DNA of 64,000 nt from Marinobacter salinus (lineage in GTDB: Bacteria > Pseudomonadota > Gammaproteobacteria > Pseudomonadales > Oleiphilaceae), in the NCBI RefSeq assembly GCF_001854125.1, contig NZ_CP017715.1:1364001-1428000 (forward strand), read 5' to 3'. Of this stretch, positions 1 to 64,000 are shown piece after piece. How positions within the stretch are numbered: position 1 is the stretch's first letter; every line of letters begins with the position of its first letter. A model generated the notes under the pieces. The model ran no database searches and had not been told where the DNA came from. It worked only from the letters and a program-made list of their open reading frames with translations. The position numbers and the translations under genes were made by a program.

Positions 1-183
1 CAGAGAGCCGCGGCTGCTGAGAGGGTTCGCTCGTGTCCGCTGCTCGACGGCGGGCTCAACAGCCAGGGGTGTCAAACCCTTTTCGCGAAGCTGCTGGCGC
101 ACAGCACGCGGCGCATCTGCCTCCAATACGCCCTGCTTCTGTTTGCCCCGGGCGTCCAGAGCCTTATACTCATACGCGGGCAT
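1..183 (-). CDS. gspF: Type II secretion inner-membrane protein GspF, N-terminal fragment
   Basis: Reading the minus strand from the ATG at 183 gives a protein beginning MPAYEYKALDARGKQKQG, the typical N-terminus of GspF/PilC-family platform proteins. The gene runs off the left edge, so only about 61 residues are visible. GspF is the polytopic inner-membrane protein that couples the GspE ATPase to pseudopilus assembly. It starts 2 bp after the gspE stop codon, so the two are certainly co-transcribed. The membrane domains lie outside the window. Confidence 0.85.
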   Translation of the reverse strand, partial: MPAYEYKALDARGKQKQGVLEADAPRAVRQQLREKGLTPLAVEPAVEQRTRANPLSSRGSL

Positions 184-185
184 GG

Positions 186-1694
186 TTACTGACTCCGGTG
201 GGTGACGCGAAGAACCTCTTCCACGGTGGTCACACCGTCCAGAATTTTCTGCACCCCGTCAGCGTGAATGCTGGGCCCACGCAGGCGTGCTTCCCGCTCC
301 AGATCCAGCTCGCCCGCCCGCTTGTGAATCAATGAGCTAATCTCTTTGGTGATTTCCACCACTTCGTAAATGCCAATGCGTCCCCGGTAACCAAGATCGT
401 TGCAGTGGTCGCATCCGACCGCACGGTAAATGGTCGGGGGGGTGGACGGGTCCTTCTGAAGGAATTCACAATGCTCTGCCGTTGGCGTGTAGGGTTCACG
501 GCATTTTGTGCAAAGTACCCTGACCAGCCGCTGGGCAACAATACCCACCATACTGGATGATATAAGGAACGGCTCGATCCCCATGTCCATAAGCCGGGTG
601 ATGGCACCCACGGCCGTATTGGTGTGCAGAGTGGATAGCACCAGGTGGCCGGTCAGACTTGCCTGAACAGCAATTTCGGCTGTTTCCAGGTCCCGGATCT
701 CACCAATCATGACGACATCCGGGTCCTGGCGAAGAATCGCCCTGAGACCGCGGGCAAACGTCATATCAACTTTGGCATTGACTTGTGTCTGCCCAATACC
801 CGGCAAGTTGTACTCAATCGGGTCCTCAACGGTCAGGATGTTACGGCTGCGATCATTGATTTCCTGCAGAGCGGCGTAAAGCGTGGTGGATTTACCAGAA
901 CCGGTCGGACCCGTCACCAGCAGAATCCCATAAGGTCGGTATATCAGCTTGCGAAGGACGGTAAGGTCACGGCCCTCCATACCCAAAGATTCAAGGCGAA
1001 TGGCTCCGGCCTGTTTGTCCAGCAAGCGCAAGACTACTCGCTCCCCGCTTGAGGAAGGCATGGTCGATACCCGGATATCCACTTCACGGCCCGCAACACG
1101 GAGCGCAATCCGGCCATCCTGAGGAACCCGCTTTTCGGCAATATCCAGCTTGGCCATAACCTTGATGCGAGATACCAGCAGCGGCGCCAGTGCCCTTTTC
1201 GGTTGCACGACCTCCCTCAGAACGCCATCAATGCGGAATCGAACGACGAGCCGCGTTTCATAGGTCTCAATATGCACATCAGAAGCGCTGGTCTTGACCG
1301 CCTCGGTAAGGATGGCGTTGATAAGCCTGATGATCGGCGCATCGTCTTCCTGTTCGAGCAGATCCTCTGTCTCAGGAACGGAGTCCGCCAGTGATGCAAG
1401 GTCCATATCATCGCCGATACCCTCAACCATCTGCATCGCTTCGGCTGAATCATTCTGATAGGCAGCATTCAGGGCCTGGTCAAACCGGCTCGGCTCAATT
1501 GTCGAAAATCTGGCCTGGCCGCCACTGATACGGTTCGCCTCTGCCAGCGCCGAATGAGACGCACCTGGGCGAATCAGAATGACCGGATCACCGTTATCGG
1601 AACGCGTCAGAATAACGCCATTACGTTTGGCAAAGGTGAAAGGTAGACGGCCCAGCGGAGCATCCTGCTGCTGATGTTCAGTTTCTGTGGTCAA
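186..1694 (-). CDS. gspE: Type II secretion system ATPase GspE
   Basis: A 502-residue cytoplasmic AAA-type ATPase that powers pseudopilus assembly for protein export across the outer membrane. The Walker A motif GPTGSGKST lies near residue 262. It is followed by the Asp box and Walker B region (DPDVVMIGEIRD) and the His box (LVLSTLHTN). A tetracysteine zinc-binding segment is visible as CTKC, then CDHC about 30 residues later, as in GspE/PilB proteins. Length is normal for the family. gspF follows directly, while gspC is divergent across a 163-bp gap, so the secretion genes are split into two transcription units here. PilB is the main alternative, but the gspF and gspC neighbours favour GspE. 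Confidence 0.93.
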   Translation of the reverse strand: MTTETEHQQQDAPLGRLPFTFAKRNGVILTRSDNGDPVILIRPGASHSALAEANRISGGQARFSTIEPSRFDQALNAAYQNDSAEAMQMVEGIGDDMDLASLADSVPETEDLLEQEDDAPIIRLINAILTEAVKTSASDVHIETYETRLVVRFRIDGVLREVVQPKRALAPLLVSRIKVMAKLDIAEKRVPQDGRIALRVAGREVDIRVSTMPSSSGERVVLRLLDKQAGAIRLESLGMEGRDLTVLRKLIYRPYGILLVTGPTGSGKSTTLYAALQEINDRSRNILTVEDPIEYNLPGIGQTQVNAKVDMTFARGLRAILRQDPDVVMIGEIRDLETAEIAVQASLTGHLVLSTLHTNTAVGAITRLMDMGIEPFLISSSMVGIVAQRLVRVLCTKCREPYTPTAEHCEFLQKDPSTPPTIYRAVGCDHCNDLGYRGRIGIYEVVEITKEISSLIHKRAGELDLEREARLRGPSIHADGVQKILDGVTTVEEVLRVTHRSQ

Positions 1695-1857
1695 GGTCGT
1701 CCCCGTCGTGAAATTCTTTTCGATTCAATCAATTCTGAAAGGCTACCACAGGATATGGAACCGCTGAATAACTCTATACACTATACTGCCAATTAAACAT
1801 TGCAGTCTGATAACCTGTGGGCTTTTTCCCGGCCCCCAATTGCATTCAGGATAATCA

Positions 1858-2511
1858 ATGCTCCTAGATAACCAACGGCTTCCAATGCTTCTGGCGCTTG
1901 TTGCGGCAGCGGCCATGCTGAGTGTGACAGCATGGCAGGGTTATAGTTTCTGGCGCGCGGAAAATCTGAAAATGACCCAGGAAAGCACCGAAACACGCTC
2001 GCTGGCTCCGCCCCCGGGGCAACAGGTACCCCAAATTAACCTGTCCTCCCTGGACCTTTTTGGCAAGGCTACCAGAGGTGCGAGCGAAGAAACCATCGAT
2101 ACCGAGAATCTGCCGGAGACCAACCTTCGCCTGTATCTCCGGGGCGTGCTTGCCGCCAGTGGGGAGTTTCCAGGCAGCGCCCTGATTGAAGACGACAAAC
2201 GTAACACCGAGGCCTACCTGGTCGGCGATGAACTTCCGGGAAACGCGACTCTCCGTTCAGTTTACCCCAACCGGGTCATCATCGAGCGTGGCGGCAAACT
2301 CGAAAATCTGCTGTTCCCCGAATCCGAAGACCGCTCGGGTATGTCCTTCGCCTCCAACATTGAGGAAAACGAACCAGCCTCCGCCGGGACTCAACCGGCC
2401 ACCTCCCCCTCATCGACACCCGCCTCCGCGGTTGACCAGGATCAGCGTCGTGAGGAAATTCGCAGGCGCCTTGAGCAACTGAGGGAACGCCTTCGGAACA
2501 ACAATAACTGA
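1858..2511 (+). CDS. gspC: Type II secretion system protein GspC (short form)
   Basis: A 217-residue bitopic inner-membrane protein. A single membrane segment lies near residues 10-27. A periplasmic homology-region domain follows at about residues 70-155 (SLDLFG, then LRLYLRGVLAA and NRVIIERGGKLENL), which in GspC proteins contacts the secretin GspD. The C-terminus is a Ser/Pro/Thr-rich stretch ending in a short charged helix (RREEIRRRLEQLRERLRNNNN). No PDZ domain is present, so this is shorter than the roughly 270-300 residues of many GspC proteins. It diverges from gspE and is followed 8 bp later by a periplasmic cysteine peptidase gene. Confidence 0.82.
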   Translation: MLLDNQRLPMLLALVAAAAMLSVTAWQGYSFWRAENLKMTQESTETRSLAPPPGQQVPQINLSSLDLFGKATRGASEETIDTENLPETNLRLYLRGVLAASGEFPGSALIEDDKRNTEAYLVGDELPGNATLRSVYPNRVIIERGGKLENLLFPESEDRSGMSFASNIEENEPASAGTQPATSPSSTPASAVDQDQRREEIRRRLEQLRERLRNNNN

Positions 2512-2519
2512 GGCCGGTG

Positions 2520-3182
2520 ATGGTCACGGCTGCTCCCAGACTCAGACGCCGCTCCTCCCTGCTGCCTGCGCTCTTGCTCTTCACCGCCATGGTTGGTGCG
2601 CTGGAGCTTAGCAACCGGCTAATGAACTACGTACAGGAAAGATTTGGAACAGAAGCCCACCAACGACTGGAAAACTGGCAGCGCCTCCATGCACTGGCGT
2701 TAAACGCCCCCGTCGATCGCCAGATAAAGCTGGTTAACTCCTTCTTCAACCGAATCAACTTTGTCAGCGATATCCGCCATTGGGGAGAGGAAGATTACTG
2801 GGCCACGCCGGTGGAACTTCTGACCACCAACGGCGGCGACTGTGAGGATTTTTCCATTGCCAAATACCTCACCCTGAAATCCATGGGGGTGCCCGACGAC
2901 CAGCTACGCGTGGTTTATGTCAAGGCACTGGAACTGAATCAGGCGCACATGGTTCTGGCCTGGTACCCCGAACCGGATGCCGACCCGCTCATTCTTGACA
3001 ACCTCATAAATGACATTAAACCAGCGTCTCAACGCCCTGATCTTGAACCTGTTTACAGCTTTAATGGTGAAGGCCTGTGGATGAACAAGGCAGGCGGTCG
3101 ACGCACTCGTATCGGTGAGGCGCAGAAGCTTTCACGCTGGCAGGAACTTAATAAACGGCTCACTGAGTCCCTGCGCCCCTGA
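2520..3182 (+). CDS. Transglutaminase-like periplasmic cysteine peptidase (LapG/BTLCP family)
   Basis: About 220 residues with an N-terminal signal or anchor segment (LLPALLLFTAMVGALEL). The papain-like triad of the family is visible as Cys in GGDCEDF, His in QAHMVL and Asp in ILDNL. LapG-type proteases cleave the N-terminal anchor of large surface adhesins in the periplasm and so trigger biofilm release. The usual partner lapD (a GGDEF/EAL receptor) is not next to it; instead it sits 8 bp after gspC and is probably co-transcribed with it. The ATG at 2520 was chosen over the GTG at 2517. The LapG role is inferred from family membership; the real substrate is unknown. Confidence 0.8.
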   Translation: MVTAAPRLRRRSSLLPALLLFTAMVGALELSNRLMNYVQERFGTEAHQRLENWQRLHALALNAPVDRQIKLVNSFFNRINFVSDIRHWGEEDYWATPVELLTTNGGDCEDFSIAKYLTLKSMGVPDDQLRVVYVKALELNQAHMVLAWYPEPDADPLILDNLINDIKPASQRPDLEPVYSFNGEGLWMNKAGGRRTRIGEAQKLSRWQELNKRLTESLRP

Positions 3183-3289
3183 ACCGGCTATGGCGGTAAA
3201 TGACATTCCCGATGGCGCCAAGCGACACCGCTTTACAGATCAGACCCTATAGAATGCCGGGAATTGGCTGATAATCAGGGAGTAACCGA

Positions 3290-4894
3290 ATGCGACGCTG
3301 GAATGGCTGGGGCGATGACAACTTCACTATGGCTTTACCCGATCAGGGTCACGCATTCCTCGCAGACCGCATTGGCACCAGTCCGGCGCTCCCCGACGTT
3401 TCATTGTCGACGGTCTGCGACTCGGTGCCGCCTTCCCGGCTGCCTGCCGATAGCGATGCAGCCCCGCTGATTGATTGCAGTCCCGAAGCCCGGGTACGGC
3501 ATGCCCGCGGCCAGAGCCTGGCCGACTGGCTCGCCATGCGCAGCGGAAATATCGGAGTGTTCCCGGATGGCGTCGCCCGTCCCCGGAACAGTCGGGATGT
3601 GCAAAAACTGCTTCGGTTTGCGAAAAGGCACTCGCTTCAACTGATCCCCTATGGTGGCGGCACCAGCGTGGCAGGACACATCAACCCGGTCAAAGCCGAC
3701 AACCCGGTGCTAACGGTGGATATGAGCGATATGAACCGTCTGACAGACCTGAACCGGGAAAGTCAGATTGCGACGTTTGGCGCCGGCACCCCAGGCCCTC
3801 TGGTGGAGTCCCAGCTTCGTGCCCATGGCTATACCCTTGGGCATTACCCGCAATCCTTTGAACTGTCCACGATCGGCGGATGGGTAGCCTCACGCTCCAG
3901 CGGCCAGCAGTCACTGCGCTACGGCCGGATTGAGCAACTGTTTGCCGGCGGTTCCATTGAAACCCTTCAAGGCACGTGGGACCTGCCCACCTTTCCCGCC
4001 TCAAGCGCAGGCCCCGACCTACGGGAGTTCATACTGGGATCAGAGGGCCGCCTGGGCCTGATCACCGAAGTGAAGGTGCGGATCAGCCGCCTGCCAGAAC
4101 AGGAAAGCTTCCACGTTTTCTTTTTTCCCGACTGGGAGCAGGCCCGCACAGCCTGCCGAAAGCTGGTTCAGAATCGCACGCAGCTGTCCATGCTACGACT
4201 CAGCAATGGCGCAGAGACCGAAACCCAGCTGGCACTGGCGGGTCATCCACGCCTGATTGGCCTGCTCGAGAGTTTCCTGTCGCTCCGTGGAGCTGGTAGC
4301 GGAAAATGCATGATGACGTTTGGCCTGACCGGTAGCCGCCATCAATGCAAAGCGGCCGTGAAAGAGGTCCGGCAAATCTGCTCGGAATATAAGGGCGTCT
4401 ATACCGGCACCAGACTTGGTAAAAAATGGGCAGAGAAACGATTCACCATGCCCTATCTCAGGGAGGCACTCTGGAAAATGGGTTACGCCGTTGACACCCT
4501 GGAAACCGCCACCGACTGGGATAACGTCGATAACCTCCTCGAGTTGATAGAGAAAAACCTCCGCGACGGGCTAAAGGACAAAAACGAGTCAACGCACGTA
4601 TTCACACACTTGTCCCATTTCTACGGTCAGGGCTGCAGCATTTACACGACCTACGTGTTTCGCGTCGCCGATACCTACGAAGAAACTCTTTCGCGCTGGA
4701 GAAGCCTGAAAAACACCACCTCCGAGCTTATTGTCCAGAACGGGGGCACCATCAGTCACCAGCACGGCGTCGGCAAGGATCATGCGCCCTTTCTTCCCGT
4801 GGAAAAGGGAGAGCTTGGCATGCTGGCCATCCGTTCGCTGTGTGCGACTTTTGACCCTGATGCCCTTCTGAATCCGAAAACGCTGGTGGAATGA
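3290..4894 (+). CDS. FAD-binding oxidase (alkylglycerone-phosphate-synthase-like)
   Basis: A 534-residue flavoprotein of the PCMH-type FAD-linked oxidase family. The FAD-binding loop PYGGGTSVAGHI lies near residue 120. YPQSFELSTIGGWVASRSSG, a diagnostic stretch for the alkyldihydroxyacetonephosphate synthase-like branch, follows. The C-terminal substrate domain carries the conserved histidines in ISHQHGVGKDH and ends FDPDALLNPKTL. It overlaps the next gene by 4 bp (ATGA), so it is translationally coupled to the GlpD-like dehydrogenase. The set FAD oxidase, GlpD-like enzyme and FGGY kinase suggests oxidation and phosphorylation of a glycerol-like or polyol compound, possibly linked to ether or glycerolipid metabolism. 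The substrate cannot be read from sequence. Confidence 0.85.
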   Translation: MRRWNGWGDDNFTMALPDQGHAFLADRIGTSPALPDVSLSTVCDSVPPSRLPADSDAAPLIDCSPEARVRHARGQSLADWLAMRSGNIGVFPDGVARPRNSRDVQKLLRFAKRHSLQLIPYGGGTSVAGHINPVKADNPVLTVDMSDMNRLTDLNRESQIATFGAGTPGPLVESQLRAHGYTLGHYPQSFELSTIGGWVASRSSGQQSLRYGRIEQLFAGGSIETLQGTWDLPTFPASSAGPDLREFILGSEGRLGLITEVKVRISRLPEQESFHVFFFPDWEQARTACRKLVQNRTQLSMLRLSNGAETETQLALAGHPRLIGLLESFLSLRGAGSGKCMMTFGLTGSRHQCKAAVKEVRQICSEYKGVYTGTRLGKKWAEKRFTMPYLREALWKMGYAVDTLETATDWDNVDNLLELIEKNLRDGLKDKNESTHVFTHLSHFYGQGCSIYTTYVFRVADTYEETLSRWRSLKNTTSELIVQNGGTISHQHGVGKDHAPFLPVEKGELGMLAIRSLCATFDPDALLNPKTLVE

Positions 4895-6507
4895 ATATGG
4901 CCGTTAACCGAGCAGCCGTACTCGCTGAGCTAAAAAGCGATAACCGGGACTTCGATGTCATTGTCATCGGGGGCGGCATCACCGGTGCCGGCGTCGCCAG
5001 GGAGGCAGCCGGCAGTGGCCTGAAAACACTGTTGGTAGAACAAAAGGATTTCGCCTGGGGAACCTCGAGCCGGTCATCCAAAATGGTTCACGGAGGGCTC
5101 CGCTATCTAAGCAGTGGGCATTACGCCCTGGCCAGGGATGCGGTGCGTGAGCGCCAGCGATTGCTGAACGAAGCACCGGGGCTAATTGAGCCACTGCGCT
5201 TTATCATGCCCCATTTTCGGCATCAGTTTCCCGGCCCACGGTTGTTCCAGCTACTACTTCGAATTTACGACCGAATTTCACGGTTTCGCTCCAGACAACT
5301 CCTGACCCCAGGGGAAGCCAGCCTATGGGTACCTGGACTGGCCTCCGACAATCTCGCCGGCGCCAGCGGATTTACAGACGCGGTTGCAGACGATGCCCGA
5401 CTGGTACAGAAACTCATTGCCGAGGCGCGCCGGGATGGCGCCCTTTGCGTCAACTACGTCAAGGCGCTCTCAGTAGAACGCCACGGGGAACGGGTTACAG
5501 GCGTTACCCTCCAGGCCGAAGGGGAAAACCACCCATTCAGCGCATCGGGGCCGCTCGTGATCAACGCGACCGGTGTCTGGGCCAATCAGTTCCAACCTGC
5601 GGAACAGCCCGGCACGAAGATAACGATTCGCCCGCTCCGGGGCAGTCACCTTGTGTTGCCCTGGGGCCGCTTGCCGGTGTCCTGCTGTGTTTCACTGCTC
5701 CACCCCGACGACAAACGCCCCGTGTTTGCGTTTCCCTGGCAGGGAACCACTGTTCTTGGCACCACAGACCTTGATCACTCCGGCGATCTCAACCTTGAGC
5801 CAGCGATTTCACGGGCCGAAGTGGACTATCTTCTGGAGATAGCCGATCAACTCTTTCCGGGCTACGGTGTTTCGGAAAAAGACATTGTTTCGACCTGGGC
5901 CGGGGTGCGGCCCGTCGTCAGCGACGGGACCGCCAAGGCACCCTCCAGGGAAAACAGGGAACATGAATTGCGCGAGGAAAACGGGCTAATCAGTATTGCC
6001 GGGGGCAAACTGACCACCTTCCGCCTGATCGCCCGCGAGGCCCTTACCCGCGGGCTCCGAAACGGTAACACCACAAAGAAGCTGCGAGCGCCTGACCATC
6101 CGGTTTTTACCTCTGGGCCGGATATACCGAGGCCAGAAACGATCGGACACCTGACCTGGAAGCGCCTGAAGGGCTATTATAGCCATGATATAGAGCCGTT
6201 GCTCGGCTGCGGGCCACTGAATCCGGTCCATTCGGACAGCAGTGGCAATGACCTGATCTGGGCGGAAATCTACTGGGCCTGCAAGTATGAAGATGTTCAG
6301 CATCTCGATGATCTGCTGCTAAGGCGGACTCGCCTTGGGCTCACCGTCCCTGACGGCGCGGAGTCTCTGCTTCCTGAACTTCGGAGACACTGCCAAGCTC
6401 TGCTGGGCTGGGATGACGACAAGTGGCTTGGTGAACAGGCGCGTTACCTTCAAATCAGAAACAACGCCTACTCCCTGCCCGGCGGAGAGCAGACCCATGT
6501 CTCCTGA
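4891..6507 (+). CDS. Glycerol-3-phosphate dehydrogenase/oxidase-like flavoprotein
   Basis: A 538-residue FAD-dependent dehydrogenase of the GlpD family. The dinucleotide-binding motif GGGITGAGVAREA lies near residues 28-40. The family signature GTSSRSSKMVHGGLRYL follows, and later VLGTTDLDH and SIAGGKLTTFRLIA, all typical of GlpD. GlpD enzymes oxidise glycerol 3-phosphate to dihydroxyacetone phosphate and pass electrons to quinone at the inner membrane. The gene overlaps its upstream neighbour by 4 bp and the FGGY kinase by 11 bp. Because it sits with an unusual FAD oxidase and a divergent FGGY kinase rather than glpF/glpK, it may be a paralogue with a different substrate. Confidence 0.87.
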   Translation: MNMAVNRAAVLAELKSDNRDFDVIVIGGGITGAGVAREAAGSGLKTLLVEQKDFAWGTSSRSSKMVHGGLRYLSSGHYALARDAVRERQRLLNEAPGLIEPLRFIMPHFRHQFPGPRLFQLLLRIYDRISRFRSRQLLTPGEASLWVPGLASDNLAGASGFTDAVADDARLVQKLIAEARRDGALCVNYVKALSVERHGERVTGVTLQAEGENHPFSASGPLVINATGVWANQFQPAEQPGTKITIRPLRGSHLVLPWGRLPVSCCVSLLHPDDKRPVFAFPWQGTTVLGTTDLDHSGDLNLEPAISRAEVDYLLEIADQLFPGYGVSEKDIVSTWAGVRPVVSDGTAKAPSRENREHELREENGLISIAGGKLTTFRLIAREALTRGLRNGNTTKKLRAPDHPVFTSGPDIPRPETIGHLTWKRLKGYYSHDIEPLLGCGPLNPVHSDSSGNDLIWAEIYWACKYEDVQHLDDLLLRRTRLGLTVPDGAESLLPELRRHCQALLGWDDDKWLGEQARYLQIRNNAYSLPGGEQTHVS

Positions 6508-8056
6508 TCCTCTGATTCTGGCCATCGACAACGGCACACAAAGCGTTCGCGCACTTCTTTTCGACACCCATGGCAACCTGGTCGGCAAAGGCAAACAGGA
6601 GATAGAACCTTACTTTTCCGAGCAGCCCGGTTGGGCCGAACAGCATCCGGAGTATTTCTGGGGTAACGTGGGCAAAGCCTGCCAATTACTCTGGGAAAAC
6701 TCATCGGCAGCCCCAGACCGGGTAGCTGGCATCACCGTAACAACGCAGAGGGGTACGGTCATCAACCTCGATGCCGATGGCAAGCCCCTGCGCCCGGCCA
6801 TCATCTGGCTTGACCAGAGGCACGCCAGAGTGACGGGGCCCGTGAAAGGGCCCTGGGGGTGGTTTTTTAAACTGGCCAGACTGGAAAACACGATTCACCG
6901 TTTCCGGGAAAAAACCCAGGCCAACTGGATTGAACAGAATCAGCCGGAAATCTGGCACAAGACACGCCATTTCCTGTTGCTTTCCGGCTACCTGAATTAC
7001 CGGTTGACGGGCCAGTTCCGGGACTCAACCGGTAGCCAGGTCGGTTACCTCCCGTTTGATTATCGTAGGCACCAATGGGCCAGGCCCAGGGATTTCAAAT
7101 GGCAGACCATGCCGGTCACGCGGGACATGCTGCCTGAGCTCGTAGAACCGTCTGAAACCCTTGGTAACCTGACCACTGAAGCCGCCCACCACCTCGGGCT
7201 TCCGGTGGGCCTGCCCGTCATTGCCGCGGCTTCGGACAAGGCCTGCGAGATTCTGGGGTCCGGCGGTCTGACTCCGGACGTGGGCTGTATGAGCTACGGG
7301 ACAACCGCAACCATTAACACCACCAGCGAGCGTTATGTCGAGCCAATACGGCTGATGCCCCCATACCCCTCCGCACTGCCGGGCCGATACTCTGCAGAAG
7401 TGATGATTTACCGGGGGTTCTGGATGGTGAGCTGGTTCAAGCGGGAATTCGGTCTCCGGGAACAAAGAATCGCTGAACAGCGAGACATAGAACCGGAAGC
7501 GCTTTTTGACGAACTGGTGAATTCCGTTCCGGCAGGCTCCATGGGACTCATGCTCCAGCCCTATTGGTCGCCGGGAGTCAGGCAGCCCGGCCCCGAAGCC
7601 AAAGGATCAATCATTGGATTCGGCGATGTCCACACACGCGCACACATGTACCGGGCCATTCTGGAAGGACTGGCCTATGCCCTTCGGGAGGGAAAGGAAA
7701 AGATAGAAAAGCGAAGTGGCGTCAAAATCAGGACCTTGAGAGTCGCTGGCGGCGGTTCCCAAAGCGATGCAGCCATGCAGCTCACAGCAGACGTTTTTGG
7801 CCTGCCGGCCGAGCGCCCACATACCTATGAAACTTCGGGGCTCGGCGCAGCCATAGATGCATCCGTCGGGCTGGGACTGCATCCGGACTTCCCGACCGCC
7901 GTTGCTGCAATGACCCGGGTTGGAGATATCTTCTATCCGAAGCCTGAAACCCGGGCGCTTTATGAAAGGCTCTATTCAGAGGTGTACCTGCAGATGTACC
8001 CGCGGCTCCAACCGCTTTACCAGAAAATACGCGACATTACAGGTTACCCGAAGTAA
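6497..8056 (+). CDS. FGGY-family carbohydrate kinase
   Basis: A 519-residue sugar or polyol kinase of the FGGY/ASKHA fold. The N-terminal phosphate-1 motif is AIDNGTQSVRALLFD, the substrate-loop region is IIWLDQRH, and the C-terminal nucleotide site is LRVAGGGSQSDAAMQLTADVFG. The start at 6497 (MSPDPL) was chosen because it begins at the conserved N-terminus. An in-frame start exists upstream at 6335 but lies inside the GlpD-like gene. The overlap with that gene is 11 bp. A 14-bp GC-rich palindrome at 8060-8073 just after the stop could act as a weak terminator. Substrate is unknown; glycerol kinase is the nearest obvious comparison. Confidence 0.87.
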   Translation: MSPDPLILAIDNGTQSVRALLFDTHGNLVGKGKQEIEPYFSEQPGWAEQHPEYFWGNVGKACQLLWENSSAAPDRVAGITVTTQRGTVINLDADGKPLRPAIIWLDQRHARVTGPVKGPWGWFFKLARLENTIHRFREKTQANWIEQNQPEIWHKTRHFLLLSGYLNYRLTGQFRDSTGSQVGYLPFDYRRHQWARPRDFKWQTMPVTRDMLPELVEPSETLGNLTTEAAHHLGLPVGLPVIAAASDKACEILGSGGLTPDVGCMSYGTTATINTTSERYVEPIRLMPPYPSALPGRYSAEVMIYRGFWMVSWFKREFGLREQRIAEQRDIEPEALFDELVNSVPAGSMGLMLQPYWSPGVRQPGPEAKGSIIGFGDVHTRAHMYRAILEGLAYALREGKEKIEKRSGVKIRTLRVAGGGSQSDAAMQLTADVFGLPAERPHTYETSGLGAAIDASVGLGLHPDFPTAVAAMTRVGDIFYPKPETRALYERLYSEVYLQMYPRLQPLYQKIRDITGYPK

Positions 8057-8083
8057 TGCCCTGAGCGCTCAGGAGCACAAACT

Positions 8084-8097
8084 TTGATCTGAATCAC
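8084..8097 (+). promoter_or_regulatory. FNR/ANR box upstream of the CBS-domain gene
   Basis: The sequence TTGAT-CTGA-ATCAC matches the FNR/ANR consensus TTGAT-N4-ATCAA at 9 of 10 positions. Its centre is at 8090.5. A candidate -10 element TATATT lies at 8117-8122, which would put the transcript start near 8129-8131. The box would then be centred about 39-41 bp upstream, the usual place for class II activation. This predicts oxygen-limited expression of the CBS gene at 8153, and the next gene downstream encodes an FNR-type regulator. Confidence 0.7.
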
Positions 8098-8152
8098 GAA
8101 AATACCATGAGGCGGATATATTCTGAACCAGTAGCCACAGGGAGGATGGAAC

Positions 8153-8629
8153 ATGCAAGTCGAAAATATAATGCACAAGGGTGCAAAAAGCTTTTCCCAC
8201 AATGCGACGCTTGAGGAGCTCGCGAACGCAATGTGGACAGATGACCTGGGCATTGTGCCTGTTGTAGACGACGAGGAAAAACTCAAAGGCGTTATCACGG
8301 ATAGGGACATTGCCATCGCTGCAGCACTGAAACATCGCCCGCTCTGGGACATCCGGGCCGATGAGCTGACCGGTTCCCAGTCGTGCCATTACTGTCAATC
8401 CGAAGATGATATTCACGCGGTACTGCAGGAGATGAGTGAGAACAAGGTCCGCCGCATGCCGGTTGTTGACTCAGAACAACACCTGGTGGGCATGGTAAGC
8501 CTGAAGGACATCGTCGATCACACTAAGGTCGCAGCCAAGCGACGGAAGGGTGACAGTCTGACGTCGGACGAAGTTCTTGAGACTCTTCAGAAAATTTGCA
8601 GGCCAAATGCATTGCAGGAAGTGGCCTGA
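8153..8629 (+). CDS. CBS-domain protein, predicted FNR-regulated
   Basis: A 158-residue cytoplasmic protein made of two CBS motifs. The first is near residues 1-62 (IVPVVDDEEKLKGVITDRDI), the second near 80-130 (VRRMPVVDSEQHLVGMVSLKDI). A pair of this kind forms a Bateman module that usually binds adenosine nucleotides and senses energy state. A strong ribosome-binding site (GGAGG) precedes the ATG. No catalytic domain is fused, so it must act through a partner. The FNR box at 8084-8097 and the adjacent FNR-type regulator suggest a role in the low-oxygen response. Confidence 0.85.
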   Translation: MQVENIMHKGAKSFSHNATLEELANAMWTDDLGIVPVVDDEEKLKGVITDRDIAIAAALKHRPLWDIRADELTGSQSCHYCQSEDDIHAVLQEMSENKVRRMPVVDSEQHLVGMVSLKDIVDHTKVAAKRRKGDSLTSDEVLETLQKICRPNALQEVA

Positions 8630-8804
8630 GACGCTGGCACTCCTTTGTCAGGCTGTACTTTATAAAGCAGTGAGGACAGCCCGCTTATATCAGATTACCG
8701 GTTTATTAGAGATCGATATTGGTCGTATCTTTGGAATTCATCTATTTTTAAAGTTATACGTTTATAACCCGAATTTCATGGATTGATAACCGGCTGAAAA
8801 CAAT

Positions 8805-9599
8805 ATGAGTATTGAACGGAGCAGTTGTAAGGAGTGCCACCAGTCCCATCACTGCATTGCAGCAAAGCTTTCAGAGGCAGTGCGTGGAAATAAGGTTAAA
8901 GATATTAGCAGGCATGAAGCCATCTACGTGCGGGGGCAGCGCATCTTTAGCCAGAGTGCCTGCTCTTCTGCCTGTTACATCGTCAAGAGCGGCTCTGTAA
9001 AAATCGTAAACGTAGACGCTCAGGGTAATGAACGAATTATCGGTTTTTACCTCCCGGGAGAGGTCTTCGGTTGGGAGGGCGTCTTCAGAGGAAGCTTCCC
9101 CAGCACTGCAATCGCCATGGAAAGAAGCATGGTATGCAAAATTCCAATCGAATACCTTGAGCAGCGAGCCAGCGCAAAGCCAGATTTTATACACTCCTTA
9201 CTGAAACTCATGAGTCGGGAGCTTAATAACGTCGAACAGCTCGCGATTCGTTTAACCCGGTATACAGCGGAAGAAAGGATAATCAGCTTCCTTCTGGATT
9301 TGTCCCAGCGGTACGCCGACCGAAAACTTTCTGCGCTCTACTTCCGCCTCCCCATGAACCGGACCGACATTGCCAACCATCTGGGACTTGCAGTTGAAAC
9401 CGTATCCAGGGTTCTGGGGCGAATTCAGCATGACGGAGACCTGACTATCCGGGGCAGAGAGCTTAAGATTCTCAACCACTCTCGTTTGCTAAGCAAAATC
9501 AGCGTGGCACCGAATACAGAGATCCGCTATATCAGCGAGGAAAATAAAACCAAGGTGTTGGAGTTGGATCCTAAATGCCTCAGTGGGACTAGCTTCTGA
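8805..9599 (+). CDS. FNR/ANR-type oxygen-responsive transcription regulator (Crp family)
   Basis: A 264-residue Crp/Fnr regulator. The N-terminal cysteines are Cys8, Cys11 and Cys17, giving the C-x2-C-x5-C pattern of FNR. A fourth cysteine, Cys111 in SMVCKIP, matches FNR Cys122. All four ligands for an oxygen-labile [4Fe-4S] cluster are therefore present. The cyclic-nucleotide-like beta roll covers about residues 35-120. The C-terminal helix-turn-helix has ETVSRVLGR, with the E-x-x-S-R recognition pattern that reads TTGAT half sites. It is likely an Anr/Fnr paralogue controlling anaerobic genes, possibly including its neighbour. I see no clear FNR box directly upstream of it. A C-terminal tail of about 20 residues extends past the usual end. 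Confidence 0.88.
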   Translation: MSIERSSCKECHQSHHCIAAKLSEAVRGNKVKDISRHEAIYVRGQRIFSQSACSSACYIVKSGSVKIVNVDAQGNERIIGFYLPGEVFGWEGVFRGSFPSTAIAMERSMVCKIPIEYLEQRASAKPDFIHSLLKLMSRELNNVEQLAIRLTRYTAEERIISFLLDLSQRYADRKLSALYFRLPMNRTDIANHLGLAVETVSRVLGRIQHDGDLTIRGRELKILNHSRLLSKISVAPNTEIRYISEENKTKVLELDPKCLSGTSF

Positions 9600-9610
9600 G
9601 TCTGATACCT

Positions 9611-10180
9611 CTACGCCCGCTCATACTCCCGAACCAGCGCCTGCAGAAAATGGAGACCCGCGGAACTCAGGAAACAGCGGCCTGCACCAGAACGAAACAG
9701 CAGGTGGCGTTTCTCCAGGTAGTCCAACGCTTCCTGTAGACCTCTTTCAAAGCGGGCCGCCCTGAGGATCTCCTGATACTCCTCATCGCTCGCCAAAGCC
9801 GAGAGGTCTTGCTCATTCAACCCGGCATCCGGGCGGCCAAGGTATTCCAGATCCCGACCACTGCGCGCGAAATAACGCCCGATCAGCAGCAGTATCACCT
9901 GCACCCGGAAGGCGTTTTCGTCGTGTTCCTCGTTCTCGTCGTCACTGCTTTCCTTGAGAAAGAAAAACGCGCCGGTTTCGTTAAACACCAATTCGCTGCC
10001 CAAGTGCTCGTAGAACGTCCGGAAGTGGGACAGGTGGTTGTAAACCAGGTTGTAGAGCGGATTGGCTCGCAGCTCGGAACGGTTGCTGTCCCACACATCA
10101 CGCACAATCACCCGACCGGCCTGGAATTCCCGGTAGATCGCGGCGCTGTGGGCCGGGAGGATATTGTCGAATTCAGACAT
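9611..10180 (-). CDS. mksE: Condensin MksE / Wadjet JetB-like subunit
   Basis: A 189-residue protein at the end of a four-gene operon. It is the KITE-type (winged-helix) accessory subunit of the MksBEF/JetABC SMC complex, as judged by length, position and helical segments such as FRVQVILLLIGRYFARSGRDLEYL and ALDYLEKRHLLFRSGAGRCFLS. An acidic patch (ESSDDENEEHDEN) lies in the middle. The start at 10180 (MSEFDNIL) overlaps the upstream jetA/mksF gene by 8 bp, the same overlap seen at the other junctions. In MksBEF and Wadjet, this subunit binds the kleisin and bridges it to the SMC heads. It converges on the FNR-type gene 11 bp away. Confidence 0.8.
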   Translation of the reverse strand: MSEFDNILPAHSAAIYREFQAGRVIVRDVWDSNRSELRANPLYNLVYNHLSHFRTFYEHLGSELVFNETGAFFFLKESSDDENEEHDENAFRVQVILLLIGRYFARSGRDLEYLGRPDAGLNEQDLSALASDEEYQEILRAARFERGLQEALDYLEKRHLLFRSGAGRCFLSSAGLHFLQALVREYERA

Positions 10181-11600
10181 GGTGTCGCTCTTCTTGATTG
10201 GCCGGGGCATGGGTTTCCAGACGGCGCTTGCGGTAAACAAACTGCTCGCTGTCCGATGACTGGTCCAGAATTCGGAAACGGTTGGTCGTGACCACCTGCA
10301 GCCCGTCCGGCGGCAAGTTTACCAGCCGGTTCAGGGCCGCCAACAGATCCGGGAAGCGGTAGCCGGGGATAAAGCCATCCAGCCGGCCGTGCAGCTCGCG
10401 CACCAGATCAGAGGTGGGCCGCAGTTCCAGGGTTTCCAGCCATTGATAAAGCTGGTTAATGCGTTGGACATCAATCCGGGTATGGCGTCCGCTGCCGTCG
10501 ACCTGCTGCAGTACCGGCACCTCTGCCTTGCGGCGGAGGTCGTTCAGGCGCAGCTCCAATTCGCTGAACAACAGCTGGTAGTAGCTGTACGATTCACCGA
10601 AGGCGTAGTGTTTCGGGCGCTGCTGGGCCCGCAAGCCCACCAGGAAGCCGGTGCTGCGAGCAAAATCCCCGCCCTCCAACCATTTTCTCTTGAGGCTGAG
10701 GGTCTCCGTTTCGCTCTTGAGTTCCTGAAGCTTGCCGTAGAAATGCTCCATGGCGTTGTACTGGACCATGCCCTGCCGGGTCTTGCGCAGGAAATGCTCC
10801 ACCTCCTGGGCCACCGCCTGAATGGGTTTGTACAAGGCGTTGAGGCTGATGGAAGAACGGAACAACTGGTCGGCCAGGTTATGGTCGCCATGTTCTTCCA
10901 GCAACCGGACCATGGCTTCCAGGGTCTCGAACAGGTTACTGCCGTCAGGAAGCCGGGTATCCGGGTTCAGAAACACCAGGGTTGGCTTGATGTGGCGTTC
11001 GTACAGGGTGACGATCTGCTCAAACAGGTTCTGGCGGAACTCCAGGAATTTCTCAGGCGCCCGGCTGGCGTCGCCGGACAGGTCCGCGAGCTGGGCACTG
11101 ATGGTCTGCATGCGCAGGACGTTCTGGCGCAGCAGGCCGATGAGCTGACTGACCCGCTCGTTCAGGTCGTCCCGAAGTTCGGTATAGTCCGGGTCCGCGT
11201 CACTAAAGCTGCTGGTTTCCAGCCGATTGCGCACATCCCGCAGGGTCACCAGATGGCCGCGCAGGCGGGCGTCGGTCAGTTCCTGGTACAGCGAGGCGTT
11301 GCAGGCCCGCATCAGGTTGATCAGCGCATCCTGGAATACCAGCCGCCGTTCACCCTCGGCCTTGATGATGTCGATCACCAGGCCGCTGCGGAACAGGTTG
11401 TCGGTATTCAAGGCGAGCCGCACCCGTTCCCGATCGGCATTGCCAAGGCTACGGGTATAGTCCATCACCTCGGCCACAAGATCACTCTCGAGAATATACC
11501 GGGCTTCGTTCCGGTCCATCCGCTCAATCATCCGGAACAGAATCTTCGGGTGCTCGAACAGCAGCCGGGTGGTGTCCAGGGTGCTGAAGCGTTTACTCAT
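10173..11600 (-). CDS. mksF: Condensin MksF / Wadjet JetA-like kleisin subunit
   Basis: A 475-residue, largely helical protein that starts LDTTRLLFEHPKILFRMIERMD, a pattern typical of MksF/JetA kleisin subunits. It bridges the SMC ATPase heads and the MksE subunit. Length matches the family (about 450-490). Translation is coupled at both ends, with 8-bp overlaps with jetC/mksB upstream and jetB/mksE downstream. Function in the complex is DNA-loop extrusion, used either for chromosome organisation (MksBEF) or for recognition of small circular plasmids (Wadjet). The toprim-nuclease gene in the operon favours the plasmid-defence role. Confidence 0.83.
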   Translation of the reverse strand: MSKRFSTLDTTRLLFEHPKILFRMIERMDRNEARYILESDLVAEVMDYTRSLGNADRERVRLALNTDNLFRSGLVIDIIKAEGERRLVFQDALINLMRACNASLYQELTDARLRGHLVTLRDVRNRLETSSFSDADPDYTELRDDLNERVSQLIGLLRQNVLRMQTISAQLADLSGDASRAPEKFLEFRQNLFEQIVTLYERHIKPTLVFLNPDTRLPDGSNLFETLEAMVRLLEEHGDHNLADQLFRSSISLNALYKPIQAVAQEVEHFLRKTRQGMVQYNAMEHFYGKLQELKSETETLSLKRKWLEGGDFARSTGFLVGLRAQQRPKHYAFGESYSYYQLLFSELELRLNDLRRKAEVPVLQQVDGSGRHTRIDVQRINQLYQWLETLELRPTSDLVRELHGRLDGFIPGYRFPDLLAALNRLVNLPPDGLQVVTTNRFRILDQSSDSEQFVYRKRRLETHAPANQEERHHV

Positions 11601-14532
11601 CCGCCGGCTCCAGCAGGCTGTTCTGGGTCTGGTCGGCCCAGTGGCTCAGTGGTTCACCGTTGGTAAAGCCCTCGGCCCCGCCCCAGAACACCAGGGTGCG
11701 CTCAGGCTTATAGGGACGTGCCGTGCGCATCTGCCCTACTTCCAGATGCCTGCCAATCAGGTAGATCACTTCCGCACTGGCGCTGTGGGTCGCTGCTGAA
11801 AAGAGGTTGAAGCCCTGTTGGCGCAACCGTTCCAGCAGCGAGGGCATCTGGCTGATGTCCACGCTGGCCAGCTCGTCCAGCACCATGGGGAACGACAGCT
11901 GCACGCCGGGATACAACACCCGTTTCAGCAGCCGGTACACCAGTTCCAGATTGATCAGTGCCGTGGTGGAGGTGGACTGGCCTTTCTTGTCCAGGCTCGC
12001 GGCGTTTTCCTTGCGGGTCCTGTAGGAAATGCCGGTGATCACCCTGTCCATGGTCAGGCGCTTGCTGCCGCCCTCCCCGAAAAAGTCCGCCACGAACACC
12101 CGTAAACGGTCATAGAATGCGTCTGACTGCAGCTGGTTGCCATAAGGATCGATGTTGTTGGCTTCTTCCACCAGATTGCGGAATTTCGGATCGGTGTGGA
12201 TATCCACGCGGATCTCCACCAGATCGTTAATGCGTACGCCCTCCAGCTCGCGGTTCAGCTGCGCTTCAAAACGGGCAATGTGTTCATGGTTGGATTTCAG
12301 GGCCTGCCGGTAGCTCGCCACGGTTTCATTGTGGATACCAACCTGCTGCTCCAGCACATTCCAACGCTCGGCCATACCGGCAAACAAATCCGACAGGCTT
12401 TTGAACGTTTCCCGGATCACAGATGAGGCCGGGCTGTCTTTCTGCAAATCACCCTCGGCATCTTCATGAATGCCCAGATAGACAAACTGGCGCAGGTGGT
12501 CGAGGATGCTCCGGCGGCGATCTTCCAGATCGTCCAACTGGGTTTGAAGATCATCAAAGGCCGCAACAGAGACCTGCTCAATCGCCAGAGGCTGCTCGGC
12601 CTCAACGACTTTCAGATGCGTGAAACGATGCTCCACTGTCCCAACGCTACGGCTGAGGCCCGCCAGTTCACGCTCCCGCTCTTCGATACGGTCTTTTTCG
12701 GCCCTGGCTTTAGCGGCCTTCTGCTGCACGGCATCCTGCTTTTCCTGCTCTAGCCGAGCCTGTTCTTCCAGCCTGGCCAGCTGTTCCTCCGCCGCCTGCT
12801 TCTCCTCAGTAGCGTCCCGCAGGGTCGTCGCGGCCGCCGGGTAACGGCTCAGGGTATCCAGATCTTTCTCGATGGCGCGGATTTCCTTTTCCGTGCGCTC
12901 AATCAACCGGGGCCGGTCATGTTCCTGGTTGGCGGTGTCTGCCAGCTCTGCCCGCTCCTTTTCCAGGCCACGGAGCTCACCTTCGATATGCCGGCGCTGC
13001 TCTGCAAAGTCAGTCTGCCGGGCCGGCTGGGCCGCGTATTCAGCGTCGAACCAGTCAAAGCCTTTGTCATTGGGCACAAACAGCCGGGCGAACGCTTCAA
13101 TGGCCGCCTTGCTGTCGGCATCCAGATCCTGGCCCGGGCTGGCCATGACCAATCGGGGGTCCACGGCCCGCAGCGGTGCCGCAGTGGTTTCATCCAGCTG
13201 GTTCTGTAACTGCCAGTGTTGCTTGCTTTCCCGATCCTTGAGGGATTCCAGCTTGCGCTCGAGTTCCTGCTTCTTTTTCTGGATCTGCTCCAGCCGGATT
13301 TCCGCCTGGGCGGCACTCTTGAGGGCAGCCAGGTGCCCTTTCTTGCTATCGAGTTCCTCTTTCTGGATGTCCTCGATTTCCTGAAGGGTCATCTCCCCGT
13401 ACTGGGATACCAGCAGATCGCCATCTTTCTGGTTCTGCTCGGCCTGCTTGATGCGACGGTCGGCGGAACGGATCTCGCCCTTCAGACCGCTGGCATCCTG
13501 CTCCAGTTTTTTCAGAGCCTGGAGCACATGGCGCAAGGTCTCGTTCTGTTCATTGAACGCCTCCACTGCGGCTTTGCGCCTGGCGCCAATGTCCTGCAAG
13601 GCATGGCTGACGCCATCCCGGAAAGCGGCAAAATCATGCTGACTGCGAAGCAGGGTTTGGTAGGCCTGATAATCCCTTTGCAGCTTCTCGAACCGTGAAC
13701 GCTCTTTTTCAATCTGGTTCAGCTGGATTTGCTGTTGCTTCAGTTGATCGTGCCGGTTAAGAAACTCATCAATGTTGAAATCAAAGGCGTCGTCAGCAAA
13801 CTTCTTGTCCGCCTCGATGATGCTGGCCACCGCATTGGCCATGGCCTGATCGTCCGCCTTCATTTCAAACAGCAACAGGATCAGCGTGCGCAGAGACTGC
13901 ACCCGGCGCTCGTCGGACTCACCCAACGGCAGCACCGAATAACGCACGGCATCAGCGTTCATCAACTCGCTGCTGTACAGCATCTGTTTGAGTTTGGCGG
14001 GGTCATTCACCAGCCGGGTATCTTTGGAGAACTTTTTCAGGGCCTCGGACAAACGGCTGAACGACAACTCCGGCACGGCCTGGCCAATACCGTCCTCATC
14101 ATCGCCATTCCAGAACAGGGGCCGCAACTGGTCGTAAGCAACCGGTACAAATGCGCGGCCATAGCTGAGTTGGCTGGCACTGTCCCGGTACAGAATCTGG
14201 CAATGCACGCCGGCCGGGTTCTCGGCCTCCATGATCAGGAAGCTGAACTGGCTGGGAAAATAATGCTGGTAGCTTTCCTCGTTGGAGTAGAAGCTGCCGG
14301 CGCTGGCATTGCGGAAAGCGAATTTCTTGCGGCTGTTCTTGAAGTTGTTTTCCGGCAGCAGGAACAGGCGCAGGCTGTTTAAAAGGCTGGATTTGCCCAG
14401 ATTGCCCGGGCCCAGGATCAGGCCGTGGTTGTCCACCGGAATTTCCACGTAACAGAAGCCAGCAGAATCCACCAATACCAGACGGCGAATACCAAAATTG
14501 AAATTGCCTGGGCTCCCCTGGGAGTCACTCAT
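11593..14532 (-). CDS. mksB: Condensin MksB / Wadjet JetC-like SMC ATPase
   Basis: A 979-residue SMC-like ATPase. Walker A GPGNLGKSS lies at residues 41-49. Long coiled-coil arms rich in Lys, Glu and Gln run from about 230 to 780. The ABC signature region lies near STSTTALINLELVYRLL and Walker B near LSFPMVLDELASVD, followed by an H-loop-like segment (AATHSASA). These are the head, arm and hinge arrangement of MksB/JetC. It heads the SMC part of the operon and overlaps jetD by 8 bp and jetA by 8 bp. The arms are shorter than in long Wadjet JetC proteins and closer to MksB size. Confidence 0.87.
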   Translation of the reverse strand: MSDSQGSPGNFNFGIRRLVLVDSAGFCYVEIPVDNHGLILGPGNLGKSSLLNSLRLFLLPENNFKNSRKKFAFRNASAGSFYSNEESYQHYFPSQFSFLIMEAENPAGVHCQILYRDSASQLSYGRAFVPVAYDQLRPLFWNGDDEDGIGQAVPELSFSRLSEALKKFSKDTRLVNDPAKLKQMLYSSELMNADAVRYSVLPLGESDERRVQSLRTLILLLFEMKADDQAMANAVASIIEADKKFADDAFDFNIDEFLNRHDQLKQQQIQLNQIEKERSRFEKLQRDYQAYQTLLRSQHDFAAFRDGVSHALQDIGARRKAAVEAFNEQNETLRHVLQALKKLEQDASGLKGEIRSADRRIKQAEQNQKDGDLLVSQYGEMTLQEIEDIQKEELDSKKGHLAALKSAAQAEIRLEQIQKKKQELERKLESLKDRESKQHWQLQNQLDETTAAPLRAVDPRLVMASPGQDLDADSKAAIEAFARLFVPNDKGFDWFDAEYAAQPARQTDFAEQRRHIEGELRGLEKERAELADTANQEHDRPRLIERTEKEIRAIEKDLDTLSRYPAAATTLRDATEEKQAAEEQLARLEEQARLEQEKQDAVQQKAAKARAEKDRIEERERELAGLSRSVGTVEHRFTHLKVVEAEQPLAIEQVSVAAFDDLQTQLDDLEDRRRSILDHLRQFVYLGIHEDAEGDLQKDSPASSVIRETFKSLSDLFAGMAERWNVLEQQVGIHNETVASYRQALKSNHEHIARFEAQLNRELEGVRINDLVEIRVDIHTDPKFRNLVEEANNIDPYGNQLQSDAFYDRLRVFVADFFGEGGSKRLTMDRVITGISYRTRKENAASLDKKGQSTSTTALINLELVYRLLKRVLYPGVQLSFPMVLDELASVDISQMPSLLERLRQQGFNLFSAATHSASAEVIYLIGRHLEVGQMRTARPYKPERTLVFWGGAEGFTNGEPLSHWADQTQNSLLEPADE

Positions 14533-15307
14533 CCAGAATCATCTCCTGTTCCATGAATTTGCCGGTAGATCGAAACGCCTCTGCCAGGGCCACAAAGCCA
14601 AGCCCCTCCGCCAGCGATACAGCACTTGTAAACCGCTCGGTGGTGTCCGGTACCTTGCAGAACCGGGCCAGCCATAGCTGCCAGTCGCGCGGCTGAACAA
14701 AGGTGGCTTTGTCACCGAGAGAGGCCGCCATCGTAGAGAACATTTGCAGACCACCCGCATCATAATCGAATGCGCAGAATACTTCTTCATAGCCCTTCAA
14801 CCAGTCAAGAATCGCGGCCCGGGTAATTCGGTTGCCACCACCCAACACCACGTCACACTCCGCGAGTTCCAGGCGCCCACCCAGTGTTTCACTGGCAAAA
14901 TCGAGCATCTGCGAATACTGGTAGAAATTACGCTCGTTCTCCACGACCAGCACCGACCGGGCTTGATGAAAACCCATATCCACTGATTCCGTTCCAATAA
15001 CGACTACGTCCGGCCGGCTGGACGCCAACCCCTGATGGTAAACGAGAAGAAAGCTGACTTCGGTACCATGGCGGTGTGAGTTACCTTTTTTCGCGGCGTC
15101 TACCCGGCTTACCGGCGTTTGCGCCACATCCTGCAGCTCAGCGAAAGCGCTCTCATCCAGAATCGTGACAAGCCAACGGTTGGTTTTTACCTTTTCCGCC
15201 GCAAACAACTCCCTGTGCCGGCGCCGAAACGAATCCGGAAGTTTTTTCAGGAAAGCTTCATAGTTAATGGGCTGGCCACGGAGGATTTTGTCGAGATAGT
15301 CGTTCAA
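14525..15307 (-). CDS. JetD/MksG-like toprim nuclease subunit
   Basis: A 260-residue protein with a C-terminal toprim-like fold. The acidic residues are visible in VLVVENERNFYQ (Glu) and CAFDYDAGGLQMF (Asp-x-Asp), with a further conserved loop at DVVLGGGNRI. JetD/MksG is the topoisomerase-VI-like nuclease that cuts plasmid DNA after the SMC complex has extruded it. It is the first gene of the operon here, whereas in Wadjet it is normally the last. The product is shorter than usual JetD proteins (about 350-400 residues). No ATG exists in frame before the conserved part; TTG at 15307 is the best visible start, and the frame stays open upstream to about 15380, so the N-terminus is uncertain. Confidence 0.7.
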   Translation of the reverse strand: MNDYLDKILRGQPINYEAFLKKLPDSFRRRHRELFAAEKVKTNRWLVTILDESAFAELQDVAQTPVSRVDAAKKGNSHRHGTEVSFLLVYHQGLASSRPDVVVIGTESVDMGFHQARSVLVVENERNFYQYSQMLDFASETLGGRLELAECDVVLGGGNRITRAAILDWLKGYEEVFCAFDYDAGGLQMFSTMAASLGDKATFVQPRDWQLWLARFCKVPDTTERFTSAVSLAEGLGFVALAEAFRSTGKFMEQEMILDE

Positions 15308-15448
15308 CAGCTCACCACAGTCACTCTGAACACAGTTTATGGACGTAGATTTGAGGATTAGTGTAACGCTATCAGACGCCTACTGTATCGGGGACTTTTC
15401 ATCCAGACTGCAACCCTGAATCACTGCAAAGCGGGTAAAGGAAAGCCA

Positions 15449-15979
15449 ATGAAAGACACGCACAGCAATAGCCGCGGCAACCCTATCCTGGTTACGTTCG
15501 AAACCAAGGGCGAGCGATTGGAATGGGACTCCCTCGGTGACCAGGTGATGGGCGGACAATCGGAAGGCGCGCTGACTCACTCTGAGGATGGAGTCGGCCT
15601 CTTTCATGGCACCGTGCGACTCGATAACGGCGGCGGCTTTGCTTCCGTCAAAGCGGATCTGCCGGAAGCGTTCGATGCATCCCAGTACACAGGTATCGAG
15701 CTTCTTGCACTCGGCGACGGCAAAACCTACAAGATCGGCCTCCGGAACAGCACGGACCGGCGCAGCATTGTATATCAGCACGCGTTCACCCCGGATAAGG
15801 AAGACTGGAGCCGTATCCGGCTTCCCTTCAGTGAATTCATACCAACCTGGCGGGGCAAGACAGTTTCAGATACAGAACCAATGAACCTTGCGCACCTGGC
15901 TTCAGTCAGCCTTTTCGTTTCCGGGCGACAGGTGGGTGAGTTTCAACTGAGAATGCAGGATTGGAGGCTGATCCAATGA
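15449..15979 (+). CDS. CIA30-family protein
   Basis: A 176-residue protein matching the CIA30/NDUFAF1 family, a beta-jelly-roll fold. Typical segments are WDSLGDQVMGGQSEG near residue 26, GGGFASVKADLP, and the C-terminal VSLFVSGRQVGEFQLRMQDWRLI. In mitochondria the family helps assemble complex I. In bacteria it is common next to short-chain dehydrogenases, and its job is not established. No signal peptide is visible. It overlaps the following SDR gene by 4 bp (ATGA), so the pair is one transcription unit. It diverges from jetD across 141 bp, which should hold promoters for both directions. Confidence 0.85.
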   Translation: MKDTHSNSRGNPILVTFETKGERLEWDSLGDQVMGGQSEGALTHSEDGVGLFHGTVRLDNGGGFASVKADLPEAFDASQYTGIELLALGDGKTYKIGLRNSTDRRSIVYQHAFTPDKEDWSRIRLPFSEFIPTWRGKTVSDTEPMNLAHLASVSLFVSGRQVGEFQLRMQDWRLIQ

Positions 15980-16794
15980 CCAAACTCGCCCTGATAACCG
16001 GTGCCAGCGCCGGAATTGGCCGTGAGGCCTGCGCCCTCTTTGCCCGGAAAGGCTACAGGGTGATCGCCCTGTCCCGACAACCAACCGGCGTCGAGTCCGC
16101 CGATCTGGAGCTGGCGCTGGATCTGGAGTCCTTTGAGCAGATCGAAGGGCTTGCCGGCGCTCTGGACACCGAAATCGCGGGCGCCGAGCGGGTTATTCTG
16201 GTCAACAACTCCGGTTACGGGCAATTCGGCGCGCTTCGCGACCTGTCCGAATCCATGTGGCAAAAGCAATTCAGCACCCACGTATTCGGCCCCATCAAGC
16301 TGGCTGCTGTCTGCCTGCGACTCTGCGAACAACACGGCATACCCTTGCGGGTCATCGCCGTGAGCTCCGTTCTCTCCATCGTTCCCCAGAAAATGAAAGG
16401 CGCCTACTGTGCCGCCAAATCGGCGATGAACACGGCCCATGAAAGCTTCTGGTTTGATGAACAGAGCACCAAAAGCCTGGAAAGTGTCTCACTGGTGCTC
16501 CCTGGGCCCGTGAGAACCCGGTTCAGAGAGCATGCCCTGGCCGCGTTACAGCCCGTGCTTGGGCGAGCAAGCGCGGTGCATCGGGAAGAGTACGAAGCCA
16601 TGGAAGCAGCGCTCGCGCCAGGCGCCAGAATCAAGCCCTTTACAGCCAGTGCATCGGACGTCGTGAAAAAGATTGTCAGGGCCGCAGAAGCGGGACGTCC
16701 CAAGCCTCGATATCTGGTTACACCCCAGACCTACGCGGCCGAATTTATCACCCGATTTATTCCCCGCTCGATCCAGAGAATCATCTTGAGGTAA
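15976..16794 (+). CDS. Short-chain dehydrogenase/reductase
   Basis: A 272-residue NAD(P)-dependent oxidoreductase of the classical SDR family. The nucleotide motif TGASAGIG is at residues 8-15. The catalytic Ser lies in AVSSVLS and the Tyr-x3-Lys motif is GAYCAAKSA. Start at 15976 was chosen because the ATG overlaps the CIA30 stop and directly precedes the Rossmann strand; a TTG 15 bp upstream is less likely. The 3' end overlaps the convergent flavin oxidoreductase by 14 bp. Substrate is unknown; neighbours suggest a redox role. Confidence 0.88.
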   Translation: MTKLALITGASAGIGREACALFARKGYRVIALSRQPTGVESADLELALDLESFEQIEGLAGALDTEIAGAERVILVNNSGYGQFGALRDLSESMWQKQFSTHVFGPIKLAAVCLRLCEQHGIPLRVIAVSSVLSIVPQKMKGAYCAAKSAMNTAHESFWFDEQSTKSLESVSLVLPGPVRTRFREHALAALQPVLGRASAVHREEYEAMEAALAPGARIKPFTASASDVVKKIVRAAEAGRPKPRYLVTPQTYAAEFITRFIPRSIQRIILR

Positions 16795-18121
16795 GCCGAG
16801 CCTTCTTCACCCGCCGGGACCGGCTCAATTCATCCTTCACGAAAGCCCCGACGGCCTTGAGGATGCCCAGGTCCGGATCAGCCTCTTCGTCATCCGCCAG
16901 CCTGAAAATCTGCTGGTAGTACCACGCCTGGCCGCCCAGCACGTTGATGACTTTGATTGGCATCAGCGGGCTCGCGGGCGAGAAAAACCCTCGTTGGGCA
17001 AGCTTGATGTGATCTTCGTGGCAAACCGTCTTATCGATGCGCCCTTCTAGCAGATCCTTAGGGGTATCCGGATCCGTGCAGAGCGGCCGGCCAAGGCCAA
17101 TCACGTCGGTTTCGCCATTGGCAACCGCCTCTTCCATAAAAGTGCGTGTACGGAATCCCCCGGTGACCATCAGCGGGCAATCGCACACCTCACGAATCTT
17201 TTGGGCATAATCCAGGAAGTAAGCCTCCCGCTTGCGAGTGCTCTCCCGCATGGCCGGCCCGTCGCTCGCCGTGTCGGCATCACCACTGTACCCGAGCAGC
17301 CGCGGCTGTTCGTAGGTGCCGCCGGACAACTCCAGCAGATCAATACCCTCCTCATTGAGCCAGCGCACCACGCTCACAGACTCATCGAGTGTAAAGCCAC
17401 CCTTACGAAAATCGTCGGAATTCAGCTTAACCGCCACCGGAAACTCCGGCCCCACAGCAGCGCGAGTCGCCCGCACTACCTCGAGCAGGAAACGGGCGCG
17501 ATTCTCCAGCGACCCACCCCAGCGGTCGGTGCGCTGATTGGTGACCGGCGACAGAAAAGACGACAACAGATACCCATGAGCCCCATGCACCTGAACGCCA
17601 GTGAAGCCCGCCTCTTTGGCGATCCGGGCGACGTTAGCAAAGCGCTGGATAAAGTCGAGGATCTCCGCCTCCGTGAGCGCCCGTGGGCAGGCATAGTTGC
17701 CCATCAGCGATAACTGCACCGCCGAAGGCCCCATCGGGCGCGAGGTAACGTAACGCGGCGACTGGCGACCGGCATGGGAGATCTGCATCCACAAATGATT
17801 GCCATTGCGGGTGCCTGCTTCGGCCCAGGCACGCAACTGCGCCATACCCTCCGGCTCGCCCTTCCCTTTTGATAAATCGGGCGCCGGATCAATCGCCACA
17901 TTACCCGGCCGCTCCAGCACCCGGTGATCAATCATCACATTGCCGGTAATCAGCAGCCCCGCTCCGCCATCGGACCAGCGACCGTACAGGGTTTCATGGC
18001 GGTGGGTGGCGTGGAGCTGATCGTCTGCCAGCCCCTCGGTCATGGCGGCCTTGGCAATACGATTGGGCAGGACGGCTCCACAGGGGAGTTTCAAGGGTTG
18101 GGCAAGCGGTGATTCGGTCAT
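16781..18121 (-). CDS. NADH:flavin oxidoreductase (Old Yellow Enzyme family)
   Basis: A 446-residue FMN-binding TIM-barrel enzyme. Family markers are PNRIAKAAMTEGLAD near the N-terminus, MQISHAGRQSPRYV, the substrate-site pair in GVQVHGAHGYLLSSFLSP (His-x-x-His), and PLMVTGGFRT with DVIGLGRPL for FMN phosphate binding. Such enzymes reduce alpha,beta-unsaturated carbonyl compounds. The ATG at 18121 (MTESP) is preceded by AGGAAT at good spacing and is preferred over one at 18145. A C-terminal extension of about 60 residues follows the barrel. It lies 28 bp downstream of the methyltransferase-HNH gene on the same strand, but a functional link is not evident. Confidence 0.87.
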   Translation of the reverse strand: MTESPLAQPLKLPCGAVLPNRIAKAAMTEGLADDQLHATHRHETLYGRWSDGGAGLLITGNVMIDHRVLERPGNVAIDPAPDLSKGKGEPEGMAQLRAWAEAGTRNGNHLWMQISHAGRQSPRYVTSRPMGPSAVQLSLMGNYACPRALTEAEILDFIQRFANVARIAKEAGFTGVQVHGAHGYLLSSFLSPVTNQRTDRWGGSLENRARFLLEVVRATRAAVGPEFPVAVKLNSDDFRKGGFTLDESVSVVRWLNEEGIDLLELSGGTYEQPRLLGYSGDADTASDGPAMRESTRKREAYFLDYAQKIREVCDCPLMVTGGFRTRTFMEEAVANGETDVIGLGRPLCTDPDTPKDLLEGRIDKTVCHEDHIKLAQRGFFSPASPLMPIKVINVLGGQAWYYQQIFRLADDEEADPDLGILKAVGAFVKDELSRSRRVKKARLTSR

Positions 18122-18149
18122 GGATAATTCCTGCTGTTCAAGCATAAGT

Positions 18150-19832
18150 TTACAGCCCCAACCACTCTGCCAGCTGAAGATTGGTTTTCAGCCTCAATCG
18201 CTGCTGAAGCATCCCCTCAAAAACACCTTCCACGGTTCGTTCCTGCCCCAACAATGGCAGCGAGGCCTCAGCTTCTGAGAAGAACTGCTCCTCACGAGAC
18301 GTGCCCACAATGGCTTGCTCCCACCAGTTCACTACTCGAGGGTGCGCCTCTTTGAGCAGCAAGTCCCCAGGAAGCTTTTCGGACTTCGAGGCATTAGCCG
18401 TATGGCTTGATGGCATCAGATTCCAGAGATCGTTGTTGTTCCACCGTGACCATGGAAAACAGTGGTCCACATCAAACCGCTTCGCTTTGAGATTTTGGGC
18501 TGTCCATACGCACTCGACCCTACCAGTCTCGAGCTGCTGGTTAATCATTTGACGGACAGCTGACGTATCGCGCCGACCTTCAACCCACTGTAAACCTCGA
18601 TGATAGACATCCATGGAATAACGCAGGTCCCAGCTACCCATCAAATCAATCCATTCATTAACAATCGCTGGCTCAATCCAGCACGCATAGCGACTGAATG
18701 CATCCCAGAGAAATGAAGGAACACGGAAGGTACCGAACCGGGAAAGCGTTTCTTTGTCCAAACGAACGGGCGCCTTCTTGATGGTCATCCTGGCCGAACC
18801 GCCCTCGAAGACCGGACGGTTACTGCCGGGCCAGGTCGTAAAATGTGCGGGGTTCTTGAGAATGGTCGAGCAGGCATCCCGGATAGCGCGCAGGACTACC
18901 GGCGCAACATCCGCAGACAGCGACATTCCGACTCTGAAGTCCAGAGGCGTGAAACTCTGCAGCTTGAAGAAATCCTCCGTGGCGAAGCCGTAGCCGCGGC
19001 TACCTGGCGCTTGCCTCAGTTGATGCCGGAGAACCAGAGGATGATAAAGCATAATCCAGAACAGCCCGACTGCACCAAGCGGAATCTCAACCCAGTCATC
19101 GGTACGATTAAGCGCCAGGCCGGGCGCACCGTCAGCGATCCGGACGAGGGTTCGCAGCAAACCCAATTTGTAAGTCGAAGACTTATTATCATTAACGATG
19201 ATGTGGCGGACTGTCGGCAATGCGCCTGTGCCATCGTCCGCCAAACGAAAAGCCAGAGTCTCCCAGGAAACCTCATTCCTCTGGAGCTCATCCTTCTTGC
19301 GCCCGACCGGCAGCGGAAGCGAAATCAGTGCCCGGCGTTTGGCAAAACCCTCCAGGTCTTCCCTACTGACATCGTAGAAAACGCGCTCGCCATCACCGGG
19401 CCCATGCCGAAGCGTAATTACCAGCATTCCACCGGGTGCCAGAAGCTCAGTCAGGATGCGAAAAGCACGTTCACGATCGGAGGGCGGGATATGCATCCAG
19501 ACAGCGGAAACAAGAATCAGATCGAAGCGATAGCTAAGCTCCCGGATCTTACCCAAATCGGGTAATTGATCGTCTACCCAGTGAACGCTCTGCCTGCGAG
19601 TAGCGTCCTGCCCCAACTCTCGCAAGCCAGTGGCGGGCTCTACCGCGACAACGTCCCAGCCCCTTGCTGCAAGAGCGCTGGAATCGCGACCGCTGCCTGC
19701 GCCGACATCCAGAGCAAGACCTGGTTTATCGCCAAGGAAGGAGAGCCAGTCTTGGTGAACCTGTTCGAAGGTCAGGGACTGGTATTGGTTGAAAAAGTTT
19801 TGGGCGTTTTTGTTGTAGGGACCGTAACTCAT
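18150..19832 (-). CDS. SAM methyltransferase fused to HNH endonuclease
   Basis: A 560-residue two-part protein. Residues about 35-150 form a class I SAM-dependent methyltransferase domain, with motif I ALDVGAGSGRDS near residue 40 and VSAVWMHIPP later. A middle region of about 250 residues is unrecognised. Residues about 440-480 carry an HNH signature: FDVDHCFPWSRW, then NNNDLWNLMPSSHTANASKS, matching D-H...N...N of HNH nucleases. The start at 19832 (MSYGPYNKN) overlaps the upstream helicase stop by 4 bp (ATGA), so the two are translationally coupled. The likely role is nucleic-acid modification plus cleavage in a defence-type module. The methylation target could equally be a small molecule or protein. 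Confidence 0.75.
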   Translation of the reverse strand: MSYGPYNKNAQNFFNQYQSLTFEQVHQDWLSFLGDKPGLALDVGAGSGRDSSALAARGWDVVAVEPATGLRELGQDATRRQSVHWVDDQLPDLGKIRELSYRFDLILVSAVWMHIPPSDRERAFRILTELLAPGGMLVITLRHGPGDGERVFYDVSREDLEGFAKRRALISLPLPVGRKKDELQRNEVSWETLAFRLADDGTGALPTVRHIIVNDNKSSTYKLGLLRTLVRIADGAPGLALNRTDDWVEIPLGAVGLFWIMLYHPLVLRHQLRQAPGSRGYGFATEDFFKLQSFTPLDFRVGMSLSADVAPVVLRAIRDACSTILKNPAHFTTWPGSNRPVFEGGSARMTIKKAPVRLDKETLSRFGTFRVPSFLWDAFSRYACWIEPAIVNEWIDLMGSWDLRYSMDVYHRGLQWVEGRRDTSAVRQMINQQLETGRVECVWTAQNLKAKRFDVDHCFPWSRWNNNDLWNLMPSSHTANASKSEKLPGDLLLKEAHPRVVNWWEQAIVGTSREEQFFSEAEASLPLLGQERTVEGVFEGMLQQRLRLKTNLQLAEWLGL

Positions 19833-22800
19833 GCCGCCGCCAGCTTCGCTGCATGCTGCCACATAAAGTTCGGCATCGGCGTTCGGAGTTTCCAGGTAAT
19901 ACTCATCGGCTGGGAACCGGTGTGAGACACGTAATCCACCTCACCATAATTCACAAACCCCATCGTGCGACCATATTCGTCTTTCGCCTGCTCTCTTACA
20001 AACAAGAACAACCGCTTGTTGATGGCTTGGTGTTGAATATAGTCCTTCCCTTTACCACGCTCAGGCCGGGAACTGTTTTGCGACTGCCAGTGGAATAACT
20101 GCTCATTGATGGCGTAGTCGTGGTACATGGTGGTTGGGGAGAACTGCTTTTCGTTTTTGTCCAAGGTGACAAACAGCAGCTCAATATTTTGATCCTGAAT
20201 GACATATACACCTTCCCTCGATGGTGGCTGATGCTCGAACGTCATCGCACCAAAGCCAGCCAGAATCTGCTCTCGGGAATAGCGGGCGTGCAATCGTAGC
20301 GGGACTTCCCGCAACTCCGGCATCGCCGGCTGCTCGTGTTTGGTTTTCGCCAATTTCCAGTCGAGCACGTCCACCAGCTCCTGTTCCAGCCCCAGCTTGC
20401 TGAGTTCTGCCAAGCTTTGTGTCAGCGAACCAAATTCCAGCTCTGGCCCTGCTTTCTGCCAGAAGTCGTAATGGCACATGAGTGCCTGGCGACCTTTCGG
20501 GTCGTCACAGCTAAACCCTGCCTGGCATAGCTTCTTAAGAAACAGCAGGTACTGGTGATCGTCGCAGATCAAAATCCGATTGTGGATGGCCTTCTTCGCC
20601 AGTTTAAACGAGTCATCGGCTCTATCTTCGTTTTTTGCCTTGCTTACCAACTCGGCCCAACTGCCCCGTTTGTAGAGTTCGTTCAGGTCGATGTGGGGAT
20701 GATGGGTTATGAAGTTCTTCAGCGTGAGTGGCTGAGTGAAATGCTGTGGGAACTGCCGAACAAGAGACACCAGCCGCTTCATGGTCAGCGTGGCTTGCCG
20801 GATGTTGCTCAGCACCATTTCCTGGGTTTTCTTGGTGAGCTCAATTCGGCAACCCAGTGGTGCATGGGGAAAGCCCTGCTTCAGTTCTTCCGAAATTGAG
20901 CGTTCTGACTTACCCACCAGTGCCCGGAATTTATTGGCGAAATCATATTCAGGCCGAGAGTTACCAACAAAGTCCAAGACTGTGCAGCAATCTTTGTCGT
21001 CAGCAAGGCGTAAACCCCGACCCAGTTGCTGAAGGAAGATGGTCAGGCTTTCGGTTGGGCGCAGGAATAACAGGGTGTCGACTTCCGGAATATCGACGCC
21101 TTCGTTGAATATGTCGACCACACACAGCACGTTGATTTGCCCGGAGCGAATGGCTTGCTGCTTTTGTTGGCGTTCGTGGCTGTTGTCACTGGTGAGCACA
21201 TCGGCCTTGATGCCGTGTAACAGGAGCTGCTCCACCATGAAGGTCGCGTGTTCACGGCTCACACAGAAAGCGAGAGCTTTCATGCTGGCTATATCGGTGA
21301 CGATTTCCCGCAAGCTTCGCAGAATCTTTTTTACGCGATTCTGGTTGTGCGTATACAAGTTCGTCAACTGAGCAATATCGTAACGCCCACGACTCCAAGG
21401 AATGGTGCGCAGGTCGGTGTCATCATCTATTCCAAAGTATTGGAAGGGGCAAAGGTGGCGGCGGTTGATGGCCTCCGGTAACCGGAGTTCGGCGGCAATC
21501 ACGCCACCAAAGTCGCTGAGAATATCGCCGTTATCGTGTCGCTCCGGAGTCGCTGTCAGTCCCAGCAGTATTTCGGGCGAGAAGTGTTCCAATACCGCCC
21601 GATAACTCGATGCGGCGATGTGGTGCACTTCGTCGATTACGATGTAGTCGTAATAGCCTTCAGTGAGCTTTAGCTGATCCAGCTGGTTATTCAGAGTCTG
21701 AATCGAAACGAACAACTGCCGGTAGTGTTCCGGCAACTGGCCGCCTACCCAGAGTTCACCGAAAGCACTATTACGCAGCACGCCACGGTAAGCTTCCCGG
21801 GCTTGGCGCAGAATTTCTTCCCGGTGCGCCACAAACAGAAAGTGGGCGTTTGGTTTTGCTTTCAGGAAGCGCCGGAAATCAAACGCCGAGATCAGGGTCT
21901 TGCCGGTACCAGTGGCGGCCACCACGAGGTTTCGGAAACGCTGGTGCACGTCCCGCTCAACAGAGAGTTGCTCTAGAATGTCTTTCTGATGCGGAAACGG
22001 CGTAATTTCGAAATAGTGGGAGGAGCCGGGAGCGTCCAACCCTTTTTGTTGTTTTAGTGCGCGGTTGAGCTTTTCGGTACTCTCAGCCCTGCCATCGAAC
22101 CATTCAAAGTCTTCCGAAGCCCAATAGGTTTCAAAGGTGCTGAGCGATTTGTTGATGATATGAGGGATTTCCTGAGCGGTGATCTTAAGATTCCACTCAA
22201 GCCCATTGGTCAGCGCCGATCGGGATAGGTTTGATGAACCGATGTAACCGGTGTGAAAACCCGTGTTCCGAAGGAACAAATAGCTCTTGGCGTGCAGCCT
22301 TTCACGCTCTGTGTTGTAGCTCAACTTCACTTCGGTGTTCGGCAGGCTAGCCAGATACTCAACGGCTTTGGCATCCGTTGCCCCCATGTAGGAGGTGGTG
22401 ATGATTTTCAGCTCTCGGCCACTCGCGGTGAAGGCTTCCAGTTCTTTCCGGAATATCCGAATTCCGGCCCATTTGATGAATGAGACCAACCAGTAAATCC
22501 GGTCCGCTGACAAAATCTCGCGCTTTAGCTCTGATTCCAGTGACAAGCCAGCATTACTGCCTGAAAATAACTCACTCTGTGTGAGCCCTGTAAGCGGAAA
22601 AACGTCTTCAACATACTGCTTCAGGTTCGCAGCAACCGGGTTTTCCAGTTCATAAAGCGCGGTGAGGATCTTTCCTTGGCTATCGAGGAGGTTCTCATCC
22701 AGGAACCCATCATCCTGCACCTTCCCCTTGAGCCACATCAGCAACTGATTCGATAACTCGATTTGCTCCTGAAGTCGGTTATCGCCCGAAGGCACCGATC

Positions 22801-22957
22801 CAATAGCGAACTCCAGAATGTTAGTCAGGAATCGTGACAACCATACAGATGCTTCCACACTGCTAAGCTGGCGCTCACCTACGTAAAATTGTTTCCGGTC
22901 CAATCTATTTTCTACGAGCCGGGTAATAAGCTGCTCGTAGATTCCGGTCTGCTGCAT
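19829..22957 (-). CDS. PLD-nuclease/SF2 helicase/DUF3427 protein
   Basis: A 1042-residue multidomain protein. The N-terminal third has a phospholipase-D-like nuclease domain, with HAKSYLFLRN near residue 221 and GSSNLSRSAL, a single HKD-type site. A superfamily 2 helicase core follows: VAATGTGKTLISA near 349, VIDEVHHIAAS near 439, GLTATPER, and motif VI QQLGRGLRLA. The C-terminal part, from about residue 880, matches DUF3427 (SREGVYVIQDQNIELLFVTL). Helicases of this architecture occur in defence islands and some restriction-like systems. It is the first gene of a two-gene operon with the methyltransferase-HNH fusion. Whether it is anti-phage, repair or restriction is not known. Confidence 0.85.
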   Translation of the reverse strand: MQQTGIYEQLITRLVENRLDRKQFYVGERQLSSVEASVWLSRFLTNILEFAIGSVPSGDNRLQEQIELSNQLLMWLKGKVQDDGFLDENLLDSQGKILTALYELENPVAANLKQYVEDVFPLTGLTQSELFSGSNAGLSLESELKREILSADRIYWLVSFIKWAGIRIFRKELEAFTASGRELKIITTSYMGATDAKAVEYLASLPNTEVKLSYNTERERLHAKSYLFLRNTGFHTGYIGSSNLSRSALTNGLEWNLKITAQEIPHIINKSLSTFETYWASEDFEWFDGRAESTEKLNRALKQQKGLDAPGSSHYFEITPFPHQKDILEQLSVERDVHQRFRNLVVAATGTGKTLISAFDFRRFLKAKPNAHFLFVAHREEILRQAREAYRGVLRNSAFGELWVGGQLPEHYRQLFVSIQTLNNQLDQLKLTEGYYDYIVIDEVHHIAASSYRAVLEHFSPEILLGLTATPERHDNGDILSDFGGVIAAELRLPEAINRRHLCPFQYFGIDDDTDLRTIPWSRGRYDIAQLTNLYTHNQNRVKKILRSLREIVTDIASMKALAFCVSREHATFMVEQLLLHGIKADVLTSDNSHERQQKQQAIRSGQINVLCVVDIFNEGVDIPEVDTLLFLRPTESLTIFLQQLGRGLRLADDKDCCTVLDFVGNSRPEYDFANKFRALVGKSERSISEELKQGFPHAPLGCRIELTKKTQEMVLSNIRQATLTMKRLVSLVRQFPQHFTQPLTLKNFITHHPHIDLNELYKRGSWAELVSKAKNEDRADDSFKLAKKAIHNRILICDDHQYLLFLKKLCQAGFSCDDPKGRQALMCHYDFWQKAGPELEFGSLTQSLAELSKLGLEQELVDVLDWKLAKTKHEQPAMPELREVPLRLHARYSREQILAGFGAMTFEHQPPSREGVYVIQDQNIELLFVTLDKNEKQFSPTTMYHDYAINEQLFHWQSQNSSRPERGKGKDYIQHQAINKRLFLFVREQAKDEYGRTMGFVNYGEVDYVSHTGSQPMSITWKLRTPMPNFMWQHAAKLAAA

Positions 22958-23270
22958 CGTGTACGTCCCACATTGATGACTTCCAGAAGAACGGCGCTGT
23001 GGCCACCGGCATTTCTTATATCTCGCAATCTAACTAAATCCGATAGAATGACGTTAACCCCTAACATGTCGGATTTCCATGAAATCCGCGATCCTCCCGA
23101 CAGGTTTTTCTGGCCTGAAGAGCGCCTCAAGCGGTTTTTTTGTGTAGCCTTACATTAGACCAGGGAGATCGAGCGCTTCCACATTGTGGACGCACTGGAC
23201 AGCCAAAACCGAATATCCAGCTTGCCGGTCCGCGGTCCGTAACTTGCAAAGCACTGCTTGGCGTCGCTAC
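22958..23270. promoter_or_regulatory. Intergenic gap with 8-bp inverted repeat upstream of the helicase operon
   Basis: I see no gene in this 313-bp gap. It holds a perfect inverted repeat, AAATCCGA at 23036-23043 and TCGGATTT at 23069-23076, separated by 25 bp that include the palindrome GTTAAC. The repeat is about 80-120 bp before the helicase start on the minus strand and could be an operator. The part at 23160-23270 contains neither a recognisable terminator nor a convincing coding remnant. Confidence 0.4.
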
Positions 23271-25919
23271 TCATGCCTGTGCAACTGCCTGAACCTTCAA
23301 GCTCTGGAGGTCAATAGGTGGTACACCAAGGTCGTTCCAGTTCCCTGGATGACAGGTAAACAGCAATATCTGATGCCGACTGGCCGCATCGAACAGGATG
23401 CGTTTCATGTCTTCCAGTCGGTCGCTGTCACTGTGCACCAGGGTGTCGTCCAGGATGACCAGCGTTGGCCTTCCTGCTTCCCGCAGCAGATCGGCATAGG
23501 CCAGGCGACTGATCAGGCCCATCTGTTCCCGGGCGCCAAAACTCAGTTCGGTGATCTGCCCCAGTTCGCTGCCCCGGCTGAAGGTGCCCGGGCGTAGCTG
23601 TTCGTCCACTTCCAACGACGCTTCCGGAAACAGCACTGACAGGTAGTGGTTCAGGTGTTTCTGCAGCGGCGCCTGCAGTCGACGCGTCAGGGCCTGGCGC
23701 TTTTCTGTGAGCAGGTTGAGCAGCAGATCCAGTGCCTGGGCGCGGCGATGCAATTCCTGATAGCGGCGGTTGCACTGGTCGAATTCCGCCTCTTGCTCGT
23801 TGAGCTGTTCTTCCAGCCCTTCGGCACCCCAGGCCTCCAGCCTGACTTTGATATCCCTTAGTTCTCGGCTGCGATTCTCCTGAGTCTGGCGCAGTTGGTT
23901 GACCGCGTTCTGGTAACGTTCGATATCCTGCCGGAGAAACTCCGGGCGGGCCTCCCGGATTTCACGTTCGCGGCGTTCGAGGCTGGCTTCCAGTTCTGCT
24001 TGCTGTTTTTCGATGTTCGCCAGGTCGGCGGTTATCTGCCGAAGTTGCTGCTGCCGTTCCGGGCTCTTTTCTTCATCCGCCAACCGCTGCCATTCTGTTT
24101 TGGCGTTATCCCGGGCCTGTTTCAGGGCAGACAGGCTGGACTGATGCACGCGCTCATCGGATTCGGCCTTGTCCAATGCGGTGCCGGCCCGGGCGAAAGC
24201 TGCCTCCGCTTCTTCCAGGGCCGGCACATCCTCTTGCGGATCCGGTTTGGGAGTGGCTTCCAGTTGTGTTCGGGCTTTCTCCAGCTCGCCTTCTGCCTCG
24301 TTCTGGTCGGAGACAAGTTGCTCAAGGCCTGCCGGTGCCAGAGATTTGAACAGCTCGTCGGCATGCTTGACGGCTCGTCCGGCACTTTCGAAGGCGGAGA
24401 GACGGTCCTCTGCCTGTTGCACGGATTCTACGCCAAGGGTCTTCAGCTGTTCTTCCAGATCTTCCTCAAGGGCTTTTAGCTTCCTCCGGGTGCTGGCCAG
24501 CTCTTCCCCGCCCGGCGTTATGCCGAGGGTGCCAACACCCGGAATCACCAGGGTCGACTCTTCCAGAAGCTGTTGCTCGCCTTGTCCAGTAAGCGATTCA
24601 TCGTTCAGCGTCAGTGATGCGCCAGCATCCAGCTGCCAGCTCAATCGGGTGGCGATGGTCCGTGAGCGAATGGTTTCTTCGTTCAGCTGGTTCCCGGTGG
24701 CTCGCAGTTTTTTGACCAACTCTGCATCGATGCGGTTTTCCCTGGCTTGCTGCCTGGCTTGCTCTAATTGCTGGTGGTATTCCTTTGCTTTGGCAAGGTT
24801 CTGGCTCAGCACTTGTTTTTGCTGTTCAAGCCGGCGGACATCCTGCTCCAGCCGCTGCCGAGTTTGCAGTAAGCCCGCCAGTTTGCGTTGCTTTTCCGCT
24901 TGCTCATAGGCGGTTCTGGCTTCGCTCAAACGGCCTGCAATCATCGGAGTTTGGGCTTCTGCGGTGGAGAGGTCTCGCTCCGCTCGGTCCAGTTCGGCTT
25001 TTCGACCCTCAAGCTGGCGACTGAGCCCTTCCAGGTGTTCCTTGTTCTGCTGCAATAGGCGGTGGTTTTGCAGTAGCTGGCTGAGCGTGGCTTTTTCCTG
25101 GTTCTGTTGCTGCTCCAGCCGCTCAACCTGCTGATATCGCACCCGGGCTTCCTCCAACTGGCGCTGGGCGTCTTCCCAGGGGCGCTCCGCCTCCGCCTGA
25201 TCATAGTCATGGGCCAGCTTGCCGAGCCGGTCGACCTGTTCCTGGTATTTATGCACCCGCTCCTTCAGCTCTCCGATTTCACGCTCATACAGGGCACGGT
25301 CTTTTTCCAGTTGCTGGTAGTCTCCACGGGGCTTGCCGGTGCCGGTCAGCAGGGTGTCCCGCTGGCTGCGAACCGTCTCGATCAGGTCGTCGCCCCCGGA
25401 GCTGGCCACCTCTCCGACCATGGAATTCAGGGCGGATTTCAGATGGTCACCGGCATGCTCTATGGCCTGTTCGATGTCCTGCCCGGTGCCCTGCTCCACC
25501 CACAGCAGTCCCGGTATGCCCCAGTGTTCGGCTTTGCTGGCACCACGTTTCGGGTACTGGTAGCCCAGCAGTTCTGCCAGTTTTTCTTCCGCGTCGTCTT
25601 CACTGTAGGTCTCAGTGCCGACAACCAGGTCGCACCGTTTGCGCTGGAGAAAGCTTTTGGTGAGGCGCCAGACTCGGTTGTCGTGCTCGAAATCCAGCTC
25701 AATGGTGGGGGCCGCAGCGGAGTCACCCCAAGGGCGCAGGTCATCAACGGCCGTTGAACGGTAGCGCTCGAAAAACGCCGCACGGATGGCACGTACCAGC
25801 GTGCTTTTGCCGGACTCATTGGGGCCATGGATCAGGTTGAGCCCGGGTTGCAGGTTGTCCAGAACAAAGGGTTTGCGGAACTGGCGCAGCTGTTCAATGC
25901 GCATTCGCTGCAGCTTCAT
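23271..25919 (-). CDS. SbcC/YhaN-like AAA ATPase
   Basis: An 882-residue Rad50/SbcC-type ATPase. Walker A GPNESGKST is at residues 32-40 and Walker B is RPTLVILDDTLVHSDSDRLE near the C-terminus. The signature-like segment FGAREQMGLISRLAYADLLR lies before it. Two long coiled coils span about residues 190-430 and 480-760, rich in Gln, Glu and Lys. No CxxC zinc hook is obvious at the apex, which fits the YhaN branch rather than SbcC proper. It overlaps the metallophosphoesterase gene by 4 bp (ATGA); the pair should form a nuclease complex for DNA-end processing. The chromosomal sbcCD pair, if any, is outside the window. Confidence 0.84.
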   Translation of the reverse strand: MKLQRMRIEQLRQFRKPFVLDNLQPGLNLIHGPNESGKSTLVRAIRAAFFERYRSTAVDDLRPWGDSAAAPTIELDFEHDNRVWRLTKSFLQRKRCDLVVGTETYSEDDAEEKLAELLGYQYPKRGASKAEHWGIPGLLWVEQGTGQDIEQAIEHAGDHLKSALNSMVGEVASSGGDDLIETVRSQRDTLLTGTGKPRGDYQQLEKDRALYEREIGELKERVHKYQEQVDRLGKLAHDYDQAEAERPWEDAQRQLEEARVRYQQVERLEQQQNQEKATLSQLLQNHRLLQQNKEHLEGLSRQLEGRKAELDRAERDLSTAEAQTPMIAGRLSEARTAYEQAEKQRKLAGLLQTRQRLEQDVRRLEQQKQVLSQNLAKAKEYHQQLEQARQQARENRIDAELVKKLRATGNQLNEETIRSRTIATRLSWQLDAGASLTLNDESLTGQGEQQLLEESTLVIPGVGTLGITPGGEELASTRRKLKALEEDLEEQLKTLGVESVQQAEDRLSAFESAGRAVKHADELFKSLAPAGLEQLVSDQNEAEGELEKARTQLEATPKPDPQEDVPALEEAEAAFARAGTALDKAESDERVHQSSLSALKQARDNAKTEWQRLADEEKSPERQQQLRQITADLANIEKQQAELEASLERREREIREARPEFLRQDIERYQNAVNQLRQTQENRSRELRDIKVRLEAWGAEGLEEQLNEQEAEFDQCNRRYQELHRRAQALDLLLNLLTEKRQALTRRLQAPLQKHLNHYLSVLFPEASLEVDEQLRPGTFSRGSELGQITELSFGAREQMGLISRLAYADLLREAGRPTLVILDDTLVHSDSDRLEDMKRILFDAASRHQILLFTCHPGNWNDLGVPPIDLQSLKVQAVAQA

Positions 25920-27037
25920 TGCCCCACCTCCTGTTCCCGCTCCCTGAGCAGACCCGCCAGGATAGCCAGGGCATCCCGGGCGACATCATCCTGCGCGCCT
26001 TCTTGCCGCTCCCGCAGGCTTTCAACCACCTCGCCCACGTAACCATCCGCTTTCAGGGCCGCGATGTCTTCATCCGTGGGTGCTAGCTGAAGACCGCTCC
26101 GCTCGCAGCGAAGGCTGCGGAATCGCGCTTCGGCCACCGACAAGGCCTTCAACAGGGTTTCTTCGCCGGCCAGGGTCACCGAGCCTTCGAGGCGCAGATC
26201 GACAACGGCGGATTCGGGCAAAGTGTTCAAACGCTCCAGCAGTTGCTCAAGATCGGAGTGGACCGCAAGGGTTTCCCGCCACTGGTGCCACTGATACCGC
26301 CCGGTTGGGAGTGAGGTTACTTTCGGGTTTGCTCCGGGCTCGGACACTTCAACGACCAGGGCATTCCCCGCTTCGTTGTTCCGGAACCGTTCCGGCTCGG
26401 GGGTTCCGCTGTACCAGGTGCGTTCATCGATCTGTTTGGTGCCGTGCCAGTCGCCCAGGGCAAGGTAATCGAGCCTGCTGGCTTCCGCACGGTCTGGCGC
26501 GATGGGGTTGGTGGAATCGATCTCATCTGGCAACAGGCCCTGGACGCTGCCGTGGGCCAGACCGATTCTGAGAAAACCTTCAGGTGTTTCGTAGCCGCTG
26601 AATGGCTCGGTCAGATCGCCGTAGGTATGGCGCTGAGTCAGGGGCGCGCAGAGGATGCTGAGGCCCTGGTCTTCCAGATCAATCACGCCGGGCTGAAGCG
26701 CCAGATGTACATTCTCCGGCACCGCACCCAGGCGCTGGGCTCGCGTCCACACGCTCTCTGCCAGGGCGGCGTCGTGATTGCCGGGCAGCACGACCCAGGG
26801 GCCGGTGAAACCCCTTGTGGCATTGAATACCCGCCGGATGGTGCGATCAGAGACCGTTTGTGCATCAAAGACGTCGCCGGCCACCAGGACCGCATCGCAC
26901 TGATGTTCATTGGCCAGCTGTGCGAGCGTTTCGATGGCCTCAAACCGGGCCTCGACCAGGGCTGCGCCGTCTTCGGTCTCGAAACGGGTAAAGGCCCGGC
27001 CCATCTGCCAGTCTGCCGTATGCAAAAACTTTGGCAT
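25916..27037 (-). CDS. SbcD/YhaO-like metallophosphoesterase nuclease
   Basis: A 373-residue calcineurin-like phosphoesterase. The metal-binding motifs are in order: HTADWQMG near residue 6, VAGDVFDAQ near 51, PGNHDAAL near 85, GLAHGSVQG, and LGDWHGTK. These match the Mre11/SbcD/YhaO family of DNA repair exonucleases. The C-terminal 130 residues should cap the active site and contact the ATPase partner. Its stop overlaps the ATPase start by 4 bp, so the complex is co-translated. A plausible promoter on the minus strand contains TAGAAT about 40 bp upstream of the ATG. Confidence 0.86.
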   Translation of the reverse strand: MPKFLHTADWQMGRAFTRFETEDGAALVEARFEAIETLAQLANEHQCDAVLVAGDVFDAQTVSDRTIRRVFNATRGFTGPWVVLPGNHDAALAESVWTRAQRLGAVPENVHLALQPGVIDLEDQGLSILCAPLTQRHTYGDLTEPFSGYETPEGFLRIGLAHGSVQGLLPDEIDSTNPIAPDRAEASRLDYLALGDWHGTKQIDERTWYSGTPEPERFRNNEAGNALVVEVSEPGANPKVTSLPTGRYQWHQWRETLAVHSDLEQLLERLNTLPESAVVDLRLEGSVTLAGEETLLKALSVAEARFRSLRCERSGLQLAPTDEDIAALKADGYVGEVVESLRERQEGAQDDVARDALAILAGLLREREQEVGQ

Positions 27038-27159
27038 TTTATCTACCTGAAAGATCTGGAAATTTTGGCGTTATTCTAGACTACACACAGATACATTACA
27101 GACGTGATGCGACACTGGAAGTCGTTCTGTAAGAGATGGTTTGCTTCGGACGCTAAACG

Positions 27160-27194
27160 GGGCTCAACCTGCACGCCGCATTCTTGAACTTCGG
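27160..27194 (-). repeat. Copy of the formate dehydrogenase 3' end (35-bp direct repeat, left copy)
   Basis: These 35 bp match 27975-28009, the last codons of the formate dehydrogenase gene, at 31 of 35 positions (GGGCTCAACCTGCA and CTTGAACT are shared blocks). On the minus strand this copy encodes PKFKNAACRLSP, then V and a stop at 27153, compared with PEFKYAACRLSPA and a stop in the intact gene. It is a remnant gene end separated from the true end by a 780-bp module with a winged-helix gene. Confidence 0.75.
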
Positions 27195-27213
27195 AAAACA
27201 CTATCGCTTCGCA

Positions 27214-27327
27214 TCAATGCCCAAAATGGGTCAGAGTTTCAATCCGTTCAAACAAAACTCGCAGGTCGGGACCAAGGGCCTCAGCAACTTTGCCTACCAT
27301 CCACTTTTGTAACGCCGGTATGCTCAT
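27214..27327 (-). CDS. Small coupled ORF, possible truncated partner gene
   Basis: A 37-codon ORF whose ATG overlaps the stop of the upstream winged-helix gene (ATGA). The product begins MSIPALQKWMVGKVAEALGP and ends ETLTHFGH. In related loci, from memory of that protein family, the second gene is a nucleotidyltransferase of the AbiEii type whose N-terminus contains a similar AEALGP segment, so this may be a truncated remnant. I cannot confirm this without a search. It stops 20 bp before the duplicated formate dehydrogenase end. Confidence 0.35.
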   Translation of the reverse strand: MSIPALQKWMVGKVAEALGPDLRVLFERIETLTHFGH

Positions 27328-27884
27328 TCACTCACTTCCATGTGTTTTTTCAACAGGTCTTTTGCCAGATTTGCCTCACGCGGGCTGCCTATGCGTATTG
27401 CGTCTACCAGGGCTAGCAAGGCGTATAGCTCCGGGTCGCGGTGAGCCGCATGGCCCACAGTTTTGAATAGAGGGACAACCTCCAAGCCTTTGTTTTTACC
27501 TCGCGCATCTGGCCACACTGGAAAAAGTTCACCTGCGCTGAACACGCGATTTTCCAGCACGGGCGCAGCGAATGCGGTGCTTATACCCCGCACTAACTGG
27601 CCTGGCTTGGCAGGGAACACATATTTGGCACCGTAAACTATGAATTCAAACAGGCTCTTTGTGTTGACACGCGGTACACCGGAATTGCGATCCTTTTTAG
27701 CCAGGCCAACCTCAAAACAGCGGCGCAGTGAGTTGCTGACCTGGGATTTCCCAATGCCGGTTTCCAACTCGAGATTGCGCACTGTGTAGGCTGATGTGTC
27801 TACACCACCTCCGGTCGCTTCTTGCTGCCGCAGCGAAACCAACTTTAGCAACAGGCCGAGATCTTGACTCTTGATTCCATCCAT
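27324..27884 (-). CDS. Winged-helix DNA-binding protein, toxin-antitoxin-like
   Basis: A 186-residue protein. Residues about 30-75 look like a winged helix (YTVRNLELETGIGKSQVSNSLRR, then GLAKKDR). The C-terminal half (KYVFPAKPGQLVRG, then FPVWPDARG) belongs to a family commonly found beside nucleotidyltransferase genes, which suggests an antitoxin-like or regulatory role. Only a 37-codon ORF follows, so a partner may have been lost. Upstream, GTCCC at 27890-27894 and GGGAC at 27912-27916 form an inverted repeat near the likely promoter, consistent with self-regulation. The gene lies between two copies of the formate dehydrogenase 3' end. Confidence 0.6.
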   Translation of the reverse strand: MDGIKSQDLGLLLKLVSLRQQEATGGGVDTSAYTVRNLELETGIGKSQVSNSLRRCFEVGLAKKDRNSGVPRVNTKSLFEFIVYGAKYVFPAKPGQLVRGISTAFAAPVLENRVFSAGELFPVWPDARGKNKGLEVVPLFKTVGHAAHRDPELYALLALVDAIRIGSPREANLAKDLLKKHMEVSE

Positions 27885-27967
27885 AGGCTGGATGTCCCTA
27901 GTTTTTGGACACGGGACAAGCGTTGCTTAGATTTCAATTAATTGCAAGCTCTCACCGACAGATTTCT

Positions 27968-30859
27968 TTACGCCGGGCTCAACCTGCAGGCTGCATACTT
28001 GAACTCCGGGATCTTCCCGAACGGGTCCAGGGCCGGGTTGGTGAGCACGTTTGCTGCCGCCTCCACAAAGGCGAAGGGGACGAACACCATGCCCTCCGGC
28101 ATGGTCTGATCGGCCCGCGCCGTCAGGGTGATGGTGCCGCGCCGGGTGGCAACTAGAATGTCATTACCCGGTGCTACGCCAATACGATCCAGCTCCGCGG
28201 GAGCCAGATAGGCTGCTGCTTCCGGTTCCCGCTCGTCCAGCACCCGGCTGCGACGGGTCATGGCGCCGGTGTGCCAGTGCTCAAGCAAACGCCCGGTGGT
28301 TAACACGATGGGATAGGCCTCATCCACCGGCTCATCCGGTGGCAGCGGGCTGGCCGGTGAGAACCTGGCACGGCCTCCTGCGCGCGGGAAGGCATCGGAG
28401 AAGACAACGTCCTGGCCCGGGGCGTCATCCGCGGGGCATGGATAGGTGACGGACCCTTCGCGCTCCAGGCGAGACCAGGAGATATGATCCAGTGAGTGCA
28501 TGCCCTGCTTCATTTCTGCAAACACCTCCTCGGGGCCGGCGTAGTTCCAGGCCAGCCCGAAGCGCCGGGCGATTTCCTGGATAACCCACCAGTCGGGCCT
28601 TGCCTCCCCTGGGGGCGACAGTGCGGCACGGCCCATTTGCACTTGGCGGTTGGTGTTGGTGACGGTGCCTGATTTTTCCGACCAGGCGGCGGCAGGCAGG
28701 ATAACGTCGGCAAACTGGGCGGTCTCTGTAACGAACAGGTCCTGCACCACCAGGTGCTCCAGGGCAGCGAGCGCGGCCCGTGCGTGGGTCAGGTCCGGGT
28801 CGGACATCGCGGGGTTTTCACCGAGGATGTACATGCCCTTGATGGTGCCTGCCTTGATGGCGTCCATAATCTCTACCACGGTGAGCCCTGGCTCCGGGTC
28901 CAGATCAGTGTTCCAGAGCTCTTCGAAGGCGGCGCGTAACTGGGCGTTCCCGACCGGTTGATAATCAGGCAGTACCATGGGGATCAGGCCGGCATCGGAG
29001 GCGCCCTGCACGTTGTTCTGCCCCCGCAACGGATGCAGGCCGGTGCCGGGCCGGCCGGTATGACCGCACGTCAGTGCCAGGGAAATCAGGCAGCGGGCGT
29101 TGTCGGTGCCGTGCACGTGTTGGGAGATGCCCATGCCCCAGAAAATCATCGCTCTATCAGCCTCGGCGTAGGCTCGGGCCACTTCACGAATGGTGTCGGG
29201 CTCCACGCCACACACCGGGCTCATCACCTCCGGAGTCATGCCCTCAACGCTGGCCGCGAGCGCCTCGAAGCCTTCGGTGTGGGCGTCAATGTAGGCCTGG
29301 TCAAAAAGCCCTTCGCTGATAATCACATTGAGCATGGCGTTAAACAGCGACACGTCGCCACCCGGCGAGAAACGCAGGCTGCGCCAGGCATAGGCATCCA
29401 GCGCCTGCCCCCGGGGATCGATGATGATCAGCCTGGTGCCGTTTCGTGCCGCCTGCTTGAAGTAGGTGGCGGCCACCGGATGGTTTACCGCCGGGTTGCA
29501 ACCGGTGAGGATGACCACATCGGCCTCAAGGGCCTGCATGAAGGAAGCAGTCACGGCGCCAGAGCCAAGGCACTCCATCAATGCGGCCACGGAGCTGGCG
29601 TGGCAAAGTCGCGTGCAGTGATCAACGTGGTTGGAGCCGAAACCGGTGCGCACCAACTTCTGGAACAGCCAGGCTTCTTCGTTGGAGCACTTGGCACTGC
29701 CGAAGCCGGCGAGCGCATCCGGTCCGTGCTGTGTTTTAAGTTGAGTCAGTCCGTTTGCCGCAAGATCCAGCGCCTCTTCCCAGCTTGCCTCTCGAAAGTG
29801 CGTTAACGGATGGGCCGGATCAAAGTCCGGGTCGAGCCCCTTGGGGACGCCCTCCCGGCGAATCAGCGGCCGGGTAAGCCGGGCCGGGTGCGCGGGGTAA
29901 TCGAAGCCGAAGCGCCCCTTTACACAAAGCCGGTTCTGGTTTGAGGGCCCGTCCCTGCCTTCAACAAAAAGGATATGCCCTCGCTGCTCGCCTGCCTCTG
30001 GTTGGGCGTTGGCAGGCTCGTCTTTCACGTGATAGGTCAGTTGGCAGCCCACGCCGCAATAGGGGCAAACGGAGTCCACAGTGCGGTCGGCCGTGGCGGA
30101 GTCTCCGCGGCCCTGGGCATCGATCAGGGTGGCGGGCATCAGCGCGCCCGTCGGGCAGGCCTGCACGCATTCGCCACAGGCAACACAGGTACTGTCACCC
30201 ATGGGATCATCGAAATCGAACACCACTTTGGACGCGGCTCCCCGGTGTGCCAGGCCGATGACATCGTTGCCCTGCACTTCGCGGCAGGCGCGCTCGCACA
30301 GGCCGCAGGTGATGCAGGCGTCCAGATTCACGTTCATGGCAGAGTGAGTGGCGTCGTGGCCCCGGGCGTGGGCCAGCGAATCCGACCGCGGTGCAACGTG
30401 GTGAACCGTTGGTTCTTCTCGCTCTGAATGGGCCGGGAGACGTTGGCGCACGGCAGCTGCATCAATCGCCAGTTGGTCCGCGGTTTCCCACAGATGGCTT
30501 GAACGATCGGGACCGCTCTCTCGCGCAGGTTGATCGACCAGCAGCAATTCCAGCACGCCTTTCCTGGCTTCCTGGGCTCTGGTGGAACCGGCACTTCGTA
30601 CCACCATGCCCGGCGCGGCCTCGCGAATACAGCTTGCGGCGAGGAGCCGCTCACCCTCCACTTCCACCATGCAGGCGCGGCAATTGCCGTCCGCGCGGTA
30701 ACCCGGGGCGTCTTTGAAGCACAGGTGCGGAATGGTCTCGCCGGCGCGCTTGGCCACCTGCCAGAGGGTTTCGCCGGGGTAGGCCTGCACTTCCACGTCA
30801 TCCAGGGTCAGGGTAAAGCTTGTTGTCGCATTGCTCATGGCTGTTTTCGATTCGCTCAT
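27968..30859 (-). CDS. NAD-dependent formate dehydrogenase, molybdopterin/tungstopterin alpha subunit
   Basis: A 963-residue catalytic subunit. Domains in order: an N-terminal [2Fe-2S] domain (C-x11-C-x2-C from CFKDAPGYRADGNCRAC), two [4Fe-4S] ferredoxin motifs (CITCGLCERAC and CVACGECVQACP), a further [4Fe-4S] site (CPYCGVGCQ near 270), then the molybdopterin oxidoreductase domain and dinucleotide-binding C-terminal domain. The active-site region reads DHCTRLCHASSV, so cysteine rather than selenocysteine is the metal ligand. It oxidises formate to CO2 and passes electrons to the NADH module encoded just upstream (11-bp gap). Two-subunit enzymes of this type are like FDH1 of Methylobacterium. 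A GGGGAGGC ribosome-binding site precedes the ATG. Confidence 0.9.
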   Translation of the reverse strand: MSESKTAMSNATTSFTLTLDDVEVQAYPGETLWQVAKRAGETIPHLCFKDAPGYRADGNCRACMVEVEGERLLAASCIREAAPGMVVRSAGSTRAQEARKGVLELLLVDQPARESGPDRSSHLWETADQLAIDAAAVRQRLPAHSEREEPTVHHVAPRSDSLAHARGHDATHSAMNVNLDACITCGLCERACREVQGNDVIGLAHRGAASKVVFDFDDPMGDSTCVACGECVQACPTGALMPATLIDAQGRGDSATADRTVDSVCPYCGVGCQLTYHVKDEPANAQPEAGEQRGHILFVEGRDGPSNQNRLCVKGRFGFDYPAHPARLTRPLIRREGVPKGLDPDFDPAHPLTHFREASWEEALDLAANGLTQLKTQHGPDALAGFGSAKCSNEEAWLFQKLVRTGFGSNHVDHCTRLCHASSVAALMECLGSGAVTASFMQALEADVVILTGCNPAVNHPVAATYFKQAARNGTRLIIIDPRGQALDAYAWRSLRFSPGGDVSLFNAMLNVIISEGLFDQAYIDAHTEGFEALAASVEGMTPEVMSPVCGVEPDTIREVARAYAEADRAMIFWGMGISQHVHGTDNARCLISLALTCGHTGRPGTGLHPLRGQNNVQGASDAGLIPMVLPDYQPVGNAQLRAAFEELWNTDLDPEPGLTVVEIMDAIKAGTIKGMYILGENPAMSDPDLTHARAALAALEHLVVQDLFVTETAQFADVILPAAAWSEKSGTVTNTNRQVQMGRAALSPPGEARPDWWVIQEIARRFGLAWNYAGPEEVFAEMKQGMHSLDHISWSRLEREGSVTYPCPADDAPGQDVVFSDAFPRAGGRARFSPASPLPPDEPVDEAYPIVLTTGRLLEHWHTGAMTRRSRVLDEREPEAAAYLAPAELDRIGVAPGNDILVATRRGTITLTARADQTMPEGMVFVPFAFVEAAANVLTNPALDPFGKIPEFKYAACRLSPA
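27975..28009 (-). repeat. Formate dehydrogenase 3' end (35-bp direct repeat, intact copy)
   Basis: This is the original copy of the repeat, inside the last codons of the formate dehydrogenase alpha gene. It matches 27160-27194 at 31 of 35 positions. The 780 bp between the copies hold the winged-helix gene and a small ORF. The arrangement could come from a duplication or from insertion of a module carrying a diverged gene end. Confidence 0.7.
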
Positions 30860-30870
30860 GGCTGCCTCCC

Positions 30871-32586
30871 CTAACCTTTCGCGATCAGGTTGTGGCTGGC
30901 GAGCTCGCTGCGGAAATCCCGCAGCAGGCTCAGTACCGGATTGGGTGCGGCCTGCCCGAGACCACAGATGGACGCATCTGCCATCACCCTGGCCAGCTGC
31001 TGGAGCGTCTCCTCATCCCAGGTATCCCGCTCCAGCAAGGTGAGCATTTTCTCAGTGCCCACACGGCAGGGCGTGCATTGGCCGCAGGATTCATCCGCGA
31101 AGAAGCCCAACAGGTTGGCAGCCGCAGCCTGCAAATCGTCGTGATCCGACAGAACGATCACGGCAGCAGAGCCGATGAAGCAGCCGTACTCCTGCAGCGT
31201 GTCGAAATCCAGGGGGATGTCTGCTTTGCTGGCTGGCAGTATGCCGCCGGACGCCCCGCCGGGCAGATAGGCCAGCAGGCGATGCCCTTCCGCCATGCCG
31301 CCGCAGTATTCCTCGATCAATTCATTGAGGGTGATACCAGCGGGTGCGACGTGCACACCAGGCCGAGTGATGCGGCCGGAAACCGAAAAACTGCGAAGCC
31401 CCTTGCGACCATGCCGCCCCTGGCTGGCGAACCAGTCGGCGCCCTGGGCGTGGATACGCGGAATCCAGTAAACCGTCTCGACGTTGTTCACCAGGGTGGG
31501 CTGATTAAACAGTCCCTTTTGGGCCACGAACGGCGGGCGATGGCGTGGCTTGCCGGGCTTGCCCTCCAGGGACTCGATCAAGGCGGATTCCTCACCGCAG
31601 ATGTAGGCTCCAGCGCCGCGGCGCAGGATCACAAAATCGGGTTCTATGATGCCGGCAGATTCCAGTTCGGCAATGGCCTCTTTCAGCACACGGTGCAGGC
31701 CGGGATACTCGTCCCGCAGGTAAACGTAGAGGGCCTTCGCCTCAACCGCCCAGGCACTGACCAGAGCCCCCTCCAGGAAAACATGGGGTTCTCGTTCCAG
31801 GTAATAGCGATCTTTGAAGGTGCCCGGCTCGCCTTCGTCGGCGTTGATCACTGCATAGCGTGGCCCCGGCTCAGCCAGCACCGCCTGCCATTTGCGATAG
31901 GTGGGAAAGCCGGCGCCGCCCAGGCCGCGCAGGCCAGCCTGCTGAAGTTCTTCCGCAAGCGACTCGACGGTAACCCGTCCGTCGCGGCAATCCTTCAGCA
32001 ACTGGTAACCGCCTACCGAGCGGTAATCCGCCAGCTGCTGCCAATGGATTTCGTCGGGTTGAACCTGCTTTTGTTCGATTGCCGCGCCAACCGTCTGGGC
32101 AGTGGCGTTGCATACATGATGTTGTCCCACGGCCACCACGGGTGCTGTATCACAGCGCCCCATGCAGGGCGCGTGGACAACACGCACATGGCTGGGGTCA
32201 TGCCCATCAGCCAGTGCCTCGTGCAGTGCACCTGCGCCCGCCAATTGGCAAGAAAGCGAATCACACACCCGCATAGTGATCTCAGGCGGCGGGGTTTGTT
32301 CATCGTGAATTACGTCGAAATGGGCGTAGAAAGTGGCCGTTTCATAAATGGCGGCCATGGGCAGGTTCATGAAAGATGCCAGGGCCCGAAGGCGGAGCAT
32401 GGAGAGGTAACCGTAGGCATCCTGCAGAGCATGCAGGTGTTCTATCAGGCTATCACGGTGGCGCAATGACGAGTCGATACGCTCGTCACCGATCAGGTCC
32501 CGCAACTCTGACATTATCGCCGGTTCCAGTTGTCGGCCACGAGGGGCTGAGCGTCGGCGTTTGAACACTTCTTCGTCTGTATTCAT
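30871..32586 (-). CDS. Formate dehydrogenase NADH-binding subunit (NuoE-NuoF fusion)
   Basis: A 571-residue fusion. Residues about 20-160 are a NuoE/24-kDa-type thioredoxin-like [2Fe-2S] domain (RVCDSLSCQL, then APCMGRCD). The rest is NuoF/51-kDa-like: RGLGGAGFPTYRKW and NADEGEPGTFKDR bind FMN and NADH, GAYICGEESALIESLEG follows, and the C-terminal [4Fe-4S] ligands are SCGQCTPCRVG with SICGLG. It accepts electrons from the alpha subunit and reduces NAD+. The start at 32586 (MNTDEEVF) is preferred over 32649, since the extra residues look non-conserved. The Xre/RES module is divergent 157 bp upstream. Confidence 0.88.
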   Translation of the reverse strand: MNTDEEVFKRRRSAPRGRQLEPAIMSELRDLIGDERIDSSLRHRDSLIEHLHALQDAYGYLSMLRLRALASFMNLPMAAIYETATFYAHFDVIHDEQTPPPEITMRVCDSLSCQLAGAGALHEALADGHDPSHVRVVHAPCMGRCDTAPVVAVGQHHVCNATAQTVGAAIEQKQVQPDEIHWQQLADYRSVGGYQLLKDCRDGRVTVESLAEELQQAGLRGLGGAGFPTYRKWQAVLAEPGPRYAVINADEGEPGTFKDRYYLEREPHVFLEGALVSAWAVEAKALYVYLRDEYPGLHRVLKEAIAELESAGIIEPDFVILRRGAGAYICGEESALIESLEGKPGKPRHRPPFVAQKGLFNQPTLVNNVETVYWIPRIHAQGADWFASQGRHGRKGLRSFSVSGRITRPGVHVAPAGITLNELIEEYCGGMAEGHRLLAYLPGGASGGILPASKADIPLDFDTLQEYGCFIGSAAVIVLSDHDDLQAAAANLLGFFADESCGQCTPCRVGTEKMLTLLERDTWDEETLQQLARVMADASICGLGQAAPNPVLSLLRDFRSELASHNLIAKG

Positions 32587-32680
32587 TATTTTTATCAAGG
32601 CCCCGAAGTGCAAAAGACAGCCTTTTTGACTGGCCTGACTATTTACCAATCATTGAAGCATATCAGGAGAGATGCGCAAA

Positions 32681-32725
32681 GTGTGTATATTTGTACATTC
32701 TTTGCTATTGTGTCCATATACACAC
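32681..32725 (+). promoter_or_regulatory. Paired operators and promoter of the Xre/RES toxin-antitoxin module
   Basis: Two 16-bp palindromic words of the form TGTGT-N6-xxACA lie at 32682-32697 (TGTGT, GTACA) and 32709-32724 (TGTGT, ACACA), 27 bp apart. The outer arms GTGTGTATAT (32681-32690) and ATATACACAC (32716-32725) are also exact inverses. Candidate -35 TTGTAC (32691-32696) and -10 CATATA (32715-32720) are 18 bp apart and overlap both words. This fits autorepression by the Xre antitoxin or its toxin complex. Confidence 0.6.
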
Positions 32726-32743
32726 ATCGGGAGGGCTTTCACT

Positions 32744-33151
32744 ATGGCCCAACAGCACAAAAGACAGCCTGAAGCCTCTGAAGCGGAAGCTCTGCGCGGA
32801 CATGTTGCTCTGAAGGGATTCTTCAATATTTGCCGCGAGTGGGACTGCTCACAGGAAGAGATGATGCAGATGCTTGGCGGCATCTCCCGGAGCACTCTCG
32901 CAAAGTACCAGAAGCTGCCATACATCAAGCTCTCTCGGGACACGCTGGAGCGCATCAGCTACATCCTGGGCATTTATAAGTCATTGAGAGTGATGTACCC
33001 AACCGCTGAACGCGCCAATCGCCGGATTCGCCTGGTAACCAGTGAAGTACCCTTCTCCGGGACATCCCCGCTCGATTTCATGGCGCGAGGCTCCATGAAA
33101 CACCTGATGCAAGCCCGCCGTTACTTTGATGCCAAACGGGGTTGGGCGTGA
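32744..33151 (+). CDS. Xre/ParS-family antitoxin
   Basis: A 135-residue antitoxin of the Xre-RES type. An N-terminal helix-turn-helix region (GFFNICREWDCSQEEMMQML, then ISRSTLAKYQKLP) is followed by the C-terminal MbcA/ParS/Xre toxin-binding domain (SYILGIYKSLRVMYP, FMARGSMKHLMQARRYFDAKRG). It blocks the RES toxin active site and represses the operon. The ATG at 32744 follows GGGAGGG and was preferred to a longer ORF starting at 32672. It overlaps the toxin start by 4 bp (GTGA), so expression is coupled. Confidence 0.85.
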   Translation: MAQQHKRQPEASEAEALRGHVALKGFFNICREWDCSQEEMMQMLGGISRSTLAKYQKLPYIKLSRDTLERISYILGIYKSLRVMYPTAERANRRIRLVTSEVPFSGTSPLDFMARGSMKHLMQARRYFDAKRGWA

Positions 33152-33849
33152 GGCCGACCCCGCCATTGGTTCTTCCGGAATGGAAGGCTCATCGCATCAT
33201 TCCCAGTCATTACCCGCCAATCGACCTCTTCGAGAGAATCTACGACACCCCCGAAGAACTGGCCATCGCCTTCGAGATTGAGGCCATGACCAACGATCGC
33301 TTGCTGGACGAAGCAGGTGATTTACAGCTGATTCCGCCGGACGATCGGCTCATCGGACCCGGCTCCAGCCCCGTTATGGCTGCGTTCACCCATCTGGGTT
33401 TTGGGAGCCGCTTTACTAACGGAGATTTTGGGGTGTATTACGCGGCCGATTCACTGGAAACGGCAATCGCGGAAACCATCTACCACAAAGAATGCGAAAT
33501 GGCGGCTGCCAAGGAAGAATCGATCGAGCTGACCATGCGGTGCTATGTTGGCGAGATTGCCCGAGCCATGCAGGATATTCGCGAAGATGCGTTTGCCGAT
33601 CTGCACGACCCGGACGACTACTCCGCCAGCCAGGCTTATGCAGCTTCGTCTCGTGCGAACGGGTCAGACGGTTTGCTCTATAACTCAGTGCGAAGACCCG
33701 GGCACGAGTGCATTGCTGCGTTCAGGCCGGTCGCGCTTCACGCCCCGGTGCAGGGTGAGCATCTCAAATATTTCTGGGATGGCAATCAAAGGCGAATTAC
33801 CCACTGGGCAAAAATTTCAGACGCTCACGAAGTCCCACCCCGACCTTAA
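33148..33849 (+). CDS. RES-domain toxin
   Basis: A 233-residue RES-family toxin. Related toxins deplete NAD+ or ADP-ribosylate targets to stop growth. Typical residues are visible: Arg-Ile-Tyr in FERIYDTP, GSRFTNGDFGVYYAADSLETAIAE with conserved Tyr and Glu, and the C-terminal SDGLLYNSVRRPGHECIAAF with the conserved Ser. The GTG start at 33148 overlaps the antitoxin stop; a TTG at 33142 is possible but lacks this junction. The gene ends 51 bp before the island repeat and so lies just outside the island. Confidence 0.85.
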   Translation: MRPTPPLVLPEWKAHRIIPSHYPPIDLFERIYDTPEELAIAFEIEAMTNDRLLDEAGDLQLIPPDDRLIGPGSSPVMAAFTHLGFGSRFTNGDFGVYYAADSLETAIAETIYHKECEMAAAKEESIELTMRCYVGEIARAMQDIREDAFADLHDPDDYSASQAYAASSRANGSDGLLYNSVRRPGHECIAAFRPVALHAPVQGEHLKYFWDGNQRRITHWAKISDAHEVPPRP

Positions 33850-33900
33850 CGTGCACTCAAAAACCGGAGAGCCAAGGGGAGGATAAAGGTTTACTTCAAG

Positions 33901-33957
33901 GGAAATAATGGAGGCGCGGGTCGGAATCGAACCGGCGTACACGGAGTTGCAGTCCGC
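33901..33957 (-). repeat. Left attachment repeat with tRNA-Cys 3' fragment
   Basis: This copy is identical over 57 bp to 52361-52417. It includes 49 bp of the tRNA-Cys 3' half, from the first base of the anticodon stem to the CCA end, plus 8 bp beyond. The match ends sharply at both sides. It is the displaced original tRNA end and marks the left island boundary. Confidence 0.9.
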
Positions 33958-34143
33958 ATTTCCTTTATTTTCAAATGCTTATGTTGCCTCTAGGGGCGCC
34001 AAACAAATTATTCTGTACCCCCCTAATGTATACATCTATAGGAAGTAACGCAACGCTTCTGCAGATCCTCCTCTCTAGATCAACAACAGAAATCCTGCTG
34101 ACTCCGCTGAAGTTTTTTTGCAAAGCTTGTAATGAGCCAAGAG

Positions 34144-35148
34144 TCACTCATTACCTTTAGTCGGGCCCTGCTTAAAACTCTCCCACAACTTGAGATTACT
34201 AGTTCGGGCGCTATCCACTGCCTCGTTGATTGATTCATTGGACAAGAAAGGGAAACGCCGACGAATATCTTGGTAAAACTCCTCCGGTAGCTCCTGCTCC
34301 ATGAACAAGTCATTAGCTTGGAGCGCATATAGGTTCGCCTGGTCTCTCACTATTCGTAACTTATGCTCTAGATTTGGATCTGGTAGTGAGTGCGCGTGGA
34401 TAATCGAATCTATTGAAATCTGGAGGAGTTGAATGTCCCTCTTCGATGGCAACTCAGCGAGGTGATTTTCTATCCTATCCATTTGCCCCGAAAGCTCTTC
34501 TAATACACTCTTGCTCTCCTCAGTGGATTCCAGAGCTTCATTTGCATTCCCAGATATATGCTCCAACGAATCTAAAACCCGCTCTTTGACCTCATCTAAA
34601 CCAAAACTGATTTCTGAAGCCATCTGGAATGTAATTGCTTGTACATCGTCCAAGCTCTTCTCCAAGCCGTCCACAGCAGCTCGAAAACGCTTAACGAAAA
34701 CTTCACTCTCTCTTTCTAAAAACGTATCTAAAAGTTCTCGTTGAGAAAAACCTTTGTTTCTGTTGGATTCCCTCTTCTTATAGGTTCCACCTCTTGTTCC
34801 ATGAGGCCTATTGGGACTGCGAGGCACGTCTACACGAATCAAAGGCTCTTTATTGAGGTTCTCAACGCCTATTACCATCGTAATTGGCGGGTCACACTCC
34901 TGAGCTTTATTCAAAATCTGCAACAACGTTCCATCGTCTATTTTACTCCCTACAACTCTTCCTTGCTGCTGACCATTCCTTTCAATTTCCTCTACGCCTA
35001 TCAATATGGTCCCACCATCAGCATTCGCAAATGCAATTAAGTCCTCAGTATGGAGGCCCTTGGCATCTCTCTTATAGTCGACTAACTGTCCCTCACCATT
35101 TCGCAAGAGTTCTCTCGTGGTCTTCTGAATTGTTTTATATTTTTTCAT
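34144..35148 (-). CDS. AlbA_2/Schlafen-type domain protein with coiled coil
   Basis: A 334-residue protein. The N-terminal about 130 residues match the AlbA_2 (Schlafen AAA-4) domain: EGQLVDYKRDAKGLHTEDLIAFANADGG and TILIGVEEIE, later RVDVPRSPNRPHGTRGGTYKK. The middle section (about 155-250) is acidic and likely coiled coil. The C-terminus is unrecognised. AlbA_2 proteins bind nucleic acid and often occur with nucleases in defence islands. It lies 73 bp downstream of the Mrr-type nuclease on the same strand, so the pair may be one operon. Function is not established. Confidence 0.65.
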   Translation of the reverse strand: MKKYKTIQKTTRELLRNGEGQLVDYKRDAKGLHTEDLIAFANADGGTILIGVEEIERNGQQQGRVVGSKIDDGTLLQILNKAQECDPPITMVIGVENLNKEPLIRVDVPRSPNRPHGTRGGTYKKRESNRNKGFSQRELLDTFLERESEVFVKRFRAAVDGLEKSLDDVQAITFQMASEISFGLDEVKERVLDSLEHISGNANEALESTEESKSVLEELSGQMDRIENHLAELPSKRDIQLLQISIDSIIHAHSLPDPNLEHKLRIVRDQANLYALQANDLFMEQELPEEFYQDIRRRFPFLSNESINEAVDSARTSNLKLWESFKQGPTKGNE

Positions 35149-35221
35149 CTCATGAGCTCATGCCTTCATTACCAGCTCTCCATTCCAGCAGGAAGACACG
35201 CGATATTGGCCATGCTGCCAA

Positions 35222-36955
35222 TCAAACGTCATTGAGCAATAGCTTCGCGGCTTTGATATCGATGCTGGCCTTCTGACCATGCTTGGCCAGTAAGTCCAAA
35301 AGGCCACCGCCATCGATTAGCGTAAGGTTCTTTCCGTCAGCAAATTGATAAGCATCCGGACCGTAATGGGAAGTTGTTACTAAGATTCCCCGATTGGCGT
35401 TTTCATTGACCACAGTGCCGTATAGGTCCCGAACGGCACTCACGCCAACGGTATTAGTATAGCGCTTCGCCTGTATTACGATTTTGCCGCCACGAATTGG
35501 GTCTGGGTCCAAGGCTATTGCATCGACACCGCCGTCTCTTGAGCCCTTTGTTACCTTCACTTCTGCTCCAGGACCGCTGAACTCGTTAGCAAAGATTTCA
35601 CGAATGAGATGCTCAAACTCTTCCCAATGCATTGCAGCTAGGTTTGTCTCTTCATCTACCCCAGAGGCTATTTCCCTAGACTCCACAAACCTGGAATCTT
35701 CGAAATCAAGCTTAATTTTAGGCGGCACCGCTTGAACTGCAGCCAAGCTCGATGCGGAAACCCCCTTAAGCTTTCGGAAGCACTCTTTAGGGTCAACAAG
35801 TTCAAGGTTGATAGCCAGGAACTCCTCTTTCCAAGCTTGCACTGAGAGAATGCAAGAGCGGCCCTCAATGCCTGTAGCCCTATCAACAGCGGTTACGAAT
35901 CCATTGAAAACAATTCCTTGTATGTTATCCGGCTCGTCCGCTTCCCAAATTTCATGCAGAGTTCGAAGTGCAATTTGATAGCAGATCCGGTCATAAAGGG
36001 CTTTCTTCTGGGCCTCCGTGATGTGCTTCTCAACAAATTCGTCTCGTGTCTTAACGTATTTGACCTCTTTCAAAGTCGGAATCGAATCAGGAGCAGGTAG
36101 CTCATAATTAATCACCAGCATCCTCTCATCAGGGCGATATCCGAGCTCAAAATCCACATCAACCCACTCAGGATATTGAGAGCTATTGAGCACCATTTCG
36201 GCATGCTCATGGATTGCCTCAGGGTCACCGCCACGCCAGCGTTTCTCGAGGTCGTCTATAACTGAGTTTCGCCTCTGATTCTCCCGTTCATACTCATCGC
36301 GGGCCTTTTGAAACGCTTTACGTTCTTCTTCGAAGCGAGCTTTTAGGCGCTCGTTCTTTTTCTGGACATCAAGAGTGTTCGCTGCATGAACTTTCATCGC
36401 TTCTTCAAAGCGGGCTGCAGCTTCTTGTTCCTTCTTTTTACTCAGTCCAGGTATTAGCTTGTGAAACCACTGAACGCCTGACTGGTATCTCGGGTCTGTT
36501 TGTTCAGGCCTTGGTGGTTTCGGGTGGGGATGAAAACTGGAGGGCTCGCCATACATCAGACTATATTCGACACGGTCGAGACTGCCACTTGGTTGGCGAT
36601 AAGGAGGTCTCTTCTTCAACGATGACCAATCTACAGCATCATCGACATCCAATGTTGCTTTTAGAAGGTTCTCGCACTCATCTAATACCTTGCTGGCTTC
36701 TTGCGTGTCTTTCTCTGCCTGTTTGGCATTCCGTTGCTTTTCCCTATTCTCGAGAAGCTTCTCGTACTTTTCTTCCCATTTCTGAATCTGCTGATCTACC
36801 TTGCTCTGCAAGACCGAGGCGTCTCGGCTTTTTATCTCTTTCTCCTCGTTGAGCCCACTGTGCTTCAAAAATACCGAATACGAGAGAATAGAGGTTTGCC
36901 TAGCATTCCAGTTGTTAACCGGTCCACGGGCGCTAATCAAGTCTTGCTCAGCCAT
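35222..36955 (-). CDS. Mrr-family restriction endonuclease-like protein
   Basis: A 577-residue protein with a long N-terminal region containing coiled coil (about residues 40-95 and 190-250) and a C-terminal Mrr_cat domain. The nuclease core is visible as SRDGGVDAIALD, then KIVIQAKRY, giving the PD-(D/E)xK variant Asp...Gln-x-Lys of the Mrr group, and GILVTTSHYGPDA. Mrr enzymes cut modified DNA and act in the cytoplasm. The ATG at 36955 follows AAGGATG. It may pair with the AlbA_2 protein gene downstream. Confidence 0.8.
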   Translation of the reverse strand: MAEQDLISARGPVNNWNARQTSILSYSVFLKHSGLNEEKEIKSRDASVLQSKVDQQIQKWEEKYEKLLENREKQRNAKQAEKDTQEASKVLDECENLLKATLDVDDAVDWSSLKKRPPYRQPSGSLDRVEYSLMYGEPSSFHPHPKPPRPEQTDPRYQSGVQWFHKLIPGLSKKKEQEAAARFEEAMKVHAANTLDVQKKNERLKARFEEERKAFQKARDEYERENQRRNSVIDDLEKRWRGGDPEAIHEHAEMVLNSSQYPEWVDVDFELGYRPDERMLVINYELPAPDSIPTLKEVKYVKTRDEFVEKHITEAQKKALYDRICYQIALRTLHEIWEADEPDNIQGIVFNGFVTAVDRATGIEGRSCILSVQAWKEEFLAINLELVDPKECFRKLKGVSASSLAAVQAVPPKIKLDFEDSRFVESREIASGVDEETNLAAMHWEEFEHLIREIFANEFSGPGAEVKVTKGSRDGGVDAIALDPDPIRGGKIVIQAKRYTNTVGVSAVRDLYGTVVNENANRGILVTTSHYGPDAYQFADGKNLTLIDGGGLLDLLAKHGQKASIDIKAAKLLLNDV

Positions 36956-37696
36956 TGTTCAACATCCTTGCGTAGTTATTTCAAGACTAACGTTAGACAG
37001 GTTTGGTATTGATGTGAAGTTCTGAGTTTTATGCCCTTGGGGCATATGCCCATAATAGCCCAACAAGAAACTGACGCTTTTCTCACGCCACCCAAGCTCT
37101 GAAAAACATTCACCTCATATTTTCAAACGCATTATTGAGTTTAAGAACGCTTGAAATTCCCACCGTCCCCATTCTAATTGCATAAGCTGAAAACGCCCTG
37201 TTAGGCCTCTGGACGCTAACGTGACCAGCTCTGCTCTGGCTTTGCCACCCCAAGAATCTACGACATAACCTCCTGATATTTAGGCTTCAGGTTGTACATG
37301 ACGGCTACCGAAGCCCTCAGTAAATCAACCCAATATAGAGCCAAAAAAGCCATTCTTATTAGGAGCTTACCGTAACGCCTACATGCGCCAATGCTTTTTC
37401 GAGGTCTTCAGAAAAAGCCCTAACCCCCCCCCAGACCTTCGAGATATCGTCTTCGGTAAATGTCCGTAACACTTTCTGCTTTATGCGACTTTATTGTGTT
37501 CTCAAATGACTAAAACGCAGATTCACTCTCAAACCCACCAAATCAGGCTCATTGCGGGGAACTGGGTTCACCAAGCCCTGTCGTGTCAACTTGTTCCTGA
37601 GGCTCACACCGCAAAGCTTGGGCTTTAGGAGTAGACCGTTTCAGCCCAATTCTGATAGCGTGCAAACAAAACCACAAGGAATAAGGTGTGCAATAA
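36956..37696. other. Intergenic gap with overlapping palindromes and a coding remnant
   Basis: A 741-bp gap between the divergent Mrr-type and helicase genes. Near its left end, ATGCCC-ttg-GGGCAT (37031-37045) overlaps GGGCATATGCCC (37040-37051), a strong candidate operator 76 bp before the Mrr gene. On the minus strand, 37359-37490 is an open stretch of 43 codons with plausible protein sequence (VLRTFTEDDISKVWGGVRAF, then EDLEKALAHVGVTVSS) and a stop, but no ATG; it may be the remnant of a lost gene. Nothing else is recognisable. Confidence 0.4.
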
Positions 37697-39571
37697 ATGA
37701 CAATAAGTGCAGATAAGCATCGCGAGCAGCTGCGACACGTCTTAGACACAAAATCCTTTCCTCATCAGCGATTTGCTGCGAAAAATGCTTTTGCGGCACT
37801 CGACATCGACTGCAGAACAGTAATCGTTGCAGCAGAGATGCAATCTGGTAAATCAGGCGTGGCACTTTCTTTGGCGTGCTTTCAACGCGACTCATTAACT
37901 GACGAGCAAATCACTGACAGGAAGCTACTGAAAGATACTCTTTACTTATTGACGATGCCTGACACTGCCCTCCTTTCGCAGGCATCAGACGACCTCAAAC
38001 CTTGTCACAATGCAGTCGTTAGCAATCTCACCCATTTTGAAAACGACATTTTATCGAAATTCTCTCACACCAAACCGAAGCTGATTATTGTTGATGAATG
38101 CCATTATGGCTCTTCTGAAAAGGCAGTTCGTTACGAAAAGCTTTTTTCTTATATTGAGGAAAAAAATCCTGAGTGTTCAGTTATCTTCATATCAGCCACG
38201 CCCCTCAGTGCTCTTCTAGCTGCGGAGAATGAAGCTATTCTACGCCGCAATTTAAAAACTAAGCTGGTTTTTCATAAGGCCAGCTCTGACTATCATGGGA
38301 TACGTCAGATGATGTCTAACGGCCAGGTTATCGGTCTTGGTGGTCGCGAAAAAAACATAATGAACAAGTCCGAAGCGCGAGAAAGGTTTTTCGATAAGAT
38401 AAAAAGCCATGGATCTTCAGGCTGGGCATTGATGAGAGTTCCATCTGGATCCGCTATGAATGCAAAAGAGTTACTCATTAAAAATGGATTTGACAGCTCC
38501 GACATCTATATCATTGGTCGTTCGTTGAGCGGCGTTCCAGACCACGAACTCATCGATATTGATGACTTTAAAGTTGAATACGAGCAGGCGATGCTCTTTG
38601 GCAGAAAGCTCGTGGCTGTGACCGTCGCTGGAGTAAGAGCTGGAATCAATTTCGGCCAGGAAATGAAGGAAAACCTTATTGCTTCCTGGGACAGCACCGT
38701 TTCGAGCATTGCGGCAATAGTTCAGGCCAACATAGGCCGAGCCTGCGGGTATCATGCAAACAAATCAGCTCTGCATTTTACTAATAAGCATGGTGTCAAG
38801 GCCTATGCTGACATAGTTGATTTTTTAGAAGCTAACTGTAGCACCCATGCCACAGACGACCTAAATGGCCTAAGAGAGGAATTCGAACGAATCTGTGGGG
38901 CCCATGAAATTCGGGGCCTCGATGTCGGTGCTCGGGTTAATTCCGGAGCATCTAAGGTCCCCGCAAAAGCTTTTGACTACAAGGCCTACGAGACAGATAG
39001 CTATTTAGTGGTGCCAGCGCACCTACATGAGGATTTTTGTTTCACAAAATATACCGATGACCCTGAATTACTCGATGCTATTGCAACTATACGTAATGTT
39101 TTAATTAAGGATAATTTTTCAGTTGGCAGGCATTCATTACCTCAAAAATCGAACGTAATTGCGTCTTGGGTAAATGGTGATACTTTTGACAATCCTGAAA
39201 AAGCAATAGCAGGTGGCCCTGCATTTCAAAGGGTTTCAAACCTAATCGTAAGCTTAGATAAAGAATTACATGTGAGATTCAATGACGTAATCCCAGCGGG
39301 TGGTGGCATTGACCCAGCCAAGAATAGAATTGCAGCTTACATTTTTAGCGTATACAACAAGTCCAGTCGACAAGTTGATAAAAAAGTCATGACCCAGGCT
39401 GACGTAAACGATGTTGCCTCTGCTTTTGATGTAGATCCTGATGACACAATCATCGTTCTTTTCAAGAGAGGAGATGAGAACCAAGAGCTAACAAACCAAT
39501 ATATCAACGAGATGTTGGAGAAAGCCTCCAAGAGCAAAATCGTTGAGGCTAATAAGTTTCAAAGAATCTAA
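37697..39571 (+). CDS. Superfamily 2 helicase-like ATPase
   Basis: A 624-residue protein. The N-terminal half is an SF2 helicase: AAEMQSGKSG as Walker A variant near residue 46, IIVDECHYGSS as motif II (DECH), FISATPLS as motif III, and QANIGRACGY as motif VI. The C-terminal 250 residues match nothing I recognise. The base composition is AT-rich compared with the flanks, which fits horizontal transfer. Its stop is 5 bp before the next gene, so the two form an operon with a zinc-finger protein. Helicase plus metal-binding partner is a pattern of defence modules, but this pair is not one I can name. Confidence 0.72.
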   Translation: MTISADKHREQLRHVLDTKSFPHQRFAAKNAFAALDIDCRTVIVAAEMQSGKSGVALSLACFQRDSLTDEQITDRKLLKDTLYLLTMPDTALLSQASDDLKPCHNAVVSNLTHFENDILSKFSHTKPKLIIVDECHYGSSEKAVRYEKLFSYIEEKNPECSVIFISATPLSALLAAENEAILRRNLKTKLVFHKASSDYHGIRQMMSNGQVIGLGGREKNIMNKSEARERFFDKIKSHGSSGWALMRVPSGSAMNAKELLIKNGFDSSDIYIIGRSLSGVPDHELIDIDDFKVEYEQAMLFGRKLVAVTVAGVRAGINFGQEMKENLIASWDSTVSSIAAIVQANIGRACGYHANKSALHFTNKHGVKAYADIVDFLEANCSTHATDDLNGLREEFERICGAHEIRGLDVGARVNSGASKVPAKAFDYKAYETDSYLVVPAHLHEDFCFTKYTDDPELLDAIATIRNVLIKDNFSVGRHSLPQKSNVIASWVNGDTFDNPEKAIAGGPAFQRVSNLIVSLDKELHVRFNDVIPAGGGIDPAKNRIAAYIFSVYNKSSRQVDKKVMTQADVNDVASAFDVDPDDTIIVLFKRGDENQELTNQYINEMLEKASKSKIVEANKFQRI

Positions 39572-39576
39572 AAGTT

Positions 39577-40353
39577 ATGCTCGAAGATATTTACTCAAAA
39601 ATTCATCCACTGAGCGTGGGCGACGTTGGGGTTTGTTATTACTGTGGGTGCGAGGCGGAAAAAATTGACTACGCACCCTCAGTCAAATACTTAGATTTTT
39701 TCCTGGAAACCAGAGAAAGCGCAGCTTACTGCATGCTTCCTTGTTGTATAGAATGCTTTTCTTTTCTTATTGATTCCAGGGAAGGATTAATTGAAAACCG
39801 TAAAAAGATTGTCGATAAAGGAATTAAGAAGAAGTACAAAAAAGCCCTCTCTATATATGAACGTTGGTCCGAAGATGAAATATCTGAACTTTCATTAGAC
39901 CTTCAGAAGAGCGTTTTAGCGGGCATAGAACTGGGTAAGGAAGCAGTATCTAGAATAACCTTTCCCGGCTTTGAGTACGAAATTGATGGAACTGTATTTC
40001 ATAAGAGGCAGGTTGAATCACGAAGCTTCTACGTCTTCGGTGAGCGATTTGTAAATTTCCGAAACGCCCTTCAATATGCTTCCAGAGCGTACAACATAAA
40101 TATAAATAAGCTCAAAGAGTTAGTGATGGATCACGGCAATTCATTTGATGCTGCTCTTGAAACCTATTTCGATGAGCTTGAACGTGAACGACTTGAGAAG
40201 CTGAGGAAAAAGCTGTCAAAAGAATTTGCCACTGAACACAAGCAAAACGTCAATTTTATCATTGGAGCCCTAGAGGCATATGAAGCGGCAAACCCTGAGC
40301 TGTCGCTCCAGGAATGTCTTGATTTGATTTACGAGGAACGGATTAAAAAGTAA
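39577..40353 (+). CDS. Zinc-finger/HNH-like partner protein
   Basis: A 258-residue protein with a treble-clef-like N-terminus. Cys-x2-Cys (CYYCGCEAEKIDYAP) near residue 20 and a second cysteine group (MLPCCIECFSFL) near residue 52 resemble HNH nucleases of the form CYYCG...DHVPP...PACxECN. The catalytic His position appears to be Tyr (DY-AP), so the nuclease may be inactive or the active site may differ. The rest is helical and lysine-rich and unrecognised. It follows the helicase by 5 bp and must be co-expressed. Function is unknown. Confidence 0.55.
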   Translation: MLEDIYSKIHPLSVGDVGVCYYCGCEAEKIDYAPSVKYLDFFLETRESAAYCMLPCCIECFSFLIDSREGLIENRKKIVDKGIKKKYKKALSIYERWSEDEISELSLDLQKSVLAGIELGKEAVSRITFPGFEYEIDGTVFHKRQVESRSFYVFGERFVNFRNALQYASRAYNININKLKELVMDHGNSFDAALETYFDELERERLEKLRKKLSKEFATEHKQNVNFIIGALEAYEAANPELSLQECLDLIYEERIKK

Positions 40354-40654
40354 GCAGGGGTCTCTACTATCGCTCGCTTTATTACTCATTTATTTTTCCT
40401 TCGGCTCTTTTTCAGAATTTGTAACCATCCCTGTTTTTAGTTGCACCGCCAACTAGAGTTTTGCGTCAGTCGGCTTTTCAGTCATTGGGGACGATCCAAT
40501 GGAGCGAGTGGAAAGCTCCAATCAGCGGTGAAACTGAGACAGGTTGTTTAAACGGCAATCCAAGCTTCTGCCTCTGAGAGGAGGTGAACAAGCAACAGAA
40601 TGGCTAGTGGGCTACAGTTTCAACTTGGTAAGGCAGGCAATAGGAACTTAGAGA
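40354..40654. other. Intergenic gap with a possible 20-codon leader
   Basis: This 301-bp gap has no recognisable gene. A strong ribosome-binding sequence (GAGGAGGTG, 40578-40586) stands 13 bp before an ATG at 40600 that opens a 20-codon frame ending at 40662, inside the start of the next gene (40655). This could be a translational leader. The palindrome GTTTAAAC lies near 40546. I see no terminator. Confidence 0.25.
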
Positions 40655-41257
40655 ATGGATGATGTAGCGTCGGGCCTAGCGGGAATCCTTGGCGGGACAG
40701 CCGGTTTTTTATCTCTTGCGTTAAATTGGCTAGTGCATTGGAGGTCGGGCCCTAGGGTGAAGATTCGTGTAAGACAGTTTGTCTATGTGGACCCTCTTAG
40801 CAACGATGCTCGCTTTGGTAGGTCTACACCCCAAAAACCTAAGACAGGAGATATAACAACCTTCTGCAGATTTGAAATTGCCAACGTTGGAAGAAGCACG
40901 ACAACCATTCTAGCAGTAGATATGTTGGAGTCAGTCCAAAGAGATTGGCGAAGGTTTGGAAAGGCAATTGGTCTTACAAGAGTCCCCCACCATGCTTTCA
41001 TTTCCGGGGATACACGGGCCGTTCCAGTTACCCTTCACGGTGGCGAAACTTGGGCTTGCTTTATACCAATGGCCCAGCTCGGGGAGAAGGAGACTAAGTC
41101 ATTCAGAGTGCTATGCTCCCACCAAGAACGGCCAATCAGGAACAAGGTGAAACGCAGGATGGGAGGAGTATTATCGGGGAACAACATGAAACTACTCTTC
41201 CACCTACCTGTTAACCAGACTGGCGCACAAAATAACATGGGGAGGGACAGCAGCTAA
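40655..41257 (+). CDS. Membrane-anchored protein of unknown function
   Basis: A 200-residue protein I do not recognise. The N-terminus has one hydrophobic segment (about residues 7-28, LAGILGGTAGFLSLALNWLV) and so is probably anchored in the inner membrane. The rest looks like a beta-rich soluble domain (KIRVRQFVYVDPL, FCRFEIANVGRSTTTILAVDML). No catalytic motif is visible. It stands alone between the helicase pair and the convergent restriction gene. The start at 40655 is fixed by an in-frame stop just upstream. Real-gene status rests on composition and length only. Confidence 0.45.
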   Translation: MDDVASGLAGILGGTAGFLSLALNWLVHWRSGPRVKIRVRQFVYVDPLSNDARFGRSTPQKPKTGDITTFCRFEIANVGRSTTTILAVDMLESVQRDWRRFGKAIGLTRVPHHAFISGDTRAVPVTLHGGETWACFIPMAQLGEKETKSFRVLCSHQERPIRNKVKRRMGGVLSGNNMKLLFHLPVNQTGAQNNMGRDSS

Positions 41258-41291
41258 CCCAGCCGTTTGTTTTCATGTCAGAAATTTCTGA

Positions 41292-41328
41292 GGGGGGTTT
41301 CGAATATCAAGATTCAAAATTACCCCCC
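41292..41328. terminator. Imperfect hairpin between convergent genes
   Basis: GGGGGG (41292-41297) pairs with CCCCCC (41323-41328), with inner matches TTT/AAA and GAAT/ATTC around a 6-nt loop. It lies between the 3' ends of the membrane-protein gene and the convergent restriction gene, so it could end transcripts from both sides. There is no U-tract. A perfect 14-bp palindrome (TCAGAAATTTCTGA) precedes it at 41278-41291. Confidence 0.45.
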
Positions 41329-41339
41329 CGTACCCCGCT

Positions 41340-42011
41340 CTAGCTCCCCAAATTGAGAACGCCCTGTTCGGTTTCTGGAGGCTGAAGCACGGCAGGTATA
41401 ACCGAGTGCTTGATGTGGAACTTCACGTCGTGAGCAACTTGTTCGAGAGTTTCTCCCCTATCTTTACACCGAGTTGCCCATTCCCTCCCGGGATGTAGGA
41501 CATCCCACCTGGAACGAACTTGGCCGTACCTCCCACGTCCCGGGTCGTTATTGCCGAAACCATCCAAATATCTGTTCCAAACAGGCATGAACTTGGATAT
41601 CAACAAAGCCTCACCAAGAGGAATCCAGATATCTTCAACCACAAGGTATTTACAGAAAAAATCCTCTATCTGAAGATTCGTAGCCTCTTTAATACTTCCC
41701 GCATGCTTTGTGAGGCGTGAATACAACGGTGTGCCTTTTGCCGATAACTCGTCAGTCACGCCCTTTCTTTTTCCTTGAGGGTCAGCTTTTCCCACGTATA
41801 TGGGGCAAACAAGCTTTTGTGGCGAATTTAACGCCCCTAAGTCTGCGTAGGCGTCAAAAGTTCCACAGTAATAGATTAGATAAAGCCCTGCCCCGTTGAA
41901 GCGCTCCAGTTGGTCCAAACGTACAGGACTCGAAGACAAAATAGCTTGCCCAATACTCTCGGCCAGATTTTTCTTGTTTAGCGGGTCAAACGGATGAGAC
42001 GAACCAGACAT
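41340..42011 (-). CDS. Eco29kI-family restriction endonuclease (GIY-YIG)
   Basis: A 223-residue type II restriction enzyme. The GIY-YIG motif is seen as GLYLIYYCG near residue 42 and CPIYVGKADPQG near residue 70, and WNRYLDGFGNNDPGRGRYG near 145-165 belongs to the Eco29kI-type core. Eco29kI cuts CCGCGG; whether this enzyme has the same specificity is inferred from family only. Its start overlaps the methyltransferase stop by 1 bp (TAATG), so modification is translated first. Confidence 0.83.
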   Translation of the reverse strand: MSGSSHPFDPLNKKNLAESIGQAILSSSPVRLDQLERFNGAGLYLIYYCGTFDAYADLGALNSPQKLVCPIYVGKADPQGKRKGVTDELSAKGTPLYSRLTKHAGSIKEATNLQIEDFFCKYLVVEDIWIPLGEALLISKFMPVWNRYLDGFGNNDPGRGRYGQVRSRWDVLHPGREWATRCKDRGETLEQVAHDVKFHIKHSVIPAVLQPPETEQGVLNLGS

Positions 42012-43219
42012 TAAGACAGCCTCGCCTTGGCCAGTGATTTCTTGAGCTGGTCCTCTTGGACTTTCAGCAAAGCTTGAGCAACACTTGAAGCGACACGTTG
42101 TCCAAGGGCCAGCGGGACAGCGTTACCGAGCTGACGCATCGTTTCAGTCCAAGAACCGTGAAATATATAAGTATCAGGGAATGTCTGGAGTCTGGCAGAC
42201 TCGCGGACAGTGAAGTATCTGACCTCCCCGCTCGGCTTTACCAACATATTCTCTCCACCCGGCACACCGTGGACGCCTGCTTTCAATGTCTTGGCCGGCA
42301 AATCGATTGGACTGCCGGTGTGCCCTGGATAGGTACGCGCTCCTGGCTGAAATTTATGATTCAGGAAGATTTCGCCAGTCTTTTGTTCAGGGTCAGGCAT
42401 ACCCTTCAAAGCATCCCGAACAGTATTCCATCGAGACCGACTAGGCACGTCTACATTAAGTTTCTCAACTCGATTTCTAAGCCTTCCTTCCATAGAGGGA
42501 CGATCCTTCTTTGCGACCCCATGATAGTCCCAATACTCACCGGTAACCCATTGGGAATGCAGGAGGGCATCATACGAGTGTGTCTCCTGCGGAAAGGTCC
42601 ATTCAACGTGCAAATCGTGGCGGAACCCAACGAAGAAGATTCGCTCTCTCTTCTGCGGCACTCCATAGTTGGCAGCGTTCAAAACCCTAAACACAACTTC
42701 ATAGGTAGAGGAATCTTTACTCCCAGAAGTTTGATACCTCTCCAGCCGCCCCAAGTGGTCTAGCCACTCTTCATTTTCTCTCGCTACAACTTCCGGGAAC
42801 TCAAGCTGAAGTCTGATGTAGTTAAAATACTCTGCGAAGGTCTTGCGAGTCAGGCCTTTTACATTCTCGATAATAAAAGCCTTTGGCTTCAGCTCCCGAA
42901 TTGCCCTAACGGTCTCCGGAAACATATCTCGTTCGTCAAGAAAGGCCCGGTGTCGGCCTCCTTGCGAAAATGGTTGGCACGGTGGCCCACCAGCAACCAA
43001 ATCAACCTCACCGTCGATGTCTTCATAAGAGAAATGCCTGACATCCAGCTCATAAAGCGGCCAACCATTTACTATCGGGTTCCCTCTGGACTGGTTTTGG
43101 CGAATTGTGTCGCACGCCCACCTATCCCGCTCAACTACAGCCAATGGACTAAAGCCTGCCAGCGACACGCCCATGCCCAGGCCTCCCGCACCAGTGAACA
43201 GTTCAACCGCTTTCATCAT
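42011..43219 (-). CDS. DNA (cytosine-5) methyltransferase of the Eco29kI-like system
   Basis: A 402-residue m5C methyltransferase. Motif I is ELFTGAGGLGMG at residues 6-17, motif IV is GGPPCQPFSQGG with the catalytic Cys, motif VI is FIENVKGL, motif VIII is KRERIFFVGFR, and motifs IX-X appear at VRESARLQTFPD and QLGNAVPLALG. It protects host DNA from the partner endonuclease. GAGGAAAACCAG precedes the ATG pair at 43219/43216; a TTG at 43243 is a weaker alternative. A vsr gene lies 68 bp upstream on the same strand and would repair deamination products of the modified cytosines. Confidence 0.9.
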   Translation of the reverse strand: MMKAVELFTGAGGLGMGVSLAGFSPLAVVERDRWACDTIRQNQSRGNPIVNGWPLYELDVRHFSYEDIDGEVDLVAGGPPCQPFSQGGRHRAFLDERDMFPETVRAIRELKPKAFIIENVKGLTRKTFAEYFNYIRLQLEFPEVVARENEEWLDHLGRLERYQTSGSKDSSTYEVVFRVLNAANYGVPQKRERIFFVGFRHDLHVEWTFPQETHSYDALLHSQWVTGEYWDYHGVAKKDRPSMEGRLRNRVEKLNVDVPSRSRWNTVRDALKGMPDPEQKTGEIFLNHKFQPGARTYPGHTGSPIDLPAKTLKAGVHGVPGGENMLVKPSGEVRYFTVRESARLQTFPDTYIFHGSWTETMRQLGNAVPLALGQRVASSVAQALLKVQEDQLKKSLAKARLS

Positions 43220-43286
43220 CTGGTTTTCCTCAAAACTCAACAAACACGCCGACCGAATATATCAGACTAACCAATGGCTTTGACCC

Positions 43287-43697
43287 TCAATGGTCTAATA
43301 AGAAGCCACAGAGTTTCTCACGTAGGGCAATATCATCAGACAACTCGCACTCCCAGACTATTAAGACACTCCAGCCTTGCCGCTCTAATTCACAAACATT
43401 ACGTGCGTCACGAGCTTTGTTGTCCTCGAATTTTTTCCTCCAAAACTCCTCCCGGGATTTAGGAAAACGAGCCATTGAGCACCCTTCGTGACGATGCCAG
43501 AAGCAGCCATGGACGAATATGATTTTCTGCTTTTTCGCAAAGACAATATCTGGTTTTCCGGGCAGGTCCCCGCGATGCAATCGATACCGAAACCCCAGTG
43601 AATGGAGTAGCTTACGGACATGGAGTTCAGGAGAAGTGTTCTTCCCCCGCACCTTTCCCATAATCTCACTTCGCTTCGCCTTCGAAACTGAATCCAT
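43287..43697 (-). CDS. vsr: Very short patch repair endonuclease Vsr
   Basis: A 136-residue mismatch endonuclease. MGKVRGKNTSPELHVRKLLH, then RLHRGDLPGKPDIVFAKKQK with the catalytic Asp, and VHGCFWHRHEGC, with zinc and active-site residues, are diagnostic of Vsr. Vsr cuts T:G mismatches that arise when 5-methylcytosine deaminates, and so often travels with cytosine-5 methyltransferases. It is the first gene of the vsr-methyltransferase-endonuclease set. The ATG at 43697 was chosen over a GTG at 43709 because of its GTGGA ribosome-binding site. Confidence 0.9.
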   Translation of the reverse strand: MDSVSKAKRSEIMGKVRGKNTSPELHVRKLLHSLGFRYRLHRGDLPGKPDIVFAKKQKIIFVHGCFWHRHEGCSMARFPKSREEFWRKKFEDNKARDARNVCELERQGWSVLIVWECELSDDIALREKLCGFLLDH

Positions 43698-43822
43698 AGG
43701 ATTTTCCACGAAGGATAATGACCGTGGGCCAGTGGCAAGAGACTGAGCAAACAGCTCTGCGGGATTTACGAAAGCCCACCTCTATTCTTGAGGGCTATTC
43801 GAGCTCGAACTTTCTGCAATCA

Positions 43823-44560
43823 TCACTTGAAAGCGTCAGGCAAGTCTTCAACCAAAAGCTCTCTCACCTGCAAATATTCTTCGGATGGAGTTTCACCTAA
43901 GATGACCTGAATTTGGTCCATGACAAACGCCTGAGCTTCGGTCGAAAGAAAATGATTTTCTGGAGCGGAACCACACTGGAGAGGGTCGATGAATAAGTGG
44001 TCTAGGCGGATAACACTATCCTCTTTAATGACTCCTCCAGACTTGGGCACCCAAAAGAACTCAGGATACATTAAGCTCCGGATTCGAGCGCACATCACCG
44101 AACCAAACGAGGTGGCTTTCTTTTGCGAAGATGCTGCATATAGCGGTGCTAATAGATACTGGCTTCCGAAGGCATTCAGTGCTTTCTGTCTCTGAACACC
44201 CAGCGGTAAAGTCGATGCATCTACACCATCCACCTTTCCGATAATTAAGCAGAGGCGTTTCTTGGCACGACTGAGAATCAGCTCGTGGTTTTCAGTAAGG
44301 TTTAAAGCATGGACGGGAAGCCGAGCTTCTTTCCCGCGAAAGTCCCGAGTGTCATCGAACCTTCGAATTTCCAGTTCAGCGGAGTCGTGTGTAGTTGCGG
44401 CTGAGCGTTTAACATCCGCAACCCAAGGGCGACGCTCTTTCTCAAGCACAGGCACCCAACAAAACTGCCCCGACTCTGGCAACTCACCCTTGGTCCGCGT
44501 CGAGTCGTACATGGAATTTACGAACGAAAATATGTCGAGAAACTCTTCCTTGTCGCTCAT
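43823..44560 (-). CDS. Possible PemK-like toxin partner of a Panacea antitoxin
   Basis: A 245-residue protein that shows a PemK/MazF-like pattern: GQFCWVPVLEKERRPWVADV, then RLCLIIGKVDG, QYLLAPLYAA, and VIRLDHLFI near the C-terminus. It is longer than typical PemK toxins. The gene starts 21 bp after the probable antitoxin gene, the usual antitoxin-first order. MazF/PemK toxins cleave mRNA. The assignment comes from pattern and position only; a different small beta-barrel fold is possible. Confidence 0.5.
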   Translation of the reverse strand: MSDKEEFLDIFSFVNSMYDSTRTKGELPESGQFCWVPVLEKERRPWVADVKRSAATTHDSAELEIRRFDDTRDFRGKEARLPVHALNLTENHELILSRAKKRLCLIIGKVDGVDASTLPLGVQRQKALNAFGSQYLLAPLYAASSQKKATSFGSVMCARIRSLMYPEFFWVPKSGGVIKEDSVIRLDHLFIDPLQCGSAPENHFLSTEAQAFVMDQIQVILGETPSEEYLQVRELLVEDLPDAFK

Positions 44561-44581
44561 TATGAATTTCCGATTTGGTGG

Positions 44582-45328
44582 TTACTCGTAAAGCCGTGAG
44601 AGGTTTGCAGAGGCCTTAAGATGCTGCCCCTTGTCTCCATCGACCTCATTAGCAACCTCAGAAAGCTCTGACTCGAAAGCCATGTAGTGTTCGTCGTATA
44701 TTCCTCGAGTCGGCTTTTCCTCTAGCTCTCGGGACTTTAGAAATGCAGCCGCCCTCTTGGCCATAAGCGCCTGGATACGCTCGGCCTTGGCCTTGCTGAT
44801 TTGCATTCTAAAAGACCGAACATCCTCAGGTTTTGCTTCTGAATCAGGTCCTGGAAATGATAGAAGCTTCCCCGGCTTCGCGGACTGCATTGGTTCCGTT
44901 TCAAAATAAACGTGATTGAGTAGACTTCTCAGGTCATACCGGAAGCGCCCCAAATCCGTTTCCAGCCTTAGCGGCACGCCTCTGGGCAAATCCAAATCTC
45001 GAAGAGAGGCCCTCGAGGTATTACTCGGTAACCTGTAGATTCGCGCAACTGCTCCATCCCCAGCTTCCGTCTCTACACCTTCCATAGTAAGGGAACCGGT
45101 GTCAGCCATTTGACGGATAGTCTGGTCTATTTTGCGGCTGTAAGGTCCAAAATGATGGAAGATCCAGTCGGATGTCGACTGAACGTAGTCGGAGTCTCGC
45201 AGCGATGAGTAATAGTCTAGCAAATACAGATACTTGGTCAGGGCAGTTGTGGAAAGACCATTACTACCCTGCCCCTCTGCAGCAGCAAGAATTGCTTTGA
45301 TGTATTGCTCTATTCTCGTCGCGTTCAT
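44582..45328 (-). CDS. Panacea (SocA/DUF4065-like) antitoxin
   Basis: A 248-residue protein with the Panacea-type core in its N-terminal half: LSTTALTKYLYLLDYYSSLR, then DWIFHHFGPYSRKID, close to the family pattern in which a KLLYLxD segment is followed by xYGPV. Panacea domains neutralise many unrelated toxins. The C-terminal 100 residues are charged and likely contact the toxin. It precedes the PemK-like gene by 21 bp on the minus strand. A search against DUF4065 would settle the assignment. Confidence 0.55.
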   Translation of the reverse strand: MNATRIEQYIKAILAAAEGQGSNGLSTTALTKYLYLLDYYSSLRDSDYVQSTSDWIFHHFGPYSRKIDQTIRQMADTGSLTMEGVETEAGDGAVARIYRLPSNTSRASLRDLDLPRGVPLRLETDLGRFRYDLRSLLNHVYFETEPMQSAKPGKLLSFPGPDSEAKPEDVRSFRMQISKAKAERIQALMAKRAAAFLKSRELEEKPTRGIYDEHYMAFESELSEVANEVDGDKGQHLKASANLSRLYE

Positions 45329-45727
45329 CTAACTCTGTTTTGACTAAGCCTTGAGTGGGGCTAATGCGAAAGGCTGCGCATCTTATCGCTAGCTGTAACT
45401 TACAATCAAGTTAAGCCCTTCGTGGTGCCATCCAGACAGATTATTCTCCCTTTAGTTCAAGGTAGCCCCTTAGACTGATTTCTTCCTCACGACCTTCGGA
45501 TTACATTCGACCCTGCCGCATGAGGCTAGCTTACAAATCCTGCGTTGTCTGTCTCGTTCTATTCTTTACGTGAACTAAGGCCGAATCGTTTAAATATCCA
45601 GTATCGCTTTGGTATAGCTTTACGAAACCACCAATCGGAGCTCCGCTACTGGTTTCATTTTATCTATTGACCACCCAAACGAAACCGCTATTATAAAACC
45701 AGTCTAACGAAACCAGCGGGGGAAAGT
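45329..45727. promoter_or_regulatory. Candidate res site with repeated CGAAACC words
   Basis: This 399-bp gap between the Panacea gene and the serine recombinase holds a cluster of related words just before the recombinase: CGAAACCA at 45623-45630 and 45708-45715, CGAAACC at 45680-45686, and the inverse TGGTTTCA at 45650-45657. This spacing is like the subsites bound by serine resolvases. The left half (45329-45600) shows nothing recognisable. The recombinase promoter should overlap these words, so binding would also self-regulate it. Confidence 0.5.
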
Positions 45728-46342
45728 ATGTTTGTTCGCGCCTACCTGCGGGCCTCTACTGAGGACCAAGACGCAAACCGAGCAAGGGAGGAGCTTGATA
45801 GCTTCGCTTCAGACAAGGGACTGACTATCGCGGCCTATTACATCGAGAATGAATCAGGTGCACAGCTCAATAGGCCAGAGCTCTTTCGTCTTCTCAATGA
45901 CTGCCACAAGGGCGACATTCTTCTCGTTGAGCAGGTTGATAGGTTGAGTCGCCTCAATGCGGATGATTGGGAAACACTGAAACGCCGAATCAAAGACAAG
46001 GGCGTCCGAATCGTAGCTATTGACCTGCCCACTTCCTGGATGATGGTTGGCACTGAAGACGAGCTCACCGCACGTATGATGGACGCATTGAATGAGATGA
46101 TGCTGGACATGCTCGCAGCAATCGCCCGGAAGGACTATGCGGATAGACGAAGAAGACAGCGACAGGGCATCGAGAAGGCTAAGGCTCAAGGTAAGTACAG
46201 GGGCAGACCTATCAACAAAGAACGGCACCAGAATATCCTCACCATGATTGCCAAAGGCCACAGCTGGACTGAGGTTTCAAGAATAACGGGAGCCTCCCGA
46301 GCTACGATTGCCCGAGCAATAAAACAAGCTAACGAAACTTAG
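45728..46342 (+). CDS. Serine recombinase (resolvase/invertase family)
   Basis: A 204-residue small serine recombinase. The catalytic Ser is Ser10 in RAYLRASTEDQDA, and EQVDRLSRLN is the conserved helper motif. The long E helix (about residues 105-140) leads to a C-terminal helix-turn-helix (SWTEVSRITGASRATIARAI), preceded by KYRGRPI, as in resolvases. It resolves or inverts DNA between paired sites. GGGGGAAAG precedes the ATG. The repeated words just upstream (45623-45715) are the likely res site. It may stabilise the island or belong to a nested element. Confidence 0.88.
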   Translation: MFVRAYLRASTEDQDANRAREELDSFASDKGLTIAAYYIENESGAQLNRPELFRLLNDCHKGDILLVEQVDRLSRLNADDWETLKRRIKDKGVRIVAIDLPTSWMMVGTEDELTARMMDALNEMMLDMLAAIARKDYADRRRRQRQGIEKAKAQGKYRGRPINKERHQNILTMIAKGHSWTEVSRITGASRATIARAIKQANET

Positions 46343-46816
46343 AAGCTCCCAAATATTCAGCCGACCCTGATCGGTATCATCAATAAGAGCGCGGGCCATG
46401 CTTCCCGCCTCTATACCCAAATTCCTGGGACCAGCCATCTCCCAAGTGATACTCAGGTTTTGGGTCTACCCCATTGGGTAAAAACACTCCGATACCAGAC
46501 CTAGCCTACTTCCCAAATGGATCATTAAGGCCTTCAGAGAGGGTCTTTTTTGGGTCTACACCATCGGGTGAAAGTACTCCGACACCAGACTTAGGCTCCT
46601 TCTCAAAAGGATCATTTAGGCCTTCATTAGGGGTCTTTTTTTGGGTCTACCCATGTGGGGGAAATAACTCCCCTCTCTCCCGAATAAACCGCAGAAAACC
46701 AGAGCCGATTGCCACCCCCGTCCATGTTGCCTCCGCCATCAGGTCGAGAGTCTCAACGCCTTTCGTCTCTGGGGGTCTGTTCCTTGTTCAACTTGCATAC
46801 ATTCCCGGAGGACTTT
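46343..46816. other. Gap containing hairpin and tandem repeat array
   Basis: The 474-bp gap after the serine recombinase contains no convincing gene. A short GC hairpin (GCGGG/CCCGC, 46391-46408) may end the recombinase transcript. The main content is the tandem repeat array at 46461-46665. The end of the gap carries a good ribosome-binding site (CGGAGGAC, 46807-46814) for the gene starting at 46817. Confidence 0.5.
46461..46665 (+). repeat. Two and a quarter tandem ~90-bp repeats, candidate origin
   Basis: Units start with TGGGTCTAC at 46461, 46551 and 46642, so the periods are 90 and 91 bp; the third copy is cut after about 24 bp. Shared words in each full unit are CCAT-GGGT, ACTCCGA-ACCAGAC, GGATCATT-AGGCCTTCA and GGGTCTTTTTT. 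Repeats of this kind upstream of replication genes are often iterons or a replication origin. The rest of the block (RNase HI, polymerase-like protein) supports that view. An alternative is a regulatory array. Confidence 0.7.
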
Positions 46817-47089
46817 ATGCGAACAGAAACCCGCCATGTTCGACAACACAACGGACGAACCATTTATCACGTCAACTTATGCCCTGACAGCCGCCAAGCG
46901 GTGGGGGCTATTCAAAGCACACTTCTGGCCCGCTGCGGGCTCAAGTACAGCTTCTCGGTAGTTCTACGCGCCCTGTCGCTCATGACCGCCCAGGGGCTTC
47001 CCACAACTGACATCAACGAGCTCATTCAGTACTGCCGCCTGTGCGCTTCCAAAGGCAGGAAACAGCGAAACGAAGGAGTTACATCATGA
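46817..47089 (+). CDS. Small basic protein of unknown function
   Basis: A 90-residue protein beginning MRTETRHVRQHNGRTIYHVN. I do not recognise the family. Residues about 40-70 (CGLKYSFSVVLRALSLMTAQ) could form helices of a ribbon-helix-helix-like DNA-binding fold, and the C-terminus is basic. A strong ribosome-binding site precedes the ATG. It overlaps the next gene by 4 bp (ATGA), which argues that both are real. Position beside the repeats makes a replication or repeat-binding role plausible but unproven. Confidence 0.55.
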   Translation: MRTETRHVRQHNGRTIYHVNLCPDSRQAVGAIQSTLLARCGLKYSFSVVLRALSLMTAQGLPTTDINELIQYCRLCASKGRKQRNEGVTS

Positions 47090-47301
47090 CAGCCAACAAC
47101 CTACGCAGAAGCAAACACGAGGTCATTCATCAACAACTCGAAAAAGGAGGTTTCCGTGGCCCCATCAATGCCAAGTGCGTTGAATGCATTTACGACCCGG
47201 AAGCAAAGGGCACCTGGAGACAGCAAGTCCAAGCCTGCACCTCGAAAGGCTGCCCCCTTTTCCCGGTGAGACCAACACCTATCAAGGTAATCAGCGAATA
47301 A
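47086..47301 (+). CDS. Small CxxC zinc-binding protein
   Basis: A 71-residue protein. Cys-x2-Cys (AKCVECIYDP) and Cys-x4-Cys (ACTSKGCPLFPVRP) could hold one zinc ion. Proteins of this pattern are common in phages and integrative elements, where they have no settled function. The start at 47086 overlaps the preceding gene stop and is preferred over an upstream in-frame start at 47041. A terminator at 47370-47403 follows. Confidence 0.6.
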   Translation: MTANNLRRSKHEVIHQQLEKGGFRGPINAKCVECIYDPEAKGTWRQQVQACTSKGCPLFPVRPTPIKVISE

Positions 47302-47369
47302 CGCCAAATTCTTTACTGAAATTCCAGTATTCGCCCCCTACCCCCGACCAAACATCGCATCAACGGTGA

Positions 47370-47403
47370 AGGCTCTCTGGATTCTCGACAGAGGGCCTTT
47401 TTT
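47370..47403 (+). terminator. Rho-independent terminator before RNase HI
   Basis: AGGCTCTCTG (47370-47379) pairs with CAGAGGGCCT (47389-47398), with one G-T pair, around a 9-nt loop. A run of T follows. It lies between the zinc-finger gene and the RNase HI gene 19 bp downstream, in the same direction, so the replication-like genes need read-through or their own promoter. Confidence 0.75.
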
Positions 47404-47421
47404 ATATAGGAGTTAGCCAAA

Positions 47422-47901
47422 ATGACCACCACCAAAGCGAGAGACTTTATTCGAATCTCAACAGATGGTTCCTGCATCGGAAACCCGGGGCCCGGAGCTT
47501 GGGCTTTTGTAGTCGTCGACGAAAAGGAATCAGAAACTCTAGAGGTGCAATCCTCGCGATATGCCAGCACGACAAACCAACGAATGGAGTTATCGGCTGT
47601 CATCGCGGCTCTAGAAGCCTTTCAGGACACAGACAGGCCTATTCTGGTTGAGTCCGACAGTCAGTATGTAGTGAAGGGAATCACTGAATGGGTCCCCTCG
47701 TGGAAGGCAAGAAACTGGAAAACAGCGGCCCGTAAACCCGTCAAAAACGCCGACCTCTGGCAACAGCTCGACACACTCGCGAGTGACCGCGATATCACCT
47801 GGCAATGGGTTAAAGGCCACGACGGCAACGCCAACAACGAAAGGGCTGACTTTCTGGCCTACTCCATGGCTAGTTCAGAGGAGGTGCGCTGTGGCTCCTG
47901 A
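47422..47901 (+). CDS. Ribonuclease HI
   Basis: A 159-residue type I RNase H that cleaves RNA in RNA-DNA hybrids. The full catalytic set is present: Asp15 (STDGSC), Glu56 (MELSAVI), Asp79 (ESDSQY) and Asp143 (NERADFLA), with His133 in VKGHDGN. Length is normal for RNase HI. This is an island copy, separate from a housekeeping rnhA. It overlaps the polymerase-like gene by 11 bp, which places RNA primer or hybrid processing together with a polymerase-like protein. A terminator hairpin sits just upstream. Confidence 0.9.
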   Translation: MTTTKARDFIRISTDGSCIGNPGPGAWAFVVVDEKESETLEVQSSRYASTTNQRMELSAVIAALEAFQDTDRPILVESDSQYVVKGITEWVPSWKARNWKTAARKPVKNADLWQQLDTLASDRDITWQWVKGHDGNANNERADFLAYSMASSEEVRCGS

Positions 47902-49198
47902 GCAACTAACCCTCCCCCCTGAGGGAGCAGCCTTCTCATCGCTTGAATGGATGTGCCGCTTCGGGCCAAACGAAAAGCTGACCAAAGTTGTGGGGGCCCC
48001 TGTGAAAACAACGTATCTGTCACCCCAAACAGCGGAATGGGGACTTACCGGCGAGGGAGTATCTGAAATGCTTAATCAAATCGGCGTCTCAGCAAGGTAT
48101 CTACAACCCCATGCTGAAGCCTTGGGAATTATCCTGAAGGCAATGCTGGCGGCCCTGAAGCCGAATAGCAGTATCAACGGGGTATTTGCTGTTTGTTTGA
48201 GCCGTGCTGCCTCTTCATTCTCCACTCCACCAAGATATCGGACCAACCGGATTGGTCTTAAAACGTGGACAAGGGTAATAGACTCATTAGAACGAATGGG
48301 ATTTATCGAAAAGCTCTGTGGTGGCTTCAAAGGGGAGGGATATTTCCAGGGACTCACAAGCACGTATGTTCCGACTCAGACAACCAGTGACTGGTTCAGC
48401 GAACACAGCTCTGGGCTCTCATTGGCCCACTTATCAGCTAATGAGCCACTGCTGCTGACCAGCAACAAACGGCTAATCGATTACCCTGACAACGAACACA
48501 CAAACGCTCTCAGACGCCAAATTGAAGATATCAACACCGTGAATCGGGCTCACCACTTTGGCCTACAGAAGGGCCTAGAGGTCATCTCTATAGACCAGCG
48601 CCTGCTTACAGGTAAACGCAGGTTCAGGGACGACTTCCAAAGTGGCGGACGCATGTTTCTGGCCCTCCAACAGCTCAAAAAGAAAGAACGGGCAAACTTG
48701 ATAATTGATGGTGAGAAAACCGTAGAACTGGACTTCAGTTCCCATGCACCCCGCATGCTTTTTCATGCAAACGGTCGCCCTGCCCCGAGTGACTGTTATG
48801 CCCATGCTTCAGTGCCGAGGCAAATTATGAAAGAAGCGATGCTGAGGGTAACCAACTGCGACACCCGCAGTACGGCACTTCGGAGCCTGACTGTACTCTT
48901 GAGAGAGCGGGGAATCGACTACTTTTCTCCAAAGGAGCTGCTGACAGCTGTCGAAGAAACCAATCCGTTTGCCGTCAAAGGAATGAAGCCCGGAAGGTGG
49001 AAGGAGATTCAGTTCCTTGAAAGCAGAATTGCCTGCGGTATAGCACACCAACTTCACAAACACGATGTTCCCTGTCTGCCAATTCACGACTCCTTTGTCG
49101 TTAGACAGCGGGACAGGGACACCTTGATGCGTGCCATGCATGAGGAGTATCGGAAGCAGTTTCCTGAGTTCTCACCAGTGGTTACTGAGGCTGGGTAG
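47891..49198 (+). CDS. Compact protein with family-A-polymerase-like motifs
   Basis: A 435-residue protein of a widespread but unnamed mobile-element family, as I recall it. The N-terminal half resembles a winged-helix domain. The C-terminal half has polymerase-like motifs in order: VELDFSSHAPRML with Asp281 as a possible motif A, PRQIMKEAMLRV with Arg310 and Lys314 resembling motif B (R-x3-K), and CLPIHDSFVV with Asp400 as possible motif C. The segment DDFQSGGRMF before motif A matches the family. The thumb and exonuclease domains of PolA are missing. The start is GTG at 47891, with a strong AGAGGAGG site; it overlaps the RNase HI stop by 11 bp. A replication or primer-processing role is inferred. 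Confidence 0.6.
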   Translation: MAPEQLTLPPEGAAFSSLEWMCRFGPNEKLTKVVGAPVKTTYLSPQTAEWGLTGEGVSEMLNQIGVSARYLQPHAEALGIILKAMLAALKPNSSINGVFAVCLSRAASSFSTPPRYRTNRIGLKTWTRVIDSLERMGFIEKLCGGFKGEGYFQGLTSTYVPTQTTSDWFSEHSSGLSLAHLSANEPLLLTSNKRLIDYPDNEHTNALRRQIEDINTVNRAHHFGLQKGLEVISIDQRLLTGKRRFRDDFQSGGRMFLALQQLKKKERANLIIDGEKTVELDFSSHAPRMLFHANGRPAPSDCYAHASVPRQIMKEAMLRVTNCDTRSTALRSLTVLLRERGIDYFSPKELLTAVEETNPFAVKGMKPGRWKEIQFLESRIACGIAHQLHKHDVPCLPIHDSFVVRQRDRDTLMRAMHEEYRKQFPEFSPVVTEAG

Positions 49199-49241
49199 GA
49201 TGAATATGAACGATGACGACATCTACGTCGGTCAGAATACC

Positions 49242-49311
49242 TAATGGACCCACCTAATGCTCAATAAGAGTAGACCTAATGGACTCACCCAATGCTCACT
49301 AACAGTAGACC
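49242..49311 (+). repeat. Two tandem 35-bp repeats before the integrase gene
   Basis: Copy 1 (49242-49276) and copy 2 (49277-49311) match at 31 of 35 positions. Both begin TAATGGAC and end AGTAGACC, with CACC and AATGCTCA between. GTAGACC and CCCAATG are the reverse complements of GGTCTAC and CATTGGG in the 90-bp repeats at 46461, so the two arrays may bind the same protein. Integrase arm sites or iterons are both possible. Confidence 0.6.
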
Positions 49312-49380
49312 TATGAAAACACCACTTCGGCCTCCCATCACGGGGGGCCAATCAGATTAATCTGGAGGAAAATTGAACCT

Positions 49381-50481
49381 ATGGCAGTGAAAGAACACCC
49401 GAAGGGATATCGGCTAGATATCCAAATACGGCACTACCCGAAAATCCGAAAAGTTCTAAGAGGAGTAGACGAGGTCGAAGCAAAGGCTATTCACGATTCA
49501 GTAATTGCCCAACTCCGGTCAGGGATTCCCAAGGAAGAACTCGACTTTGAGGCCCGGAATGGTTCTGAGCCCCTCCTCGTCTCTGAGAAGTTAACTGTCG
49601 GGGAGGCTTTTGACCAAGCCCTGCGGACCAAGTGGCGCAATAGGCAGTCATTACCAAGCTACTATTCATCTCTCGGTAAAACCACTGCAGAACGCTTTGG
49701 AAGGAAAAAGCGCCTTGCGGAGGTCCAGCCCAGAGATATCAGCAACTTCGTTGATGTTTGCCTTAGGAAAAAGGACAGCCCCTCCACTATCAACCATCGT
49801 CTGGCCCTCCTACGCAATATATGGACATATGCCATCCATCACTGGGAAGTTCCCGGCGTCAGAGAGATTGAGTGGAGCTACTACCGCCAGCGTAATGCCC
49901 GATATAACAGGAGTCGCGAAATCACGCCCGAGGAAGAGAAGACCATCCTGTCCCTTCTGAAAGGGTTCCACAACAAAGGAGCCCAACAGATGGCTAATCT
50001 CGTTCAGCTAGCCCTTTGGACAGGCCTCCGTCAGGGGGAACTTCTTGGCCTGGAGGTAAGAGACTTCGAGCGCGACTATTCCCGCTTACGAATTTCGCGG
50101 TCAACAGGCTCGAAAACAACCAAAACGGGACAGACTCGGTATATCCCTGTCCGAGGCCCAGCTTGGGAAATGGTCGATGAGCTCGCAGTAGAGGCTAGGG
50201 AGACGCGCCGTGTCCGATTGTTCCATGAACTAAACAAAGATAGGGTCAAAGCACTCTGGAGAAAGGTACGAAAAACGATGAATCTGGAGAGTGACCCCGG
50301 TTTCGTTTTCCATGCGCTTCGGCACACTTCTGCCACTCGATTAGCACGAAGAGGCGCAAGCACAAGGCATGTTCAGGAATGGTTGGGCCACGCGGATATC
50401 AAAACCACGCAGAGATACACTCATCTCGCCTCTAATGACCTAGACAACCTGGCTGACCTCATACAGCAGGCCCCGGCCTAA
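49381..50481 (+). CDS. Tyrosine recombinase (integrase 1)
   Basis: A 366-residue phage-type integrase. Residues in the C-terminal catalytic domain are Arg in GLRQGELLGL, the His-x-x-Arg motif HALRHTSATRL, His in WLGHADIKTT, and the Tyr nucleophile in TQRYTHLAS. The N-terminal arm- and core-binding regions cover about 170 residues. GGAGGAAAA precedes the ATG. It follows two 35-bp repeats that could be arm sites. It converges on a second, larger recombinase gene across a shared hairpin. Which of the two drives the tRNA-Cys integration is not proven. Confidence 0.9.
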   Translation: MAVKEHPKGYRLDIQIRHYPKIRKVLRGVDEVEAKAIHDSVIAQLRSGIPKEELDFEARNGSEPLLVSEKLTVGEAFDQALRTKWRNRQSLPSYYSSLGKTTAERFGRKKRLAEVQPRDISNFVDVCLRKKDSPSTINHRLALLRNIWTYAIHHWEVPGVREIEWSYYRQRNARYNRSREITPEEEKTILSLLKGFHNKGAQQMANLVQLALWTGLRQGELLGLEVRDFERDYSRLRISRSTGSKTTKTGQTRYIPVRGPAWEMVDELAVEARETRRVRLFHELNKDRVKALWRKVRKTMNLESDPGFVFHALRHTSATRLARRGASTRHVQEWLGHADIKTTQRYTHLASNDLDNLADLIQQAPA

Positions 50482-50488
50482 AATGCGA

Positions 50489-50538
50489 GGACGCCCGACG
50501 TAAGGGACCAATAGTTAAGCTTCCCTCAATGGGCGTCC
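50489..50538. terminator. Hairpin between the convergent recombinase genes
   Basis: GGACGCCC (50489-50496) pairs with GGGCGTCC (50531-50538), and an inner stem AGGGA (50503-50507) with TCCCT (50522-50526). It lies after the stop of integrase 1 and overlaps the last codons of integrase 2. It could end both converging transcripts. Confidence 0.55.
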
Positions 50539-52256
50539 CCGCCCCGCTTCTCGACTTCATCCCCTATGCGATATTCCGAGACCCTTATCCTAACGAGCTC
50601 ATATGCCGGAACTCTTGGTAAGTGTTCGATGGCCCGTTTGAGCGCCTGCGGACTGAAAGAACCATATTCGTTCGTCTGGCCCTTTAGGGAATGCCCATCA
50701 AGTGCAGCAATGATGCTTGTGTCGACACCTCTTTCCCTCAAACTCGTAGCAAAAGCGTGCCTGAACCCATGAAATGGCTTTGTACTCGGAGGCACCCCTT
50801 GCTCGCGCACGTAAACAGACCACTTTCTCTGGAGACTATCGCCATATTTTCCTCGTTCTGAACTATTCAGGTCCGGCCAAAGCTTTCCTGTTCTTGGCAG
50901 AGATTTGGCATAATCCAATAGCCCCAAAGCCATTAAATCGGAATGGATGGGGATATCCCTTGCATGCCCCGTTTTCGTTCTTTTGTCAGCCCCATTTGGT
51001 CGGATTCTGAAACACCAGATATCAGCGACCTGCTCGACATCCGTAACGTCAAGCGCGGCGATTTCTTCCCGCCTGGCCCCGGTATAGTACGAAATAACTG
51101 GTAGCCAAACGCCTGCGGCACCAAAGCGCAGCCTTTCTTCGTAGTCCGATTCAGCAAACCAGCCTCCATGGAATACCTTGGAGAGCTCATCGCGACTGTA
51201 TTCCCGCCTCACGAATTCCTTTCTCCGGCGGCGTCTGTTAGGAATTATTTCCGATGAGACTGGGTTAATTGTCAGCCCTGAACCGGGGATATCGAGAGCT
51301 GAGGTAAACAACGCACTTAGGTGAATCATGCGGTTGGAGACCGTTTCAAAGGACAAGGTCTTGAGTCCCTGCTCCTTCGCTATCCTCGCCTGTTCGGCCA
51401 AAGGTCTGGCCTTCAGCGCCTTTTTCGGCCTCGAGGGCGCTTCAAAGAGCAAATCACGATATGAACGCAGGTGGTCAGCTGTAACCCGGTTTATGGGAAG
51501 GTCACCGACGAAATCGATTAACCCGAAAACCGCAGCTCTGTAGTCTTCATAGCGTCGCCGCGCCGCTTGCTCGCCTAATTCCCTCGAAAGCTTTGCAACG
51601 TAACAATCCCATGTTTCCGATAGTGTCATCGAAGGGGCTTCAGCTGTCGCCTCAACCTTAGATTCCACTTCTGGGGTGGAGTATTTACCCATTTCCCTTT
51701 CGGATAGGTGATGTACAAGTAAACCAACTCTGGAAGCGAGCTGCCGAGCAAGGTTGATATATTCTCGTGATTCGGTGCGGAGGCCTGGACAACATCTGGC
51801 GACCAGTTGGGATAAATCGTCCTTAAAGGCTTCGACCACTAACTCGTCCAACTTCTGCTGGCCCTGCTTTTCTGCATCAGCAAGAGCACTCTGAAGGGGG
51901 CACTCAGGTTGACGGAGTGTCGTCCCATTCTCAACTGGCTCCTCAATCCAGTAATACCAATCTCGGAACGCTCCCTCCCGCTCAAGCTCGTCTATTTTTT
52001 CCTTAAGCCAGGTATCAGCTATTGAGGTGATTTGTACCGCAGACAGCACCGTTTCACCTGCAGCTTGTTTCTTGGCGTTATCTATAAGCGTTCTGAACTT
52101 TGAATACACAGCAGGAAACCTGAGGCGAGCCTCGTGAGGATCTTTGGTCTTGAGGGATTCTTTGAGTTCGGACCGCTTAACTATGGGCCGAAGCTCTTTG
52201 GGCACCGCAACGCGGCAGATGTAGACACCGTGACGATTTTTGCTTGGACTAGCCAT
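50526..52256 (-). CDS. Tyrosine recombinase (integrase 2, tRNA-Cys proximal)
   Basis: A 576-residue integrase. The N-terminus (MASPSKNRHGVYICRVAVP) matches the DUF6538 type found in island integrases. The catalytic residues are Arg in ARREEIAALDV, the His-x-x-Arg motif HGFRHAFATS, His in LDGHSLKGQ and the Tyr in TNEYGSFS. Its start is 113 bp from the 3' end of the tRNA-Cys gene and it is oriented away from it, the usual layout for the integrase that recombines at that tRNA. ATG at 52256 is preferred over a TTG at 52268. It is longer than most phage integrases. Confidence 0.88.
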   Translation of the reverse strand: MASPSKNRHGVYICRVAVPKELRPIVKRSELKESLKTKDPHEARLRFPAVYSKFRTLIDNAKKQAAGETVLSAVQITSIADTWLKEKIDELEREGAFRDWYYWIEEPVENGTTLRQPECPLQSALADAEKQGQQKLDELVVEAFKDDLSQLVARCCPGLRTESREYINLARQLASRVGLLVHHLSEREMGKYSTPEVESKVEATAEAPSMTLSETWDCYVAKLSRELGEQAARRRYEDYRAAVFGLIDFVGDLPINRVTADHLRSYRDLLFEAPSRPKKALKARPLAEQARIAKEQGLKTLSFETVSNRMIHLSALFTSALDIPGSGLTINPVSSEIIPNRRRRRKEFVRREYSRDELSKVFHGGWFAESDYEERLRFGAAGVWLPVISYYTGARREEIAALDVTDVEQVADIWCFRIRPNGADKRTKTGHARDIPIHSDLMALGLLDYAKSLPRTGKLWPDLNSSERGKYGDSLQRKWSVYVREQGVPPSTKPFHGFRHAFATSLRERGVDTSIIAALDGHSLKGQTNEYGSFSPQALKRAIEHLPRVPAYELVRIRVSEYRIGDEVEKRGGDAH

Positions 52257-52360
52257 ATTCAGAGACAAGCTTTGTACCCCCGCTCTGTACCACCGGAGGC
52301 GACCACTAGACTTACGTAAGTATCTGAAACGGCGAAATCTTAACTGATTTCAACGAGATA

Positions 52361-52417
52361 GGAAATAATGGAGGCGCGGGTCGGAATCGAACCGGCGTAC
52401 ACGGAGTTGCAGTCCGC
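52361..52417 (-). repeat. Right attachment repeat (tRNA-Cys 3' part)
   Basis: Exact 57-bp match to 33901-33957. The shared sequence starts at the first base of the anticodon stem and runs through the CCA end and 8 bp beyond. The element supplies this 3' half, so the tRNA stays intact. Integrases that use tRNA anticodon loops leave this pattern. Confidence 0.9.
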
Positions 52418-52442
52418 TGCATAACCACTCTGCCACCGCGCC
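52369..52442 (-). tRNA. tRNA-Cys (GCA)
   Basis: On the minus strand the sequence starts GGCGCGG, which pairs with CCGCGCC, and ends with encoded CCA. The anticodon loop is CTGCAAC with anticodon GCA, and the T arm contains GGTTCGATTCC. It is 74 nt long and intact despite the island in its 3' end. tRNA-Gly lies upstream on the same strand. Confidence 0.95.
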
Positions 52443-52533
52443 GGGTAAAAGTCCGAAAGGAAGAGGACTTTCATGCTCTCAGGTGGGCATTGAGAGACTG
52501 TGTTGACTTTTTAACCAGTTGAACTGGAAAAAT

Positions 52534-52609
52534 TGGAGCGGGAAACGAGATTCGAACTCGCGACCCCAACCTTGGCAAGGTTGTGCTCTACCAACTGAGC
52601 TATTCCCGC
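52534..52609 (-). tRNA. tRNA-Gly (GCC)
   Basis: On the minus strand it starts GCGGGAA, pairs with TTCCCGC, and ends CCA. The anticodon loop is TTGCCAA with anticodon GCC; the T loop is TTCGAAT. It is 76 nt long. Together with tRNA-Cys it forms the tRNA cluster that in many gammaproteobacteria follows pgsA; here thiBPQ and an Mla locus stand between. Confidence 0.95.
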
Positions 52610-52774
52610 TTGGTCAACGAGGGCGTATTCTACGGATTCGGCCGATTGCGTCAACCACTTTTTTCAACTTTCTGTTTTCGCTGGGTTTCTGGACATTTTT
52701 TGGTCGACAGACACGGTCTGTTCGGCCGTCAGTTCCTGCACAAGCCTCTCCGGTGCCATGATACAATATGACCA

Positions 52775-52858
52775 ACTCAACGGGGTGCCCTATCAACAGC
52801 GGGGCTGAGACCATACCCGCGGAACCTGATCCGGATTATGCTGGCGAAGGGATTGAGC
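52775..52858 (+). promoter_or_regulatory. TPP riboswitch (THI element)
   Basis: Conserved elements are in order: GGGGTGCC, then GGGGCTGAGA, ATACCCGC, GAACCTGATCCGGATTATG, and GCTGGCGAAGGGA. P1 is formed by CTCAA (52776-52780) and TTGAG (52853-52857). This is the thiamine pyrophosphate aptamer. Its place before thiB indicates that the thiamine transporter is shut off when TPP is high. A TACAAT -10 element lies at 52762-52767. Confidence 0.92.
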
Positions 52859-52922
52859 TCCCACCACTAATGGTGTACCCGCGGCAAGGTTTCCCCCCGA
52901 CATTCAGGAGGATTCCAAAGCC

Positions 52923-53930
52923 ATGCTTATCCGCACCACACTATTGCTACTGGCTGCCTCATTGTGGCCGGTTGCCGGAGCAGCACAAACACCGCAAGAG
53001 CTGACGATCTACACCCACCCTTCGTTCGCAGCGGAATGGGGCCCTGGCCCCGGAATCAAGCAGGCATTTGAAGCACAGTGTGACTGCGAGGTTCGTTACG
53101 TCGTTCTGGAGAGCGGCGGCGACATACTCCAACGGTTGCGCCTTGAAGGCGAAAACAGTCCAGCGGATATCGTTCTGGGACTGGATACCGGGACCATGAA
53201 CACCGCTCGCGAGACCGGCCTCCTGGCGCCTCACCAGACTGACTTGGCAGCCCTTGAACTGCCAATCGAGTGGTCCGATAACCTGTTCGTTCCTTATGAC
53301 TGGGGCTATTTCGCCTTCGTGTACGACACTGAGCAGCTACAGGAACCACCCCACAGCCTTGACGCACTGATTAATGCCCCGGACGATCTTAAGATTATTA
53401 TTCAGGACCCCAGAACCAGCACCCCCGGCCTTGGCTTATTGTTGTGGATGCGCAGTGTGTACGGTGAAGAGGCTCCGGAAAAATGGCAACGGCTAAAAGG
53501 AAAGATCCTCACAACGACCAAAAGCTGGAGTGATGGCTATTTTTCGCTGTTCATGAACGGCGAAGCACCGATGATCCTGTCGTACAGCACCTCGCCTGCC
53601 TATCACATGGCGATCGACAAAACCGATCGGTATCAGGCTGCTGAATTTGAAGAGGGGCATTATCTCCAGGTTGAGGTCGCTGCCCTGGTTAAGTCATCAA
53701 ACCACAAACAGCTGGGCCGCAGATTTCTTCAATTCGTACTCACAGACAAGTTCCAGCAGCACATTCCACTGAAGAATGTCATGTACCCGGCCATCGACCT
53801 TGGGCCAGACCTACCTGATGTGTTCAACCGGCTGATCGAGCCAGTCAATACACTCTATTTTGATCCAGCAGTGGTGGCAGACAAACGCAAAGCATGGCTT
53901 AACGAATGGCTGGACGCCATGACCCGATGA
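52923..53930 (+). CDS. thiB: Thiamine ABC transporter substrate-binding protein
   Basis: A 335-residue periplasmic protein with a clear signal peptide (MLIRTTLLLLAASLWPVAGA). The mature part shows family segments such as LTIYTHPSFAAEWGPGPGIK, GLDTGTMNTARETGL and SYSTSPAYH. It binds thiamine or its phosphates and delivers them to ThiP. GGAGG precedes the ATG, and the TPP riboswitch is directly upstream. It is the first gene of the thiBPQ operon. Confidence 0.92.
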   Translation: MLIRTTLLLLAASLWPVAGAAQTPQELTIYTHPSFAAEWGPGPGIKQAFEAQCDCEVRYVVLESGGDILQRLRLEGENSPADIVLGLDTGTMNTARETGLLAPHQTDLAALELPIEWSDNLFVPYDWGYFAFVYDTEQLQEPPHSLDALINAPDDLKIIIQDPRTSTPGLGLLLWMRSVYGEEAPEKWQRLKGKILTTTKSWSDGYFSLFMNGEAPMILSYSTSPAYHMAIDKTDRYQAAEFEEGHYLQVEVAALVKSSNHKQLGRRFLQFVLTDKFQQHIPLKNVMYPAIDLGPDLPDVFNRLIEPVNTLYFDPAVVADKRKAWLNEWLDAMTR

Positions 53931-53946
53931 ACAGGCTTCTGCTCAG

Positions 53947-55629
53947 ATGAATACGGGGTTTCAGCCACCCATGAGTGGGTCGGGCTGGCGAATCTGGCCG
54001 GGTACGTTGCTCGCTCTGGGCATCGTTGGTCTCGCAGCATGCGGTGTGGGTGCACTGCTATGGCAAGCGCCTGCCCTGGACGCCACGGAACTTTGGAGCA
54101 GCCGTTATCTGCGCAGTGTCCTGGTATTTACTGTCTGGCAGGCGGCTCTCTCAGTTTTCCTGAGCCTGCTGGTCGCCCTTCCCATCGCACGCGCCCTGGA
54201 TCGCCATAGGCGATTTCCCGGCCGTGGCATTCTGCTTCGGTTAATGGAACTCAGCCTTGTTTTACCCACCATCGTGGCGGTATCCGGAATTGTCGGTGTC
54301 TACGGTCGCCAGGGCTGGCTTACCTCGCTCTTGCAGGAGTGGTCTCCTTCCCTGAACTGGAATCTTTATGGGCTTAACGGGATCGTTCTGGCCCATATTT
54401 TCTTCAACGCGCCTCTTGCCGCCCGGATCCTTCTGCAAACCCTTGAGAGCACACCTGAAGGGCAACGGCGGATCGCAAGTCAACTGGGACTCGGCCCACT
54501 GTGGCAATGGCGGGCGCTGGAATGGCCGGCTATGCGTCCCGTTCTTCCCGGTGTCGCCGCCCTGGTGTTCACCCTGTGTTTTACGAGCTTTGCCATTGTG
54601 ATGACGCTCGGTGGCGGGCCGGGTGCAACAACGCTTGAAGTTGCGATTTACCAGTCACTCCGCTTCGAGTTTGATTTTGGAAGAGCCGCTCTTCTTGCCG
54701 TTGTCCAACTGCTTATCTGCGGCTCGCTTTGGTGGCTGGTTCTCCGGAAAGGTGTAACCGCCTCGCTCGTTCCTGATCGCAAGCTGTCTGGCAATTCAAT
54801 CCGCAAGGACAGCACAGGCGTCCATGTGGTGACCGATGGGGCATTGTTAGTCACCTTCACCCTTTTTCTGATCCTCCCCCTCCTCGCGGTGCTATTCCGA
54901 GGGTTTCCCGGTTTGCTCGACGCCCTTTCTCCTGGCGACGCCTCCCTGTCTGGCTCAGGGCTGCTGCCAGCAACGCTCCGCAGCCTCGCCATTGCATTGC
55001 CGGCTGGAGCTGCCTCAGTCCTTACCGCACTGCTGATTCTGGCGGCAAAAAAAGCGGGGAACTTCCAGCTGCTATCCCGGCTCTGTGAAGTGACCGCCTA
55101 TTTGCCACTCATCATTCCGCCCCTGGTGCTGGGAACCGGCCTGTTTCTGCTCTTGCGACCCAAGCTGGGCGTAACCAATGAGGGCCTTGTTCTTGTCGCG
55201 CTGATCAACGCTGTCATGGCCCTGCCCTTCGTTCTCCAGCTCCTTAGAGGTCCTTTCAATAACCTTGACCCGGCTACCGTCAACCAGGCCGACCAGCTCG
55301 GGATCCGCGGTTGGTATCGCTGGCGTTGGCTTTACTGGCCCCGCATGCGACGCCCGCTTGCCCTTGCCATGGCGTATGGGACCGGCCTGTCGCTCGGGGA
55401 TTTCGGGGTCATTGCACTCTTTGGCGCGCCCGGAGAGCCAACAATCCCCGTTCTTCTCTACCAGCAACTGGGCAGTTATCAGATGTCGGCGGCCGCAGCC
55501 AGTGGCCTTTGGTTGCTCCTGCTCCTGCTTGGCCTGTTTGCCTTTTTCAACCTGCTCGGGAGGCAGCCCCCCCGGGTGAAGCGCGTTGGTCACACTGTCA
55601 CGGAATACCCGGAACCCGATCATGCTTGA
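53947..55629 (+). CDS. thiP: Thiamine ABC transporter permease
   Basis: A 560-residue protein with about twelve membrane segments in two MetI-type permease halves (about residues 45-270 and 325-530), which is typical of fused ThiP. The coupling loops that touch the ATPase are seen at QRRIASQLGLGPLWQWRALEWP and TVNQADQLGIRGWYRWRWLYWP. It starts 17 bp after the thiB stop and overlaps thiQ by 8 bp. Confidence 0.9.
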   Translation: MNTGFQPPMSGSGWRIWPGTLLALGIVGLAACGVGALLWQAPALDATELWSSRYLRSVLVFTVWQAALSVFLSLLVALPIARALDRHRRFPGRGILLRLMELSLVLPTIVAVSGIVGVYGRQGWLTSLLQEWSPSLNWNLYGLNGIVLAHIFFNAPLAARILLQTLESTPEGQRRIASQLGLGPLWQWRALEWPAMRPVLPGVAALVFTLCFTSFAIVMTLGGGPGATTLEVAIYQSLRFEFDFGRAALLAVVQLLICGSLWWLVLRKGVTASLVPDRKLSGNSIRKDSTGVHVVTDGALLVTFTLFLILPLLAVLFRGFPGLLDALSPGDASLSGSGLLPATLRSLAIALPAGAASVLTALLILAAKKAGNFQLLSRLCEVTAYLPLIIPPLVLGTGLFLLLRPKLGVTNEGLVLVALINAVMALPFVLQLLRGPFNNLDPATVNQADQLGIRGWYRWRWLYWPRMRRPLALAMAYGTGLSLGDFGVIALFGAPGEPTIPVLLYQQLGSYQMSAAAASGLWLLLLLLGLFAFFNLLGRQPPRVKRVGHTVTEYPEPDHA

Positions 55630-56236
55630 AGTCAGAAATCTTGTTTTCGCCTATAAGCCCTCGAGCCGGCCCTGGCACTTTGATTTCCAGGTTAGCACGG
55701 GCGAATGCATTGCCATTCAAGGCCCCAGCGGATCAGGAAAATCCACGCTGCTTGGATTACTGGCAGGGTTTCTGGAACCCTGGAACGGCGACATACTATG
55801 GAATGGTGAGCTGCTGAACCCACTGCCGCCCTGGGAACGGCCTGTCACCAGTGTATTCCAGGAACACAATCTGTTTGAGCATCTGAACGTGGTAACCAAT
55901 ATCGGCCTGGGTATTCATCCCGGCATGAAGCTGTCGACTGACCAGAAGGACTTGATCAAGGAAGGCCTGGCACGGGTTGGTCTTGGGGGATTTGAGACAC
56001 GGATGCCAGCCGAGCTTTCGGGAGGTCAACGCCAACGGGTCGCACTTCTCCGCGCAATACTTCGCAACCAGCCTGTACTGCTCCTTGACGAGCCGCTGAC
56101 CGGCCTTGACGAAGACACACGCAAGATCCTGAGGACCATACTCATTGAACAAAAAAACGCCGGGACCACGATCGTTCTTGCCAGCCATGACGAGGAGGAC
56201 CGCCGGGTACTGGCAGATCGCCACTGGAGTCTCTAA
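55622..56236 (+). CDS. thiQ: Thiamine ABC transporter ATP-binding protein
   Basis: A 204-residue ABC ATPase. Walker A is GPSGSGKST, the signature is LSGGQRQRVAL, and Walker B is PVLLLDEPLTGLD. A conserved Q-loop glutamine is in SVFQEHNLFEHL. It is short but complete for ThiQ. The ATG at 55622 overlaps thiP by 8 bp and matches the usual N-terminus (MLEVRNLVFAY). Confidence 0.9.
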   Translation: MLEVRNLVFAYKPSSRPWHFDFQVSTGECIAIQGPSGSGKSTLLGLLAGFLEPWNGDILWNGELLNPLPPWERPVTSVFQEHNLFEHLNVVTNIGLGIHPGMKLSTDQKDLIKEGLARVGLGGFETRMPAELSGGQRQRVALLRAILRNQPVLLLDEPLTGLDEDTRKILRTILIEQKNAGTTIVLASHDEEDRRVLADRHWSL

Positions 56237-56349
56237 GCTAGTGATTGGAAAGTAAAACAACCAATGGACTATCGACAGCAGTGACGAGCCCAGACAACAA
56301 CGAAAATCCGGCTTTCGTGATGCCTCCCCATATCCCGGGAGACGCTGTT

Positions 56350-57447
56350 ATGGAGGCCGGAACGCTTGTCATCCGGGGAGACTGGACGCTGCCCGCCTAT
56401 AAAAGGCTCAGGTCCGTTGGAGGAGAGTTCTCCAGGCCAACGCAGACATCCTTACCAGTAGACCTGTCGGGCCTCGGGCGGGTTGATACTGCCGGAGCCT
56501 CGCAACTGGCCTCCCTTCTCGGGCCCGAGAGGTTACTGGGCCTTGCCTCAGAGCCCGGTCTTCTGCCTGCCGAGAAATCCGCTTTACTCTGTGCCGTTTG
56601 TGAGGCCATGTCCAACAGGCCTGAGCCCCGACCTGCCAACATTTCACGGATTGCCCTTTTGCTTTCGGAGACCGGTCGACGGGTCGAAACCCTGTTCCAG
56701 TTGCTCCGGATGTTGAACGGTTTTATCGGGCAAACCCTCGCAGCACTGTTCTGGACTCTGCCTCGGCCTCGCCGATGGCGAATGACTCCCTTTGTCGCAG
56801 CGGTCCAGGATACCGGGCTTAATGCGCTTCCGATTGTTGCTCTGCTTACCTTTCTGGTGGGCGCGGTAGTCGCCTTTCTTGGCGCCACCGTGCTTGAAGA
56901 TTTCGGGGCCACCATTTACACGGTTCACCTGGTCGCCTTCTCGTTTTTGCGGGAATTCGGCGTGCTGCTTGCCGCCATTCTTCTCGCGGGCCGGACAGCC
57001 AGCGCCTTCACCGCACACATTGGCGCCATGAAGGTCAACGAGGAGCTGGATGCCATCCGTACACTCGGCCTGAATCCGATTGAGCTCCTGGTCCTGCCCC
57101 GAGTCCTGGCGATGGCTGTCAGCCTGCCCATCCTCACTTTTGTCGGCATGGTGGCGGGCCTGGTGGGCGGCGCTTCAGTCTGCGCGCTTGTCCTGGACAT
57201 ATATCCGTCGCAATTTATGGCCATTATTGAGCGGGACATCCCGCTTCGGCATTTTCTGGTTGGCCTTTCCAAGGCTCCGGTTTTCGCGTTCCTCATTGCT
57301 GTCATCGGATGCCTGGAAGGTTTCAAGGTGGGTGGCAGCGCACAGTCTGTTGGCGAGCACACCACATCCAGCGTTGTTCAGTCCATTTTCATGGTTATCC
57401 TGCTGGACTCCATTGCTGCGTTGTTTTTTATGGAGATGGGCTGGTAA
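56350..57447 (+). CDS. MlaE-type lipid ABC transporter permease with STAS domain
   Basis: About 365 residues. An N-terminal STAS-like domain (TLVIRGDWTLPAYKRL, LSGLGRVDTAGASQLASLLG) precedes an MlaE/YrbE permease of five to six membrane segments. The conserved core GRTASAFTAHIGAMKVNEEL and EELDAIRTLG are diagnostic. This fusion is known in some MlaE-like permeases. MlaE permeases work with an MlaF ATPase and an MCE protein to move lipids between membranes. The start is uncertain: an ATG at 56350 has GGGAG upstream, while frames open to a TTG at 56245 and a GTG at 56281. Confidence 0.83.
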   Translation: MEAGTLVIRGDWTLPAYKRLRSVGGEFSRPTQTSLPVDLSGLGRVDTAGASQLASLLGPERLLGLASEPGLLPAEKSALLCAVCEAMSNRPEPRPANISRIALLLSETGRRVETLFQLLRMLNGFIGQTLAALFWTLPRPRRWRMTPFVAAVQDTGLNALPIVALLTFLVGAVVAFLGATVLEDFGATIYTVHLVAFSFLREFGVLLAAILLAGRTASAFTAHIGAMKVNEELDAIRTLGLNPIELLVLPRVLAMAVSLPILTFVGMVAGLVGGASVCALVLDIYPSQFMAIIERDIPLRHFLVGLSKAPVFAFLIAVIGCLEGFKVGGSAQSVGEHTTSSVVQSIFMVILLDSIAALFFMEMGW

Positions 57448-57450
57448 AAC

Positions 57451-58281
57451 ATGGAAGGTAGTCACGCGGAAAGCGGCAATTTCAGCTCCGGAACGAGCGT
57501 CATAGAGGTAAGCGAACTCTGCAATCGCTTTGGTACCCACGTGGTCCATCAGAACCTTGGGCTCGACTTGAGACAGGGAGAAATCCTGGGAATCGTCGGT
57601 GGGTCGGGGACTGGAAAGACGGTGCTTCTGCGCAGCATTGTGGGCCTGCATAAGCCTTCCTCAGGGCAAATACGGGTATTTGGTCAGGATCTTGAACGGC
57701 TTTCCGCGAGAAAGCGCTCGGAGATTGAGCAACGCTTCGGGGTATTGTTCCAGGGCGGCGCCCTGTTCACGTCATTGAACCTGCAGGAGAACATTGCGGT
57801 TCCACTCATTGAACACGCCGGACTTTCACGCCCGGAAGCCGAGGAACTCGGGCGCATGAAGCTGGCGCTGACCGGCCTCCCCCCGGAAGCAGCTCTGAAA
57901 TACCCGTCAGAGCTTTCTGGTGGCATGGTCAAGCGTGCTGGACTCGCCCGAGCGCTGGCCCTCGATCCGGAAATATTGTTTCTGGACGAACCTACAGCGG
58001 GGTTGGATCCTATTGGCGCAGCCGCTTTTGACCGGCTGATTGTGACCCTGCGTGACGCCTTGGGGCTGACCGTTTTCCTCGTTACTCACGACCTGGATAC
58101 ACTGTATGCCACCTGCGACCGGGTGGCCGTGCTATCGCAGAAAAGAGTGCTGGTGGCCGACACGCTGGCAACGGTAGCTGACACTCAAGATGAATGGATA
58201 CAGGATTACTTTAAGGGGCCACGGGGGCGTGCTGCCAGCTATGCACACCTGGCTCAATCGAAACAAAGGTCTCAGGAGTAG
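57451..58281 (+). CDS. MlaF-type lipid transporter ATPase
   Basis: A 276-residue ABC ATPase. Walker A is GGSGTGKTVLL, the Q loop is GVLFQGGALFTSL (an MlaF-type pattern), the signature is LSGGMVKRAGLARAL, also typical of MlaF, and Walker B is PEILFLDEPTAGLDP. It powers the permease encoded just upstream (3-bp gap) and precedes the MCE gene. The set encodes a lipid transport complex of the inner membrane. Confidence 0.88.
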   Translation: MEGSHAESGNFSSGTSVIEVSELCNRFGTHVVHQNLGLDLRQGEILGIVGGSGTGKTVLLRSIVGLHKPSSGQIRVFGQDLERLSARKRSEIEQRFGVLFQGGALFTSLNLQENIAVPLIEHAGLSRPEAEELGRMKLALTGLPPEAALKYPSELSGGMVKRAGLARALALDPEILFLDEPTAGLDPIGAAAFDRLIVTLRDALGLTVFLVTHDLDTLYATCDRVAVLSQKRVLVADTLATVADTQDEWIQDYFKGPRGRAASYAHLAQSKQRSQE

Positions 58282-58286
58282 TAGCC

Positions 58287-59225
58287 ATGGAGCCGAAGGC
58301 TCACCACGTGATCATAGGTTTGTTCACGGTTATCGCATTTGCCACAGCCCTGATTTTTGCCTTGTGGCTCAACAAATCGGCAAACGATCGAGAGTGGGCC
58401 TACTATGAAATTGGCTTTGACCATGCCGTGAGCGGCCTGTCCAAGGGCAACCCGGTGATGTACAGCGGCGTTCAGATTGGCGATGTTCTCGAGTTAAACC
58501 TGGACCCTGAAAACCCGAGCCGGGTCAGAGTCCTGGTGCGCGTCGACGAGCAGGTCCCAATTCGTGAAAACACGAAAGCAGGACTGGTGCTGGCCAACAT
58601 TACAGGCAGTATGAGTGTTCAGTTCAGTGGCGGCAGCCCGGACAGTCCCGCTCTTGAGGGCACCAGAGAGGAACCACCTTTTATCCAGGCCGAGCCGTCC
58701 GCGTTTAGCAGCCTGCTCACCAATGGCGAAGAGCTGTTACAAAAAGCAGATACCCTGCTCACCAATGCAAACAGGCTCTTTTCAGAGCAGAATACCGAAA
58801 ACCTGGAAGCCATTCTGGCAAATACCCGGGCGGCCACCGACGCCCTGCTGGCCAGCAGAGGCCAACTGACCAGCCTTCTGGAACAACTGGACGCGTCTGG
58901 ACGGCGAGCCGAAGAAGCCGCCATCAAGGTATCCCGCGCCTCGGATAACGCCAATGCTCTGATAACAAACGAAGGCCAGCGGGCTTTCCAGGCCCTGGAG
59001 AAGGCCCTGCAAACCATTCAATCCACCTCGGCGCGAATCGACAGGCTCACGCAAGAGAATGAGGGCGCCATGGCCTCCGGTCTTCAGGGGATGGGAGAGC
59101 TGGCGCCCGCCTTGCGGGAGCTTCGCAGCACTTTGCGCAACCTGAATCAGTTTACCCGCCGGCTGGAACAGGACCCCACAGGCACACTGTGGGGAAGCGA
59201 GACCATCAAGGAGCTTTCACCGTGA
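58287..59225 (+). CDS. MCE-domain protein (MlaD-like)
   Basis: A 312-residue protein with one N-terminal membrane segment (residues about 9-27) and an MCE domain at about 40-120 (FDHAVSGLSKGNPVMYSGVQIGDVLEL, then VLANITGSMSVQFSGG). A long helical, Leu- and Gln-rich C-terminal part follows, likely coiled coil. It is the periplasmic lipid-binding subunit of the transporter. Its stop overlaps the lipoprotein start by 4 bp (GTGA). Confidence 0.87.
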   Translation: MEPKAHHVIIGLFTVIAFATALIFALWLNKSANDREWAYYEIGFDHAVSGLSKGNPVMYSGVQIGDVLELNLDPENPSRVRVLVRVDEQVPIRENTKAGLVLANITGSMSVQFSGGSPDSPALEGTREEPPFIQAEPSAFSSLLTNGEELLQKADTLLTNANRLFSEQNTENLEAILANTRAATDALLASRGQLTSLLEQLDASGRRAEEAAIKVSRASDNANALITNEGQRAFQALEKALQTIQSTSARIDRLTQENEGAMASGLQGMGELAPALRELRSTLRNLNQFTRRLEQDPTGTLWGSETIKELSP

Positions 59226-59863
59226 ACAAGGGTCTGATTGCAGCCACCTTCATGGCGTTACTGACAGGCAACCTCATCGGTTGTACGGTATTTCCAAACC
59301 CTGAACCGCCACGGGTTTTGGACCTTCCCGCTGCAACCTCAGCGTATCAGGCTGACAGCGCCCGGCCCTATAGTCTTCGGATTGATACACCCTACGCCTC
59401 CGAGCCCTTCAACAGCACACGCGTACTTGCCAAGCCGAGTCCATGGGAGTTCCGCGTTTTTGAAGGAGTGCGCTGGCGCGACACAGCGCCGGTTATTATT
59501 CGTGATCTGTTGGTGCGGGATATCCGGGCAAGCAAAGGTTTCCAGAATGTCGTCAGCGATACCAGCCCGGCGGACACTGACTGGACGCTGATTACGGAGC
59601 TCTCAGCGTTTCACGCCGAAAACAGCGCAGGCACTTTTGACGTATTGATCGCGCTGCATGCCCAGATTGTAAACAATGGGTCCAAAGCCACTCTGTGCGC
59701 GCACAGCTTTGCTGTGGAGCAGGCTGCCAGCGGAGCCGCAATTGAACAGGTGATAGAAGCCTTCAGTCAGGCAGGTGCGGCAATGTCAGAGGCGGTTACC
59801 CGATGGGCAACCGAATGCCGTGGACTCAATGCTCCGGAAACAGATCAGACCAGGCTGCCTTGA
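59222..59863 (+). CDS. ABC-type transport auxiliary lipoprotein (PqiC/MlaABC auxiliary family)
   Basis: A 213-residue predicted outer-membrane lipoprotein. The signal peptide ends with a lipobox-like LIGC near residue 21. The mature part shows the ABC-transport auxiliary pattern (PPRVLDLP, YSLRIDTP, RWRDTAPVIIRDLLVRDIRAS). The start GTG at 59222 overlaps the MCE gene stop. It likely links the MCE protein to the outer membrane. Its 3' end overlaps the convergent pgsA by 38 bp. Confidence 0.82.
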   Translation: MNKGLIAATFMALLTGNLIGCTVFPNPEPPRVLDLPAATSAYQADSARPYSLRIDTPYASEPFNSTRVLAKPSPWEFRVFEGVRWRDTAPVIIRDLLVRDIRASKGFQNVVSDTSPADTDWTLITELSAFHAENSAGTFDVLIALHAQIVNNGSKATLCAHSFAVEQAASGAAIEQVIEAFSQAGAAMSEAVTRWATECRGLNAPETDQTRLP

Positions 59864-60374
59864 GATAGAGCCCCATTGACCACAAAGTCAGGCCCGCGGC
59901 AATGTAAAGCAGAGCCAGCGCAACGTCGGCCCAGACCACCCCCGGGGGAAAGGCAAGCAAACCAACAATGGCCGCCATCTGGGCCGTGGTCTTGATTTTA
60001 CCGATGTAGGATACCGCCACGCTGGCCCGGCTACCTATCTCCGCCATCCACTCGCGGAGCGCTGAGATAACAATCTCGCGGCCAATAATGACCGTTGCCG
60101 GAATGGTCAGCAGGATCGCGGCGTGCTCCTGAATCAGCACGGCCAGAGCAACCGCCACCATCAGCTTATCTGCAACCGGATCCAGGAAGGCGCCGAAAGG
60201 CGTGCTTTGATCCAGCTTGCGGGCCAGGTAACCGTCCAACCAGTCGGTCGCAGCAGCCAGACCAAAAATGGATGCGCTCACCAGGTAGCTCCACTCGACC
60301 GGCAGGTAAAAAATCACCACAAACACCGGGATCATGATGATACGGGAGAGTGTGAGTATGTTAGGTAAATTCAT
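59826..60374 (-). CDS. pgsA: CDP-diacylglycerol-glycerol-3-phosphate 3-phosphatidyltransferase
   Basis: A 182-residue inner-membrane enzyme that makes phosphatidylglycerol phosphate. The CDP-alcohol phosphotransferase motif is complete: DWLDGYLARKLDQSTPFGAFLDPVADK. Four or more hydrophobic segments are visible. The start at 60374 follows AAGGACA and lies 7 bp after the uvrC stop. pgsA after uvrC is a conserved gammaproteobacterial order. Confidence 0.93.
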   Translation of the reverse strand: MNLPNILTLSRIIMIPVFVVIFYLPVEWSYLVSASIFGLAAATDWLDGYLARKLDQSTPFGAFLDPVADKLMVAVALAVLIQEHAAILLTIPATVIIGREIVISALREWMAEIGSRASVAVSYIGKIKTTAQMAAIVGLLAFPPGVVWADVALALLYIAAGLTLWSMGLYLKAAWSDLFPEH

Positions 60375-60381
60375 GCTGTCC

Positions 60382-62241
60382 TTATTCATCATGCAGTGCT
60401 GCGTATAGTGTTTCGGCCAATGATTTGCTGATGCCCTGAACCTTGGCCATCTCGTCGACGCTGGCTTTGCGCATTTCCTGTATCCCGCCAAAATAGCGAA
60501 TCAGGTCACGACGGCGCTTTGGCCCGATGCCTTCAATGCCCTCAAGCGTTGATTGTCGGCGCTTCTTGTCACGACGGGCACGGTGTCCGGTAATGGCAAA
60601 CCGGTGGGACTCATCCCGGATGTGTTGTATCAGGTGCAGCGCCGGAGAATCGGCGGGCACCCGGAACACATCACCGGTCATGGCATCGATCAACTGTTCC
60701 ATTCCCGCCCGGCGGGTCACACCCTTGGCGACACCGATCAGCGGGATGTCTGAAATTTCAAGTTCATCAAAGACTTCTCGGGCAATATTCAACTGCCCCT
60801 TACCACCATCGATGAAAACCAGATCCGGTCGTTTGCCTTCGCCAGCCACCATCCGCCTGTAGCGGCGTGTCAGTACCTGTCGCATCGCCGCGTAATCGTC
60901 GCCGGCGGTCACCCCTTCAATATTGTAGAGCCGGTAGTCACTCTTGAGCGGGCCATTCTCGTCGAAAACCACACAGGATGCGACGGTATTTTCGCCATGA
61001 CTGTGGCTAACATCAAAGCATTCCATTCTCGATGGCGTCTCTGCCAGCTCTAGCAGGTCCCGAAGCGCCAGCAGGCGACGATAGACAGTTTCCTTGCTTG
61101 CCAGGTGCGTCAGCAGGGTCTGACGTGCATTGGTCATCGCGAGCTCCAACCACCGACGGCGCTCTCCCCTGACATTGCCACGAATCCGGGTCTCCCGGTT
61201 CGCTGTCTCGGACAACGCTTCGGCAAGTAACTCCTGCCCCTCCACGTCCACTGGAACCAGTATATCCCGGGGAATTTCCCGGCGGGTATTTCCGCCGAAA
61301 TAGTACTGCCCCAGGAAGGCACTGAGCAATTCGCCTTCCGTCTGTTCTATGGAATAGCGGGGAAAGTAATCCTTGGTCCCCAAAACCCGGCCGCCACGGA
61401 CAATGATGACCACAATACAAACGATGCCCGCGTCCTGGGCAATGGCGATTACGTCCGCGTCGCCGCCCTCACCGTCAACCGACTGCTGCTCCTGAACGTG
61501 GCGCAGGTGATTGATCTGGTCCCGATAGGCCGCTGCCTTTTCAAACTCCAGGTTTTTGGACGCCACTTCCATCGCGTTCATCAGATCATGGATGATCGCG
61601 GGGTTTTTCCCTTCCAGAAACATGGTGGCACGGCGGATATCCTCCCGATAATCTTCGGGGCTGATGTATTCAACACAGGGAGCCGTGCAACGATGAATCT
61701 GATATTGTAGGCAGGGTCGGGTTCTATTCTTGAAATAGCTTTCACTACAAGATCTTATACGGAATACTTTCTGCAAAACATTAAGACTTTCCTTGACCGC
61801 ACCGGAGCTCGGAAATGGCCCGAACCAGGTGCCGCCCCCTTTTTTGGTGCGCCCGCGCCGGAAAGTCAGAGACGGGTAGTCACTGTGGGACGACAGATAG
61901 ATGTAGGGATACGACTTATCGTCTCGAAGAAGGATGTTGTAGGGAGGGCGAAGGGACTTGATAAGGTTCTGCTCAAGCAGCAGGGCTTCGGTTTCGCTAC
62001 CGGTAATCGTCACTTCAATAGAACTGATTTTTCCAACCAGGGCTTCGGTCTTCGGTGCGAGCCCGGATTTGCGAAAATAACTACTGACCCGTTTCTTAAG
62101 GTTGCGAGCCTTTCCCACATAAAGGACCGAGCCGCCCTCGTCATACATGCGATAAACGCCGGGCCGTTCCGTAAGCTGCTTCAGGAAGTTTTTGCTGTCG
62201 AACCCCCTGTCATGGCTGGAGGATTCAGACCTTGTCGGCAT
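60382..62241 (-). CDS. uvrC: Excinuclease ABC subunit C
   Basis: A 619-residue nucleotide-excision-repair nuclease. The N-terminal GIY-YIG domain (GVYRMYDEGGSVLYVGKARNLKKR), the UVR motif (EFEKAAAYRDQINHL), the RNase-H-like C-terminal domain (MECFDVSHSHGE, PDLVFIDGGKGQL) and a terminal helix-hairpin-helix pair (LEGIEGIGPKRRRDLI, VQGISKSLAETLY) are all present. It makes both incisions around DNA lesions. The ATG at 62241 overlaps the gacA/uvrY stop by 17 bp. Confidence 0.95.
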   Translation of the reverse strand: MPTRSESSSHDRGFDSKNFLKQLTERPGVYRMYDEGGSVLYVGKARNLKKRVSSYFRKSGLAPKTEALVGKISSIEVTITGSETEALLLEQNLIKSLRPPYNILLRDDKSYPYIYLSSHSDYPSLTFRRGRTKKGGGTWFGPFPSSGAVKESLNVLQKVFRIRSCSESYFKNRTRPCLQYQIHRCTAPCVEYISPEDYREDIRRATMFLEGKNPAIIHDLMNAMEVASKNLEFEKAAAYRDQINHLRHVQEQQSVDGEGGDADVIAIAQDAGIVCIVVIIVRGGRVLGTKDYFPRYSIEQTEGELLSAFLGQYYFGGNTRREIPRDILVPVDVEGQELLAEALSETANRETRIRGNVRGERRRWLELAMTNARQTLLTHLASKETVYRRLLALRDLLELAETPSRMECFDVSHSHGENTVASCVVFDENGPLKSDYRLYNIEGVTAGDDYAAMRQVLTRRYRRMVAGEGKRPDLVFIDGGKGQLNIAREVFDELEISDIPLIGVAKGVTRRAGMEQLIDAMTGDVFRVPADSPALHLIQHIRDESHRFAITGHRARRDKKRRQSTLEGIEGIGPKRRRDLIRYFGGIQEMRKASVDEMAKVQGISKSLAETLYAALHDE

Positions 62242-62884
62242 CAAGCAACCCAAGCCGCACAGCCATCAGGGCCAGTTCAACGTCGCTGGAAATCTCCAGC
62301 TTTTCAAAAATCCGGTAACGGTAGCTGTTAACCGTTTTCGGACTCAGGCACAGCTTGTCCGAGATATCCTGAACCTTTTGGCAGTCAACCACCATCATGG
62401 CAATCTGCATTTCACGCTCGGACAGGCGCTCGAAAAGTGAGAGTTCGCCGTCATCCTCCCTGTCACCGCCCAGTTGCTTGAGCGCCATCTTCTGGGCGAT
62501 CTCGGGGCTGATGTAACGTTGGCCAGAGTGGGCCATGCGGATAGCACGAACCATTTCCCTGATATCCGCGCCTTTCGTTATGTAGGCAGAGGCCCCGCTC
62601 TGCATGACACGGGTGGGATAAGGATCGTCTGCGCAAGCAGTAACAACGATGACCCGGATAGAGTCATCAATGCGGAGGATTCGCCGGGTCGCTTCGAGGC
62701 CGCCGATACCGGGCATACGGATATCCATCAGAACAATGTCCGGCTGATCCTTGCGGACAAACTCAATGGCATCCTCTCCCGATGCCGCCTGCCCGATGAC
62801 TTCCAGGTCGGGGTCATCAGCCAGCATCCGGGTAATCCCGGAACGCACCAGATCATGGTCATCTACAACCAGTACCCTGATCAA
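62225..62884 (-). CDS. gacA: GacA/UvrY-family response regulator
   Basis: A 219-residue NarL-type response regulator. The receiver domain has acidic residues Asp8/Asp9, the phosphoacceptor Asp in IVLMDIRMPG near residue 54, and Lys in YITKGADIR. The LuxR-type helix-turn-helix is at about 150-210 (LSEREMQIAMMVVDCQKVQDIS, SPKTVNSYRYRIFEKL). With the sensor GacS/BarA it controls small RNAs of the Csr/Rsm system. Its place before uvrC is conserved. Confidence 0.92.
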   Translation of the reverse strand: MIRVLVVDDHDLVRSGITRMLADDPDLEVIGQAASGEDAIEFVRKDQPDIVLMDIRMPGIGGLEATRRILRIDDSIRVIVVTACADDPYPTRVMQSGASAYITKGADIREMVRAIRMAHSGQRYISPEIAQKMALKQLGGDREDDGELSLFERLSEREMQIAMMVVDCQKVQDISDKLCLSPKTVNSYRYRIFEKLEISSDVELALMAVRLGLLDADKV

Positions 62885-62984
62885 AATTCACCTCGCACAC
62901 GGCTTTCGACAGACAGCGCGATTGTACCGGTTACCGATACTCGCGGGTAGGTGCAAACCGGATTACTGCCGCTCGACTTCACAT

Positions 62985-63236
62985 TCAGGAGGGAGAACCA
63001 AGCCCTGCGGTGTTTTCAACCGGATCAAACCAGACCACCAGATCCCCCCGTTTGACGGCTGCCAGCACTAGGTTCACCTCGGCCAGCGGGTTCTCGGTAT
63101 CGTTCAACCCATGGTACCGGGTGCAATACTCTTCAACCAAGCCAGTCAATTGATCTTCCGTCAGCAGTTCCTTCTCTACAATGAACTTTTCCTGCCGGGG
63201 GTCGGGTTGCCCTTGATAGGCTGCGTCGTCGGTCAT
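62985..63236 (-). CDS. YheU-like small protein (UPF0270 family)
   Basis: An 83-residue protein that resembles YheU: LTEDQLTGLVEEYCTRYHGLND, then VNLVLAAVKRGDLVVWFDPVENTAG fit the family pattern. Function of the family is not known. The ATG is preceded by CAGGAGGGA. It is flanked by gacA and the chemoreceptor, both on the same strand, with gaps of 100 and 76 bp. The assignment is by eye. Confidence 0.65.
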   Translation of the reverse strand: MTDDAAYQGQPDPRQEKFIVEKELLTEDQLTGLVEEYCTRYHGLNDTENPLAEVNLVLAAVKRGDLVVWFDPVENTAGLGSPS

Positions 63237-63312
63237 AGTCCCTCCTGTTGATGCACATGGTAAGGATTATCACGCAAAGGGAGAAGCCCTTTCCAAAAAT
63301 CATCTTCCGGCG

Positions 63313-64000
63313 CTATTGGCCGGAGTCGGCTGCGGTCCGGAATCGGGCGATCAGCTGCCGCATCGACAGGGATTCCTGCCTCAGGGCCTCACTGATGGCC
63401 CGCGTGCTTTCAACGCTTTCAATCAGGAAATCGGCACTCTCGTCCAGGGCGGTCGACCGGCGACCAACCCGCCCTATTTCATCCCGCTGGGTGGTTACGG
63501 CGGCCGAGATGGCAGCACTGTGGTCTTCCAACTGGACAAACTGTCCCCTCAGGCTCTCGAGGTGGGCCTTGAGCGCAATCAGGTGCTCACGATTCTGATT
63601 ACCGGCCTCGCGCATTTCACCCAACAGCTCATCGACGCTGCCAACACCGGCCACCAGGTCCTGAACCCATTGGCCAATATTCCGGGTAGATTCGGACGTT
63701 CGCCGGGACAACGTCCTGACTTCATCAGCAACCACTGCAAAACCCCGACCATGCTCGCCTGCCCGGGCAGCCTCGATTGCGGCGTTGAGCGCCAGTAAGT
63801 TAGTCTGCTCTGCAATGTCTGCAATAACACCGATGACCTGCTCGATTTTACCGGTTGAATCGTTCAACGCGTGAATTGATTGTGAAACGCGGGAGATCAC
63901 ATCAACCGTATGCTCTGCCGCCTGTTCACTGCTGACCAGCCTATGTTGCACTTCTTCGTTAGCCGACACAGCATCCCCAACTGTAAGCGCTGACTGGTCG
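63313..64000 (-). CDS. Methyl-accepting chemotaxis protein, C-terminal part
   Basis: The C-terminal about 228 residues of a chemoreceptor that continues past the right edge. The signalling hairpin tip reads [20 protein letters not shown], then [20 protein letters not shown], the most conserved part of MCPs. It interacts with CheA and CheW. Sensory and membrane domains lie outside the window. A C-terminal helical stretch of about 100 residues follows the tip. Confidence 0.9.

Follow-up and report, generated by a model that had tools for sequence, protein, structure and literature searches.

A divergent polymerase of predicted PolA/single-subunit RNA polymerase fold encoded beside RNase HI in a tRNA-Cys-targeted integrative island of Marinobacter salinus

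The island described here lies in a 64,000-nucleotide stretch of Marinobacter salinus DNA (assembly GCF_001854125.1, contig NZ_CP017715.1, positions 1,364,001 to 1,428,000; hereafter the window). It encodes a 435-aa protein that, judging from its AlphaFold model, is a divergent polymerase of the fold common to PolA and the single-subunit RNA polymerases. The polymerase gene overlaps that of an RNase HI, and this block is part of the integrative island. Relatives of the gene recur beside integrases in att-bounded islands, which makes the suggestion of the preliminary description, a small replicon or satellite, plausible. We tentatively propose that the protein would serve as an initiator-polymerase once such islands have been excised. 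The relevant features, in window coordinates, are as follows.

33901..52417: integrative island, att to att (18.46 kb; ends are a 57-bp repeat)
33901..33957: left att copy, the 3' part of tRNA-Cys
34144..35148, minus strand: SLFN_AlbA_2 protein, cargo (PF04326, E 2.6e-14)
35222..36955, minus strand: Mrr-like type IV restriction enzyme, cargo (PF04471, E 8e-32; PADLOC mREase_IV)
37697..39571, plus strand: ResIII/DEAD helicase-like protein, cargo (PF04851, E 2.6e-05)
41340..42011, minus strand: Eco29kI-type restriction enzyme (PF09517, E 2.8e-65)
42011..43243, minus strand: C5 DNA methyltransferase (PF00145, E 1e-58)
43287..43709, minus strand: Vsr endonuclease (PF03852, E 8e-30)
45728..46342, plus strand: serine resolvase (PF00239, E 2.4e-26)
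46458..46671: ~90-bp direct repeats (self-match, E 1e-24)
46817..47089, plus strand: small ORF, 90 aa (no significant family)
47086..47301, plus strand: small ORF, 71 aa, four cysteines (no significant family)
47422..47901, plus strand: RNase HI (PF00075, E 2e-44)
47891..49198, plus strand: predicted PolA/ssRNAP-fold polymerase, 435 aa, PHROG 4756 (profile match and AlphaFold model)
47996..48442, plus strand: N-terminal domain, residues 36-184, possibly winged-helix-like (weak resemblance)
48434..49195, plus strand: predicted palm/fingers domain, residues 182-435 (structural superposition)
48650..48652, plus strand: R254 of GGR, T/DxxGR-like motif (60/60 aligned rows)
48731..48733, plus strand: D281, motif A (60/60 aligned rows)
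48818..48832, plus strand: R310 (56/60 aligned rows) and K314 (60/60), motif B
49088..49090, plus strand: D400 of HDS, motif C (60/60 aligned rows)
49234..49303: two 35-bp repeats directly after the polymerase gene, 83% identical
49381..50481, plus strand: tyrosine recombinase, 366 aa (PF00589, E 6e-28)
50526..52268, minus strand: second, larger tyrosine integrase, 580 aa, adjoining tRNA-Cys (PF00589, PF20172)
52361..52417: right att copy, overlapping the intact tRNA-Cys
52369..52442, minus strand: tRNA-Cys, integration target (ARAGORN)

The island shows the hallmarks of a tRNA-targeted integrative element: an integrase, a perfect terminal direct repeat derived from the 3' end of a tRNA, and an empty site in two related genomes, where the flanks occur without it. 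Its G+C content, 48.5%, is below that of the two flanks (58.4% and 56.9%). The tyrosine recombinase reported earlier after the polymerase-like gene is present there, and the larger integrase is akin to integrases at 10 other loci of the polymerase family. Restriction genes are abundant in the cargo. A Pfam scan of the 17 larger island ORFs found no Rep protein or primase; the sole helicase-like match among these ORFs is the ResIII/DEAD protein.

The polymerase ORF starts with a GTG and has a strong ribosome site (an AGGAGGT box 5 nt upstream); its first 11 nt lie within the RNase H gene. In the AlphaFold model (pLDDT 87.8, pTM 0.83), residues ~182-435 superpose on apicoplast Pol, yeast mtRNAP and T7 RNAP with Z about 14. 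The 50 listed rows of the fold comparison span Z 12.9-14.8, mostly over 219-241 residues with rmsd 2.9-4.5 Å, and absence from these rows does not exclude a family such as the reverse transcriptases. Foldseek ranked PolA-type DNA polymerases first (best E 8.6e-5), with low TM-scores to solved polymerases (0.21-0.46 by query length among the 50 matches listed). The superposed range contains both D281 and D400, which are thus predicted to lie close in space. The N-terminus looks weakly like a winged helix (best Z 6.4; Foldseek E 0.018), and no exonuclease family was matched in the ~180 residues before the palm.

Conservation of the motifs was followed in 60 aligned rows, namely the window protein and 59 homologues 17-35% identical to it. 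Asp281, Lys314 and Asp400 are kept in all 60 and Arg310 in 56, and so the earlier description of a stripped-down family-A-like polymerase is upheld by the palm and fingers of the model together with motif residues conserved in very distant homologues. Like the family A DNA polymerases (Pol I, Taq, T7 gp5, apicoplast Pol; Z about 13-15), the protein has a GR motif followed by a conserved Gln and Arg, D-[FY]-S in motif A, R-x3-K in motif B and HD in motif C. It departs from them in its small size, its winged-helix-like N-terminus and the lack of any exonuclease family match, and also at three positions: the motif A Glu, the steric gate, is replaced by His in 54/60, the motif B Tyr by Asn in 52/60, and HDE by HDS, the serine (S401) being kept in 57/60. 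The window protein itself has Ala, Asn and Ser at these positions. The single-subunit RNA polymerases (T7, mitochondrial; Z about 13-14.5) likewise share the fold; of the T7 RNAP reference motifs, HDS is shared and the Tyr two residues after GR is found in 48 of the 60 rows, whereas the DxxGR aspartate (D in only 6/60) and the motif B Tyr (which T7 RNAP has in common with Pol I) are not kept, and the window protein is half the size. N4 RNA polymerase II (gp15/gp16) is a very small two-chain phage polymerase of the same class, yet its gp16 aligned with the family over 32 columns with a probability of only 4.5%.

PHROG 4756 ('unknown function') matches residues 95-422 (E 3e-41) and is matched by all 60 members. 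The window protein hit no Pfam or NCBIfam family, PF00476 and PF00940 included; DNA_pol_A (PF00476) is absent among the 25 of 33 Pfam families listed for the 60 members. Weak matches of members were to RNA polymerase families, namely PF00940 (2/60 members, best E 0.019), phrog_2051 (7/60, best E 9e-4) and phrog_414 (8/60, best 0.023). A search of PDB sequences with the family profile listed 23 entries, all short of significance (E at least 0.027). Of these, 15 are Taq-type Pol I, matched at profile positions 206-297, seven are winged-helix-type regulators matched at the N-terminal half and one is ribosomal S19; no RNAP is among them. Comparison with an RNAP profile (10 rows; the PolA profile likewise had 10, T7 gp5 and 9 of 19 host loci) gave a match at the motif C region only, and the profiles favoured neither RNAP nor DNAP. 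Single-sequence phmmer against the PDB, and viral-contig searches with the window protein and with one phage homologue, found little. Because an alignment of 8 rows proved too divergent for pattern searching, a closer 5-row alignment (A2) was used; alignment A3 comprised 59 of 69 loci after exclusion of fragments and near-duplicates, A4 51 of 57 eligible rows, one homologue set 25 of 31 matched ORFs, and the tree 82 rows.

The preliminary description had noted a complete RNase HI overlapping the polymerase gene, and both the Pfam match and the catalytic acids agree: the window protein keeps all four (D, E, D, D; assigned from E. coli RNase HI) of the host copy, the host carrying its own rnhA elsewhere. 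Coupling of RNase H to the polymerase does not extend to the family as a rule. Besides the window, two of 60 genomic loci (M. litoralis and Marinomonas) have an RNase HI gene no more than 3 kb from that of the polymerase, and the Marinomonas copy is degenerate, having lost catalytic acids; RNase H as a general partner was accordingly rejected. In a comparison including 20 of 23 chromosomal loci, the window RNase HI shares 43% identity with the host enzyme and as much as 48% with other chromosomal copies, compared with 44% for M. litoralis, so joint descent of the window and M. litoralis enzymes is not supported. The Marinomonas copy is nearest to that of M. litoralis (33%).

The tandem ~90-bp repeats, the 35-bp pair and the two coupled small genes, which overlap by 4 nt, are likewise as first described. 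The ~90-bp copies (46458-46547 and 46548-46637) are 82% identical, with a partial third to 46671; their RNA folds (z -1.7 to 0.8) are not clearly beyond shuffles, and Rfam gave no match. The idea that such repeats travel with the polymerase gene was not borne out, and a conserved origin was rejected as a general trait: 7 of 61 loci have arrays no more than 1.5 kb from that gene, those of L046, L049, L059 and L060 falling within ORFs. Array density across the 61 loci is 0.77 per 10 kb near the gene versus 0.43 elsewhere. Marinomonas locus L063 has different direct repeats of its own, upstream of the polymerase gene.

The family was detected in 31 of 390 sampled genomes of the order and 24 of 398 of the phylum, the source genome being in both counts, and in 91 phage records, with ICP1-type phages among the carriers. 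Almost every member met here is labelled hypothetical or as having no known function, and a search of the open-access literature found no paper on PHROG 4756. Tyrosine integrase is the commonest neighbour among those tested: 37 of 60 genomic loci have one no more than 3 kb from the polymerase gene (34/53 without fragments and one duplicate), where about 0.02 would be expected per locus on a rough estimate from the 12 integrase matches in the 4.12-Mb host genome. A serine resolvase relative is as close in 13/60. The integrase model, built from integrases near the polymerase gene, misses some, and the count omitted L063 and L065 (repeats of L043 and L045) and included L069 and some fragments. 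L069 and L070, two binned genomes under different phylum names, encode an identical polymerase protein, so the taxonomic assignment of some binned genomes may be in error. Repeats derived from tRNA or tmRNA enclose the integrase and polymerase genes in 15 of 20 chosen stretches (about 3.9-12.2 kb), as they do in the window; no att repeat was found in the other five. Alongside its integrase and polymerase genes, the smallest such island, in G123, contains two ORFs of roughly 140 aa. In G191 the integrase lies within the att repeats yet more than 3 kb from the polymerase gene. Since all loci were collected via the polymerase gene, its constancy in the islands is by construction, and only the integrase link is independent. 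Several of these islands hold restriction or CRISPR genes, and cargo varies among them. In a check for free circular forms, none of eight whole contigs had exact repeats of 15-200 bp at its ends. The integrase model had no match in six of six phage stretches, although the record of one of them, L008, has an annotated integrase/recombinase roughly 3.9 kb from the polymerase gene.

Two kinds of described island invite comparison. PICMIs are defined, in the available text of PMC10803314, by an integrase, AlpA, a DUF3987/DUF5906 primase and a fis site; like other phage satellites, they resemble the window island in being small and att-bounded, with an integrase and one nucleic-acid-making gene. 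The window island differs in its PolA-fold protein and tRNA site, and neither AlpA nor a DUF3987/DUF5906 primase had a Pfam match among the 17 larger ORFs scanned. Picocyanobacterial islands at tRNA-Phe and tRNA-Cys have a tyrosine integrase, in many cases close to a small serine recombinase, and restriction-modification cargo, all of which the window island shares along with a tRNA site, but no polymerase is named among their genes in the available text of PMC10187409.

The explanation we prefer, at not quite an even chance, is that the polymerase acts as an initiator-polymerase for excised islands. The integrase would excise the island, the winged-helix-like N-terminus would bind its origin, and the polymerase domain would synthesise the initial nucleic acid at that site, either a primer or a leader strand, so that the circle could be copied. 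Host polymerases would extend this product, and any multimers would be resolved by the serine resolvase before the island re-integrates. In the small clade of the window, the island-borne RNase HI would trim the RNA end of the primer or an R-loop, in the manner of RNase H in ColE1 and mitochondrial replication; since the gene is scarce among family loci, this step would be optional. The Rheinheimera Barba phages, in which the family has a fold match, list a separate polymerase and primase (available text of PMC6715854), and hence the role need not be bulk replication. A broader proposition is possible, if doubtful: PHROG 4756 proteins would be one-chain initiator-polymerases, combining a winged helix with a minimal PolA-type palm. 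They would be the signature of a wide and undescribed class of islands that target tRNA genes and can replicate once excised, the smallest with little beyond the integrase and polymerase genes, and would be shared with ICP1-like phages; with the RNase HI added in one clade, the system would be a prokaryotic counterpart of mitochondrial priming by RNA polymerase and RNase H1.

Three other roles deserve weighing. As a small single-subunit RNA polymerase, the protein could use a private promoter to transcribe the genes of its own island or phage, leaving replication to the host. The weak family matches of members (phrog_2051, phrog_414, PF00940) point that way, as do S401 (57/60) and the Tyr after GR (48/60), which resemble the T7 RNAP motifs, and the DNA polymerase that ICP1 already has. 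This reading seems unlikely to us, however, given the scarcity of the DxxGR aspartate (6/60), the Asn in place of the motif B Tyr (52/60), a motif A like the D-Y-S of PolA with its Glu changed to His, and the fact that all 15 polymerase matches in the PDB sequence search are Taq-type Pol I. Those same matches, the Foldseek ranking of PolA-type DNA polymerases and the frequency of the neighbouring tyrosine integrase would suit a DNA polymerase that does not initiate replication but assists the integrase, filling gaps or completing strands on, for instance, the excised or integrating molecule. Such a role is distinctly improbable in our estimate: the host has Pol I, tyrosine integrases ordinarily require no repair synthesis, and the integrase model was blank in the six phage stretches, despite the annotation in L008.

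The restriction or CRISPR genes of several islands also recall defence, and the polymerase could be an effector like the Abi/DRT reverse transcriptases, making a toxic or protective nucleic acid under phage attack. We give this very little weight, as the polymerase has no PADLOC match, the cargo differs among the islands that bear it, and phages themselves have the gene.

On the initiator-polymerase reading, the enzyme may copy the island after excision. If it replicates small defence islands, it would help explain the spread of islands that showed no further replication gene, and its gene would be a marker for finding them. More generally, a very small PolA-fold enzyme altered at positions that govern the choice of ribo- or deoxyribonucleotides would inform how DNA and RNA polymerases diverged within this fold.

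The 435-aa product of window positions 47891-49198 on the forward strand adopts a polymerase fold when its structure model is compared with known structures, and its catalytic residues are conserved, so that the family-A-like polymerase call of the preliminary description was right, and not trivially so. The model built from the 60-row alignment of the protein and 59 homologues (pLDDT 87.8, pTM 0.83) has mitochondrial RNA polymerases and DNA polymerases of the PolA type as its top Foldseek matches in PDB, the best at E 8.6e-5, with TM-scores normalized to query length of 0.21-0.46 among the matches listed. VIA-align places it close to apPOL (5dkt, Z 14.8, rmsd 3.7 over 230 residues), yeast mtRNAP (6ymw, Z 14.5, rmsd 2.9 over 233), T7 RNAP (1s77, Z 14.2, rmsd 3.0 over 232) and T7 DNAP (1tk8, Z 13.3, rmsd 3.4 over 219), with the first three scores being a tie. 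R254, R267, D281, Y303, K314 and D400 are invariant across the alignment, and R310 (56/60), N322 (52/60) and S401 (57/60) are nearly so; position 286 is His in 54 of the 60 rows and Ala in the window protein. The N-terminal domain, modeled by itself (pLDDT 83.4, pTM 0.81), resembles winged helices (MarR, TubR, LmrR, MotA) at Z up to 6.4 and a Foldseek E of 0.018, levels at which the tool warns of chance; a ribosome chain heads its structure ranking, and ribosomal proteins are also among the matches. The family profile matched 23 PDB sequences, none significantly, and what counts is their agreement with the structure models.

PDB sequences matched by the family profile
Taq-type Pol I: 15 (best E 0.048)
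PadR/TrmB/FadR-type regulators: 7 (best E 0.027)
Ribosomal S19

As to which nucleic acid the enzyme makes, the weak matches of its members to known families lean to RNA polymerases; DNA polymerases come first in Foldseek, and the polymerases matched by the PDB profile search are Taq Pol I. In profile alignment, T7 RNAPs match at motif C, over 49 columns with a probability of 59%, and PolA matches across the GR/motif A/motif B region, over 129 columns with 32%. Most rows carry His and Asn at the positions responsible for sugar selection in both the DNA and the RNA polymerase classes.

The window protein has no match in Pfam or NCBIfam; PHROG 4756, of unknown function there, matches it at E 3e-41. 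With tblastn it matched 91 phage records, at 20-30% identity among the best 40 and with at least 80% query coverage in only four, from phages of Vibrio (74, ICP1 among the records), Aeromonas (9), Shewanella (5) and Pseudoalteromonas (3); there were two plasmid matches. The first 11 BFVD matches (E < 1e-18) are phage proteins of 400-450 aa, one of which, from Rheinheimera phage Barba31A, is named "DNA polymerase". According to passages of published accounts, Barba18A encodes a primase and a distinct DNA polymerase of 730 aa (PMC6715854), and ICP1 a Pol-I-type polymerase and a helicase-primase (PMC7145576); on this basis, the family protein is an extra enzyme in these phages.

In alignment-profile searches, with the window's own genome counted and some fragments included, the gene turned up at E up to 1e-5 in 31 of 390 genomes from the order and at E up to 1e-8 in 24 of 398 from the phylum. 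Pattern scans yielded 42 loci in genomes and 27 in viral contigs, most of them from Pseudomonadota; the other taxon names (Thermodesulfobacteriota, Planctomycetota, Spirochaetota, Bdellovibrionota, Myxococcota and Bacillota) come from records many of which are binned genomes. Two bins, L069 and L070, carry the same family protein under the names Acidimicrobiales and Proteobacteria, so one of them is probably mislabeled or contaminated. A quick tree of 82 rows, with long branches and unsure deep forks, makes the window protein sister to that of Marinobacter litoralis (support 99), in an open group of nine rows (88) that also holds Marinomonas, Reinekea and Pseudidiomarina. Its six phage rows form two groups, and genome and viral rows partly intermix. 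The Limimaricola locus L075 and the IMG/VR contig L107 encode identical family proteins, and the supposedly viral contig may belong to the Limimaricola genome itself. One Brevundimonas genome has a pair of closely similar family genes (L088 and L089) that lie far apart, which suggests recent movement.

Every part of the block noted earlier is present in the window: repeats, two small coupled genes, RNase HI, the overlapping 435-aa ORF, 35-bp repeats and a recombinase. The ORF shares 11 nt with the RNase HI gene and starts with GTG at 47891, five bases downstream of AGGAGGT, which makes joint translation of the two probable. The proposed RNase H-polymerase coupling was over-read: RNase HI lies within 3 kb of the polymerase gene in 2 of 60 genomic loci, and at least two catalytic acids, kept in the window and M. 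litoralis enzymes, are lost in the Marinomonas copy (locus L063, 8707-9384), which may be dead or repurposed. By this rarity and loss, RNase HI is an accessory of a few islands. Between the Marinomonas RNase HI and polymerase genes (L063, 9416-9726) lie direct repeats, 38-48 bp long and at distances of 157-185 bp, which differ from the window repeats.

The block sits in an island of 48.5% G+C, against 58.4% and 56.9% outside, bounded by a perfect 57-bp duplication of the 3' part of tRNA-Cys (33901-33957 and 52361-52417, 18.46 kb apart). Two different, convergent tyrosine recombinase genes occupy its right end (49381-52268), and its cargo comprises an AlbA_2 protein, a type IV Mrr enzyme, a ResIII-like protein and an Eco29kI restriction-modification pair with Vsr. 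Two of five relatives examined (L369 and L370) have an empty site, in which sequence matching 31246-32666 at 85-86% identity is followed by about 80 bases and then by tRNA-Cys with 52361-53936; in the other three the right side is preserved, next to different sequence on the left. Since the empty-site relatives match only to 32666, about 1.2 kb separates the conserved flank from the left att; it holds an Xre-like antitoxin/RES-domain toxin pair (32672-33849), missing at that place in both. A joined-flank query spans tRNA-Cys in 58 of 61 genus genomes (own included), matches the tRNA-Gly stretch alone in two further ones and has no match in one; its left 160 bases matched in the own genome only. 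A second, 37-60-bp copy of the tRNA-Cys end occurs in 10 of the 60 other genus genomes, and in eight of these the two copies share a contig and lie 3.6-95 kb apart; on this evidence the tRNA-Cys site (52361-52442) is apparently a hotspot for integration across the genus.

The genomic loci compared number 60: the order search supplied 20, and the pattern scan of genome contigs 40 of its 42. A tyrosine integrase lies within 3 kb of the polymerase gene in 37 and within 1 kb in 24, or within 3 kb in 34 of 53 once seven fragments or duplicates are removed; a serine resolvase lies within 3 kb in 13 of the 60. The same integrase model finds none within 3 kb in six phage loci and two in 27 viral loci; the phage record L008 has an integrase/recombinase annotated at a distance of about 3.9 kb. 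Twenty stretches were picked for a nearby tRNA or long available sequence, two of which (G084 and G115) hold a fragment of the polymerase gene; in 15 of the 20, a repeated tRNA or tmRNA end encloses both genes over about 3.9-12.2 kb, with repeats of 47-73 bp in seven and 16-24 bp in eight; no such repeat was found in G234, G308, G397, Marinomonas and L066. In the smallest island (genome G123; 20-bp repeat of tRNA-Ser), two ORFs of about 140 aa accompany the integrase and polymerase genes. Loci L054, L064 and L071 carry DNA methyltransferase and ResIII genes as cargo, and the Desulfovibrio island (L080, 5861-18042), with Cas9, Cas1 and Cas2 between tRNA-Leu repeats, is a small integrative element that carries a CRISPR system. 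The block originally taken as a unit is part of a larger one, an island whose kind is recognized by the integrase together with this polymerase.

Insertion at a tRNA gene, the polymerase fold, catalytic conservation and integrase association are the observed basis for a mechanism in which the enzyme would initiate or carry out replication of the excised island, a reading we put forward tentatively, at slightly under an even chance as a whole. Private transcription by the polymerase is an unlikely alternative at about half that weight, strand completion is less probable again, and a role in defense is the most doubtful. In the favored scheme of replication after excision, the N-terminus would bind the origin, the polymerase would make a primer or strand on the excised circle, RNase H would trim in the window's clade, and the serine recombinase would perform resolution.
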